Positions 1-64,000 of a stretch of DNA of 64,000 nt are shown here, piece by piece. The notes beneath the pieces were generated by a model, which was not told the DNA's origin, did no database searches, and saw nothing but the letters and a program-made list of their open reading frames with translations. Within the stretch, counting starts at the first letter, position 1; every line of letters starts with the position of its first letter. The stretch comes from Bryum argenteum (Eukaryota; Streptophyta; Bryopsida; Bryales; Bryaceae): NCBI GenBank assembly GCA_037043015.1, contig CM073326.1:62001-126000 (forward strand), written 5' to 3'. The position numbers and the translations under genes are program-made.

Positions 1-1601
1 GATGGATTGCCGGATTGATTAGCACGACGTTGAGCGGTATAGAGACGTTGACGAAGTTCTTCTACTGATGGTCCAGAACCACTTGCACCGCCCTTGTTAA
101 ACTGATGGTAGCCGACGACTTGGAGGAAGGCTCGAACGTAATCGTCAACTGTTGCGACGTAGAGATCTCTACCCTTATTGCCAGACGCTTGCAGCCACTT
201 GTTGTGGATTGACTCCGCAAGATTACAAGAAGGCATCTCTGCGAGTTCTTCTGCCGAATATTTTTTTTCCTGGAATGTACAAACGTATTAGGCCTTTAAC
301 CATAACTTAAAATTGTACTTAATTCATATTCACAGTATATAAATCCACATAAAAATTAACTAGAACTATATAAAAAAGAACTGCTACTTTCTTTGGTTCT
401 CTCAGAAAATTACAAAAGCAACAATAGAGCATGAAAACAGCAAAACTCTGGCATAGAAAGTGTACACTTACTAGTTCCATAAATCCACCCCATTGTCTGT
501 ATCTGAAGTGCCAGTACGCAAGCCAATGACCCAAGTGTTCTAACCCATGTTCGGAGGTGGCCTTCGAAGATGCCCACCACGCTCTAATAGCCCAATATCG
601 GGTCTCAGCTTCTTCCATGGTGCGCGCATCCTTGTACTGCTTACAGAGAATTCGGTGTTGACCTTGCAATTCGGGCACAATGTATTGTTTTGTATGTTTC
701 TCAAGAGACTGCGTCCAATGGAAATAACATGTGCGTTCGCGGCCTTCCATGGGGACAGCAGGGTTTCCAGAGCCGTAGATGATGCGCACTGCGTTCCAGT
801 TGGCTTGAGCACTATCAGCCATAAATCCTTGGAACTGCGGCATGGGTACTCCGTTCCTGGCCATCACATGATTAAGGTTCTTCCAGAAGACGAGTTGAGC
901 ATCTTTGTCCTCTGACTGAAAATCACAGCATGCAATGGTTAGAATGCGTTGATAACGTGAGTCGTACACGTGGCAGGCCATAGTGGTCCAATCTGTAACG
1001 CGTTTGACATGGTCAAACATCATCCAGGCGTGGGCGAGATTTCCTCCAGGCTGCATACGGCGAACCAGATCAACACCGCTACCGGGACCGACCTCCGACA
1101 TTTTGAATATGAACACTTTCTCGGATTCGTCGCCTTGGCCAGGGAACATGTTGCGTTGCACATATGCCCAGTTGCTGAGACCTTTGAGCTTTGTGATCCC
1201 ATCCAGAATGCCATATCTACGCAAGTACTTGAAAGTGTAGATACGATTGCGCATGCTGGGAGAGTTTAACTCTTTGCATTGTTCAAAGACTGGTTCTAGC
1301 TGCTGAAGAGAAAGATTGCCGGTTTCTGGGTCACCTTCGTCACGGAGAAGTAAGTTACCTAACAGGTCTTTGCTGGTTTCCATAACTATTTTGGAAACGG
1401 TTGCTTGAGGGTTACGATCAACATGCTCTTCTAGTAACTCATCTATTTGTTTTCTTACACATCTATAATCTCCAACTTTGACAGGGTGTTCGTGCGTTCC
1501 TATATGGACACATGCACGCTCTTGACAATCTTCTCCAAGTACGTAAAAGATTTTCGCAGAACAAGGCGCAACACAAACAGGAGGTTGTTTGCAAAGCTTA
1601 C

Positions 1602-1841
1602 TGTTGCGAAGTGTTCCTCAGTCGAGGAGGAGTGTTGTGATGAGCGACCTCGGAACCTTCTAGAACCTCTTACTTAGATCTTACTCTCTGGTTAGTTCGA
1701 GTTAAGTAAAAGTTTAAAGTAAAACTATCTAAAATTACCACCCTAACTGGGGTATATATATATATGTGAACCATATACAGGTTCTATGAGATCTTTCAAT
1801 ACCAGTTATATATTGCTTCCTCTTTCTTCTTGCTCACAACA
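1602..1841 (+). repeat. 5' LTR of copia copy 1
   Basis: Starts TGTTGCGAAG and ends CTCACAACA. It contains a short TA run (TATATATATATATG) that could act as a TATA region. It matches both LTRs of copy 2, and 3814-4049, closely. Confidence 0.88.
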
Positions 1842-3813
1842 CGTTATCAGCACGTGACTTTACCAGCCGAGAGTTTGATTTTAGTTTTCTTTTTGCTTTT
1901 CTACAATTTTTGGAGAGAGCTTGCATAGGGTACAAAGACCAGAGGACATCATTGCACAACGCATGCATGATAGAGTTTCAATCAGGGCTTGAATTTCTCA
2001 CCTTCATTTTTATATTATTATTATTCTTTTATATGCTTATGATGCACTATACTTTACCTTATTATTAAATTAGTTATATGGCCTAACTATAGAGAAGTAC
2101 CTAGTTTCTTGCTATGTGTGTTTCGAGTGACGAAAATGATATCAACCAAGAGATAACACACTCGAAGATTCAAAGGAGGAAACACTCAACAGTCAACGTG
2201 TGTAGTTGGAAGAAACGATCCTCCAACCTCCAAACATATCCTATTGTCGTGTCTTTAGTTTGGTTTTGTACTTGGGCGTATTTTACTGTCTAAGTCAGTC
2301 TAATTAGTCGGAGTGGTCCGGATCCACCTAAAATGTATGTTATGAGTGAGTCTTCTTGCATGTGCGGATCCTGGTTGAATTGTGATAACCTCACAAGCCG
2401 GAATTTTAATTCTAAGAGGTAAGTAACCTATGCCCTGCCCATATTGGGAGGATGCCCCACTGAAGGGAAGCCGGAATTTTAATTCCACGAGTGATACCTG
2501 GTTGAATTGTGACCTTGTCATGATTACCGGAAGGCGAAACTTGAAGTTTCGGGAGGGCCGGGCAAGAGTGGTTCTGCCCGGGGGATTCCCCCTCAGGATT
2601 GAGAGAGCTATGTATGCTCCTGATGCACCCCGGAGCCTGATCAGCTACCGGGATCTACGTGCAAATGGCATTCACGCTTCCACTGTGGACGGGGAAGGCG
2701 ATGATTATGATGATGCCATTGAACTGCGCAAAGACAAGCGAGTTCTGACTAGAGTGATACCGGGACCGACTGGCCTTTATGCATTACCATCATGGCGGAC
2801 GCGCCACGGGAATGTAATTTGGCGGTGCTTCCGAAGGCCTAAATGTGGCATAAGACGCTCCTGCATAGCAGTGGTAGCGATAGAACGAACAGCGATGAGA
2901 CTCGCTTGTTTAGCAGTGGTAGCGCATAGGCGCTCCTGCAATCTCATGGTACTTGTTGATGCCTTGGGGCGCGCCTGATATCATCACCTTGGGAGGTTCC
3001 ATACTCATCAAGGCTTCACATGCCGCGATGCCTTACCTTGCATCTTTGTGCTTTGTTGAGATTCTGTCTTTGTTATCCTCGCAGTTTATGTAGATGACCT
3101 CAATTTGGTGGGTACTGACGCATTGTGCACCGAGGTTGAGGAGCTTCTCACTACTCAGTTCGAGATGAAACTCCTTGGCCGCACCACGTTTTATCTTGGA
3201 CTTCAGGTATGCCATCGTCCCGACGGGAGTATTCTTCTCCACCAGGACACTTACACCAAGAAGTTCCTCAAGGCATTTAACATGTCCAACGCCAATTCCC
3301 TTTCGGCACCAATGATCGGGAGGAGCAGCACGAGAGACGACCCGTACCGACCTTGCGAGGAGGAGGAGAATGAGAAGGATGAGTAAAAGTACCTCGCTGT
3401 GGTCGGAGCGCTGCTTTACTTCGCTACTGCACACTATGGAGCTAACGGCCTCTATGAGATTCCGATCTCTTCTCTCAATCAATTGTTATGCAGATGAGAG
3501 CAAACTTGGAGTCGTCTATCAAGAAGTTACAGAAGAATTTCAACATGGCGAACGGCTGGAACAAGATTGAGAGGACCCCTATTGCCTTTGTGAGGAGGAT
3601 AAGGAAGACATAGACAAGCTGGTGGAAGGAGAACTTCTAGCGCTTCACAAGGCGTTCTATGAAGCAGTGTTATCAACATTTGTAATGGTAGTCAAAATCA
3701 AGCATAGCAGTTGTTAAGTTAGTGTATATTAATAGCGAACGATGACTTTACTCTTTTCACTTCAAAACATCGTGAAGTGTTTTTAACGAGGAAGATCATC
3801 GTTCGAGGAGGAG

Positions 3814-4049
3814 TGTTGCGAAGTGTTCCTCAGTCGAGGAGGAGTGTTGTGATGAGCGACCTCGGAACCTTCTAGAACCTCTTACTTAGATCTTACTCTC
3901 TGGTTAGTTCGAGTTAAGTAAAAGTCTAAAGGAAAAGTATCTAAAATTACTACCCTAACTGGGGTATATATATGTGAACTATATACAGGTTCAATAAGAT
4001 CTTTCAATACCAGTTATATATTGCTTCCTCTTTCTTCTTGCTCACAACA
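3814..4049 (+). repeat. 3' LTR of copia copy 1
   Basis: Same ends as the left LTR. It is preceded by the purine run CGAGGAGGAG, the expected polypurine tract position, and followed directly by the duplication CTTAC. Confidence 0.88.
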
Positions 4050-5048
4050 CTTACAGACCAACGTCGAGGTGGGCGGGGGCGATCCGCCTACTGGGAAGGG
4101 GTCTTTGGTAATGCCTTCAAACTCCACATCGTTCACTCCAGCGACCCGGTCAGGTCGTTGCAAGAAGTCGCAGTTTGGATTGTGGCACTGTAGATGTCCT
4201 ACACAGTTCGAGTATCGGAAAGACAAGCCTTGCGTATTGCTGATGTTGGTGGTCATCGTCCTAGTCCACACATGACCGTCATACCGTTTATCCATCCCCT
4301 CCATGGACTTCGCGACCTTGTGATTTGCAGACGGAATAGTGGGCGGAAAGATGAATAGAACATCGCCATTGAATGACGGAGGCAAGAAAGATACGTTGAC
4401 AGTGCGGATGGTTTTGAAATCAATTTTTTTGAGGAGAGTCTTGCTACTGGGCATTCTAGCAAGATTGCAGAGGGATGGAAGAATTTTTTTGGGTTTTAGA
4501 ATTCGCGATGAAAGTAAAGAAGGAGGGGTGGCTTCTAGGTAGTTATCCCTAATAGGAGGTTGCAATGGAATTTCAGACGGTAGACGACATGGCTGCAGAG
4601 GAGACTTCTTCTCGTCTTCTGATGAATCGGATATGTCAATGGTGACTTCCAGACCTGGTTCGACTTTGACACGAGCAAGAGCTGGAGCTACCGTGGAAAT
4701 AGTAGAAGAACTACGCGGGGTCAGGAGAACTGTTGAGGCGTTCATGACGGACTCCGTCAAGCCGTAGAGGCGATACTTTCCAGCTCTAAGCTTCCAGATT
4801 GTAGTATTATTCTCTAGAATGATTGGATCTACGACCATGGAGTACTGAACATGATTAGTAACAGGTTCAAGAACTTCCTTCTCTAACCACAGAGAAGATG
4901 CATCGTAGCCGAATCGAATTCCAAGCCACGATGCAGTGATCTCTACGACACCTTCAAGCCCCACGGACATGAAAATGGGAACATGTGCTCTCTGTGACAC
5001 AATCTCTACGATGTCTGAAGGAGCGGGTTCAGAGGAAGAGGAAACCAT

Positions 5049-5552
5049 GATGCGAAGGAGAACGAACGAGCATGGACAGAGGATGTGTGAAAAGGATATA
5101 ACTAGGTATGATGCAGTTTATTTGTAGCAATTTGGACCTTGTAACTATTGTTTAAAATTACAGTAGATTGATTCAATCGGGCAATCACACTAGTGAAGAG
5201 TATATGTGGATTTCTAGGAGGTAATTGTATTTAGTGTTGTTAATGGGCAAGTGTTGACAGTCTCAAATTTGGAAAAGTGACGGCGGCCGTCCTTGTCAGA
5301 GCATTTCAATGCAAATTTGAAAAATAGATTAGCATCTCGTGTCAGCGACTATCACATTTGGCAGCCCATAAGCCGTCATAGTTGTTGTGATAATTAATGA
5401 TGAACTACGCAATTTATGGTAGGGGCGGCTTGTAAGTTGTGTTTAAATAGGAGTAGGGCGACGATATCGCTCTTTCTATTGTTCGTTTAGTTGGTGTTGG
5501 TAGGATACTGACACAGTACGAAGTGTGTCCACTTCAAGACAGATTTGACGTG
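5049..5552. promoter_or_regulatory. Divergent promoter region between transposase A and its companion
   Basis: About 500 bp separates the transposase start (5048, minus) from the companion start (5553, plus). A TATA-like TTTAAATAGG lies near 5442-5451, about 100 bp upstream of the companion ATG. The matching region of copy D (62255-62759) has TATAAATAGG at 62649-62658 in the same setting. Conserved patches such as GGGCGGCTTGTAA and ACTAGGTATGATGCAGTTT are shared by the two loci. The promoter role is inferred from this conservation and geometry. Confidence 0.5.
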
Positions 5553-6270
5553 ATGGACGCGATGAACATGGGGTCTGAGAGATCCAGTGAGAGTGTGCCT
5601 AAGAAGAAGAAGAAGAGAGGGGGTACTCGATTTAGTAACACGAAAGCGCGCAAACGAAGCGCATTGCGAAAGGTGGGTGCGCCTAGGTCTAGTGGAGATG
5701 AGGGAGGACCTGTTGATTTTGACTTGGACGATGTTGAAGTCGGGCCGCAGTACAGGCGGAATCTAAAAATGCGCTCGATCAATCTAGACACCGTGCCCGA
5801 GATTGTTGAGGAAAATAGATCTGAAGAAGTGAACGATTTCAGGAGATTCATTGATGAGCAAGAGCGCGGTGTAAGTGGATCGACATCGAGCGACTCTCTA
5901 TGTTACTACGTTGGAGGTGATGATACTGCGCAGGATTCCAAGAAGCAGGTATGGTACTATTCTTTATCTTTTGATGTGAAGTTATTTCTGTTTGGGTTTA
6001 ATGAGTCCAATGTTTGCATACAAGGGTGATGCCGAAGATGGTCTGAAGGACGATGACGTAGCTGATTTAAGTATCGACGATACGGAGAAAGATGTGAAGG
6101 ACTGTTTCGAGAACGAGATGCGGGAGGACGACAAGAAGACGTTGATTGACGTTGAAGAACATGAATATACCGGTGATTGCATGTTAGAGGAGGAGGTAAA
6201 CGACATGACGTTTTTTTTAAGTGTCATGAACGAGTCAGGCCACATTTTAGCATTCACCTCCATCGATTAG
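5553..6270 (+). CDS. MULE companion protein, copy A (two exons)
   Basis: Exon 1 is 5553-5948 (donor GTATGG) and exon 2 is 6025-6270; about 213 residues. I chose the ATG at 5553 because copy D starts at the same place (MDAxxMGS). Near the N-terminus is a basic run (PKKKKKRGGTRF, then KARKRSALRK) that looks like a nuclear-localisation or nucleic-acid-binding segment. The rest is acidic (DFDLDDVEV, DGLKDDDV, EEHEYTGD) and ends VNDMTFFLSVMNESGHILAF. No catalytic domain is recognised. The same gene recurs at 62760-63438, and a diverged version lies at 26076-26366, each time in the position divergent from a transposase or its remnant. It is probably the second gene of this MULE family; a DNA-binding or assembly role is only a guess. 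Confidence 0.72.
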
Positions 6271-6500
6271 ATATGCGATTATGTTTGGATGGTACGGAAT
6301 TATAGATATGGAGTAAGTATTAGAGATTAAAGAAAAATACGAACAAGTAATGACTATATGTTTGATATGTTGCGATACTTATAAATCACATCAATATGAA
6401 TTGCTGGGACTACGCGCGGGGATACTCTTGATCGGGAATACAGTGCAGTGTGTAAGTAAATTGATCGCACTGTATAATATTTAGCATTCTATTTAGAAAG
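6271..6500. other. 3' flank of companion copy A
   Basis: AT-rich sequence with recognisable homology to the 3' flank of copy D (63439-63570), for example AGATATGCGATTATGTTTG just after both stop codons. The match fades soon after the shared ATAAATCA. No gene was seen. Confidence 0.5.
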
Positions 6501-6509
6501 CCGGGCTGT

Positions 6510-6915
6510 AACATTAAACCTTGGTTGAGCCCCTGACCACGAACTCATATTCTTCCCCCGAGTTGATATCCGGCCCGTTGTGAAGCCCTCTCCACCGACC
6601 CCATCGCAACATGGGTTGAGGACCGGCCCGCTTCGAAGCCCTGCCCGCAGCGACCCCCTCCCCACCATGGGTTGAGATCCGGCCCGCTACGAAGCCCTGC
6701 CCGCAGCGACCCCCTCCCCATCATGGGTTGAGATCCGGCCCGCTACAAAGCCCTGCCCGCAGCGACCCCCTCGCCAACATGGGTTGAGAACCGGGCCGCT
6801 TGGAAGCCCTGCATGCAGCGACCCCCTCTCCGCCATGGTTGAGGACCGGCCCGGTTTGAAACCCTGCCCGCACCGACCTACTCCCCATTCTGGGTTGAGG
6901 ACCGGCCGGATCAGA
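6510..6915. repeat. ~56-bp GC-rich minisatellite, about 7 degenerate copies
   Basis: A unit containing GGGTTGAG..CCGGCCCG..AAGCCCTGCCCGCAGCGACCCC repeats with starts near 6613, 6669, 6725, 6780, 6833 and 6890, preceded by weaker copies. Open frames crossing it come from base composition. The DNA from 6916 to 7382 shows no recognisable feature. Confidence 0.8.
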
Positions 6916-7382
6916 GTCCGGATTGCTCATACCGGGCGTTGAAAGGCGTGGCGGGCATTCCGCTGAATGCATCCTCACTGGCCGGTAGCAGAGGGAGATT
7001 TGTCAAGCAAATGGGATGAGCCCGATCTGCGTATGCAGCGGCAGCGCCGCCTGGCGTTGTCGATTGGGGTGGGAAGATGCCGCGACTCCTTCAAAAAGAG
7101 CCTGCGAGGGCGGCGCAGCAGTGCCCCGAAATAGCAGAGGAGTAACCTGCCGTCAAAACCCTAGCCGAAATGAGATGCTTTCCGCCGAGCGATTTGCAGG
7201 AATCCAACCTTGTCAGAGGGGAGATCCAACTTTAGAACGAAGATGAACATGGTAGTCCGTAATGTAGAGGATAGCGATAGTCCTGTACGACTTTGATTGT
7301 TTTCTTAACATTTTTAAAATTATTCCATGTTCAGTATCGTGGGAGCGAAGGAGCTGCAGTTGTAGTTCAAGCATGAGAGATC

Positions 7383-10300
7383 ATGGCAAATCTTGTGGAG
7401 AAGGAGGTGCCAGTGGTCCAACGTGAAGAGAACGCGGAGATCATTCCAGAGAATGTGAGTGCAGATTCGGAGTCAAGCGTCTTTTCTGAGTTTTACAGGG
7501 AATACGCTCTCCAGTACGCTCCAGAAATGATAACGAAGAGTCGTGAAGAAAACGAGGCGTGGTTTGCGAAGGGATTTAAGGTAAGATTCACCTGCTACAA
7601 TTTGCTACTTTTGGAGTCAAAGGACTCACTGCCATCTCAGTGGAATGTACGACTTCGTTGTTTGTTTGCATCACTCTTCTCTGAAGAGGGAATTTTTTTT
7701 TTCAAAAGTCGATTCTTTCCGTCGTCTTCGTGATCTGCTTCCAATGGAAATGCACGACTTGTCGGTGATCTGTTAACGGTGTTTTGTTGAATGAGTTTCC
7801 ACCTGTTTTCCTGTTGTGCCGAATCTTCCAAATCTTGATCCTCCCCCGGCCAGCACGCTTGTATGCTGGACATGGGACTGCAGGGTCCTGTTATAAACCG
7901 GCACCTTGCATCAGCTGCTGAAGCCTTGTTGCCGATGAAGGCTCCCATCTGCATTTTGAAGCGGGCCAGAGGCTTGAGGTGCTCGGAAAGGAGCGAGTAC
8001 TGGCTGGGTTGCATCAGGCAATTCGGCATTATTTTGTTTTGTTCTCAAACTTTTCTTCTTCCCGGGCTAGCATGAATGTGTGTTGCACCTACGATTGCAG
8101 GGTGCTGCGTTACACCGGCCCCTCCTGCCTCGCATCAGCTGCTCACACTTCATTGCCGATGAAGGCTCCCTTCAGCATTTGAAGCGGGCCTGAGGGACAT
8201 TCTCCTTGCTCTGAGTTGCTCAGAAAGGAGCGAGTATTGGCTGGCTTGCATAATGAAAATCGGCTTTTTTTTATTTTGTTGTCAAACTATTCTTCTTCCC
8301 GGGCTAGCATGAATGTGTGTTGGACAAACGATTGCAGGGTGCTGCATTACCCCGGCCCTCCTGGCTCGCAACAGCTGCTCACACTTCATTGCCGATGAAG
8401 GCTCCCTTCTGCATTTGAAGCGGGCCTGAGGCACATCCTCCTTGCTCTGAGTTGCTCAAAAAGGAGCGAGTATTGGCTGGCTTGCATTAGGCAATTCGGC
8501 CTTTTTTTACTTTGCTGTCAAACTGATCTTCGTCCGGGGCTAGCATGAATGTGTGTTGGACGAACGATTGCGGGGTGCTGCATTACACCGGCCCCTCCTG
8601 GCTCGCATCAGCTGCTCACACTTCATTGCCGATGAAGGCTCCCTTCTGCATTTGAATCAAGCCTGAGGCACATCCTCCTTGCTCTGAGGTGCTCGGAAAG
8701 GAGCAAAAATTGGCTGGCTTGCATCAAACATTTCGGCTTTTTTTTAATTTGTTGTCAAGCTTTTCTTCTTCCCCTGCTAGCATGGTTGTGTGTTGGACCT
8801 CCGAATGCAGGGTGCTGCGTTACACCGGCCCCTCCTGGCTCGCATCAGCTACTCAAACCTCATAGCCGATGAAGGCACCCTGCTGTGATTGAAGCGGGCC
8901 TGAGGCTCATCCTCGTTGCTCTGAGGTACTCGGGTGGGAGCGTGAGGGTGCTGGCTTGCAGCAGGGGTCGAGCTCGTGATGAGCGAGTGATGGATGGCCT
9001 GTGAGAGCGTGTAAGCTCTCTTTTGCTTAAGTGTTACTAATAATGGATTTTTATTAATGAATTGTTTGCAAACCATGACATCTTGAGGTAATTTGATGAA
9101 TTTATGATAATTGAGTTTTGAATGCAATAGGTATATTAAAGATTAGTTGTCGCAAGGCCTTTGGTAGATTATTTAGCATGAATTTTGAGCTTAGTTTAGA
9201 TTAGGAGTGATTGGTTCGATAAGGAAGGACTAGAGGAGGTAAAAAGCCCCCTAGTGGATCCTTGGTTCGATAAGGAAGGACTAGAGGAGGTAAAAAGCCC
9301 CCTAGTGGATCCTTGGTTCGATAAGGAAGGACTAGAGGAGGTAAAAAGCCCCCTAGTGGATCCTTGGTTTGATTAGCGTAAAATTAGGGACTTGGAGTTG
9401 GGTTAGAAATTTCTACCATGGGCCTTGTCTGAAGTAGTCTTTGATGTCCTTGTTGTGTTTGAAATTTGGTTGTTGAGAGATTCATTCATCTAACCTTGTG
9501 GTAGCGTGTGGGAGCTACATCCATTGATGAAGTCGTTGATAGGATGGAGGCTTCAGACGGAGCGCGTGAAGTGGCGGTCATTCATCCACGCCTTAGTTAG
9601 GGCTTAGGCCTTAGTTAGGGTTATGGTGAGCCGCCTCTTTGCGGCTCCCATTTAATCTTAATAGCTTGTTTCCAAGCTATCTTCATCTCTTCCATTTCCT
9701 CTTAGTTTAGGTTAGAGTAGGAGAAGGAAGGCCTTGGGCCTCCTTCTCCTCCATTTTGTTCACCTACCTATCCATCTATGTAGTTAGGAGGAGGAAGGCC
9801 ATGGGCCTCCTTTTCTCTTTTGTTCACCTCGCTTCATCTTTCTTGAATTGTTAGTAGTTAGGAGAAGGAGAGCCCTTCTCAAAATGATCTTGTTGTTGAA
9901 GTGTTAGTAGTTAGGAGAAGGAGAGCCCTTCTCAAAATGATCTTGTTGTTGAAGTGTTAGTAGTTAGGAGAAGGAGAGCCCTTCTCAAAATGATCTTGTT
10001 GTTGAAGTGTTAGTAGTTAGGAGAAGGAGAGCCCTTCAAAATGATCTTGTTGTTGAAGTGTTAGTAGTTAGGAGAAGGAGAGCCCTTCTCAAAATGATCT
10101 TGTTGTTGAAGTGTTAGTAGTTAGGAGAAGAGAGAGCCCTTCTCAAAATGATCTTGTTGTTGAAGTGTTAGTAGTTAGGAGAAGGAGAGCCCTTCTCAAA
10201 ATGATCTTGTTGTTGAAGTGTTAGTAGTTAGGAGAAGGAGAGCCCTTCTCAAAATGCTTGTCTTGCCTCACTCATCTTCCTCCTCCTTATTGAGTTCCTT

Positions 10301-11637
10301 TGTTATTAAGATAAGAGCTTGTTCTTGCCCTATGAAAGCCAGCCAGATTGTTTCCCCCATAACTCACTCGATTTTTCTTCAACTCCTCTGAGATTTTTAC
10401 ACTAGATAGAGCTCCAGTAGATCTTTCCAATGGTATAAAGCATGCTCAATTCCGAGTTGTAGAGAGGGAGATATGAGCTTCCAAAGTTGGGGTGTTGAAA
10501 AAGTTTTCCGCCCCGGCAGTGGCAAAAACCGCCACAGTCAAACAGCAATCAGTCTTAGCTCGTTGATCTTCTGCCTTTGAGATTTTAGGGGCGTGTGCAC
10601 ATTGAGCTTAGCTTTCCAAAAAGCTATGGCACGCCCCATTTGGACCTAAGACGAAGGAATGGCAATCAAAAGAGTAGAGACCACTTCCAAGCCATCCGGC
10701 CGGTGGTTTTCTTCTTCTTCTTCCCTATTTCCTTGTCTTCTTCTTGTCTTCCTTCTTCCCCTCTTCTTTTCTCATCTAATCTTGCTCTTCAAAACCCCTT
10801 GTGACCGAATGCCACCTCGTGGTGGTTTTTGGGTTCACATGGCCCCTGTGTCGATCTCGTGTGTGACAAACTTCGCGGATTGCTGGAAAGTAGCCCAGAC
10901 TTGCGTCGACGCAAGTTTGGGTGAAATGGGAGCAATTCGGCCTTTTTTTAATTTTGTTGTCAAGCTTTTCTTCTTCCCCTGCTAGCATGGTTGTGTGTTG
11001 GACCTCCGAATGCAGGGTGCTGCGTTACACTGGCCCCTCCTGGCTCACATCAGCTGCTCAAACCTCATAGCCGATGAAGGCACCCTGCTGTGATTGAAGC
11101 GGGCCTGAGGCTCATCCTCGTTGCTCTGAGGTGCTCGGGTGGGAGCGAGAGGGTGCTGGCTTGCAGCAGGGGTCGAGCTCGTGATGAGCGAGTGATGGAT
11201 GGCCCCTGTGTCGATCTCATGTGTGACAAACTTCGCGGATTGCTGGAAAGTAGCCCAGACTTGCGTCGACGCAAGTCTGGGTGAAATGGGAGCAATTCGG
11301 CCTTTTTTTAATTTTGTTGTCAAGCTTTTCTTCTTCCCCTGCTAGCATGCTTGTGTGTTTTACAGGAATTTTCGTACTAAAATTTTGCATTTGTATGGCA
11401 GGATCGTTTGAAGCATGCAAGAGTACACCAAGATGAAGACTCAGATGGAGATAGTGATTTATCCACTATCAGAGACAATGTTTTGGCTTACGTGGAGTCG
11501 CGTCGATTAGTCATAGCGTTGTCATCTGTTCCTGAAACTCCACCTCTTGCCTCCCCTGTCCGTCACACTCCACGTGGTGACGTTGATCGGAAAGCACAAG
11601 TGGTTAACATGCGAATTAGAACGAATGAGGCCTAAGC
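7383..11637 (+). CDS. Small acidic two-exon gene of unknown function
   Basis: Exon 1 is 7383-7580, ending AWFAKGFK before GTAAGA. Exon 2 begins at 11402 after TATGGCAG and runs to a TAA at 11635-11637, giving about 144 residues. The splice is phase 0. The protein is acidic at first (VSADSESSVFSEFYREYALQ) and has DEDSDGDSDL after the splice. No domain is recognised. The same frame continues for 27 more codons past the TAA (ARRIKEKDLARLAPRRSPRL...) to a second stop near 11719. That tail is basic and looks coding-like, so the first stop may be a recent nonsense change or an error. The 3.8-kb intron is filled with satellite and an LTR-like insertion. The gene could also be the 5' end of the downstream methyltransferase-like gene, but I found no good donor in exon 2. 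Confidence 0.45.
7850..8994. repeat. ~237-bp satellite, left block
   Basis: Tandem units marked by GCTAGCATGAATGTGTGTTG, with starts near 8066, 8303, 8539 and 8777 plus a diverged first unit. Each carries GATTGCAGGGTGCTGC, a CACCGGCCCCTCCTGG segment, GCCGATGAAGGC and a T-rich end. Open frames inside the units have no coding support. Confidence 0.85.
9211..9363. repeat. 51-bp minisatellite, 3 perfect copies
   Basis: Unit begins TTGGTTCGATAAGGAAGGAC and ends CTAGTGGATCC. Three copies appear identical, and a partial fourth starts at 9364. Confidence 0.93.
9850..10255. repeat. ~53-bp minisatellite, 8 copies
   Basis: Unit begins GTTAGTAGTTAGGAGAAGGA and includes GAGCCCTTCTCAAAATGATC. There are eight near-identical head-to-tail copies with no unique spacers. 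It lies inside the solo LTR-like insertion. Confidence 0.93.
10845..11345. repeat. ~237-bp satellite, right block
   Basis: Continuation of the satellite beyond the insertion. A ~110-bp segment (CTGTGTCGATCTCGTGTGTG... to CAATTCGGCC) occurs twice, near 10845-10945 and 11204-11300, so part of the array is duplicated. Exon 2 of the small gene follows at 11402. Confidence 0.8.
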
Positions 11638-11858
11638 TCGTCGTATCAAAGAAAAAGATTTAGCTAGGCTTGCACCAAGACGTTCTCCGCGACTTGTGAA
11701 AATGTTTCAATCTTCTTAAATGTAGCGTTTCATTATATGATATTATATCATATACTCTATTACAAAATTGTTATAAATTACTTTTTATATATTATTGTTC
11801 ATTTGACATTTTCTTATTCATCTTGTTGTAGGTTGTACTTGATTTTTTCCATTTCCAG

Positions 11859-14800
11859 ATAAACATAGGTCAAGTCGAGCTCATTCAAGATGAAGAAGCT
11901 AACCTGCCTCTTCATAATCCTCTACAAACTGTATCATCGGTCGAAGATGAACTCATACTTAATAGTGTGAGAATTATTGAAGACTTCGGAAATGAAGTTC
12001 CGCAGGAGACTCCTTCGGAAACTGATCGCCAACCTCTGGAAGGCGAATGCAATGCAGTTTCAGCGGACACTCATCTCGAAGCTGCAGAAATTCAATTACC
12101 GTCCCCGGACATCGACCAATCCCTCTCGGATGACGAAGAAACTCCATTGCCAGGAGGTGTGAACGTTGGAATCCTTCACATGCCCCAACATCTTCAGAAC
12201 AAAGACCCCGACTGGAGTGCGAACGAGATGCGTATGCTGCACAAGAGTGATTCGATTGCAGTCATCAACAGGTTACGCTTCAAACCTGTTAAGAAATCTC
12301 GTATGCTAATTCCACTTTGCCGTCTCGTTTGCTATCCGAAGGTTCGCCCGATCTTAGAACAAGACGTCCGGAAACTCGAGAATGAGTTCAATAAAGGATA
12401 CCGGGAAGGCGACCGGGTGATGTACATGTCTCCCTTTGATAGGAAAGGCCGAGAAAAAATTGTTGACACTCAAGACGAACTGTGGACGAACCCGCTCTGG
12501 AATGCCGCGAATGAAGAGTTCGAGAGTACGCTGCGATCCGATCCTGATCTTCATGACCTTAGCGGGAAATACTTTTATGTTTATGAAGGCAACCACCGTG
12601 TTACAGCATGGATGCGTCATATTGAGAGGTACCACAAGGATGATCTCTCGTGGTACATTTCGGTTGACTGCATCGTTCTCGATGCCCGTGGAGAAAGCAA
12701 TGTCCTTCTTGATGCTATGAACGACATAAACTGGTAAGTGACTGTCGCATTTCTTGCTTTGATTTTAATTCGTCTTTCTGTCATATACAATTTTGCTCAT
12801 CTCTCGATCCCTTTTGTAGGTCCACTGAACATGATCATGTCGAAGACAGTTTGTGTGCCAAACTGCAACGCATGAGAAAGTTCGGTAAATTGAAACTCGA
12901 AGATTTCAAGGACCTCATTTTTGCAGAGGATTACAGGATCTGTAAGAACGCGAAAGCAAAGAAGGAGACTTGGTATCCCGTCACTATAGATGTTTTTGTA
13001 AAATTTCTATACGCGGTGAGTTTCACTATATTTGTGCTTGACTCTTCTTCTTCATATCTACATTAGACAACTTATGACTTGTATTCTCATTGATTTATAG
13101 AGGAGGTTAGCGAAAGCATCGGACGATGCTAAAGCTACGTACTACGCCACCGTTCCAAAAGACAAGCAAACAGGTCCGGGAGTTTGGAGTGCTATGGATA
13201 ACGCCATCAAGGCTGAGATCAAATCGATTCGTGGGAAGAATTTCGACAAGATGGTCGCTGTGGCTAATAACAAACTTGGGAAAGTTTTTGCAAAAGAGGT
13301 ATAGCCGTATAGGTGGCTGCATTCTTTAATTTCAGAGCATTATTTTCAACTTTCTGATTTATTCCTCATATTGAAATTGTGAGTTCCATGTGCAGATTTA
13401 TTCTCATTACAGCCAAAACTTGAAACCCGACATGACAATCGATCGATTACACATGGTAGCCACTACCAATGTTCACTTTGATTTCAAAGGAAAGTGGCTG
13501 CAATGGTGGAACTCACCAAACGAGGTTCGACGATCATTTCGGTTCCCGGAAGAACGCCCAATGAAGGATAAAGCTTTGGTGACATTTCTACATTGGGCTT
13601 CATTCTGGGCACAGGTAATTTGCAATTACGTTCCGTGATTACAATATTTCAGTTCATTTGTTAAATTAAAATCTAACATGTTTGTTGTATTATCAGCTAG
13701 AGCAGTCACTTGAAAGTGAATTGCAGTATCTCGTTGAAAACGAGAACCTCAACATTGAGTGGTCTAGTGTTGATCTCAAGCCATCAGCGTATGTCGAAAA
13801 GTGGAGGGTGCTTTATTGGGAGAAGGCATTCAACAGTTACCTTGGTCCTAATGCAAGCCCGAAGTTCATCAAAGGCTCAGATCTTCAAAAAATTACGGGA
13901 GGCAAAGTTACAATTAAGAGGCTTTTATTCCGGTATGTATCATATTTCTTATAAAATACTAATTACAGTGATCCGCCGTATTCTAATTTTTCTTTTATAG
14001 GTACCTAAAACAAGAGCTCGTTGCGAAGGGAGCATTAGCTTCGTTCTCCATTCCAATGGAGTTCGAGGACGTCTCAGTCACGAATGATCCCCGGAGTTTT
14101 TTCTCATCTGCCCAACAAGAGCGGTTTACAAACTCCCAATTGACGACCGGTGGATGGTTCCTTGAGTGCGACGACAACTACGTGCACAAGGAGGAGAAGC
14201 ATCTTCTTCGAAACCTCGCTTCGGACCCACATGACTCCGCAACAATGGACATTGATGACGCTGACGATGACGATGACGACCTCTCCATTTTACCAGTCGC
14301 ACCAGATCCTATCTCTTCTCCTTCTTCACCTGTTGCAGTGCCCAAGTCTCGTGCAAGCAGGAAGCGAGGCAACGTTGTTGCGGAGCCGGTTGTTGAACTT
14401 GACGAAGATTCCGAAGATATTGCTCCTCTCTCAGTAGACATTGCAGGGCATGAAGATGCTAATCTTACTCAGGCGTCAGCGGGAGCCGCAATCAATACAA
14501 TACGACGCGGTGGAAGATTGACTCAACTTTCTACAAGTGGACTTACGAATGCTGGGTCCCCACCTCAGTCATTCACCGTCGACCACAACTCGCAGCAGTC
14601 TCCACGTCGCCTCAGCCAGGCGATATTCGTCAGACGCCCACTTCCTAAACCAAATCACATTGGCAGCAGCTCGTCGTCGAAGATATCTGTCACACTGCCA
14701 ATGTATCTGGAGAAGGGGAACATTGGAGATTTGGTACACCAGTCCTCGAAGACTGCAAAATGGGATTTGCAAATCCTCGATATCGTCGAGCACATCAAGA

Positions 14801-16195
14801 AGGTTTTATTTCTTCCCTTTGTCTTTCATGAACTTCTTCTTCCGTTTTGTACTTCTAAATCTATTAGCCACTTTCTAATTTTTTACTTGTATCTCAGATT
14901 GGAAAAGACCGCAAGTACCCGTGTTCGGCGATGGAGTATGAACCCAAGCATCCAGGGATTGATCTCATTTTTGCAGATGCTCCCGAGAACTTGCCTGTAC
15001 CTGGTGTGTCTCCAACAGAAATTCCATCTTGGAACCGGCGTGACAAAACCTACTTTGAGAGTCTCTTCGTGTTTGCCGCGTATCATTTGACAGACGTTGG
15101 AGCAATTCTTCTGATGCATCCCAAATGTCGCAGAATCGAGCGTACTCTCGATGCTGAGTCGCATACATACAGTTTTCGTCTGGTTCGAGACTGGTGGGGA
15201 TATAATCCCCTCCCTATGGCCTCTACCGTACCCAAACCGAAAGAGGTACGGAACAAATTCTTGTTTTCAATTTCACGATTTATTAATATTTCCTTCTATG
15301 CTTCTATGTTAACATATTTGTACATGTGTTTTGCAGACTCACTGCTTCCATATCAATGTGTATGTTCGCAAAGAGTTTGTTTCGAAGTTTCAAACTCGGC
15401 AAGTCGCACACGCATACGCGGGTGAGGCAATCGTACCTGATGAGGAAGACCATCTCTGTAACTTTGCTGAGAAAGAAACTTTGCGTTATCGTTCGGACGG
15501 TACGCCGTGGCGAGGCTCACGAGAGAAGGACCCCTCTTTTATTCAGTGTTTTGTCGATTGTCTCACGGACGAGGGGGGTATAGTGTTCGATTGGAGTGCA
15601 AGTACAGGTACTGTTTCCGTACACTCTATATTAGAATTCGTTTCCACATTTCGCATTTTTAATGTTGGTTCCCGATTATATAGGTGCATCTGTGACTGCT
15701 TGCGCGCGCTCCAACCGACACCTCATCGCTATGGAACCTGACGAAGAGATCTTTGATGGTGTACTCGCGGATTACAAGAACGGACCTTCCCGTGATGAGG
15801 AAAGTGGAGAATCAGCCCCCCCCCTGACTATGACTCTGACGAACCGGTCGTGAAGAAACCACGAAAGTTCATTGGTGTGTATTACCATCTTGTATTCTCT
15901 TTTTCAATTTTAAATTACATACTTATAAATCGGAAGGACTGACTTTCTTTGCAATTTTAGGATCGCAGGTCTAAAAGAGCGATTGATTCGCAACGCTCAT
16001 CTCTACAAGAGCCCTCCATCGAAATTCACTCTACCATCGTACGCTGAGCGTCTTGCTCAAGAGTTTGTTCAAGCTCCATCTCCCATTTTGTCTGACACTC
16101 CACGTCGACGTTATAGCAAGAGTGTACTTAAGTTTATAGACTTTGAGGCAGATCAGTGTGATCAGCACTTTAATGGTACTACACCGTCTGCCTAG
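11859..16195 (+). CDS. Ten-exon gene: ParB-like domain plus beta-class DNA methyltransferase-like domain
   Basis: Exons with GT/AG borders: 11859 (or 11832)-12733, 12820-13015, 13101-13298, 13396-13614, 13697-13932, 14001-14802, 14898-15245, 15337-15607, 15684-15874 and 15969-16195; roughly 1,190 residues. Residues ~240-255 hold YEGNHRVTAW followed by a hydrophobic strand, like the GxxRxxA box of ParB/Srx domains. A Ser/Asp-rich linker fills most of exon 6. Exon 7 has DLIFADAPENLP at 14964-14999, in the place of the DPPY motif of N4/N6-type methyltransferases. Exons 8-9 have VFDWSASTG and then ASVTACARSNRHLIAMEPDE, resembling the SAM-binding motif I. Motif IV before motif I is the beta-class order. 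DAPE instead of DPPY suggests altered or lost catalysis. A run of nine C near 15816-15824 leaves the last ~100 codons ambiguous: ten would keep the frame and match the next splice phase. The true 5' end is unknown. Confidence 0.55.
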
Positions 16196-16416
16196 TTTGT
16201 GATTTGTTTTCCGATAGGTACTAGACATGGTAGCGCCATACATTCGTAGTTTTCCATGATCTATTACTTATATACTATCTATATGTGTTTTTCAATATAC
16301 ACGGTTTTATATTTTTATAAGTCGGTCATATGTATTCAAAAAATTTCAGCACATTCAAGCCAACTCTCAATCCAAGTGTGAGTCCTGCCCAAACAACTAC
16401 ATTAACTAGCATTCAA
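16196..16416. other. Short intergenic gap between convergent genes
   Basis: About 220 bp of AT-rich DNA lies between the stop of the methyltransferase-like gene and the stop of the ADD gene. It would carry both 3' ends; I see no clear polyadenylation signal I would stand on. Confidence 0.4.
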
Positions 16417-16854
16417 CTAGTCGTAGTTGGAATCACTCGCAGAATCACTGCTGCTGCGATCACCAGCTTCTGAAGTGAATTCCACGAAATCCTCCCAAAT
16501 CGTCTGCAGAGGCACTATCTCGTACTTGTTGCAGCTGAAGCGCCCCCAATTTTTGACCGTCATGTCCTTCAGGTAGTCGTCTCCCTTGTTCCTTGCGATA
16601 CACGCTGCACACCACGCCCTGTTACAATAATCACACGGGATCAAAAACTGATTTCCCCCACACCAATTGCATTGCTCATCATCGTACTGGGCGTTCTTCG
16701 TGAATACAACGTCGTCCAACATAAGTTTGCACGAAATGCATATGCCAACACCGAGACGAGGATGCTCCAACAAACAAGCACGGATTTTTTTAGCTCCACA
16801 AGCAGTGCATGAATACAAGTACAAAGGATCAAAATCGGCCGAATGCCCCGCCAT
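16417..16854 (-). CDS. ADD (ATRX-DNMT3-DNMT3L) domain protein
   Basis: 145 residues from the ATG at 16854 (MAGHSADFDPLY); an upstream in-frame ATG at 16953 would add 33 residues. The Cys pattern is that of an ADD domain: a GATA-like pair set (SCTACG..., GICISC) and then a PHD-like part (EQCNWCGGNQFLIPCDYCNR, AWCAACIARN). The spacing and the DEQC-W-C...CD-C...CxxCI...NxG signature match ATRX. A WGRFSCNKYE segment ends the domain with only one Cys where ATRX has two. The tail is acidic and Ser-rich (SSSDSASDSNYD). ADD domains read histone H3 tails with unmethylated K4. There is no helicase or methyltransferase in the same ORF, so this is a free-standing reader or adaptor. It is convergent with the methyltransferase-like gene, about 220 bp away. 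Confidence 0.72.
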   Translation of the reverse strand: MAGHSADFDPLYLYSCTACGAKKIRACLLEHPRLGVGICISCKLMLDDVVFTKNAQYDDEQCNWCGGNQFLIPCDYCNRAWCAACIARNKGDDYLKDMTVKNWGRFSCNKYEIVPLQTIWEDFVEFTSEAGDRSSSDSASDSNYD

Positions 16855-16954
16855 TTGTTCCACAACAGTGCAAGAGAGAGAGGTTTCAAAAAAGAGATGG
16901 CCAACACAATGCATTGAGATGCTGGCTTTCTCCTCCTCTGTTCTTATATGCAAG

Positions 16955-17581
16955 GAAAAACTCTGGATTTTCCATCAAACCTCACCAATATGATCACCCA
17001 AAACCGGCAGTGCAGTCAGATTGGGACACCGCAAAGATCTTGTCGAATCGCACACCGCACACCGCATTTTTTACATTTTTTGTCGCCTTCAAACTCCACA
17101 AATAAAAACCAACAGTTTCGGACATTTTTTTACATTATTTTTCAGCTTCTGAACTCCACAGCGGCCCCGACAGTTTTGGACAATTTTTTTCATTTTTTGT
17201 CAGCTTCTGATTTCCAGAGCGGCACCGACATTTTGGTCATTTTTTTACATTTTCTGTCATCTTCTGAACTCCACAGCGGCACCGACATTCCAACAAATTA
17301 GAAATCGAGACAAAAATTCACTTACACTGTCATGACAATGGACGTGAGTTCTCATGAACACCATCACGGCATTTTTCTTACATTCTCGTGAGTAATCCAA
17401 TCACTACAGCATCCTTTTCTCCCATCTCTACTAGCACATCACAATGAGTACCGACAATTCACAGCTTCATGGAATGTATTCACCCCTTAACCGACACTCC
17501 ATATGACACAACCCATTCAATCTCATGACGTCCAACATCATAATACATGAGCACCGACATTGAGCATGAGCATGAGCACCG
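16955..17581. other. Repeat-rich upstream region of the ADD gene
   Basis: Contains the 65-bp repeats at 17060-17290 and then AT-rich DNA. From about 17550 it carries short CACCGACATTGAGCATGAG-type repeats that continue on the other side of the copia element. No gene was seen. Confidence 0.45.
17060..17290. repeat. ~60-65-bp degenerate tandem repeat, 4 copies
   Basis: Each unit has a T-rich run (TTTTTTACATTTTTTGTC), CTTCTGAACTCCACAGCGGC and ACCGACAnTTT. Copies differ at many sites. Confidence 0.7.
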
Positions 17582-17821
17582 TGTTGTGAGCAAGAAGAAA
17601 GAGGAAGCAATATATAACTGGTATTGAAAGATCTCATAGAACCTGTATATGGTTCACATATATATATATACCCCAGTTAGGGTGGTAATTTTAGATAGTT
17701 TTACTTTAAACTTTTACTTAACTCGAACTAACCAGAGAGTAAGATCTAAGTAAGAGGTTCTAGAAGGTTCCGAGGTCGCTCATCACAACACTCCTCCTCG
17801 ACTGAGGAACACTTCACAACA
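17582..17821 (-). repeat. LTR of copia copy 2 (3' side)
   Basis: Begins TGTTGTGAGCAAG and ends CACTTCACAACA; reverse complement of the copy 1 LTR. The purine tract complement CTCCTCCTCG follows at 17822. Confidence 0.85.
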
Positions 17822-19773
17822 CTCCTCCTCGAACGATGATCTTCCTCGTTAAAAACACTTCACGATGTTTTGAAGTGAAAAGAGTAAAGTCATCGTTCGC
17901 TATTAATATACACTAACTTAACAGCTGCTATGCTTGATTTTGTCCGCCATCATAAATGTTGATAACACTGCTTCATAGGACGCGTTGTGAAATGCTAGAA
18001 GTTCTCCTTCCACCAGCTTGTCTATGTCTTCCTTATCCTCCTCGCAAAGGCAATAGGAGGCCTCTTCAATCTTGCTCAAGCCAATCATGAATGCTGAAAT
18101 TATGATGATGTTCGCCATATTGAAATTCTTCTGTAAATTCTTGATAGACGACTCCAAGTTTGCTCTCATCTGCATAACAATTGATTGAGAGAAGAGATCG
18201 GAATCTCATAGAGGCCGTTAGCTCCACAGTGTGCAGTAGCGAGGTAAAGCAGCGCTCCGACCACAGCGAGGTACTTTTGCTCATCCTTCTCATTCTCCTC
18301 CTCCTCGCAAGGTCGGTACGGGTCGTCTCTCGTGCTGCTCCTCTCGATCATTGGTGCCGAAAGGGAATTGGCGTTGGACATGTTAAATGCCTTGAGCAGC
18401 TTCTTGGTGTAAGTGTCTTGGTGGAGAAGAATACTCCCGTCGGGACGATGGCATACCTGAAGTCCAAGATAAAACGTGGTGCGGCCAAGGAGTTTCATCT
18501 CGAACTCAGTAGTGAGAAGCTCCTCAACCTCGGTGCACAATGCGTCAGTACCCACCAAATTGAGGTCATCTACATAAACTGCGAGTATAACAAAGACAGA
18601 ATCTCAACAAAGCACAAAGATGCAAGGTAAGGTATCGCGGCATGTAAAGCCTTGATAAGTAAGGAACCTCCTGAGGTGATGATATCAGGCGCGCCCCAAG
18701 GCGTCAACAAGTACCATGAGATTGCGGGAGCGCCTATGCGCTTACCATCACCGAACAAGCGAAGTCTCATCGCTGCTCGTTCTATCGCTACCATCGCTAT
18801 GCGGGAGCGTCTTATGCCACATTTAGGCCTTCGAAGCACCGCCAAATTACATTCCCGTGGCGCGTCCGCCATGATGGTAATGCATAAAGGCCGGTCGGTC
18901 CCAAAGATCCATCACCATCAAATTCACCTTCTCCATCAACAATGGAAGCGTGAATGCCATTGGCAAGCGAGCCCGGTAGGCGATCGAGGCTCGGGGTGCA
19001 TCGAGCAGCACATAGCTCTCTCAATCCGAGGGGAATCCCCGGGCGGACCACTCTTGCCCGGCCCTCCCGAAACTTCAAGTTTCGCCTTCCAGTAATCATG
19101 ACAAGGTCACAATTCAACCAGTATCACTCGTGGAATTAAAATTCCGGCTTCCCTTCAGTGGGGCATCCTCCCAATATGGGCGGGGCATAGGTTACTTACC
19201 TCTTAGAATTAAAATTCCGGCTTGTGAGGTTATCACAATTCAACCAGATCCGCACATGCAAGAAGACTCACTCATAACATACATTTTAGGTGGATCCGGA
19301 CCACTCCGACTAATTAGACCGACTTAGACAAGAAAAATACGCCCAAGTACAAAACCAAACTAAAGACACGACAATAGGATATGTTTGGAGGTTGGAGGAT
19401 CGTTTCTTCCAACTACACACGTTGACTGTTGAGTGTTTCCTCCTTTGAATCTTCGAGTGTGTTATCTCTTGGTTGATATCATTTTCGTACCTGAACACAC
19501 ATAGCAAGAAACTAGGTACTTCTCTATAGTTAGGCCATATAACTAATTTAATAATAAGGTAAAGTATAGTGCATCATAAGCATATAAAAGAATAATAATA
19601 ATATAAAAATGAAGGTGAGAAATTCAAGCCTGATTGAAACTCTATCATGCATGCGTTGTGCAATGATGTCCTCTGGTCTTTGTACCCTATGCAAGCTCTC
19701 TCCAAAAATTGTAGAAAAGCAAAAAGAAAACTAAAATCAAACTCTCGGCTGGTAAAGTCACGTGCTGATAACG

Positions 19774-19980
19774 TGTTGTGAGCAAGAAGAAAGAGGAAGC
19801 AATATATAACTGGTATTGAAAGATCTCATAGAACCTGTATATGGTTCACATATATATATATACCCCAGTTAGGGTGGTAATTTTAGATAGTTTTACTTTA
19901 AACTTTTACTTAACTCGAACTAACCAGAGAGTAAGATCTAAGTAAGAGGTTCTAGAAGGTTCCGAGGTCGCTCATCACAA
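19774..19980 (-). repeat. LTR of copia copy 2 (5' side)
   Basis: Begins TGTTGTGAGCAAG, adjacent to the PBS complement; ends at CTCATCACAA before CACCG. Confidence 0.8.
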
Positions 19981-20955
19981 CACACCGACATTGAGCATGA
20001 GCATGAGCACCAACATTGAGCATGAGCATAAGCACCGACATCTGAAGGTCAAAAAATTTCTAATAGTGTGATATTATGGAATATTTGATGATATTACATA
20101 AATTTGTTGATATAATGGAAGATGTGGATGATATTACAAAACATGTCATTTAAGTATCTCAAAACGGTGTAATGTAAGCCATGCATGCCTTTAACGGTGA
20201 CGTCAGCCCTAATCTTTATGTAACTCCTTAAACTCCAATATCAATGCATCGATGTATGTAAATTTTTAAATACTAAACTCATTGTACACTAAAAGTTTTT
20301 TTGTTTCTATGAGAGTGATTGAAGCTTGCCAATGTCGGTAGGGGCTATAGTCCAGTAATTGTATAGCTCAGGATAGCTGCTTTAGAACGCGGTGCAACGC
20401 TCACACGAGGCCGAGGAGAATCGAACTCGGACCACTACAATGCCACGTGAATGTCTTTCTGTACACCTTACAAGGTGACACAGGAAGACGACCTGTAGTT
20501 ATAAATTTCGGTTTATATGAACTGAAGCATCTACCTATAATTCTGGCAGTTGTAATAGGAAATTGATGACGTCAGCCCTAATTAGTGTCTAAATCTTATT
20601 ATTGATGAATTATTGATTACCTAAAGGGCCATCCCAAATTATGGTTTAGATTTTGTATATGATTTTAATTGTATTGGTTACACATGATGATGCCAGCCAT
20701 AATTTAATTAACTTTTATTTAAACTTGCAAATGTGGATAATTTATGAAATATTGTATAACCTCTAAACCATAAAAATAAATGGATAAAGGACCTATACCC
20801 ACGGTGTTGGGTTTTTTTTTTTGTCTAAAAACGACCATGTCAAAAATTCAGAACCACCCATCCCATGGTAATAGGGCTATTAACTTTTAAATTTTTTTTG
20901 CAATGAGTGGTAATAGGGTCTTAAACTTTCATGAAAAAAATAATAATTCTGTCAA
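19981..20955. other. AT-rich intergenic DNA
   Basis: Starts with CACCGACATTGAGCATGAGC repeats that match the left flank of copia copy 2, then AT-rich DNA. A 100-bp GC-richer island near 20335-20450 has a weak tRNA-like look but does not fold as a tRNA. No coding sequence was seen. Confidence 0.4.
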
Positions 20956-20990
20956 TCACCGCTCACCGCTCACCGCTCTCCGCTCACACC
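20956..20990. repeat. GCTCACC heptamer cluster
   Basis: CACCGCTCACCGCTCACCGC and following bases form 4-5 copies of a 7-bp unit. A similar cluster lies at 62214-62236, in both cases next to a sequence like CCAYGGTAATAGG about 100 bp before. Confidence 0.55.
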
Positions 20991-21102
20991 CGTGCATTCC
21001 CCGGTCTCCAATCCATTTTTGAAAATGCTGACTTGATCCATCAAAATCACTACTATCAGTGTCAGACTCAATGACATGATCTATGCTATCCGCAGAGAAC
21101 TC
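20956..21102 (-). CDS. Possible terminal exon of an unidentified minus-strand gene
   Basis: An open frame begins right after a good acceptor (a T-rich run then GGGTGCAG, ending at 21103) and runs 48 codons to a TGA. It reads EFSADSIDHVIESDTDSSDF, an acidic, Ser-rich stretch like the tails of the ADD protein and the companion proteins. The 3' part crosses GCTCACC heptamers. No upstream exon could be assigned. A chance ORF is possible. Confidence 0.22.
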   Translation of the reverse strand, partial: EFSADSIDHVIESDTDSSDFDGSSQHFQKWIGDRGMHGCERRAVSGER

Positions 21103-21999
21103 CTGCACCCAAAAAAAATATAGAGTTTTAGTAATAATCATGAGTGCACACTGGCAAAAAAGAATAATTCACACAACAAATTAAACCATGTTCAGACTGA
21201 AACAAAAAGAGATGGTTGAATTTCGAGCTCAAGAATGTAGAGTAACATATCTACTAAATATTTCTTCTAGGACTCAAAGATTCAAATAGTAGGTATCGGA
21301 AACTTTACAAACAAGAGAACATTCAAAACCACTATAGAAACATTGTACGCATAGTTGAGCCCAAGGAAAGCCAGATTTTACCCACTTGCCCAACATGTCA
21401 CCTACCCAAACAAATAAGCATCGAATATCATACTGGAGATTCAATTAAGAGTTTGAGGTTCTTTCTATGACAATTGGAAATGCACATTATTTCAAACATA
21501 AACCGTTTAGCAAACCCACTTCCGTAGAAGCCTATGATAATTAATTTCAATTATTTCAAACGATTTTCCACATTTACAAACTCTTGATCTAACTAGTTTA
21601 GCCCCTACCATTTTCTTGATGCAAAATAATCTAACACACAAAATTTGACCTTCTTCTACTTTAGGCTTAAAGAATCTCAATCTAAAAATTATTTAGAAGA
21701 TTTAACCGTAGGATCTGAAATTGAACTTGGCATTCTACTCACATCTCAAATATGAACCGTTGATTTTTCTTCATTTGTGAGATTATAATGATCAAAGTTG
21801 GCTGAAATTTTCTCCTATATACGCCCACCCTCGTATACGAGGGTACCTACCACAAGTGGAGTGATGCCCAATTCCAAAGCCCATTGTTTCAAATGGTTAC
21901 CAACATTTACAAACTTTTGATCTAACTGGTTTAGACTCCCTCCCACCCTTGTATACGAGGATCCCTACCATAAGTGGAGAGATGCTTAAGCACAATCAA
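21103..21999. other. AT-rich DNA with the first two palindrome copies
   Basis: No coding evidence. It holds CCCTCGTATACGAGGG at 21828-21843 and a variant at 21946-21960. Confidence 0.45.
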
Positions 22000-22127
22000 G
22001 GCTTCTTTTTTCGTTCGCCAGATTCCCCTCTTGGCCAGTAACATATCTTCCTTCCAGAATATGACCTAACCCATGTTTGACAAAGAAAGGGAATCATCGT
22101 TTTGTTGCCAAAAAAAAAAAAACGCTG
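22000..22127 (+). repeat. Left inverted repeat arm
   Basis: Pairs with 25004-25129. Includes TCTTGGCCAGTAACATATCT and CCTAACCCATGTTTGACAA and ends at a poly-A run plus CGCTG. Confidence 0.85.
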
Positions 22128-22989
22128 AGCACGATGCCCATGCCCAAAATGTAATCAAAAGAATAGACAAAAATATGATCAACAACCGAATTCTTTACCC
22201 AACCTCGTACACGAGGCACCCGTCGAAACTCTATTTGCTATCCTTCTTTGTAAACGAAGTATAATCAAAATCGGTTCAATAGAGAAACATTTTAATGCCT
22301 ACCTTACCTCAAAAACAATGGAACGAAATGAATGCACCAAAAACTACAATAATTTGCAAGAATGGTCAATTTAATCATAATGAACTACAAGAATATCTTA
22401 AATTTAGAAGATTTAAGATTTTGAGAGCATAATGAAGATTAAATAGTAGCAGATATGACTCCCATTACTACAACCTCGTATACGAGGTCACCCTGGTTTG
22501 ACCACCCTCATGTCTGCTTGACAAAATCAAGAAAATAAACAAAGATCACAAAGACCGATGCCGATTCCCCTGAAATCCTCGTACACGAGTTCATGCCCCA
22601 TTCATTAATCGGGCCCACAAGATGAAAGGATCAGACAAGCAGAAACATATGTGTGGGCATCCTCGTACAGGAGGAAGCCCTCAAATTCTGATTTCCCACA
22701 TAGCAGCAACCATTTGATCCCACACTCGTACGCGAGGGCACCCCTTCACTCGAAGTTACCACGAAATTTCACGACCAGATCAACAAAAACACGAAGATGA
22801 GTAGATGAAAACGATCACAATTATTAACAGTATCACCACCTTTTATTGCTGACTATGCCCTCATGTCATGAAGACGAGTAGACGATGACCAGCCTCCAAC
22901 ACTCCCTCGTGTACGAGGGTACACGTACAAGTTCATGAATCCAGGGTGTTCTGTTGACCACCACCAAAATCACAATTTCGGGGGAACTT

Positions 22990-23110
22990 GAACAGGATGA
23001 TCATCACGAAGAACAAATATCGGGGGACCTTGAACACGATGATCATCACGAAGAACAAATATCGGGGGACCTTGAACACGATGATCATCACAAAATCACG
23101 AAGAACTTGA
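22990..23110. repeat. ~48-bp repeat, 2-3 copies
   Basis: Units of ATATCGGGGGACCTTGAACA followed by CGATGATCATCACGAAGAAC are repeated head to tail, with a diverged copy on each side. The region is rich in GATGATCATC. Confidence 0.75.
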
Positions 23111-25003
23111 ACACGATGATCATCAGAAACAACCGCTTGACTACTATCGTACACGAGGGAGCCCTTAACTTGGCTACTCTCCACACAGCAGCAAAATGAT
23201 GAACAAGTTGATCACAATGATCAGACCACAATCACGATGATCTAGACCACGATTATGATCATCTAGACTACGATTACGATGATCGGTTAACCCTTCAGAG
23301 ATGCTGACCACGAATCTTAACAGTCTCCAAGCCTCCCTCGTACACGAGGGTAGAAGTAGAAATTCTAGAACCCGGGTTTAGATCAAACACGAGGTTTACA
23401 TCTTACCCACCCTCGTACACGAGGGCACCCCTCATTCGCTGTTCCACACGAACAACTTGATCAGGTTGATCACGAAGTCCTCGAACTGGTCTTCGAACTG
23501 GTTGAATTCTCCAGGTTTTACGTCTACATATACCATCGGGACTCCAGCTTGGCCGCTTCTAAATGGACAAAAGATCGAAGTATCTCTGTTGCGTCACTGG
23601 ACCTCTCAAGAAACGAAGGAAGGAACAGGAGCGTTGATCGACCATCATACTCTCCCACCAAATTGGCGTTTGGATCCCACTTTATCAAGAAACTGAGTCC
23701 CTCACATTCTTACAGACTGGTAAGATATCATTTTAATGCCTACCTTACATCAAAGGTCTTGAGCCCTTAACTTGGCTTTTCTCCACACAGCAGAAGAATG
23801 ATGAACAAGTTGATCACAATGATCAGACCACGATCACGATGATCTAGACCACGATTACGATGATCAGTCAACCCTTCAGAGATGCTGACCACGAATCTTA
23901 AAAGTCTCCAAGCCTCCCTCGTACACGAGGGTAGGGGTAGAAATTCTAGAACCCAGACGACACCAATCGTGTTCATCGCAGACTCACGTTTGGTTGCTGA
24001 GAGAGATTAGAACAACAAGTTCGACGTCAGATGAGGTAGCAGTGCAAGCATACTTTACGGCATGTTGTCTTTAATAACATCAAGGCTCACACATTCAAGC
24101 TTGTACCGCTGAACCCCTGAACCCTTGCAAAATTTTGTTGTAAGAACGACTCGATGAACGATGAATATGCGACACTGCCATCGCCGTGACATCCATGACC
24201 ACTACCCTGAGGTGCAAAAGAATTGTACCGACTTAAATCTCCGATAGAAAGTTGTTCAGTAGGAAGCTCCGTCGTAGTTCTAAGACTGCTACATAACCCG
24301 TTTGGTCAACTTGCAGAATGAAAGCGTGAGGTCAGACAATCCTACTTGCAACTTCCTTGATCCTACTCAAAAGCCCAAACCCTTACACAATTGAGCCGAT
24401 GAGAGATGGATTTCCGACACTCGGAATTTTAGACGTAACACCCGATTCAGCATTGCGATTTCACGGACCTTAAACCCTTAACCGATGCATGGAGAACATT
24501 CTATCAATTTTGTTGTTGAAGGAAGAGCGGTTAATGTCCCCGACGATTACCAGGAACAAGATCACGAAGATTGAACAGGACCACGACGAGCATGATCACG
24601 AAGAGCAGTTCATGAGGGTTTAGGTTGATCAGAATGTAGAAAGGTATGAACAGGTCGATCTTACCTCTTCTTGTGTGTCTGTCTCGGTCTCCAATTTGGC
24701 GAGGATACTCTCTCTTCCTACTTCAATCCAAATGGGCAAAGTTTTCCCACAAGTTCTTAGATGCCCCCAAAACGAATCCTGTGTCTGAATGCTCACCACG
24801 TCGACGTCTGCATCCTCCCTTCCGCGCTCCAACATCGTGATCTCCCCTCCGACTCGGGTTCGTTCTCCAACCTGAATCTCTCCTCCAATCGGCCCAGCCA
24901 TTACTGTGAGGATAACTTGGATCGGAAGAGGAAAAAACAACTCCTCGCTTCACAAAACAAGAGAGGAAAAAAGCATGCTCCAGCGACGGCTTAGGGTTGG
25001 CAA

Positions 25004-25129
25004 CAGCGTTTTTTTTTTTGGCAACAAACTGACAGATTCCCTTTGTTGTCAAACATGGGTTAGGTCATATTCTGGAAGGAAGATATGTTACTGGCCAAGA
25101 GGGGAATCTGGCAAACGAAAAAAGAAGCC
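25004..25129 (-). repeat. Right inverted repeat arm
   Basis: Reverse complement of 22000-22127. Starts CAGCG plus a poly-T run and ends CGAAAAAAGAAGCC. Confidence 0.85.
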
Positions 25130-26075
25130 CTGGTTGGTAACCAGACTCGGCGCGATGGCCCTGGAGCCCTGCCCCAACGGCTTCAATGGTGCCCCTGCCC
25201 CCCGTGGCCGGGTATCGGGCCTCATGGTATCGGACCTCATGGCCGGGTATCGGGCCTCATGGTATCGGGCGTGGTATCCAACCAAAAAATCATAAACTAC
25301 GAAGTTGCTCATCTTCATCCCAAAAACACACTCGTACTTAAACAAATCATTTTTAAAAAAAAATTGGCTCAAATATTGGCCTTTCAATGGTGAAAAATGT
25401 CCCAAAGTTTACAACGAAAAAACGGTCAAAACCTGGAACTTTTGCATTCAAATCCATGCCCTACATTCATTATAATTTTTTATTAGGATAAGGAATCTAC
25501 CACTAAAACTAATCTATTACAGGAAGCAATCTCAATTATGAAATTAAAATGTAACGGTGGATAATGAAGATCCAGCTTTTAAAAGTGCATATATTTTTTC
25601 ACTTATTCCAATGTAAAATTAATTTGCACATCCAATACCAATGTCATTTGGATCCGAAAATTTGCAACTAGAAAGACGTTACGATGGATCTAGAAATTGT
25701 ATGTATGTAAAAAAAAAAATCATAAAAAACTACAGTTGATTATTCTTCAAATGGTTTGAACGGTAAAAGATGCCCCATGTTTGGGCAAATCAAAGCATAT
25801 GATGCCTATGCTATAATGCATGACATCATAGAATAAAGTTCCAAGACCCTCATCCTCCCACACATATAACTGATATAAGACGAGATACCATCGAGTTTAC
25901 AAAATAGTTTTACACGAGAAACAATTTTTTAATATGTAAAAAGTATCCAAATAAACTATCCAACTATTAAGGGCAAATTTTAATATGTCAATAAAAATTT
26001 TTGTCACCCAACAATAAGTACTTAGATTAGGCAAATAGAGAAGTTAATGTGCAATTGAAAAATTACCAATTCATC
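25130..26075. other. AT-rich intergenic DNA
   Basis: A short repeat of GGGTATCGGGCCTCATGGTA lies near 25203-25275. The rest is AT-rich, and I see no gene in it. Confidence 0.45.
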
Positions 26076-26366
26076 TTAATCAACTCCTTGGTCTTCATCG
26101 TCATTCTCGGCGTGGTGAGAATCACTCTGGGAAGTGCAATACTTTGAAGCAGTAGAGAAAACCTCGTCTATAGTTTTCTCGCAATCTTCCTCTACTTTAT
26201 CATACTCATCGACCTCTGAAACACTCTCTAAGTTAGTGGCTCGTCTAATACACCTCAGTTGGAATGTGGTTGGCTCCGGCCGCTCCGCATTCCCTACAAG
26301 TTCGCGCACCTCTCTTGTTCCATCGCATTTGGATTGAGACATTGACTCTTTCTTCCTCAACACCAT
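26076..26366 (-). CDS. MULE companion protein, copy B (diverged, possibly partial)
   Basis: 96 residues on the minus strand, divergent from transposase B. The segment FQLRCIRRATNLESVSEVDE followed by YDKVEEDCEKTIDE aligns with YRRNLKMRSINLDTVPEIVE and then the FIDE region of copies A and D. A basic patch (LRKKESMSQSK) precedes it and an acidic tail (ENDDEDQGVD) ends it. The Lys run of the other copies is absent here, so a 5' exon may be missing or further upstream. The start at 26366 is uncertain. Its position next to a transposase supports the two-gene reading of this MULE family. Confidence 0.5.
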   Translation of the reverse strand: MVLRKKESMSQSKCDGTREVRELVGNAERPEPTTFQLRCIRRATNLESVSEVDEYDKVEEDCEKTIDEVFSTASKYCTSQSDSHHAENDDEDQGVD

Positions 26367-27048
26367 CCGCCTGCGCTGTTAAGAACCACTAAACTTCAAA
26401 CCTCCTCTCTTCTTCTTCCGTTTCTGTTGAATGTCTGCACTACTCTCTGGTATTTCAACTATGTCCTTCATGTAGTCTCTAGAACTCAGAACACCACACA
26501 AGAAAACAAGAATACAGCTCTAGATGCCCACTACTTCAGCTCTCAAGGTAAAATGATTTTGAATCCTTGCTCCCCTCTTACTATATACATTGTCCCCGGA
26601 ACTCATATTCAATTTCAAAATATAATAAAATAGATCTACAGCCCGCGCATACTATTGTCTTTTACCACCCGTCATTCCAATCTTGAACATCTGACATCCT
26701 CTGTGTTACTGGCTTAACATAGGATTCTAAATTCTATCTTACGCTTAAAGCGCTAAGAATATCTACGCGTCTTCCTGACAATGACGGCCGCCGCAACTTT
26801 ACACGTTTACATAACACCATTGTGTGATCTGCAAAAAACCAAATAAGGATAATTCTAACTCAATGTGACTTACTTTTAGTCATGTAGCAAACTTTTAAAC
26901 CTACTCTGTCAGCCTTTATACGTGGAGTATACAACTGGTTTTATTCATACTAATCTAGGGTTAGAGGTAATAACTATTCAAAATACATATACTCTGCAGA
27001 AAGACTTCCATTCTCCTTTCTACTATTGTCGTACCTCGTTCTATCATC
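26367..27048. promoter_or_regulatory. Divergent intergenic region between companion B and transposase B
   Basis: About 680 bp separates the two divergent start codons, with no gene in it. By analogy with 5049-5552 it should hold both promoters. I see no TATA element as clear as in copies A and D. Confidence 0.35.
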
Positions 27049-29070
27049 ATGGCATCCTCGTCTTCAGAGCTTACTAGTCCGAACGTTGTCGAAATTCTCT
27101 CTCCCGGTGCTCCAGTTCCTCTATGCATACCATCAGGCCCCCAAGGAGTAGCTCGCGTAACTGCTCAAGTGTTATCAATTAGATTTGGGTTCGATTCGTC
27201 GTCTTTGTGGTTAGAGAAGGACGTTGGAGACCCTATCACCTTAAACGTCATGTATTCCATGGTTGTTGAACCTAGTCCAGTGCTTGTGAATGAGAAGCAT
27301 AGCTGGGATCTTAATACCGGCAAGTACCGCCTATACGGATTGTCAGAATCTATAATGGCTGCTTCAACTGTCCTACTGACCCCCCGTAGTTCCTCTACTC
27401 TGTCAACGATCACTCCCGTTCTACGTCGTATAAAGGTCGAACCATGTGAACGTGTTAGCATAGACCTTACTGAGTCATCTGATGACGAGCGCAACACTTC
27501 GGTTCCAAGTAATTGTTCTCCTCTTCCGCTTCAATCCCCGTCTACTACATCTCACTTGTCTACCCCTATCCCTCAACAACATTCCTCACAAACGTCAAAA
27601 CCCAAAAACATTCTCACCTGCCTCCTCAAGTTAGGTAGTATGCCCAGTAGCAAGACGATGCTGAAGAAACTAGATTATGCTAACATCCAGACAGTCCGTG
27701 TAGTTAGTTTACCACCATCTTTCAATGGTGACATTCTCTTCATTCTTCCACCCGTTCTTCTATCTGCTGCTAACAAAAATGCAAAATCCATGGATGGAAT
27801 GGATAAACGTTACGACGGACACTCATGGACTAAAACCATGACCACTAACATCTCCAACACCATGAACTTGACTTTTAGATCTTCTAATTGTGTTGGTCAT
27901 GTCCAGTGTCGCAATCAGAATTGTCCATTCTTGCAGAGACCTGAGCGTGCAGCAGAGGTGAACGAAGTTGAGTTCGATGGATCCTCTAAAGACCCATTCG
28001 GAGTTGGTGGACCACCTCCTTCCGCATCCACGATCGTCTGCAGGATTTGTAAGGAACCTCCTATTTGCGTTGCCGCTTGTAAAGCTAAGATCTATTATAT
28101 TTTTGGTGATGAAAACCAAGAGCGTGCGTGCATTCATATTGGCAATCACGACCACCCTGTCAAGGTTGGGGACTACAGAGGTACACGAAGGAAGATTGAC
28201 GAGTTGATTGAAGAACATGTCGAACGCAATCCACAGGCTCCTGTTTCTAAGATTGTTATGGAGGCCAGCAGAGACCTTCTAGGAAACTACCTTTTACGTC
28301 AAGAGGACGAGCCTCATACCCACCTATCTTTGAAACAACTAGAGCCTGTGTTCGATAGTTGTAAAGACCTAAACTCTCCAAGTATTAGAAACCGTGTCTA
28401 CACGTTCAGGTATCTAAGGCGCTATGGAGTCATGGACAGTATTACCAAACTCAGAGGGCTCAGTAATTGGGCCTTTGTTCAGCGTAACATGTTTCCGGGC
28501 AAAGAGATGACTTGGACAAAGTCTTCATTTTCAAGATGTCAGAAGTTGGCCCTGCTAGTGGAGTGGACCTGGTCCGGCGGATGCAACCTGGTAGTGATCT
28601 AGAGCATGCTTGGATGATGTTTGATCACGTCAAACGTGTTATCCACTGGACGACCATGGCGTGCCACGTGTACGACTCCAGTTACCAACGAGTACTTACA
28701 ATTGCTTGTTGTGATTTTATGTCCGAGGATAGAGAAGCTCAGATTGTTTTTTGGAAGAATCTGAACCATGTGATGTCAAGAAATGGGGTCCATGAGCCTC
28801 AGTTTCAAGGTTTCATGGCTGATAGTGCACAAGCCGATTGGAATGCGGTCCGGATCATATACGGTTCTGGCAACCCTACCGTGCCCATGGAAGGACAAGA
28901 GAGGACGTGCTTCTTCCATTGGTCTCAGTCGCTTGAGAAACACACCAAGCAGTACATTCGCCATGAACTACAAGACCAACACAAGCATTTGTGTTTTCAA
29001 TATAAAAATGCCTCGTCCATGGAAGAGGCTGAGACACGCTATTTGGGAATCAAAGCATGGTGGACGTCTT

Positions 29071-32000
29071 TGTCGTAATTCGTGATAGCGATATTCCCCT
29101 TTAGTGTTCTTTTAAGTGTTAAGAACACCCTCAGAGGTGATATCCGGATTAATCGATCCGCGGGGATTCACTGAGCTCCAAAGTGACTAGGATAACCTTC
29201 CCAGGACAGTGCTTCTATCACTGCCCTGTCTCGCTTCTCCTTCGACTAGGATAGTACTGATCTCCTGGTTAACAATTCTGCCTCTCCTGTCCTGGTTTCC
29301 TTCCAGGGGAGTTTGACTTCTCCTACCCTGGTCCACCAGTATATCTCCAAGCTGGTTTAGTTTCACCTCCGTTTGTCCATCAGAGGGTTCTCCCTTGGTT
29401 TAAAGTGCTGGATTTAGGGCACTTGACTTCCTCTCTCCTTGAATCTCCCACTACTCAACACAACACACAAACCCACAACGCTCTTTTCTCTTGGTTCAAC
29501 TTCGCCCAGGGTTAGACCCGGCCCCCTTCAATACCAGGGTTGTTAATCCCGGTACAGGTCACTATAAGGGTGTCAATGTTCCCCTGTTGGTATGGCTACT
29601 CACACGTTAACTCCCAAACCAGGATAGAAGGTGGAAAGGGACAACTTTGGATACATATCCAGGATAGTAGGAGGACTAAGACCCACTCTCCGCAACAGTG
29701 ACCAACTTCCCCGCGCTAGACCACCGTCCCCGGGGAATATTAGAGAACCACTGTTCACCTAAGGTACTGACTCGTAGTGACGCCTAACTGCCAAAACTCC
29801 TTACCCTGGACACTAGTACAGATCTCGCCAATCCTGTCCTTCACTCCAGATCTTCAAGCCAACAATGCAAGGGACTCAATTGCACCACCACACACACACA
29901 AAACATCAAGGAAACGGTTTAGACTTAGAAAGGCGGCCGCAACTCTAGATACTCTGAAAATGATGATGATACAAAAGAGACCCAAAGAATGAGAACATTC
30001 CTTGGCTAAGTATCTCTACGCTACTCCGGGTTCCATGCTCCAGATCCGCTTTTAGTGGATCACGGAATACCCGGACAGGATGAGGCCCACGTGGCCTCTC
30101 CTGGACCGCTTATCAGTCAGGCACACAAAAGCTAATACCAGTCCAAAACGGTGTGAACACACCTCTATTCTACTACTACATGCCTATCCCTTATCCTACG
30201 GCTAAATAGATCTAGCCCTGGTCAACTTGATGCGAGGTTGGTCCTCGAATCCAACTAGGGTAGGTGCTGTCCGCTTGGCCGCTACCCTGTCTTCACTCCC
30301 CTGGTCCACTTGGACAAGGATGCTGGTCACCTTCGGTTCTCCTCGCTCCTCCAGATGGCCACCCGCACCTTCCTTCAGATCTGGTCCTCCCCTGGATGTG
30401 ATTCCCTCGGGTTCCACATCCAAGGGCTCCGTTCCCCCGGAGAGGACATCAACCTCATCCAGGACCACCTCCTCCGGAACCACTACAGGGGTCTCGGGTA
30501 TCAATAGTACCCCCGGCTCGACTTCGCTTAGAGGTGGGTCGGTAGTGTCCGGAGTAGGCTCCTCAGTGGGTGGGCCCGTCGATTCTCCTGGAGTGACTCC
30601 CCCTTCTACCATGATCTCCTCTCCTGGGGTGTCGTCCTGCTGCCCTGGCCCATCAACCACTAGTACCTCAACCCTGGTTAGATGATCAGCTATGGCCTCT
30701 TCTGTTGGTAACTTGGGTTCAGGCTGGATCCCCTCGATGACCTCCTTTCCCGGTTGAGCTTCCCCATTTACAACGCCCTCCTCTCTTGGGGTGCCGTCCT
30801 GCTGCCCTGGTTCATCAGCCATCACTGCCTCGACTGATGGTAACTCCGGCTCAGGCTGGGTCTCCGTGGTGACCTTCCCTCCTAACTGAGCCTCCTCGTC
30901 CACCTCTGCCCCAGGTAAGCAATCAATCACCTCCGCCTCTGTGAGTGGCACCTCCCTCTCCTGGAGTGGCACCTTCTCTTCCGTGAGTGGCACCTCCCCC
31001 TCTACTCCCAACTCGGAGGGAGCACTCGCAACGGCTTCCTCTCCAGGGGGAGCTTGCTCATCCACTGCCGACTCGGGTGGGATTACCACATGGACACCTT
31101 CTCCTGGTTCGACATGCTCCTCTGTCTCCAGGATTGATGGGGCAGCAGCTATCTCCTCCTCCATCGGTGAAGCTGCCTCTTCTATCTCCTGCCCTGGTGG
31201 ATCTACTCTTACCTTTCCTGGTGCGGGGAGGACCTCTTCCGTTATCCTGGGTTCGGGTTGAGCTTCGGTGGCTGGCACTTCTGCTGGCCGCACTTCTTGC
31301 GCTTCTGCCAGAACAGAGTCCACACCCATCGCCTCGGGTACTTCCGGAGGAACCTCCGTCACTACCCTGGGCACTAGCTGGGCCTCATCCATCACCCCTG
31401 GAGCATCTTCTTCTTCCCACGCCATCCCATCATCAGGTTGGGCTTCTTCCACCATTTGGTCCCCTGGATCAGCTTCGGCTAAGGGGGCAGACACCGAAGG
31501 AGTCCCACCTGGTCCTCCTGTCTCCCCTGTTCGCACCGTAACACCCCAGGTTGCCTCCGCCTCTGTTGCTGCTACTTCGGCTGCTGCTGCCTCTCTTGGG
31601 AACCGCTCATACATCTCCTTGAGGAGGATCCGCATCTCCTCCAGGGCACCTTCTATCCGCGCCGTATACTTCTTCAGGAAGGCAGCCATGCGCACAGCGG
31701 CATCCGCGCCATCACCCTGCAGGTGCGCATCAAATAACCGCGCCTTGGCCTGAGCCTCCCCCAGCGTGAGCAGAGTCTTCTGCAGGGCAAAGAGGTTAGC
31801 CCGCGCCCACCCATTCTGAGTCGAGACATACTTCTTCAACGCCTCGATCTCCTTATCCTGGGTCAGGATGTTGATGGAGAAATCCATTGCCTGATCTCGC
31901 AGCTCCTTTACCTCCTTGTTGAGGGCATCTCGCTGCTCCTGCATAGCTCTCACCAGCTCGGAGTAACGCTCCACTGTATTTGTCTTCAGGACTCCCCCTA

Positions 32001-34131
32001 CCTCCCTGAGCGATCGGTACATCACTTTATGCTCCTCCATACACATTTGCAGGGTCTCCTGGATAGGGTTCAGGGGATTCTCTTCTGTAATCCTGAACAA
32101 GGGAGTAGGTGCACAGGGGATGGCTCCTCTCCTTCTTTCCGGGACAGTCTCCTTCCTTGGAGCGGGGGTGCTGGACTCTCCTGCGTTAGATGGGGGTCTT
32201 GCAGGCTTCCGGGGTATGTTCATGGATTCGGGTTCGGACCCGCTGCTCTCCCCAGTCGTCTCTTCCCTGGGCACCCTCTCCTGTCCTGGACCCGCGTACC
32301 CCCTCTTCGGGATGCTCCTCTTCACTCTCTCCTTGGCCCGGGGTACCACCTTCTTGGCAGGTTGCGTCTCTCCTACTCCTCGGTCTGATGCAAAGGTCAC
32401 CTTCCTTCTCTTTGAAGGCTTCTTCAGCTTGGGTGAAGGGGATCCCATCCAGAGGCTTGCTGACAACTCCGGATGCACTTCCGGGGTGGTCTTCCTCTTC
32501 TTCCTTGGCTGGGGCTCTCCTTCCAGCGGATCCTCTAACTCCTTCCCCTGGTCCGGATCGTGAGGAGGCTCTTCTCCTGGAGGGGTTGTTCGCCGCACAG
32601 GGTCCTCCTCATCTGAGTCGTCTAGGTGAATGGGGCCTCGGGATGTTGGTTGAGAGGCTGCCCCGCCGTTGCACAGTGCTGCATCGCATTGCATTGCCTG
32701 TCTTGACGGCCGGTGACTCCTCTCCTGATCCACTCTCCTGTACTGGACTGATGGGGGAGAAGGGGTTGTACTCCCCTGTTGGAGTCTCCTGTTGTACTCC
32801 TGGTGGGGTTGTGGTGGGGGCCCGGGGTGGAGTAACTGCTGCCCCTTTCTCTTCTGCTCTCATTGTATCCGATCTTCTTTGGATCGGCCCGCCTTGATGT
32901 CCCGGCTTGTCCTGCTCCTTCCTCCGGGGGAAACTCTCCTGGGATCCTGGTTCGCCTCTCCTCCAAGGCCTTGGCGTATTGCGTGGCCTCATCATCATCC
33001 AGGCAGTTGTAGGCGTCGTAGAGGTGGAATAGAAATGGCGTCAATGGGCAACCCTTGCCATTGTTTATTCTGGACACTGCCCGGATTACGACGTCCTCCA
33101 GGATGATGTGCCATCCAATTACCTGCCTCCCCGCGTATGACTCCAGGATAGCCTTGGCGAGTTTGTTGGCAACGCTCGAAGGTCTGTCCGGGGTAAGTAT
33201 GGGTAGGAGGAACTGCAGCACCCTCTTCAACCTGGAATCGAGGCAATGCTCCACCTTGAATCCGTCATGCTCATGTGCGGTGGGAGAAGCTCATTGCACT
33301 TCCTCGTCTCCCGCACCGTGATATACCCCACCTCGGATTCAGCAAGGTTGTAGGTGATTCTCCAAAGTCCCCTCTCCCGGACGTCAGTGCCCCCCACACA
33401 TGTCCTCCTGGAATTTGGCGGTGCGCTCTCTGTCTGGACCTCCTTGACAACGCGGGCCTCTGCGAGTTCCGAGGTCGATTGTAAAACTCGATGCGGCCCA
33501 TCCTCGTTAGGTCTTCCTTGGTGCTGCGGTACTCTGCCTTGACGGGGATCTCCGGGTGCACTCCCCTCTCCCGGATGGCTTCGGGCAGGGACTTCTCCTT
33601 CCGAGCTTTTCCCTTGGCCGCATTCTCCTTGGGCGCCATTGCTTCTGCTCCCCGCACTTCCACCCCGATGGCGCGCTCACACCCTTCTCCTCAACGCGGT
33701 ACTCTCTCTGGCGCGCAATCTCACTGGCCTACCGACACCACACTCCCGCGCTCGCAAGATGACGACACCCCCAGGCCGCAACACGACAAATCGCGGAGCG
33801 GCGGCGGCGGTAGAGGAGAGAAGCGGTGGCGGCGAAAATGGGGGCCGCCGTCTGAAAAGGGTTAGGGCTGACAGGCCGGGTCGGCCCGCCGCCCATTATC
33901 CCCAACCTGCGCCCGGCCGGGACACCGGCTATCCAGGGTTACCATACCCGGGTTGACCTTCCCAACCGGTAACCTCAAAAATCATTTTAACCGTGGCTAA
34001 ATACTTTCATTCATTCCTACCCTTTTTAAACTAAGGAAACCAAAAGAAAAGTTCCCTTTTATTTCTAATGTTCACAAAAATTCGAAAAATTTAAGCTAAA
34101 TGCAGAAAACCAAAGAAATAGGAGTTTGACA
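29071..34131 (-). mobile_element. Solo LTR of a Ty3/gypsy element, 5.06 kb
   Basis: TG...CA segment flanked by the duplication GTCTT (29066-29070 and 34132-34136). In element sense it starts TGTCAAACTCC and ends GAATTACGACA, like the ends of the LTRs in the 34665-60579 array. No gag or pol is present, so it is a solo LTR left by recombination. It carries a long sense ORF region (33663-30202) related to the LTR ORF of the array but strongly diverged. It belongs to a sister family of the array. Confidence 0.85.
30202..33663 (-). other. LTR-borne ORF region of the solo LTR
   Basis: Minus-strand coding-like region. The upstream part (33254-32990) has VLQFLLPILTPDRPSS and a GWHIILEDVVIRAVS...KGCPLTPFLFHLYDAY stretch matching LLRFLLPILSPDKPTT and GWHHIISEVVQREVM...KGCPLAPYIFHLYQRH in the array LTRs. 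The long downstream ORF (32733-30202) has basic Lys/Arg patches, a coiled coil near residues 225-385 and a very Glu/Pro/Val-rich tail. The conserved stretch resembles the plant mobile-element-associated domain found beside gypsy and CACTA genes; that is a resemblance, not a search result. Broken in a few places. Confidence 0.6.
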
Positions 34132-34231
34132 GTCTTCACGCGCTGCTTCCGAGGATGGAGTGAGACATTTGGGGTTTTGGCTTGCATTCTGGCATTTTCG
34201 ATATTGCCAATGGGGGGGGTTTATGGAGCTA

Positions 34232-34437
34232 GTAAGTTCAACCTTACGTGATTCTATGAGTTATGCCTTTTACTACTCCGGTAAAAAGTAAATTTTTTTA
34301 CTCAATTTTTTTAAATTTTTTTTAAAAAATCTATATTTAGGAGGCTCCCTCGTGTACGAGGGAGCCCCCTACCTTCCAAATGTCTTGTGACTTTTCTCAT
34401 CCTCTGTGTCCAAAACTTGATGTTCTTGAACGTAGGA
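34232..34437 (+). other. Intron of MULE transposase B, with a long palindrome
   Basis: Donor GTAAGTTC follows GGFMEL; acceptor CTTGAACGTAG precedes EKQYTQEELAEMPSC. Copy A has its intron at the same codon. The intron includes a 24-bp near-perfect palindrome at 34343-34366 matching the 21.8-23.9-kb motif. Confidence 0.7.
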
Positions 34438-34664
34438 AAAACAATACACTCAAGAGGAGTTAGCGGAGATGCCATCTTGCAATCTTGCCAAGTCAGTACA
34501 CAACAAATGGCTTCAAGCTTCGGGCAACAAAGGTGGAGACCTATACGTTGCAGCCGTGGACGATTACATTCGAGCCTTCTTGCAAGTGGTGGCTTATTAC
34601 CAGTACCTCAAAGGCGGAGCGGGTGGTTCTGGACCGTCGAGGGAGGAACTTCGAGTTTGAACAG

Positions 34665-37600
34665 TGTCGTGAGTTACTAAACCGAGGAGACCAGAATTAA
34701 CCCAATTTACCTTTACAACCTAGTAAAATGATCCACCTTCCGGGTAACGTTCCACGGAGATTCTGTGAAGTGTGAAGACAAGACGAAATCCGAATCGACC
34801 AACTAGATTGACGCTACAACGACCAACACGTTCTGGTATACCGGATCAGGAAATGCGAGAATTTAGACCTGACTGGTTCCTTAACCCAAAACCCCAGGGT
34901 GACCGGTGTTATTTTGACCCGGCTGCCCTCTCGATTCGAACAGCACCCTGTCCGGTGGGGACTTAGTAACCAGGGGTGATTTAGTTTAACCTCTGTGAAT
35001 CCTCGGAGGGATCTTTCCTATTGTTTTGGAGGAGCGTGGAATGTCGCTCCCTACCGGATGATTAAGGTGACCGGAGTTTCACCCTTAGTATCTTAACTAC
35101 CCTTTCCTTCCCTCCTGGAGTTCCTTCCTTGCTACTACTGCCACTATCCGGATTCTCACCCAAACAATGGGTCACACAAAGATGGGCGGTTCTCTCCCTA
35201 ATCCTAGCCTTCAAAAGGGTGGGTTTTACTCGTAATCCGGATCACAGTGCGTGGTATCCCGCCACTCGATCCGTTAGAATTCCAACAACATAACCCGGGT
35301 TCGTGCACTACCCCTGGGGAGGACTTTCCTCAACCGAACATCCCGTCTGGGAGGTTGGCAGCTAGATTAGCGTGTCTTGCTAACCCTGGTACCTCACCAA
35401 ACCCGATTGGTGTATCACCCTCCTAGGCGACGACTACCCCCAAGTATGCTCTGGTACTTCCCATTCGGACCTCTCACCGACTTTGTCACTCCTCTAGAGA
35501 CCCCTCCCGGGTTACGGGGTTGTAACCACCGAATCGACGAGGGACTTTTCGTGTCGACGACCGGTTCGGACATCAATTGCACACACACACAATTACAAGA
35601 CCACACACAATTCAAAGTCACGAATTGGATGCCAAATCAACCTTTACTCACGGGTGCGGGAACACAAAAAAGACCCGAAGGACTCCATGAGCCTTCGGTA
35701 AAGTCTGAAGGGTTCCGGATTTCCGGAAACCCTATCAGATCCGGAATTCCCGGGCCTCCGAGATTTCCGGGTGAGTGGCCAAAAGGGCATCTACTATTCC
35801 TAGCTACTTCTAACCTAACTAATTACTAGTTAGTGTCTTCTTCCGGCGGCGTGGGGCGCTCGAGGTGTCTCGGCGGCGGGGTATTCCTCACGGGAGTATC
35901 TTTCCACTCAAGGGGGGGAAGAACCTGCCTCTTTGATCGACCCGAGCGTAGATGTAAAACCTCGGGTTTTACTGTGTCCTCCGGCTCTTCCACCTGTCCC
36001 GGAGTGCTTTCAACCTCGATGGAGGAGGCACGGGTTGGACTTCTACTTCTTCTTGAGGGACCACGGGCTCCTCCTGCTGTTCTGAGGGCCACGAGTTCAT
36101 CCTCTCTGGTCTGTTCGCCCGGATTTCCCACCTCGTTGACTTGGGCCTCCGGTTGAGGTACTACCTCCTCAACCTGTTCGGGGTGTCCTGCCCCTTCTCC
36201 CGCGGTACCGTCTACCGGGCTATCATCCGGTTGTTGAGAGGGGTTAACCTCTCCTTCCACCACCTCTTCCACCTCGGAGGGACCGGGTAGTCCTTCTGTA
36301 CTCGGGATGTCATCTCCCCGAGGGGGAGTTACATCTCGATCTTCCTCCCTGTCCTCCGAACGCCACCATCAATCGGGATCCCCGCTCCTCCGAAACGGGC
36401 GGGGACACCTCCTCGATCTCCATGGGCACCGCCCCTCCGTGGGCACCTGCGGGGTGCGAGCACCTCCTCTTCCGGAAGGGCTTCCTTCATCTCCACGTGG
36501 GGGGGCCCCCGACAACCTACCCGTAAGGGTTCGAACTCCTTGAGGCCTTTGGTTGATACCGTTGCATGCCTCTGAGCAACTCCGAGGATTGAGGTGATTC
36601 GCTGATCCCAATCCGGGCATCATAGAAGGCCGCCTTTGTCAACGCCTCGGCATCCGGTTGCAACACCTTCGAGGATGGAGTGCAACACCGTCTGTCGATG
36701 TTCTGCGGCTTCGGAGTGCGACCTCTGCTCTGCTCTCTGCATCCTCACGAGGGCTTCCACCTCCGGGTGTGCCTCCGTGTCCGAGGGGTCCGGTCCACAT
36801 TGGACTCCCACGGATGCCTTCTCCTTCGGCCGGGCCTTCAACACCAGCTCCACCTTCTCCCTCCTTAGCCGGGCTGTCTCTCGCTGCATCTCCTCGGCTA
36901 ACTCCGGATACCTCTCCACGTTGGGGGTCTGGAAGACCCGCTCGAGTCGCGCCAGGGAGGTGAACAATTGTTCATTCTCCCGATCCACCTCCTCCATGGC
37001 TAGCCGGATGGGGTGGAGGATACCCTCGCTGGGTATCCGGTAGTAGGGGCGGGGAAGCACCGGGGTGGTGTTTCCCGTCCCGGGGGTCACAATCCCTCTG
37101 TGGGACGACTCCGGGGCTGCCACGATCTTTGGGGTGGCGGTGGGTCACTCACTCGGCTCCGTAACTCCGGCCCGGAGAGGTGTGGTCCTCTCACAGTGTC
37201 CTCCTCCTTTGTAACGAGCAGCCTTCTCTTCACCTTGGGTTGGCTCTCCGGGATTGGCTCTTCTCTTTGGGGTAGGAGCCGGGTCTTGCATCGGTGCGGG
37301 GTCGGACTTGGGGCTGCTCCTCCTCGATGGCCCTCGGCATGTACTACCGGACTCGCGACCTCTTCCTCTTCTTGGCCTTGCGCTTGGGTTTGGGTACCCT
37401 CCCTCCTGGGGTCTCTCTCGGGTGGACCACCGGCTCCTCGTCAGGGCTCCCTGCAGCCACCTCCTCGTCTGGGGCTCCCTGTTCTACCGGGGGAGGGAGT
37501 CGGACGGGAGAACGTCTCCTCCCAAAACCCGTCGTGTCCTTCCTCCTCACCCCTCGGGATGGTCTTGCCTGTCGAGGTGGGGCTTCCTCTTCTTCCTCTT

Positions 37601-39240
37601 CCTCGTCGTCTTCGTCCTGGTCATCCTCCTCCGCGGACTGGTCTCCCCCCGCCTCGGCTATCTCCTCGGCCCTTCTCCGTTGGGCTCTCGTCCTCCGGAT
37701 GAGAGGGACGACCTCTTCTTCTTCCTCCTCTTCCTCCTCTGCATTTGGCATGAACAGGGAGGGCATCGGCTGGTGAACCCGGGTAGGATTCACCCGGTTA
37801 CTTCCTTCTTCTTGTGCGGCCACACAGGGTCTTTGTCTTTGGGTCCGGCTTGACTGGGTCCCACCGCTCTGGTCTGTCGAGTGGTTGGTTCCGGTGACCC
37901 CTCCATGTCAGTGGCCCGGACTTCCTCCATCTCGTCCCCGGATTCAGAGGAGGTCGGCCCCTGCGGATCCCCGGATGGGAGATCGTGCTTCTCGTGCCAG
38001 TAGAAGATCTCCCGGTCGGTGAGGATGTCGTGCCGTTGATAGAGGTGGAAGATGTAGGGGGCCAGGGGACACCCCTTCTGATTCCCGATCTTCATCACTT
38101 CCCGCTGCACCACCTCGCTGATGATGTGGTGCCACCCGACCTGCATCCGTCCATCGTAATTTGCCAGGATGGCCTTCATCAGCTTCACGGTGCAGGTGGT
38201 TGGCTTATCCGGGCTGAGTATGGGGAGGAGAAACCGGAGGAGGCGCATCACCCGGGGGTCCTTGCAATCTTCCGGTTTGAACCCGTCTTTCTCCGTTGGT
38301 CCCCTTCGAAACCGGTTCCTCAACCCGTCGTCGCCCTTCTTCTTGATGTAGCCAATCGGGGAGTCCGGAAATTTGTAGGTCGCCCTCCAATGGCGAGGTC
38401 CCCAGTTGTCCGTCTTTCCCCTCAGGGGGTGCGTCGCGTACATCTCGGGAAGCGGTGGGTGACGGTTTCTCGATGATGGCTTGGTCCGCCAAGTCCCACG
38501 GGCGTCGTGGAGCCCGGCGCACCCCATCCGGAGGAGGTCCTCCCTCAGCTCCGCTTGGTGCAGTGGCAGCTCGGGCACCTGCGGCTTCACCGATTTGAGG
38601 GGAATCGGCATCCCGGGTCGCCACGGGACAACTTCCCTCTTCTTCGGCATCGCTCCGGTTCTACTTTCTGCAGTTTTTGCCGGAGATATTCTCTCCCCGC
38701 CTTCCCGGATGACTCGGTAGAAACCCTACTTCCCGAAACCCTAACCCCTCCGAACTCTGCTTTTCCAACTCTCTCGGATTGCTGGGCGCACAACAATGCC
38801 CGATCTCTCAAAACGCGCGGACTGGAATGGCTGAGAATGGAGGCGGCGCTCTAATAACGACAAACCCGGAGTTCTCCTTCCGAGACATCATCACCCGGCG
38901 CTCGAGACGTACACGGGAATTACCCGGTCATCATTGAGCCGCCGGTGGTTCTGTCGGCGCCCGCGAAGTTTCGGCCCTTTCTCCCAGGTCGGCCGGCGGC
39001 CCGGTCATCAATCCGGTAGGAGAACCGGCCCATCCGGGCATCTCAGGGTATCAGCCGGATATCAATACGGGCATCCGGTAAGCTCTAAAATTCCCTAAGG
39101 TTAGCCGGAGGAATCCAAACACAAAATTACTACCTACGAATCGGTTTAAGCAGACCGATTTTTATTTCCACTTGCTAAAATTACCAGTTTACTCCTAATT
39201 AATTGCTAAAAACAAAAATATTGGAGAACAGGGTTCGACA
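34665..39240 (-). repeat. Gypsy LTR 1 (3' end of the array)
   Basis: 4.58 kb. Element-sense start TGTCGAACCCTG at 39240, end CTCACGACA at 34665. A polypurine-like AAGAAAGGGGTAA adjoins it at 39241-39253. It carries the LTR ORF region (about 38650-35826). Confidence 0.85.
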
Positions 39241-39303
39241 TTACCCCTTTCTTAAATGTGAGCGTCCCCGCGAACACATTCGTTCTCTCAACATGATTGT
39301 CTT

Positions 39304-42300
39304 TTAACTGGAATCATCAGCTGAGGCATCTTCCGGTTCGGAACCGGTTTCTGCCTCCGAAATTGATTCTGGGTAGTACCTTTTTACCCGAGATCCGTTC
39401 GTTCGGGTTGGTAGGGGGTTACCTTGCAAATCCTCCAACTGCAATGACCCATTGGCGAAGACTTCCGTGACCTTGTAAGGTCCGATCCACCGGGTGTGGA
39501 GTTTTCCGGGGAAGTCCATGAACCGGCTGTCGTACAGTAGGACCAGCGTCTCTGTTCGGATTCCGTGATCCCTGGGAAGGCGTCGGTCGTAGATTACCTT
39601 ACGGTTCTCTTGCTCTACCCGATTTTTCTCAATGGCTTCCTCCCTCAATTCCTCCAAGTTGTCAATGGCCATCAGGCGGGGGGTGTCATCCTCTACTCTT
39701 TCCTCCATCCGGATTGCCATTACCCTGTGAGACTCGATGTTGAGCTCGATGCCATGGATGCATTCTTGGCCGAACATCATGAAGAACGGGGTTTTCCCGG
39801 TTGTGGTCTTCTCCGAGGTGTTGTAGGCATGTATGGCGGATGGCAGCTTGCGATCCCAATCCGTCTTGTGTGCCGACACCATCTTGCTGAGGATTTTGCC
39901 AACGATTCCGTTGGATCGCTCCGTAAGGCCATTAGCCTTCGGGTTGTACGGAGTCGTCTTCCGGTGTTTGATGGCATACCTCTTAGTCAGATCCTCCACA
40001 ATGTCGTTGATGAAGTGCTTTCCCCGGTCACTCACCAACTCCAGGGGGTACCCAAAACGCATCATGATCTCTTCGAAAAGGAACCGGGCTGCTACACGGG
40101 CGTCGTTTCCTCTTGTAGCCCGGGCCTCTACCCATTTGGTGGCATAATCCGTGGCCAGGATTATATACCTCTTCCGATCACTGCTGACCGGATTGACTGG
40201 ACCGATGAAGTCAATCCCTCATTTGACAAAAGGGGCTAAGGGGATGATGGGGGTCAGTGGCCAGTGGTGCTTAGTCTGCGGGGCACCGGTTCGCTGGCAC
40301 TGGTCGCAACTCCGAACATACTTCTTCACGTCACGGATGATGTAGGGCCACCAATAACCAGCACTCTTGATCCGGTTCACCGTGCTCATTGCTGCGAGGT
40401 GTCCTCCCGAATCGCCTGCGTGAAGTGCTTCCACTACCGGTTTGCGTTCGTCAGGCTCCAAACAGCGTCGGATGACATCATCAGGTCCCATCCGGAAAAG
40501 GATCCCAGATAGGAGGGTATACGGTGCCATTTTGTATTGGAACACGCTTTTCTGGTCCCTTGACATACCTTCCGGATACTCCCCCGTGTTCAGGAAATCC
40601 CTGATGTCCTGATAGTCCGATATGGGTGCGTGTTCAATGTGAAACACTCCTGTAGAGGGAACCGGGTTCCCTTCCGAAAACTCGTCCGGAAAAAGGCTCG
40701 GCACATCCTCAAAAGCTTTGTCCCCGCGCATCCTGGAGAGGTAGTCCGCATTGGAATTGGCTTTCCCGGATTTTACCTTCACCTCGTAATCAATTCCTGG
40801 AGGAGTAGGATCCACGGGCAATCCTCCCGGACAGTCGACCTTGTTGACAAGGTACTTGGTCATGGTCGGTGTGGAATACGACTTTGTAACCGAGGAGGTA
40901 ATGCCGGAACTTCTTGCGAGAGTACACCACCGCTAACGCTTCTCTCTGTGGTGGTGTAATTGCGCTCCGAGGAGCTCATCTGCCTGCTAGCGTAGTAAAT
41001 CGGGTTCTCCCGCCCCTGGTCGTCCGCTTGCCACAAGATGGCCCCTAGGCACCATCCGGACGCGTCAATGGTCACATTGAACTCCCTCTTCCAATCCGGT
41101 GGGGAGAGGATTGGAGCACTGACCAACTGCTTCTTCAGATCCTCGAACGCAGCCTGCCGTTCGGATGTCCACACGAACGGCTTGTTGTTCTTCAGCAGCT
41201 CCGTCAGAGGGGACGCCCTCCGTGCATAGCTGTCGATAAATCTCCGGTAGTACCCGACACAGCCAAGGAATCCTCGAACTTCCCGCACCGTCCGGGGTGG
41301 AGACAGGGTCAGGATTACCTTGACCTTATCCGTATCCACTTGCAACCCCTGCCGACTAACGACGTGTCCCAACAGCAACCCGGTTTCCATGCCGAAGAAG
41401 CATTTACCGGGATGGAGTTTCAGGTCCGTCTCTCTGCAGCGCTGGAAAGTTTGGCGAAGGTGGGAGAGGTGGCTATTCCGGTCTCCAAACACCGCGAAGT
41501 CATCGATGAAGACTTCCAGGAAATGTCGCAGGAAATCTTTAAAGATGTCGATCATCAACCTCTGGAAGGTGCCTGGAGCGTTACAAAGTCCGAAGGGCAT
41601 CCGGTTGAACGCGTAGGTTCCCCATTCCGTCGTGAAGGTGGTCTTCAGCTGATCGCTAGCCCGGATAGATACCTGGTTGTAACCCGAGAATCCGTCGAGG
41701 AAACTATACAGTTCCCGACCGGCTACATGATCGAGGATGACATCGGTGAAAGGTAAGGGGTAGTAGTCCTTCTTGGTGGCTGCATTGAGTTTCCGGAAAT
41801 CTTGGCAGACACGGACCTTCACTTTCCCATCTGCCCCGGTTTTCTTCGGGACAACCACTATCGGAGAAACCCACTCCGAGTTGTTGACCGGGTAGATGAA
41901 CCCTGCATCCAGCAACCGATCTATCTCCTCCTTCACCATCAGCGAGTACTTCGGATTCAGCCGGTACTAGCGTTGTCTGACCGGGACGGCTCCATCGATC
42001 AGATCGATTTCATGTTCCCCTAGATGGGAAGGAATCCCCCTCAGGTCGCTCGGAGTCCATGCGAACACGTCGGAATACTCCGCCAGCAGTTGGCGGCATT
42101 CCTCTTTTTCTTCCGCGGTTAACGTCTTCCCCACGTAGAACTTCCGTCCTGCCCGGACCTCCATCTCCTCGTAATCCTTGGGTGAGACTATGTTCTTGAT
42201 CCTCTCAGGTCCCTTCTCCTCTGGATCCGGATCCAACGCTCCCCAGGACAAGTGACTCCCCCCTCCCATTCGTACAGGTTGGGTATCCGGGTTAGTCAGT

Positions 42301-43270
42301 TGTTGGCGTACCCACTTCTCCGTGAGCGCGGTACATGATTCGCCCAGGGAACGGTCCTCCACGTCGGTCTTCCCTTCCCGGAGTGGGTCCAACTGCAGGA
42401 GGGGTGCTTCCTCCGGGACTTGCTCAGGAATTCGAAATCCTCCTCCACCAATCCGGTAAACTCTTCAACCGGATAACACGCCTGGGACTCCGGTTCGACT
42501 CGACCGATCCGAGTGTAATCCTCGATTCTGACTGGTTTCCCCTTCGTGCGCGACGTGTTTTCAAGGGATCCGGACAGGGGGTCTCCCAACCCGGAATTCC
42601 TTCTCTCCCCAGTCTACCACTACCTTGGCCAGATAGAGCCATGGTCGTCCAAGCAGCATTCGGAATGGTCTTCCCTCGTCAACCCGGATTACCACGTAGT
42701 TCAGCAAATAGGTCTGCTTTCCTACACGGGACGGGATCTGAGAGAGAAGGCCGACCGAACTACTCGAGATTGGTGTGCCATCCGTAGTACCAGGCCGGTT
42801 CGCTCCAGAGTCGTGTACCCGAGGTCGTAAGCCGTATCCTCCAGCATGAGGTTAACTCCGGATCCGCCATCCACCGGAACGTTATGGATATTGCAGCCAT
42901 CGACTTCAACTGTAATTTCCGGGGCTCCGTAATCCTCGAGGGCAGCAAAGTTCACTGCCACCGGAAGCTTGTACCTCTTCTTCCTTCTCTCGTATCCAAG
43001 CCTCCCGGATAACCTTCGGTAGTTGACATTGTCGTGGAGTAGTTGACCGATTGTGACATTTGCGCGCCGATCCTTGACGTCCTGCAGGATGTCGTACTCA
43101 TCCACCCTTGCTTTGGGTCCCGGTTTTAATATCACCGGATTGTCCACAAACCGGACCTTCTTCGCCTCCGGTTTCGGATCTTCCTTCAGCAAGGAATCCC
43201 TGACTTCATCAGTTATGTCTATTTCTAACCTATTGTACTCCACCCCTTTCTTTGCTTCTACCGGGGTGGT
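39304..43270 (-). other. pol region, gypsy unit 1
   Basis: Parts in element order: a protease-like segment near 42900, reverse transcriptase near 41940-41450 (QDFRKLNA, FIDDFAVFG), RNase H near 41100-40880 (TIDASGWCLGAILW), and integrase from about 40500 to 39304 with the HHCC zinc finger (CDQCQRTG) and the DDE core (SDRGKHFIND, ERSNGIVGK). Belongs to the fossil element; a handful of breaks. Confidence 0.82.
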
Positions 43271-43459
43271 TCTCTTTTAGTGGGGTACTCTGTTTACGTC
43301 CCCAGAGTAGCTAGTCGGACTATCACTTCGTTCCCGGTTGGCCTTTGTACTCTTCTTCTTTCGCCGGTTACCGGAGTCCTCATTGCCTTTGGTGGAGCTG
43401 CGGGTGGAGACTTTGTTCACAGCAACCTCCCCCACGTCCGGCAGTTCCACCTCCTGGCA

Positions 43460-45097
43460 TCATTTGGGCGGATTGTCGACCCCGGCGGTGTGCGCGTAGT
43501 TCAGCGCAGTCATCTCCCGAGGTGGTTCCACCACCATTTTCGGTGCAATCTTCTGTCGTGGAGGTTTCGGACAACTCGTCTCTCTATGGCCATGCTCTCC
43601 ACAGTTTTGACAAGGTAGGATTTGCACAGCTCCGTTACCTTGTAAGGGCTCGTTGAAGCACCCGGTTGCATAATGACCATACTGTCCGCACCGGTAGCAC
43701 TGGACATTGTCCAGGTAGCTGTAACTCCGCTGATCTCCAGGTGGGCCGTTTGAGCTGGCTCCCCGCCCATGCCCGGATCTGCCTGGGTTACCGGTCGGTC
43801 GAGGGGGATTCCCCCTTCCCCTTCCATAGCCGGTTTGAACCTGGTAGATGTACTGGACATCACCATCCGCATAATCATCATCGTCCGGCATGGTGTACTC
43901 CACTCCGGTCTCTGCCTCCACGAAATGGACAGGTTTTTTCGCTTTTGCGTGGGGGCAATCCGAGGCGAAATGGCCTGGCTCACGACAACGTGAACACCAA
44001 ACGTTAGATCTGGTGTTCGAAGGTAGTTTCCGGGATGGCCGGTTCTCCGTGAGGTTGACCTTGATGGCTCGGAGCTCATCCAGGAGGAGCTTCATGTTGT
44101 CTTCCGGTTCGACCTTGATTTTGATGGTCGCCTTCTCTTTACCGGATTTTGCGGCCTTGCTGCTGCTGGACCTCTTCGGGGGGTCCGACTCACTGTCCGG
44201 GTCGCCATCCTCCTCGGACTCCTTCTCAGCAGCACTGTCGTTCTCGGAGCTGTCCGATTCTGTTTCCTCCTTCTTCTTCTTGCGATCCTTCTCGCGCTGC
44301 TTTTTATTTTTCTCCTTCTTCGAATCGCGCAGAGACAGAGCCGAGTCCTCGTAATCCTGAGCAGCCTCCATCGCCGCTCGGAGTGTAACCGGTTTGGTCC
44401 TCCGGATCTGGAAGGCCATCTCATTCGGGAGACCGGCTATGTACCACTGAATGGCTACAATAGGAGCAATGTCCGTTGTGACATTATTCATGAGGGACTT
44501 AATCCTCATCCCGTACTGCCGGATGTTCTCAGACTTCTTCTTGGAGATTTCGCTCAACCGGCCCAGGGCTCTGGCCTCTCCTCCCGCTTCCCGGAAGGTA
44601 TGAAGGAACAACGCTGTGAGCTCCTCCCAGTTCTCGCGCACCTCATCCGGAACATCCATGAACCACTTGAGTGCTTCCCCTTTCATCATTCCGGAGAATA
44701 CTCTCAGCCGGGACTCCGGATCTTCCTGGTTGGCGTTCGCCGTGGTGGTGAACTCTTGCAACCAGTCATCCACGTCCTTGCTACCATCTCCTTGGAAGCG
44801 GTTATACTTCAGGCGAGTGAGTGGAGCATCTCTCCTTTGACCGGCAGGAGCCTCCATGAGGTTTGGCCTCCTTTCCTCCGGTGCAACTAGTATTTCCACA
44901 CCCGGTGGAGGGGCTGGTACGTTCAGTTCCCTCACAGGAGCAACAACCTCTTCCGGTGGCGCGGCGTATAGTGTTTCTTCTAGGCCGTACGGAAACTCTC
45001 GTGCTTGGGCAGTTGGGGTAACTGCCGGAATGGTACTCCTTCTCGCAGACCGGGTAACACGTTGTGAGTCCGGTTCGCTGGTTTGCCCTTGAGTCAT
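43460..45097 (-). other. gag region, gypsy unit 1
   Basis: About 545 codons. It has a Ty3-type gag core (DVDDWLQEFTTTANANQEDP, GEALKWFMDVPDEV), a Lys/Glu-rich charged stretch, and three CCHC zinc knuckles (CSRCREPGHFASDC, CYRCGQYGHYATGC, CQNCGEHGHRETSC). Confidence 0.85.
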
Positions 45098-45271
45098 GAA
45101 GCAACTTGCTGGTATTTCTCAGCAGACCTCTCCCTCGTTCAGTCCGACTCACACTTGCGACTTCGTCCTGACGAGCTCACCAACATTCCGATCTCCCGCA
45201 GCGCCCATCCGATCTACAAAAAAGGAAACTCAGCGTTCCACCAGGGAATTCTTGGCTTCACAGCTTTAGAA

Positions 45272-45289
45272 TCCCCGGCAGCGGCGCCA
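45272..45289 (-). other. Primer-binding site, gypsy unit 1
   Basis: TGGCGCCGCTGCCGGGGA on the minus strand, about 12 nt inside the LTR end; complementary to a tRNA-Asp type 3' end. Confidence 0.8.
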
Positions 45290-45301
45290 AAGTTTCACTC
45301 A

Positions 45302-48300
45302 TGTCGTGAGTTACCAAACCGAGGAGACCAGAATTAACCCAATTTACCTTTACAACCTAGTAAAATGATCCACCTTCCGGGTAACGTTCCACGGAGATTC
45401 TGTGAAGTGTGAAGACAAGACGAAATCCGAATCGACCAACTAGATTGACGCTACAACGACCAACACGTTCTGGTATACCGGATCAGGAAATGCGAGAATT
45501 TAGACCTGACTGGTTCCTTAACCCAAAACCCCAGGGTGACCGGTGTTATTTTGACCCGGCTGCCCTCTCGATTGAAACAAAGACACCCTGTCCGGTGGGG
45601 ACTTAGTAACCAGGGGTGATTTAGTTTAACCTCTGTGAATCCTCGGAGGGATCTTTCCTATTGTTTTGGAGGAGCGTGGAATGTCGCTCCCTACCGGATG
45701 ATTAAGGTGACCGGAGTTTCACCCTTAGTATCTTAACTACCCTTTCCTTCCCTCCTGGGTTCCTTCCTTGCTACTACGCCACTATCCGGATTCTCACCCA
45801 AACAATGGGTCACACAAAGAGATGGCCCGTTCTCTCCCTAATCCTAGCCTTCAAAAGGGTGGGTTTTACTCGTAATCCGGATCACAGTGCGTGGTATCCC
45901 GCCACTCGATCCGTTAGAATTCCAACAACATAACCCGGGTTCGTGCACTACCCCTGGGGAGGACTTTCCTCAACCGAACATCCCGTCTGGGGAGGTTGGC
46001 GGCTAGATTAGCGTGTCTTGCTAACCCCCCGTACCTCAGCCCAACCCGATTGGTGTATCACCCTCCTAGGCGACGACTACCCCCAAGTATGCTCTGGTAC
46101 TTCCCATTCGGACCTCTCACTGACTTTGTCACTCCTCTAGAGACCCCTCCCGGGTTCTGGGGTTGTAACCACTGAATCGACGAGGGACTTTCTGTGTCGA
46201 CGACCCGGTTCAGACATCAATTGCACACACACACAATTACAAGACCACACACAATTCAAAGTCACGAATTGGATGCCAAATCAACCTTTACTCACGGGTG
46301 CGGGAACACAGAGAAAAGACCCGAAGGACTCCGCAGAGCCTTCGGTAAGTACAGAGGGTTCCGGATTTCCCGGAAACCCTATCAGATCCGGAATTCCCGG
46401 GCCTCCGAGATTTCCGGGTGAGTGGCCAAAAGGGCATCTACTATTCCTAGCTACTTCTAACCTAACTAATTACTAGTTAGTGTCTTCTTCCGGCGGCGTG
46501 GGGCGGCTCGAGGTGTCTGGCGGCGGGGTATTCCTCCTGGGAGTATCTTTCCACTCAAGGGGGGGAAGAACCTGCCTCTTTGATCGACCCGAGCGTAGAT
46601 GTAAAACCTCGGGTTTTACTGTGTCCTCCGGCTCTTCCACCTGTCCCGGAGTGCTTTCAACCTCGATGGAGGAGGCACGGGTTGGACTTCTACTTCTTCT
46701 TGAGGGACCACGGGCTCCTCCTGCTGTTCCTGAGGGGCCACGAGTTCATCCTGCTGGTCCTGTTCGCCCGGATTTCCCACCTCGTTGACTTGGGCCTCCG
46801 GTTGAGGTACTACCTCCTCAACCTGTTCGGGGGGTCCTGCCCCTTCTCCCGCGGTACCGTCTACCGGGCTATCATCCGGTTGTTGAGAGGGGTTAACCTC
46901 TCCTTCCACCACCTCTTCCACCTCGGAGGGACCGGGTAGTCCTTCTGTACTCGGGATGTCATCTCCCCGAGGGGGAGTTACATCTCGATCTTCCTCCCTG
47001 TCCTCCGGAACGCCACCATCAACTGGGATCCCCTGCTCCTCCGAAACGGGCAGGGACACCTCCTCGATCTCCATGGGCACCGGCCCCTCCGTGGGCACCT
47101 CTGGGGGTGCGAGCACCTCCTCTTCCGGAAGGGCTTCCTTCATCTCCACGTGGGGGAGGGCCCCCAGCAACCTACCCGTAAGGGTTCGGAACTCCTTGAG
47201 GCACTGGTTGATACCTGTTGCATGCCTCCTGAGCAACTCCAGGGATTGAGGTGATTCGCTGATCCCAATCCGGGCATCATAGAAGGCCGCCTTTGTCTGC
47301 GCCTCAGCATCCGGTTGCAACACCTTCAGGATGGAGTGCAACACCGTCCTGTCGATGTTCTGCAGCTTCCGGAGTGCAGCCTCCTGCTCCTGCACAGTCC
47401 TCCTGAGGGCTTCCACCTCCGGGTGTGCCTCCGTGTCCGAGGGGTCCGGTCCACATTGGACTCCCACGGATGCCTTCTCCTTCGGCCGGGCCTTCAACAC
47501 CAGCTCCACCTTCTCCCTCCTTAGCCGGGCTGTCTCTCGCTGCATCTCCTCGGCTAACTCCGGATACCTCTCCACGTTGGGGGTCTGGAAGACCCGCTCG
47601 AGTCGCGCCAGGGAGGTGAACAATTGTTCATTCTCCCGATCCACCTCCTCCATGGCTAGCCGGATGGGGTGGAGGATACCCTCGCTGGGTATCCGGTAGT
47701 AGGGGCGGGGAAGCACCGGGGTGGTGTTTCCCGTCCCGGGGGTCACAATCCCTCTGTGGGACGACTCCGGGGCTGCCACTGATGCTGGGGTGGCAGGGGC
47801 TGGGTCACTCCTCAGCTCCGGTAACTCCAGCCGGAGAGGTGTGGTCCTCTCCTGAGTGTCCTCCTCCTTTGTAACGAGCAGCCTTCTCTTCACCTTGGGT
47901 TGGCTCTCCGGGATTGGCTCTTCTACTGGGGTAGGAGCCGGGTCTTGCATCGGTGCGGGGTCCGGACTTGGGGCCTGCTCCTCCTCGATGGCCCTCGGCT
48001 GTACTACCGGACTCGCTGACCTCTTCCTCTTCTTGGCCTTGCGCTTCAGGTTGGGTACCCTCCCTCCTGGGGGTCTCTCTCCGGGTGGACCACCAGCTCC
48101 TCGTCTGGGGCTCCCTGCAGCCACCTCCTCGTCTGGGGCTCCCTGTTCTACCGGGGGAGGGAGTCGGACGGGAGAACGTCTCCTCCCAAAACCCGTCGTG
48201 TCCTTCCTCCTCACCCCTCGGGATGGTCTTGCCTGTCGAGGTGGGGCTTCCTCTTCTTCCTCTTCCTCGTCGTCTTCGTCCTGGTCATCCTCCTCCGCGG

Positions 48301-49921
48301 ACTGGTCTCCCCCCGCCTCGGCTATCTCCTCGGCCCTTCTCCGTTGGGCTCTCGTCCTCCGGATGAGAGGGACGACCTCTTCTTCTTCCTCCTCTTCCTC
48401 CTCTGCATTTGGCATGAACAGGGAGGGCATCGGCTGGTGAACCCGGGTAGGATTCACCCGGTTACTTCCTTCTTCTTGTGCGGCCACCTGGGGTGCTGTG
48501 CTGGGTCCGGCTTGACTGGGTCCCACCGCTCTGGTCTGTCGAGTGGCTGGTTCCGGTGACCCCTCCATGTCAGTGGCCCGGACTTCCTCCATCTCGTCCC
48601 CGGATTCAGAGGAGGTCGGCCCCTGCGGATCCCCGGATGGGAGATCGTGCTTCTCGTGCCAGTAGAAGATCTCCCGGTCGGTGAGGATGTCGTGCCGTTG
48701 ATAGAGGTGGAAGATGTAGGGGGCCAGGGGACACCCCTTCTGATTCCCGATCTTCATCACTTCCCGCTGCACCACCTCGCTGATGATGTGGTGCCACCCG
48801 ACCTGCATCCGTCCATCGTAATTTGCCAGGATGGCCTTCATCAGCTTCACGGTGCAGGTGGTTGGCTTATCCGGGCTGAGTATGGGGAGGAGAAACCGGA
48901 GGAGGCGCATCACCCGGGGGTCCTTGCAATCTTCCGGTTTGAACCCGTCTTTCTCCGTTGGTCCCCTTCGAAACCGGTTCCTCAACCCGTCGTCGCCCTT
49001 CTTCTTGATGTAGCCAATCGGGGAGTCCGGAAATTTGTAGGTCGCCCTCCAATGGCGAGGTCCCCAGTTGTCCGTCTTTCCCCTCAGGGGGTGCGTCACG
49101 TACATCTCGGGGAAGCGGTGGGTGACGGTTTCCTCGATGATGGCTTGGTCCGCCAAGTCCCACGGGGCGTCGTAGAGCCCGGCGCACCCCATCCGGAGGA
49201 GGTCCTCCCTCAGCTCCGCTTGGTGCAGTGGCAGCTCGGGCACCTGCGGCTTCACCGATTTGAGGGGAATCGGCATCCCGGGTCGCCACGGGACAACTTC
49301 CCTCTTCTTCGGCATCGCTCCGGTTCTACTTTCCTGCAGCTGCCCGGAGATATTCTCTCCCTGCCTTCCCGGACTGACTCCGGTAGAAACCCTACTTCCC
49401 GAAACCCTAACCCCTCCGAACTCTGCTTTTCCAACTCTCTCGGATTGCTGGGCGCACAACAATGCCCGATCTCTCAAAACGCGCGGACTGGAATGGCTGA
49501 GAATGGAGGCGGCGGCTCCTAATAACAGCAAACCGGAGTTCTCCTTCCGAGACATCATCACCCAGCGCTCGAGACGTACACCGGGAATTACCCCGGTCAT
49601 CATTGAGCCGCCGGTGGTTCTGTCGGGCGCCCGCGAGTTTCCCGGCCCTTTCTCCAGGTCGACCGGCGGCCCCGGTCATCAATCCGGTAGGAGAACCGGC
49701 CCATCCGGGCATCTCAGGGTATCAGCCGGATATCAATACGGGCATCCGGTAAGCTCTAAAATTCCCTAAGGTTAGCCGGAGGAATCCAAACACAAAATTA
49801 CTACCTACGAATCGGTTTAAGCAGACCGATTTTTATTTCCACTTGCTAAAATTACCAGTTTACTCCTAATTAATTGCTAAAAACAAAAATATTGGAGAAC
49901 AGGGTTCGACATTACCCCTTT
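45302..49921 (-). repeat. Gypsy LTR 2 (shared middle LTR)
   Basis: 4.62 kb; same ends as LTR 1. It serves as the 3' LTR of unit 2 and the 5' LTR of unit 1. It holds the longest version of the LTR ORF. Confidence 0.87.
46616..49603 (-). other. LTR-borne ORF, about 995 codons
   Basis: Sense ORF lying wholly inside an LTR. An N-terminal ~350-residue conserved part includes VPWRPGMPIPLKSVKPQVPE, LLRFLLPILSPDKPTTCTVK and a GWHHIISEVV...KGCPLAPYIFHLY stretch, resembling the plant mobile-element-associated domain. Then come Glu/Asp runs with basic patches (about 380-480), a Pro-rich linker, a coiled coil (about 640-860: EEVDRENEQLFTSLARLERV, MQRETARLRREKVELVLKA) and an acidic Glu/Pro tail. A relative lies in the solo LTR at 29071-34131. 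Role unknown. An accessory protein expressed from the LTR promoter is an inference; MMTV sag is a known precedent for an LTR-coded protein. Confidence 0.65.
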
Positions 49922-49974
49922 CTTAAATGTGAGCGTCCCCGCGAACACATTCGTTCTCTCAACATGATTGTCTT

Positions 49975-52900
49975 TTAACTGGAATCATCAGCTGAGGCAT
50001 CTTCCGGTTCGGAACCGGTTTCTGCCTCCGAAATTGATTCTGGGTAGTACCTTTTTACCCGAGATCCGTTCGTTCGGGTTGGTAGGGGGTTACCTTGCAA
50101 ATCCTCCAACTGCAATGACCCATTGGCGAAGACTTCCGTGACCTTGTAAGGTCCGATCCACCGGGTGTGGAGTTTTCCGGGGAAGTCCATGAACCGGCTG
50201 TCGTACAGTAGGACCAGCGTCTCTGTTCGGATTCCGTGATCCCTGGGAAGGCGTCGGTCGTAGATTACCTTACGGTTCTCTTGCTCTACCCGATTTTTCT
50301 CAATGGCTTCCTCCCTCAATTCCTCCAAGTTGTCAATGGCCATCAGGCGGGGGGTGTCATCCTCTACTCTTTCCTCCATCCGGATTGCCATTACCCTGTG
50401 AGACTCGATGTTGAGCTCGATGCCATGGATGCATTCTTGGCGAACATCATGAAGAACGGGGTTTTCCCGGTTGTGGTCTTCTCCGAGGTGTTGTAGGCAT
50501 GTATGGCGGATGGCGGCTTGCGATCCCAATCCGTCTTGTGTGCCGACACCATCTTGCTTGAGATTTTGCCAACGATTCCGTTGGATCGCTCCGTAAGGCC
50601 ATTAGCCTTCGGGTTGTACGGAGTCGTCTTCCGGTGTTTGATGGCATACCTCTTAGTCAGATCCTCCACAATGTCGTTGATGAAGTGCTTTCCCCGGTCA
50701 CTCACCAACTCCAGGGGGTACCCAAAACGCATCATGATCTCTTCGAAAAGGAACCGGGCTGCTACACGGGCGTCGTTTCTCTTGTAGCCCGGCCTCTACC
50801 CATTTGGTGGCATAATCCGTGGCGAGGATTATATACCTCTTCCGATCACTGCTGACCGGATTGACTGGACCGATGAAGTCAATCCCTCATTTGACAAAAG
50901 GGGCTAAGGGGATGATGGGGGTCAGTGGCGAGTGGTGCTTAGTCTGCGGGGCACCGTTCGGCTGCACTGTCGCAACTCGAACATACTTCTTCACGCCACG
51001 GATGATGTAGGGCCACCAATAACCAAAGCACTCTTGATCCGGTTCACGTGCTCATTCTTTGCGAGTGTCCTCCCGACCGCTGCGTGAAGTGCTTCCACTA
51101 CCGTTTTGCGTTCGTCGGGCTCCAAACAGCGTCGGATGACATCATCAGGTCCCATCCGGAAAAGGATCCCAGATAGGAGGGTATACGGTGCCATTTTGTA
51201 TTGGAACACGCTTTTCTGGTCCCTTGACATACCTTCCGGATACTCCCCCGTGTTCAGGAAATCCCTGATGTCCTGATAGTCCGATATGGGTGCGTGTTCA
51301 ATGTGAAACACTCCTGTAGAGGGAACCGGGTTCCCTTCCGAAAACTCGTCCGGAAAAAGGCTCGGCACATCCTCAAAAGCTTTGTCCCCGCGCATCCTGG
51401 AGAGGTAGTCCGCATTGGAATTGGCTTTCCCGGATTTTACCTTCACCTCGTAATCGAATTCCTGGAGGAGTAGGATCCACCGGGCAATCCTCCCGGACAG
51501 GTCAGCCTTGTTGACAAGGTACTTCAGGGAGTCATGGTCGGTGTGGAATACGACTTTGTAACCGAGGAGGTAATGCCGGAACTTCTTGCAGGAGTACACC
51601 ACCGCTAACGCTTCTCTCTCTGTGGTGGTGTAATTGCGCTCCGAGGAGCTCATCTGCCTGCTAGCGTAGTAAATCGGGTTCTCCCGCCCCTGGTCGTCCG
51701 CTTGCCACAAGATGGCCCCTAGGCACCATCCGGACGCGTCAATGGTCACATTGAACTCCCTCTTCCAATCCGGTGGGGAGAGGATTGGAGCACTGACCAA
51801 CTGCTTCTTCAGATCCTCGAACGCAGCCTGCCGTTCGGATGTCCACACGAACGGCTTGTTGTTCTTCAGCAGCTCCGTCAGAGGGGACGCCCTCCGTGCA
51901 TAGCTGTCGATAAATCTCCGGTAGTACCCGACACAGCCAAGGAATCCTCGAACTTCCCGCACCGTCCGGGGTGGAGACAGGGTCAGGATTACCTTGACCT
52001 TATCCGTATCCACTTGCAACCCCTGCCGACTAACGACGTGTCCCAACAGCAACCCGGTTTCCATGCCGAAGAAGCATTTACCGGGATGGAGTTTCAGGTC
52101 CGTCTCTCTGCAGCGCTGGAAAGTTTGGCGAAGGTGGGAGAGGTGGCTATTCGGTCTCCAAACACCGCTGAAGTCATCGATGAAGACTTCCGAGAAATGT
52201 CGCAGAAATCTTTAAAGATGTCGATCATCAACCTCTGGAAGGTGCCTGGAGCGTTACAAAGTCCGAAGGGCATCCGGTTGAACGCGTAGGTTCCCCATTC
52301 CGTCGTGAAGGTGGTCTTCAGCTGATCGCTAGCCCGGATAGATACCTGGTTGTAACCCGAGAATCCGTCGAGGAAACTATACAGTTCCCGACCGGCTACA
52401 TGATCGAGGATGACATCGGTGAAAGGTAAGGGGTAGTAGTCCTTCTTGGTGGCTGCATTGAGTTTCCGGAAATCTTGGCAGACACGGACCTTCACTTTCC
52501 CATCTGCCCCGGTTTTCTTCGGGACAACCACTATCGGAGAAACCCACTCCGAGTTGTTGACCGGGTAGATGAACCCTGCATCCAGCAACCGATCTATCTC
52601 CTCCTTCACCATCAGCGAGTACTTCGGATTCAGCCGGTACTAGCGTTGTCTGACCGGGACGGCTCCATCGATCAGATCGATTTCATGTTCCCCTAGATGG
52701 GAAGGAATCCCCCTCAGGTCGCTCGGAGTCCATGCGAACACGTCGGAATACTCCGCCAGCAGTTGGCGGCATTCCTCTTTTTCTTCCGCGGTTAACGTCT
52801 TCCCCACGTAGAACTTCCGTCCTGCCCGGACCTCCATCTCCTCGTAATCCTTGGGTGAGACTATGTTCTTGATCCTCTCAGGTCCCTTCTCCTCTGGATC

Positions 52901-54133
52901 CGGATCCAACGCTCCCCAGGACAAGTGACTCCCCCCTCCCATTCGTACAGGTTGGGTATCCGGGTTAGTCAGTTGTTGGCGTACCCACTTCTCCGTGAGC
53001 GCGGTACATGATTCGCCCAGGGAACGGTCCTCCACGTCGGTCTTCCCTTCCCGGAGTGGGTCCAACTGCAGGAGGGGTGCTTCCTCCGGGACTTGCTCTG
53101 GGAATTCGAAATCCTCCTCCACCAATCCGGTAAACTCTTCAACCAGATAACACGCCTGGGACTCCGGTTCTGACTCTGACCAGTCCGAGGTGTAATCCTC
53201 AGTTGCACTGGTTTCCCCTTCGTGCGCGACGTGTTTCCAAGGGATCCGGACAGGGGGTCTCCCAACCCGGAATTCCTTCTCTCCCCAGTCTACCACTACC
53301 TTGGCCAGATAGAGCCATGGTCGTCCAAGCAGCATTCGGAATGGTCTTCCCTCGTCAACCCGGATTACCACGTAGTTCAGCAAATAGGTCTGCTTTCCTA
53401 CACGGGACGGGATCTGAGAGAGAAGGCCGACCGGAACTACTCGAGATTGGTCTGCCATCCGTAGTACCAGGCCGGTTCGCTCCAGAGTCGTGTACCCGAG
53501 GTCGTAAGCCGTATCCTCCAGCATGAGGTTAACTCCGGATCCGCCATCCACCGGAACGTTATGGATATTGCAGCCATCGACTTCAACTGTAATTTCCGGG
53601 GCTCCGTAATCCTCGAGGGCAGCAAAGTTCACTGCCACCGCCGGAAGCTTGTACCTCTTCTTCCTTCTCTGTATCCAAGCCTCCCGGATAACCTTCTGGT
53701 AGTTGACATTGTCGTGGAGTAGTTGACCGATTGTGACATTTGCGCGCCGATCCTTGACGTCCTGCAGGATGTCGTACTCATCCACCCTTGCTTTGGGTCC
53801 CGGTTTTAATATCACCGGATTGTCCACAAACCGGACCTTCTTCGCCTCCGGTTTCGGATCTTCCTTCAGCAAGGAATCCCTGACTTCATCAGTTATGTCT
53901 ATTTCTAACCTATTGTACTCCACCCCTTTCTTTGCTTCTACCGGGGGTGGTTCTACTGGTGGCTGGGTACTCCTGTTTACGTCCCCAGAGTAGCTAGTCG
54001 GACTATCACTTCGTTCCCGGTTGGCCTTTGTACTCTTCTTCTTTCGCCGGTTACCGGAGTCCTCATTGCCTTTGGTGGAGCTGCGGGTGGAGACTTTGTT
54101 CACAGCAACCTCCCCCACGTCCGGCAGTTCCAC
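49975..54133 (-). other. pol region, gypsy unit 2
   Basis: Same domain order as unit 1: protease-like part near 53600, reverse transcriptase near 52610-52100, RNase H near 51750-51500, integrase to 49975. Nearly identical to unit 1; a handful of breaks. Confidence 0.82.
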
Positions 54134-54142
54134 CTCCTGGCA

Positions 54143-55745
54143 TCATTTGGGCGGATTGTCGACCCCGGCGGTGTGCGCGTAGTTCAGCGCAGTCATCTCC
54201 CGAGGTGGTTCCACCACCATTTTCGGTGCAATCTTCTGTCGTGGAGGTTTCGGACAACTCGTCTCTCTATGGCCATGCTCTCCACAGTTTTGACAAGGTA
54301 GGATTTGCACAGCTCCGTTACCTTGTAAGGGCTCGTTGAAGCACCCGGTTGCATAATGACCATACTGTCCGCACCGGTAGCACTGGACATTGTCCGTAGT
54401 CAGAACTCCGCTGATCTCCCGGGTGGGCCGTTTGAGCTGCTCCCGCCCATGCCCGGATCTGCTGGGGTTACCGGTCGGTCGAGGGGGATTCCCCCTTCCC
54501 CTTCCATAGCCGGTTTGGACCTGGTAGATGTACTGGACATCACCATCCGCATAATCATCATCGTCCGGCATGGTGTACTCCACTCCGGTCTCTGCCTCCA
54601 CGAAATGGACAGGTTTTTTCGCTTTTGCGTGGGGGCAATCCGAGGCGAAATGGCCTGGCTCACGACAACGTGAACACCAAACGTTAGATCTGGTGTTCGA
54701 AGGTAGTTTCCGGGATGGCCGGTTCTCCGTGAGGTTGACCTTGATGGCTCGGAGCTCATCCAGGAGGAGCTTCATGTTGTCTTCCGGTTCGACCTTGATT
54801 TTGATGGTCGCCTTCTCTTTACCGGATTTTGCGGCCTTGCTGCTGCTGGACCTCTTCGGGGGGTCCGACTCACTGTCCGGGTCGCCATCCTCCTCGGACT
54901 CCTTCTCAGCAGCACTGTCGTTCTCGGAGCTGTCCGATTCTGTTTCCTCCTTCTTCTTCTTGCGATCCTTCTCGCGCTGCTTTTTATTTTTCTCCTTCTT
55001 CGAATCGCGCAGAGACAGAGCCGAGTCCTCGTAATCCTGAGCAGCCTCCATCGCCGCTCGGAGTGTAACCGGTTTGGTCCTCCGGATCCGGGAAGGCCAT
55101 CTCATTCGGGAGACCGGCTATGTACCACCAATGGCTACAATAGGAGCAATGTCCGTTGTGACATTATTCATGAGGGACTTAATCCTCATCCTCATCGTAC
55201 TGCCGGATGTTCTCAGACTTCTTCTTGGAGATTTCGCTCAACCGGCCCAGGGCTCTGGCCTCTCCTCCCGCTTCCCGGAAGGTATGAAGGAACAACGCTG
55301 TGAGCTCCTCCCAGTTCTCGCGCACCTCATCCGGAACATCCATGAACCACTTGAGTGCTTCCCCTTTCATCATTCCGGAGAATACTCTCAGCCGGGACTC
55401 CGGATCTTCCTGGTTGGCGTTCGCCGTGGTGGTGAACTCTTGCAACCAGTCATCCACGTCCTTGCTACCATCTCCTTGGAAGCGGTTATACTTCAGGCGA
55501 GTGAGTGGAGCATCTCTCCTTTGACCGGCAGGAGCCTCCATGAGGTTTGGCCTCCTTTCCTCCGGTGCAACTAGTATTTCCACACCCGGTGGAGGGGCTG
55601 GTACGTTCAGTTCCCTCACAGGAGCAACAACCTCTTCCGGTGGCGCGGCGTATAGTGTTTCTTCTAGGCCGTACGGAAACTCTCGTGCTTGGGCAGTTGG
55701 GGTAGCTTCGCCGAATGGTACTCCTTCTCGCAGACCGGGTAACAC
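54143..55745 (-). other. gag region, gypsy unit 2
   Basis: Same gag core and three CCHC knuckles as unit 1. Its upstream neighbour is the PBS at 55957-55974. Confidence 0.82.
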
Positions 55746-55956
55746 GTTGTGAGTCCGGTTCGCTGGTTTGCCCTTGAGTCATGAAGCAACTTGCTGGTAT
55801 TTCTCAGCAGACCTCTCCCTCGTTCATTCCGACTCACACTTGCGACTTCGTCCTGACGAGCTCACCAACATTCCGATCTCCCGCAGCGCCCATCCGATCT
55901 ACAAAAAAGGAAACTCAGCGTTCCACCAGGGAATTCTTGGCTTCACAGCTTTAGAA

Positions 55957-55974
55957 TCCCCGGCAGCGGCGCCA
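55957..55974 (-). other. Primer-binding site, gypsy unit 2
   Basis: Same 18-nt tRNA-Asp-type sequence as at 45272-45289, at the same distance from the LTR. Confidence 0.8.
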
Positions 55975-55986
55975 AAGTTTCACTCA

Positions 55987-58900
55987 TGTCGTGAGTTACC
56001 AAACCGAGGAGACCAGAATTAACCCAATTTACCTTTACAACCTAGTAAAATGATCCACCTTCCGGGTAACGTTCCACGGAGATTCTGTGAAGTGTGAAGA
56101 CAAGACGAAATCCGAATCGACCAACTAGATTGACGCTACAACGACCAACACGTTCTGGTATACCGGATCAGGAAATGCGAGAATTTAGACCTGACTGGTT
56201 CCTTAACCCAAAACCCCAGGGTGACCGGTGTTATTTTGACCCGGCTGCCCTCTCGATTCGAACAGCACCCTGTCCGGTGGGGACTTAGTAACCAGGGGTG
56301 ATTTAGTTTAACCTCTGTGAATCCTCGGAGGGATCTTTCCTATTGTTTTGGAGGAGCGTGGAATGTCGCTCCCTACCGGATGATTAAGGTGACCGGAGTT
56401 TCACCCTTAGTATCTTAACTACCCTTTCCTTCCCTCCTGGAGTTCCTTCCTTGCTACTACTGCCACTATCCGGATTCTCACCCAAACAATGGGTCACACA
56501 GCAGTGGCCCGGTTCTCTCCCTAATCCTAGCCTTCAAAAGGGTGGGTTTTACTCGTAATCCGGATCACAGTGCGTGGTATCCCGCCACTCGATCCGTTAG
56601 AATTCCAACAACATAACCCGGGTTCGTGCACTACCCCTGGGGAGGACTTTCCTCAACCGAACATCCCGTCTGGGAGGTTGGCAGCTAGATTAGCGTGTCT
56701 TGCTAACCCTGGTACCTCAGCCCAACCCGATTGGTGTATCACCCTCCTAGGCGACGACTACCCCCAAGTATGCTCTGGTACTTCCCATTCGGACCTCTCA
56801 CTGACTTTGTCACTCCTCTAGAGACCCCTCCCGGGTTCTGGGGTTGTAACCACTGAATCGACGAGGGACTTTCTGTGTCGACGACCCGGTTCAGACATCA
56901 ATTGCACACACACACAATTACAAGACCACACACAATTCAAAGTCACGAATTGGATGCCAAATCAACCTTTACTCACGGGTGCGGGAACACAGAAAAGACC
57001 CGAAGGACTCCGCAGAGCCTTCGGTAAGTACAGAGGGTTCCGGATTTCCCGGAAACCCTATCAGATCCGGAATTCCCGGGCCTCCGAGATTTCCGGGTGA
57101 GTGGCCAAAAGGGCATCTACTATTCCTAGCTACTTCTAACCTAACTAATTACTAGTTAGTGTCTTCTTCCGGCGGCGTGGGGCGGCTCGAGGTGTCTGGC
57201 GGCGGGGTATTCCTCCTGGGAGTATCTTTCCACTCAAGGGGGGGAAGAACCTGCCTCTTTGATCGACCCGAGCGTAGATGTAAAACCTCGGGTTTTACTG
57301 TGTCCTCCGGCTCTTCCACCTGTCCCGGAGTGCTTTCAACCTCGATGGAGGAGGCACGGGTTGGACTTCTACTTCTTCTTGAGGGACCACGGGCTCCTCC
57401 TGCTGTTCCTGAGGGGCCACGAGTTCATCCTGCTGGTCCTGTTCGCCCGGATTTCCCACCTCGTTGACTTGGGCCTCCGGTTGAGGTACTACCTCCTCAA
57501 CCTGTTCGGGGGGTCCTGCCCCTTCTCCCGCGGTACCGTCTACCGGGCTATCATCCGGTTGTTGAGAGGGGTTAACCTCTCCTTCCACCACCTCTTCCAC
57601 CTCGGAGGGACCGGGTAGTCCTTCTGTACTCGGGATGTCATCTCCCCGAGGGGGAGTTACATCTCGATCTTCCTCCCCCTCCCTCCGAACGCCACCATCA
57701 ATCGGGATCCCTGCTCCTCCGAAACGGGCAGGGACACCTCCTCGATCTCCATGGGCACCGGCCCCTCCGTGGGCACCTCTGGGGGTGCGAGCACCTCCTC
57801 TTCCGGAAGGGCTTCCTTCATCTCCACGTGGGGGAGGGCCCCCAGCAACCTACCCGTAAGGGTTCGGAACTCCTTGAGGCACTGGTTGATACCTGTTGCA
57901 TGCCTCCTGAGCAACTCCAGGGATTGAGGTGATTCGCTGATCCCAATCCGGGCATCATAGAAGGCCGCCTTTGTGCGCCAAGCATCCGGTTGCAACACCT
58001 TCGGATGGAGTGCAACACCGTCTGTCGATGTTCTCGGCTTCTTCCGGTGCGCAGCCTCCTCTCTGCACGCATGATCCTCCTGAGGGCTTCCACCTCCGGG
58101 TGTGCCTCCGTGTCCGAGGGGTCCGGTCCACATTGGACTCCCACGGATGCCTTCTCCTTCGGCCGGGCCTTCAACACCAGCTCCACCTTCTCCCTCCTTA
58201 GCCGGGCTGTCTCTCGCTGCATCTCCTCGGCTAACTCCGGATACCTCTCCACGTTGGGGGTCTGGAAGACCCGCTCGAGTCGCGCCAGGGAGGTGAACAA
58301 TTGTTCATTCTCCCGATCCACCTCCTCCATGGCTAGCCGGATGGGGTGGAGGATACCCTCGCTGGGTATCCGGTAGTAGGGGCGGGGAAGCACCGGGGTG
58401 GTGTTTCCCGTCCCGGGGGTCACAATCCCTCTGTGGGACGACTCCGGGGCTGCCACTGATGCTGGGGTGGCAGGGGCTGGGTCACTCCTCAGCTCCGGTA
58501 ACTCCAGCCGGAGAGGTGTGGTCCTCTCCTGAGTGTCCTCCTCCTTTGTAACGAGCAGCCTTCTCTTCACCTTGGGTTGGCTCTCCGGGATTGGCTCTTC
58601 TACTGGGGTAGGAGCCGGGTCTTGCATCGGTGCGGGGTCCGGACTTGGGGCCTGCTCCTCCTCGATGGCCCTCGGCTGTACTACCGGACTCGCTGACCTC
58701 TTCCTCTTCTTGGCCTTGCGCTTCAGGTTGGGTACCCTCCCTCCTGGGGGTCTCTCTCCGGGTGGACCACCAGCTCCTCGTCTGGGGCTCCCTGCAGCCA
58801 CCTCCTCGTCTGGGGCTCCCTGTTCTACCGGGGGAGGGAGTCGGACGGGAGAACGTCTCCTCCCAAAACCCGTCGTGTCCTTCCTCCTCACCCCTCGGGA

Positions 58901-60579
58901 TGGTCTTGCCTGTCGAGGTGGGGCTTCCTCTTCTTCCTCTTCCTCGTCGTCTTCGTCCTGGTCATCCTCCTCCGCGGACTGGTCTCCCCCCGCCTCGGCT
59001 ATCTCCTCGGCCCTTCTCCGTTGGGCTCTCGTCCTCCGGATGAGAGGGACGACCTCTTCTTCTTCCTCCTCTTCCTCCTCTGCATTTGGCATGAACAGGG
59101 AGGGCATCGGCTGGTGAACCCGGGTAGGATTCACCCGGTTACTTCCTTCTTCTTGTGCGGCCACCTGGGGTGCTTTGTCTTTGGTCCGGCTTGACCGGGT
59201 CCCACCGCTGCAGTCTGTCGAGTGGCTGGTTCCGGTGACCCCTCCATGTCAGTGGCCCGGACTTCCTCCATCTCGTCCCCCGGATTCGAGGAGGTCGGCC
59301 CTGCGGATCCCGGATGGGAGATCGTGCTTCTCGTGCCGAGAAGATCTCCCGGTCGGTGAGGATGTCGTGCCGTTGATAGAGGTGGAAGATGTAGGGGCCG
59401 GGGACACCCTTCGATTCCCGATCTTCATCACTTCCCGCGCACCACTCACGATGATGTGGTGCCACCCGACCTGCATCCGTCCATCGTAATTTGCCAGGAT
59501 GGCCTTCATCAGCTTCACGGTGCAGGTGGTTGGCTTATCCGGGCTGAGTATGGGGAGGAGAAACCGGAGGAGGCGCATCACCCGGGGGTCCTTGCAATCT
59601 TCCGGTTTGAACCCGTCTTTCTCCGTTGGTCCCCTTCGAAACCGGTTCCTCAACCCGTCGTCGCCCTTCTTCTTGATGTAGCCAATCGGGGAGTCCGGAA
59701 ATTTGTAGGTCGCCCTCCAATGGCGAGGTCCCCAGTTGTCCGTCTTTCCCCTCAGGGGGTGCGTCACGTACATCTCGGGGAAGCGGTGGGTGACGGTTTC
59801 CTCGATGATGGCTTGGTCCGCCAAGTCCCACGGGGCGTCGTAGAGCCCGGCGCACCCCATCCGGAGGAGGTCCTCCCTCAGCTCCGCTTGGTGCAGTGGC
59901 AGCTCGGGCACCTGCGGCTTCACCGATTTGAGGGGAATCGGCATCCCGGGTCGCCACGGGACAACTTCCCTCTTCTTCGGCATCGCTCCGGTTCTACTTT
60001 CCTGCAGCTGCCCGGAGATATTCTCTCCCTGCCTTCCCGGACTGACTCCGGTAGAAACCCTACTTCCCGAAACCCTAACCCCTCCGAACTCTGCTTTTCC
60101 AACTCTCTCGGATTGCTGGGCGCACAACAATGCCCGATCTCTCAAAACGCGCGGACTGGAATGGCTGAGAATGGAGGCGGCGGCTCCTAATAACAGCAAA
60201 CCGGAGTTCTCCTTCCGAGACATCATCACCCAGCGCTCGAGACGTACACCGGGAATTACCCCGGTCATCATTGAGCCGCCGGTGGTTCTGTCGGGCGCCC
60301 GCGAGTTTCCCGGCCCTTTCTCCAGGTCGACCGGCGGCCCCGGTCATCAATCCGGTAGGAGAACCGGCCCATCCGGGCATCTCAGGGTATCAGCCGGATA
60401 TCAATACGGGCATCCGGTAAGCTCTAAAATTCCCTAAGGTTAGCCGGAGGAATCCAAACACAAAATTACTACCTACGAATCGGTTTAAGCAGACCGATTT
60501 TTATTTCCACTTGCTAAAATTACCAGTTTACTCCTAATTAATTGCTAAAAACAAAACTATTGGAGAACAGGGGTCGACA
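55987..60579 (-). repeat. Gypsy LTR 3 (5' end of the array)
   Basis: 4.59 kb. Element-sense start at 60579 beside the AACAG duplication. It carries the LTR ORF region (about 60271-57295). Confidence 0.87.
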
Positions 60580-60584
60580 AACAG

Positions 60585-61816
60585 CCCAATACGTGCGCAC
60601 CGCACTGGAGATCCTTCCTCCCTCAACAAGGGAGTCCTTGAGAATCCTGGAGTCGAAGAGTTCTGCACTCGTGATGCACATCACGAGGGAGCTGAGGTTT
60701 TCGGTTCCATGAAACGAAAGGCAGATGTTCCCATTGGCGCTGAAGAAGAAACTCATAGACCGGACACTGTGAACTTCTCCCGACCTAAGGTAGGAATTAG
60801 AGTCACTCGAGCACGAGCTCATACTTTGAGCACAATTCGTGAAGAACATGAAGTGGAGGAAAGTCCTGCTCAACCTTTCAGCTCCGCTGGGTCTGATATT
60901 TGTGGCGTCAGTGCCGTGTAAGAGACTCGAGTGAACGAGAAGCTATGGTATATTGCCCGTGTCGGTAAGCTTTCCGCTAAAGCATGTTGGGCACAGATGG
61001 CTGTAACTAGGAAGAAATGTACCGCCCGGATAGTCCTAAACGGGAGGAGCACCCCCAGCTCCAACTTACACCGGAGTTTGGAACCACCCTTAGAAAGCTC
61101 CCCGCAAGGTGGTACAAGAGTTCTTCTTCTGTGCAGATGATATTGAGAGGTGCGTGAAGGGATTTCGTCGTAGGTGGATTGAGCCCTTCAGCGAGACGGA
61201 TGAACGACCGCCTATCCCTTTGGTTTGGCCTGTGAAAATCGGGACCAATCTCACGCGTGGTGAAATTGATGCATTGAAAAATGCCGGATTTCAACTTCCT
61301 CAAAAGGAGCGTGTCCCTGTAAACCAAACGTTTACGAATGGTGCTCCACCTCGTGATTTGTCCAATGTTCCTGTACCGGATAACGCAGATGTTTTTCCGA
61401 AGACGCGAAACTCCAAGACCATCCGTCGCTCATGTCCGACAGCCTCGTCGAAGCAAATGAAGAACATATACTCTGCTAAGGCGATGAAGGCAACCATTTT
61501 GAAGGTGACTATGATCCCCGAACCCGGTTTTGGGTGTGTGGTTACGTTGCAGTCTAAACCGCCTCCGACCAAGTCGATCTATCAAGTCTCGATCAGCTCG
61601 TTCCCGGAATGCAATTGCCCAGCATTCAAAGAGACAATGGCTAAGTTAGGTAGACGTGGGAACCCGTATAAAAACTGCAAGCATCTCTACTTTATTCTAG
61701 AGTCGGTCTGCAAACTAGATGTCGAAATGGATCTCTTCACGCATGCGGCTACCCTTAGTTTCAACGAGGTCAAGACAATTCTCGAGAGGGGGGTACTAGA
61801 CCACGTTACTTCTTAG
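60585..61816 (+). pseudogene. C-terminal part of MULE transposase B with SWIM finger
   Basis: Continues the transposase after the array. The first residues (TAQYVRTALE) line up with TAQRRANQ of copy A. The stretch then changes frame more than once. The longest open part, 61109-61816, includes CADDIERCVKGFRRRWIEPF and the SWIM motif CxC...CxH (CNCPAF, NCKHLYFIL). SWIM fingers are common at the end of MULE transposases and are thought to bind DNA or protein. Confidence 0.72.
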
Positions 61817-62254
61817 TTCACCCCAGTCACTTTATCTACTAGTTTACTCTCTATAGTTTTTCGTATTGGCTAGACCTCTAAACATTATGTAACACGATAT
61901 ATCTAAACATTAATATATATATATATATATGAATACCATGTTTTCCGTGTCACAGTCGTCACTAATTTTGGATATATGATGAATTGTCCAAGTGATCAAA
62001 CTCGGTTCAATTTGTTGTGAACAACGTGTCTTCACCACAAAAGATCCAAAGTATATGCCTATAAATTCCACGGTTATAGGTACTCAGATCCACGGTAATA
62101 GGTGAAAATCTTGCAAATATTCTTGAAAATATTCGTTTTTTAAATTTTAAAAAATATTTTTAGTAATTTTTTTACTATTAATAACTTTTCCTTGCTAAAA
62201 AATTTGAAATTCAGCGCTCACCGCTCGACGCTCACGCCACAGTAACGTCCTGCG
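61817..62254. other. AT-rich gap after transposase B
   Basis: Has a TA microsatellite near 61911-61931, then AT-rich DNA with CCACGGTAATAGG near 62090 and GCTCACC heptamers at 62214-62236. No gene was seen. Confidence 0.45.
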
Positions 62255-62759
62255 CGAGAGATCCGACGAGCATCAACAGTGGATGTGAGAAAAGAATACG
62301 AACTAGGTATGATGCAGTTTTTAAGAAGAAATTGGTCGCCGGAAGTTGTAAAGAATTAAATAAGTACAGTAGATTGGATAAATTTGACAATTACAATGTT
62401 GGAGAGTAAATGTTGAATACTATTAGGCAATTGTAATTAGTGTCATGAATGCGCAAGTGTTGGTAGTCTCAGATTTGGAAAAGCGACGGCGGCCGTCATT
62501 GTCAGAGCATTTGAATCTAAATTCGAAAAATAGATTAGCATCTCATGTCAGAGACTGTCACATTTGGTAGCCCATGAGCCGTCATAGTTGTTGCGATCAT
62601 TAATGATCAACTGCGAAAATTACGTTAGTGGGCGGCTTGTAAATTTTGTATAAATAGGAGTAGGACGTCGATATGGACCTTTCCATTGTTCGTTTAGATG
62701 GTGTTGGTAAGGTATTGAGACGTTCTGTTCCTTGTTCATTTCAATAGAATTTTGACGTG
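62255..62759 (+). promoter_or_regulatory. Promoter region of companion copy D
   Basis: Matches 5049-5552 of locus A from about the transposase start codon onward, but no transposase lies to its left. TATAAATAGG at 62649-62658 is about 100 bp upstream of the ATG. Confidence 0.5.
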
Positions 62760-63438
62760 ATGGACGCGGTGAGCATGGGGTCTGGGAGATCCAATGAGAG
62801 TGTGCCAAAGAAGAAGAAGAAGAGAGGGGGTACCTGTTTTAGTAACACGAAAGCGCGCAAACGGAGCGCATTGCGAAAGGTGGGTGTGCCTAGGTCCAGT
62901 AGAGATGAGGGGGAACTTGCTGATTTTAACTTGGACAATGATGAAGTCGAGCCGCAGTGCAGGCGGAATCTCAAAATGCGGTCGATCAATTTAGACACCG
63001 TGCCCGTGATTGTTGGGAAAGATACAGCTAAAGATGTGAACGATTTCATGAGATTTATTGATGAGCAGGAGCGCGGAAGAAGTGGTGATGAGGTTGCACA
63101 GGATTCCGAGAAGCAAGTACGGTAGTATTCTTGACATTTTGCCATTATGTTTTTGCTGTTTGAATTTAATGATTTGAATGTTGGTATACTAGGAAGATGC
63201 CGAGGACGGTCTCAAGGATGATGATGTAGATGATATAAGTTATAAGGTTACGGAGAAAGATATCAAGGATTGTTCTGAGAAAGAGGAGCGGATGGACAAG
63301 AACAAGAAGGTGGAAGATGTTGAAGACGATGAAGATACCTTTGATCGCATTTTAGAGGAGGAGGTAAATGACATGACGTTTTTCTTAAGTGTCATGAAGG
63401 AGTCAGGGCACATTTTAGCATTCACTCTCATAGATTAG
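62760..63438 (+). CDS. MULE companion protein, copy D (two exons)
   Basis: Exon 1 is 62760-63116 (donor GTACGG) and exon 2 is 63193-63438; 200 residues. Closely related to copy A: the same PKKKKKRGG basic run, KARKRSALRKVG, NLKMRSINLDTVP, FIDEQERG and the C-terminal VNDMTFFLSVMKESGHILAF. Exon 2 has exactly the same length (246 bp) in both copies, and the splice is phase 0 in both. Copy D lacks about 13 residues found before the splice in copy A. Both frames are open despite many substitutions, which suggests selection on the protein. The transposase expected on its left is absent; this may be a truncated element or a gene kept on its own. Confidence 0.72.
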
Positions 63439-64000
63439 ATATGCGATTATGTTTGCACGGTACGGCAATGTAAATTTCGATTAAGTATTGCATTAGTAAA
63501 GAGAATCTAACGTTCTTCTTAATATATGTTTGATTTGTGCTGATAATTATAAATCATGACAGATCTGATTAGAGTTACTAAGTAGAGAGTACGTGATACT
63601 TATAAGTACTATACTTCTGTGTATGTAAAATTCTTTGGGAGTGTACAATATACAAGTCTATAATACTGTATGCGATCAGAAGTACATGAAGAGGTTTTGA
63701 AATGAGGACAAAGCACATCAGAGAGGATGTCTATTTGAAGTCTAAAATGACATTATTATATTATGTATAATGTTACATGATTATTTAGAATGTCAAAGTT
63801 GAATATTAGATCTTCAACACCTTGTTACAGGAAAAAAAATACAAGTATCAGAACTTCGAGACTTAATAACATAAATCGACTAGGTAATATCCAATTTTAT
63901 TTAAGTGTTGTGCAAGTATGAAGACCCGTGCATAAAACATGCCAAGTATGATAAAATAAAAGATTGAAGGATAAAGACCGCTAGAAGGTACGGGTACTAC
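63439..64000. other. 3' flank of companion D
   Basis: The first ~130 bp match the flank of copy A after its stop. The rest is AT-rich, with no gene seen to the window edge. Confidence 0.45.

Follow-up and report, generated by a model that had tools for sequence, protein, structure and literature searches.

A candidate transposon accessory gene in Bryum argenteum encoding a ParB-like region and a predicted pseudo-methyltransferase

Main finding

A split gene on the plus strand at positions 11859-16195 of the analysed window (64,000 nucleotides of Bryum argenteum contig CM073326.1, positions 62,001 to 126,000) is read here, with a probability of about one half, as an accessory gene carried by a large DNA transposon of the cut-and-paste type and as a non-catalytic variant of the ParB-methyltransferase proteins published from algae. 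The evidence consists of the exon structure, the profile matches of the C-terminal domain, the residues at the aligned catalytic positions and the neighbouring genes.

Gene structure and reading frame

Splice sites and frames were read from the sequence. Exons 1 to 9, up to position 15820, join into 1,094 codons with no stop; all nine acceptors are AG, all eight donors are GT, and the phases are consistent throughout. At this base composition, and with codons taken as independent, a stop-free run of this length has a chance of about 10^-25. The eight introns measure 68-97 bp each, none is divisible by three, and three of them lack a stop in the incoming frame. GC content is 31% in the introns against 48% in the exons, and 56, 39 and 48% at the three codon positions of the exons. 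From these features 11859-16195 is predicted to be a real gene, or to have been one until recently; its preliminary description as an intron-rich eukaryotic gene is supported by the exon order, the GT/AG ends, the phases and the open frame.

Exon 1 (11859-12733; AG before, GT after, frame open) encodes an acidic leader followed by the ParB-like region, with the string YEGNHRVTAW at 12582-12611, within the range 12580-12611 given for it earlier. The start codon is ambiguous, since the first in-frame ATG lies at 12180 and the 107 codons ahead of it are open. Exons 2 (12820-13015), 3 (13101-13298), 4 (13396-13614), 5 (13697-13932) and 6 (14001-14802) were placed by splice sites and phase. Exons 3 to 5 carry a middle region with no known domain (no Pfam match for exon 3), which ends in exon 6 and is followed there by a long low-complexity linker. 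Exon 7 (14898-15245) contains the equivalent of motif IV, DLIFADAPENLP, and the string WWGYNPLP, both located from pairwise alignments; the former had been reported at 14964-14999 and is present, but its true place is 14961-14996, three bases away. Exon 8 (15337-15607), recognised by the profile match of the X-I half, holds motif X and the first part of motif I (VFDWSASTG). The remainder of motif I, ASVTACARSNRHLIAMEPDE, begins at 15684, so that an intron does split the motif as had been noted; sequence and translations place it in exon 9 (15684-15874) together with LIAMEPDE and a run of nine C.

At this run (15816-15824) the frame shifts. The incoming frame meets a stop shortly past it, and the other frame leads to the GT at 15875 and then to an in-phase join with exon 10 (15969-16195), whose frame is open to the stop codon TAG. 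The change of frame is either an assembly error or a lesion. Of the ten exons first proposed, nine thus join openly with GT/AG ends, and the tenth is in phase only with the frame that follows the C run.

Assignment of the C-terminal domain

A profile was built from phage enzymes collected as follows: relatives of one tblastn match (86 confirmed, 80 kept) and three named phage loci gave 83 loci, in which 85 reading frames were matched; 82 of these were 180-420 aa long, and the 71 distinct ones formed the profile. The 252-residue methyltransferase region scored 25.1 bits against it (best of 2000 shuffles 4.2), and the half carrying motifs X and I scored 26.9 bits when taken alone (best of 2000 shuffles 3.3). 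By itself, the motif IV half was not significant (-2.6 bits, with 486 of 2000 shuffles scoring higher), which leaves the X-I half to carry the assignment. A profile-profile comparison with hhalign gave a probability of 93.9% over 58 columns. Further matches were obtained with the PHROG DNA methyltransferase family phrog_3008 (E 2.3e-5) and with a PADLOC Type II methyltransferase (E 1.2e-4). In the profile search that had been proposed as a check, Pfam N6_N4_Mtase (PF01555) matched the motif I segment only, at 16.4 bits (E 0.0092) and thus below the cut-off of 26.7, and the ParB-like region had no Pfam match; the NCBIfam matches of the methyltransferase region, at E 0.088 and 0.15, fell far short of the cut-offs.

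A tblastn search of the region against 50,697 phage records yielded matches to 96 records at E 10 or below, and in three these spanned at least 80% of the 252 residues (E 0.02, 0.03 and 6). Pairwise alignments to phage enzymes are collinear, running IV - NP.P - X - I, and pair IDLIFADAPENLP with strings of the DLIVTDPPYNLG type and WWGYNPLP with WHKTNPMP; their E-values are not independent, because the starting phage enzymes came from the same query. The proposed place of the motif IV half fits its position in these alignments and the exon order, with IV before I. A second profile, made from 73 phage enzymes that are fused to ParB, scored 12.7 bits with the methyltransferase half, and none of 2000 shuffles of that half came as high (best 3.4). 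Single shuffles of the unrelated middle region and of the X-I half nevertheless reached 12.3 and 10.7 bits with the same profile, for which reason its score was not counted as proof.

On the strength of the X-I half, the C-terminal domain is predicted to be a relative of the beta-class amino-methyltransferases. The earlier assignment to this class accordingly holds through that half and for the region as a whole, and the motif IV half does not sustain it by itself.

ParB-like region

The ParB-like region was placed by eye at about 12290-12690 in exon 1. PHROG 1033 (ParB-like) matched 40 residues around YEGNHRVTAW (12567-12686, E 0.0074); in the control, two of nine shuffles matched at all, the better with E 0.029. 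Pfam matched neither this region nor the middle region. Phage ParB fusions were collected for comparison (177 frames matched, 154 of them 360-520 aa long, 73 non-redundant). The ParB-domain profile of these 73 scored -1.2 bits, and in two runs 961 and 974 of 2000 shuffles did as well; with the motif segment, the phage-fusion profile was equalled by 98 of 2000. With a broader phage ParB profile, 67 of 2000 shuffles did as well as the whole region and 19 of 2000 as well as the motif segment. Across the eight combinations of segment and profile that were run, 19/2000 was the best result and 974/2000 the worst. A phage tblastn search with the region gave two matches to tail proteins at chance level (E 0.9 and 1), and a single-sequence AlphaFold2 model covering a portion of exon 1 had a mean pLDDT of 36.7 and was too poor for a fold search.

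The ParB-like domain of the preliminary description therefore has the PHROG match in its favour and the lack of a Pfam match against it, and the phage ParB profiles are not decisive. We regard the label as a reasonable lead, suggestive in itself and made likelier by the published algal proteins. PMC5512222 ascribes nuclease or nucleotidase activity to ParB domains in a number of contexts, and DNA nicking to a ParB domain joined to an adenine methylase.

Residues at the catalytic positions

Residues were compared by adding the query to the alignment of the 71 phage enzymes. At the aromatic position of motif IV, which is Tyr in 69 of the 71, the protein has Glu, and the proline ahead of it (63/71) is replaced by Ala, so that DAPE stands at the site aligned with the catalytic (D/N/S)PP(Y/F/W). 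Motif I, F-x-G-x-G in its usual form, reads SASTG, with Ser both for the Phe (60/71) and for the first Gly (70/71). A Lys found in all 71 phage enzymes is Gly here. Retained are the Asp of motif IV (D in 36 and S in 33 of the 71), its second proline (69/71), the Asp (71/71) and the second Gly (70/71) of motif I, and an acidic Glu (67/71). The replacements in motif IV are probable rather than proven, since the columns were placed through an alignment of weak similarity.

Because both the aromatic position of motif IV and the first Gly of motif I appear changed, the methyltransferase half is predicted to be a non-catalytic pseudo-methyltransferase. The suggestion, made when the gene was first described, that DAPE hints at a non-catalytic role would agree with the changed letters of both motifs.

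Neighbouring genes

A transposase-like gene lies upstream on the minus strand (3-5048, as 5048-4050 and 1617-3) and is interrupted by a repeat that has inserted at about 1600-4050. A second copy occurs at 27049-29075; its N-terminal part (27049-28044) is 59% identical and its core 80% identical. Over 330 codons of the N-terminal part, dN is 0.31 and dS 1.95 (near saturation), which indicates constraint. Searched as a chain of 706 aa, the protein matched no Pfam family; for the 196-aa core alone the sole matches were Smr (E 0.088) and DUF7042 (E 0.86), and the core's structure, predicted from two sequences, was too poor for a fold search (pLDDT 42.7). The N-terminal 333 aa matched no solved structure. 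A SWIM-like exon at 61094-61813 stayed below threshold (E 0.15). A Mutator-like label was considered and set aside, as it would rest on generally known signatures and on this sub-threshold match.

Between the transposase-like and the methyltransferase-like gene lies a lysine-rich gene on the plus strand (5553-11635), with four exons in phase (5553-5948, 6025-6195, about 7380-7580 and 11402-11635). It is divergent from the transposase-like gene, with 505 bp between the start codons. Its last exon has an in-frame TAA at 11633-11635, after which the frame is open to a second stop at 11718. An array of tandem repeats of about 53 bp (9815-10318) falls within its long third intron as modelled. At 62258-62907 there is a second copy of the gene's upstream region and first exon, 82% identical in DNA, and a relative of exons 1 and 2 is found at 62760-63366; for the exon 1 pair, dN is 0.12 and dS 0.20 over 119 codons. 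A weak relative (E 1.7, with DNA matches of 19-26 bp at E 0.001-0.06) and the second transposase-like copy are likewise arranged divergently.

To the right of the methyltransferase-like gene, and convergent with it, lies a gene for an ATRX-type ADD zinc finger (minus strand, 16420-16914, 165 aa from its ATG). It matched ATRX ADD structures in phmmer (E 1.6e-13, to 2lbm), which places it among the ADD fingers; Pfam ADD_ATRX gave E 0.0011 and 0.0037, under the curated cut-off. The finger is encoded alone, with neither helicase nor methyltransferase, near a transposase-like gene. A literature search for ADD or ATRX together with transposons found no paper; further reports may be in print. Beyond the ADD gene lie tandem repeats (17066-17290; three 57-bp copies and related 25-bp units), a possible end region of the element.

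Comparison with known systems

In its passage on the Ectocarpus transposon Sola1-1_Ec32, PMC12477816 describes an accessory protein of 1,104 aa with a ParB-like and an N4/N6 methyltransferase domain, reports similar proteins from transposons of green and red algae, and suggests that they bind and epigenetically modify their own element; Iyer 2011 and Petroll 2025 are cited there. The Bryum protein resembles this one, as it is described in that passage, in length (at least 1,094 aa), in combining a ParB-like with an N4/N6 methyltransferase-type region and in that a transposase or transposase-like gene nearby runs on the other strand. The changed motifs IV and I of the Bryum protein are a possible difference, and the likeness is drawn from the published description.

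The 73 non-redundant phage ParB-methyltransferase fusions resemble the Bryum protein in the two predicted domain types and their order. They are, however, single reading frames of 360-520 aa (the length limits used), and all 59 with a recognised motif IV have DPPY where DAPE stands here; their profiles gave 12.7 bits for the methyltransferase half and -1.2 bits for the ParB-like half. No confirmed relatives of the ParB-like, methyltransferase or middle region were found in IMG/VR, nor of the 1,094-aa chain in GTDB genomes, by scans that detect close relatives, and the PDB held no match for either domain. These comparisons do not establish a bacterial or phage ancestry of the direct kind first supposed: the stand-alone phage profile scored higher (25.1 bits) than the ParB-fused one, and the published parallel comes from transposons of algae.

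METTL14-type pseudo-methyltransferases likewise combine a methyltransferase fold and a changed catalytic motif with a binding role; unlike the present protein, they belong to the MT-A70 family, act on RNA and partner an active enzyme. Among eukaryotic proteins, the N4CMT of bdelloid rotifers is also an amino-methyltransferase of the permuted PF01555 type whose gene has introns, but according to the relevant part of PMC8885841 it carries a catalytic SPPY, shown activity and a chromodomain and has no ParB-like region, in place of the DAPE and ParB-like region found here. Uptake of cytosine methyltransferases by retrotransposons of dinoflagellates and charophytes is described in PMC5890265.

Interpretation

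In the favoured reading, the element would comprise the upstream transposase-like and lysine-rich genes along with this one. We infer this membership from the neighbourhood. Against it, neither ends nor a target-site duplication of the element were found in the 64-kb window, its left end lies outside, and the methyltransferase-like gene, like the ADD gene, occurs once in the window; at 19.9-26 kb, the second element lacks any trace of the methyltransferase-like gene. The ParB-like half would bind DNA. The methyltransferase half would retain its fold, transfer no methyl groups and help to bind the DNA of its own element, and the bound protein might mark the element or shield it from host silencing, perhaps in cooperation with the neighbouring ADD histone-reader protein. 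If so, the erased methyltransferase motifs in an otherwise open gene would suggest that DNA binding, and not methylation, can be a selected function.

The same accessory protein might instead be catalytically active, methylating N4 of cytosine or N6 of adenine to mark its own element, as the suggestion of binding and epigenetic modification in the Ectocarpus passage (PMC12477816) would have it for related proteins. The retained Asp of motif IV, the Asp and second Gly of motif I and the acidic Glu agree with activity; the loss of the motif IV aromatic residue and of the first motif I Gly, both near-invariant in the 71 phage enzymes, makes it improbable. Alternatively, the changed motifs, the C-run frame change and the lysine-rich gene's stop codon could all be signs of decay in a copy of a transposon enzyme that was formerly active. 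Besides the frame change at 15816-15824 and the TAA at 11633-11635, the repeat inserted into the transposase-like gene speaks for this. Nine exons that stay open for 1,094 codons with intact splice sites would be unlikely, however, if constraint had long gone, and the C-run length difference could also be an assembly error, which leaves decay an unlikely explanation.

A host gene of bacterial or phage origin, lying outside any transposon and having gained its introns later, is quite improbable. It would account for the ten exons and for the finding that, within the libraries searched, the methyltransferase half has its detectable relatives among enzymes of phages and bacteria. The collections were viral, prokaryotic and plasmid records, without algal genomes, so nearest matches among phages say little on origin; the upstream transposase-like gene and the published protein with both domains, which according to PMC12477816 sits in an algal transposon, both argue against a host gene.

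The accessory-gene reading allows a speculative and rather doubtful extension, a DNA transposon with its own chromatin kit. In it, an erased writer, the DNA-binding pseudo-methyltransferase, and a reader of histone H3, the ATRX-type ADD protein, would act together in recognising the element and would either shield it from silenced chromatin or direct it into such chromatin; the adjoining ADD reader would tie such elements to histone-based silencing.

Further repeats in the window

One repeat is present in two opposite copies, at 1600-4050 (in the transposase-like gene) and at 17580-19986 (just past the ADD gene), with pieces that are 94-100% complementary. Between pieces of the second transposase-like gene, 30200-60640 is occupied by repeats arranged head to tail, one about every 10.66 kb, in three copies for some parts and two for others; many are 94-100% identical, and they appear gypsy-like by eye. 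These are either a tandem array formed via shared LTRs or an effect of assembly. At 21824-23938, nine scattered 27-bp repeats, 64-100% alike, are arranged around a core resembling CTCGTAYACGAG.
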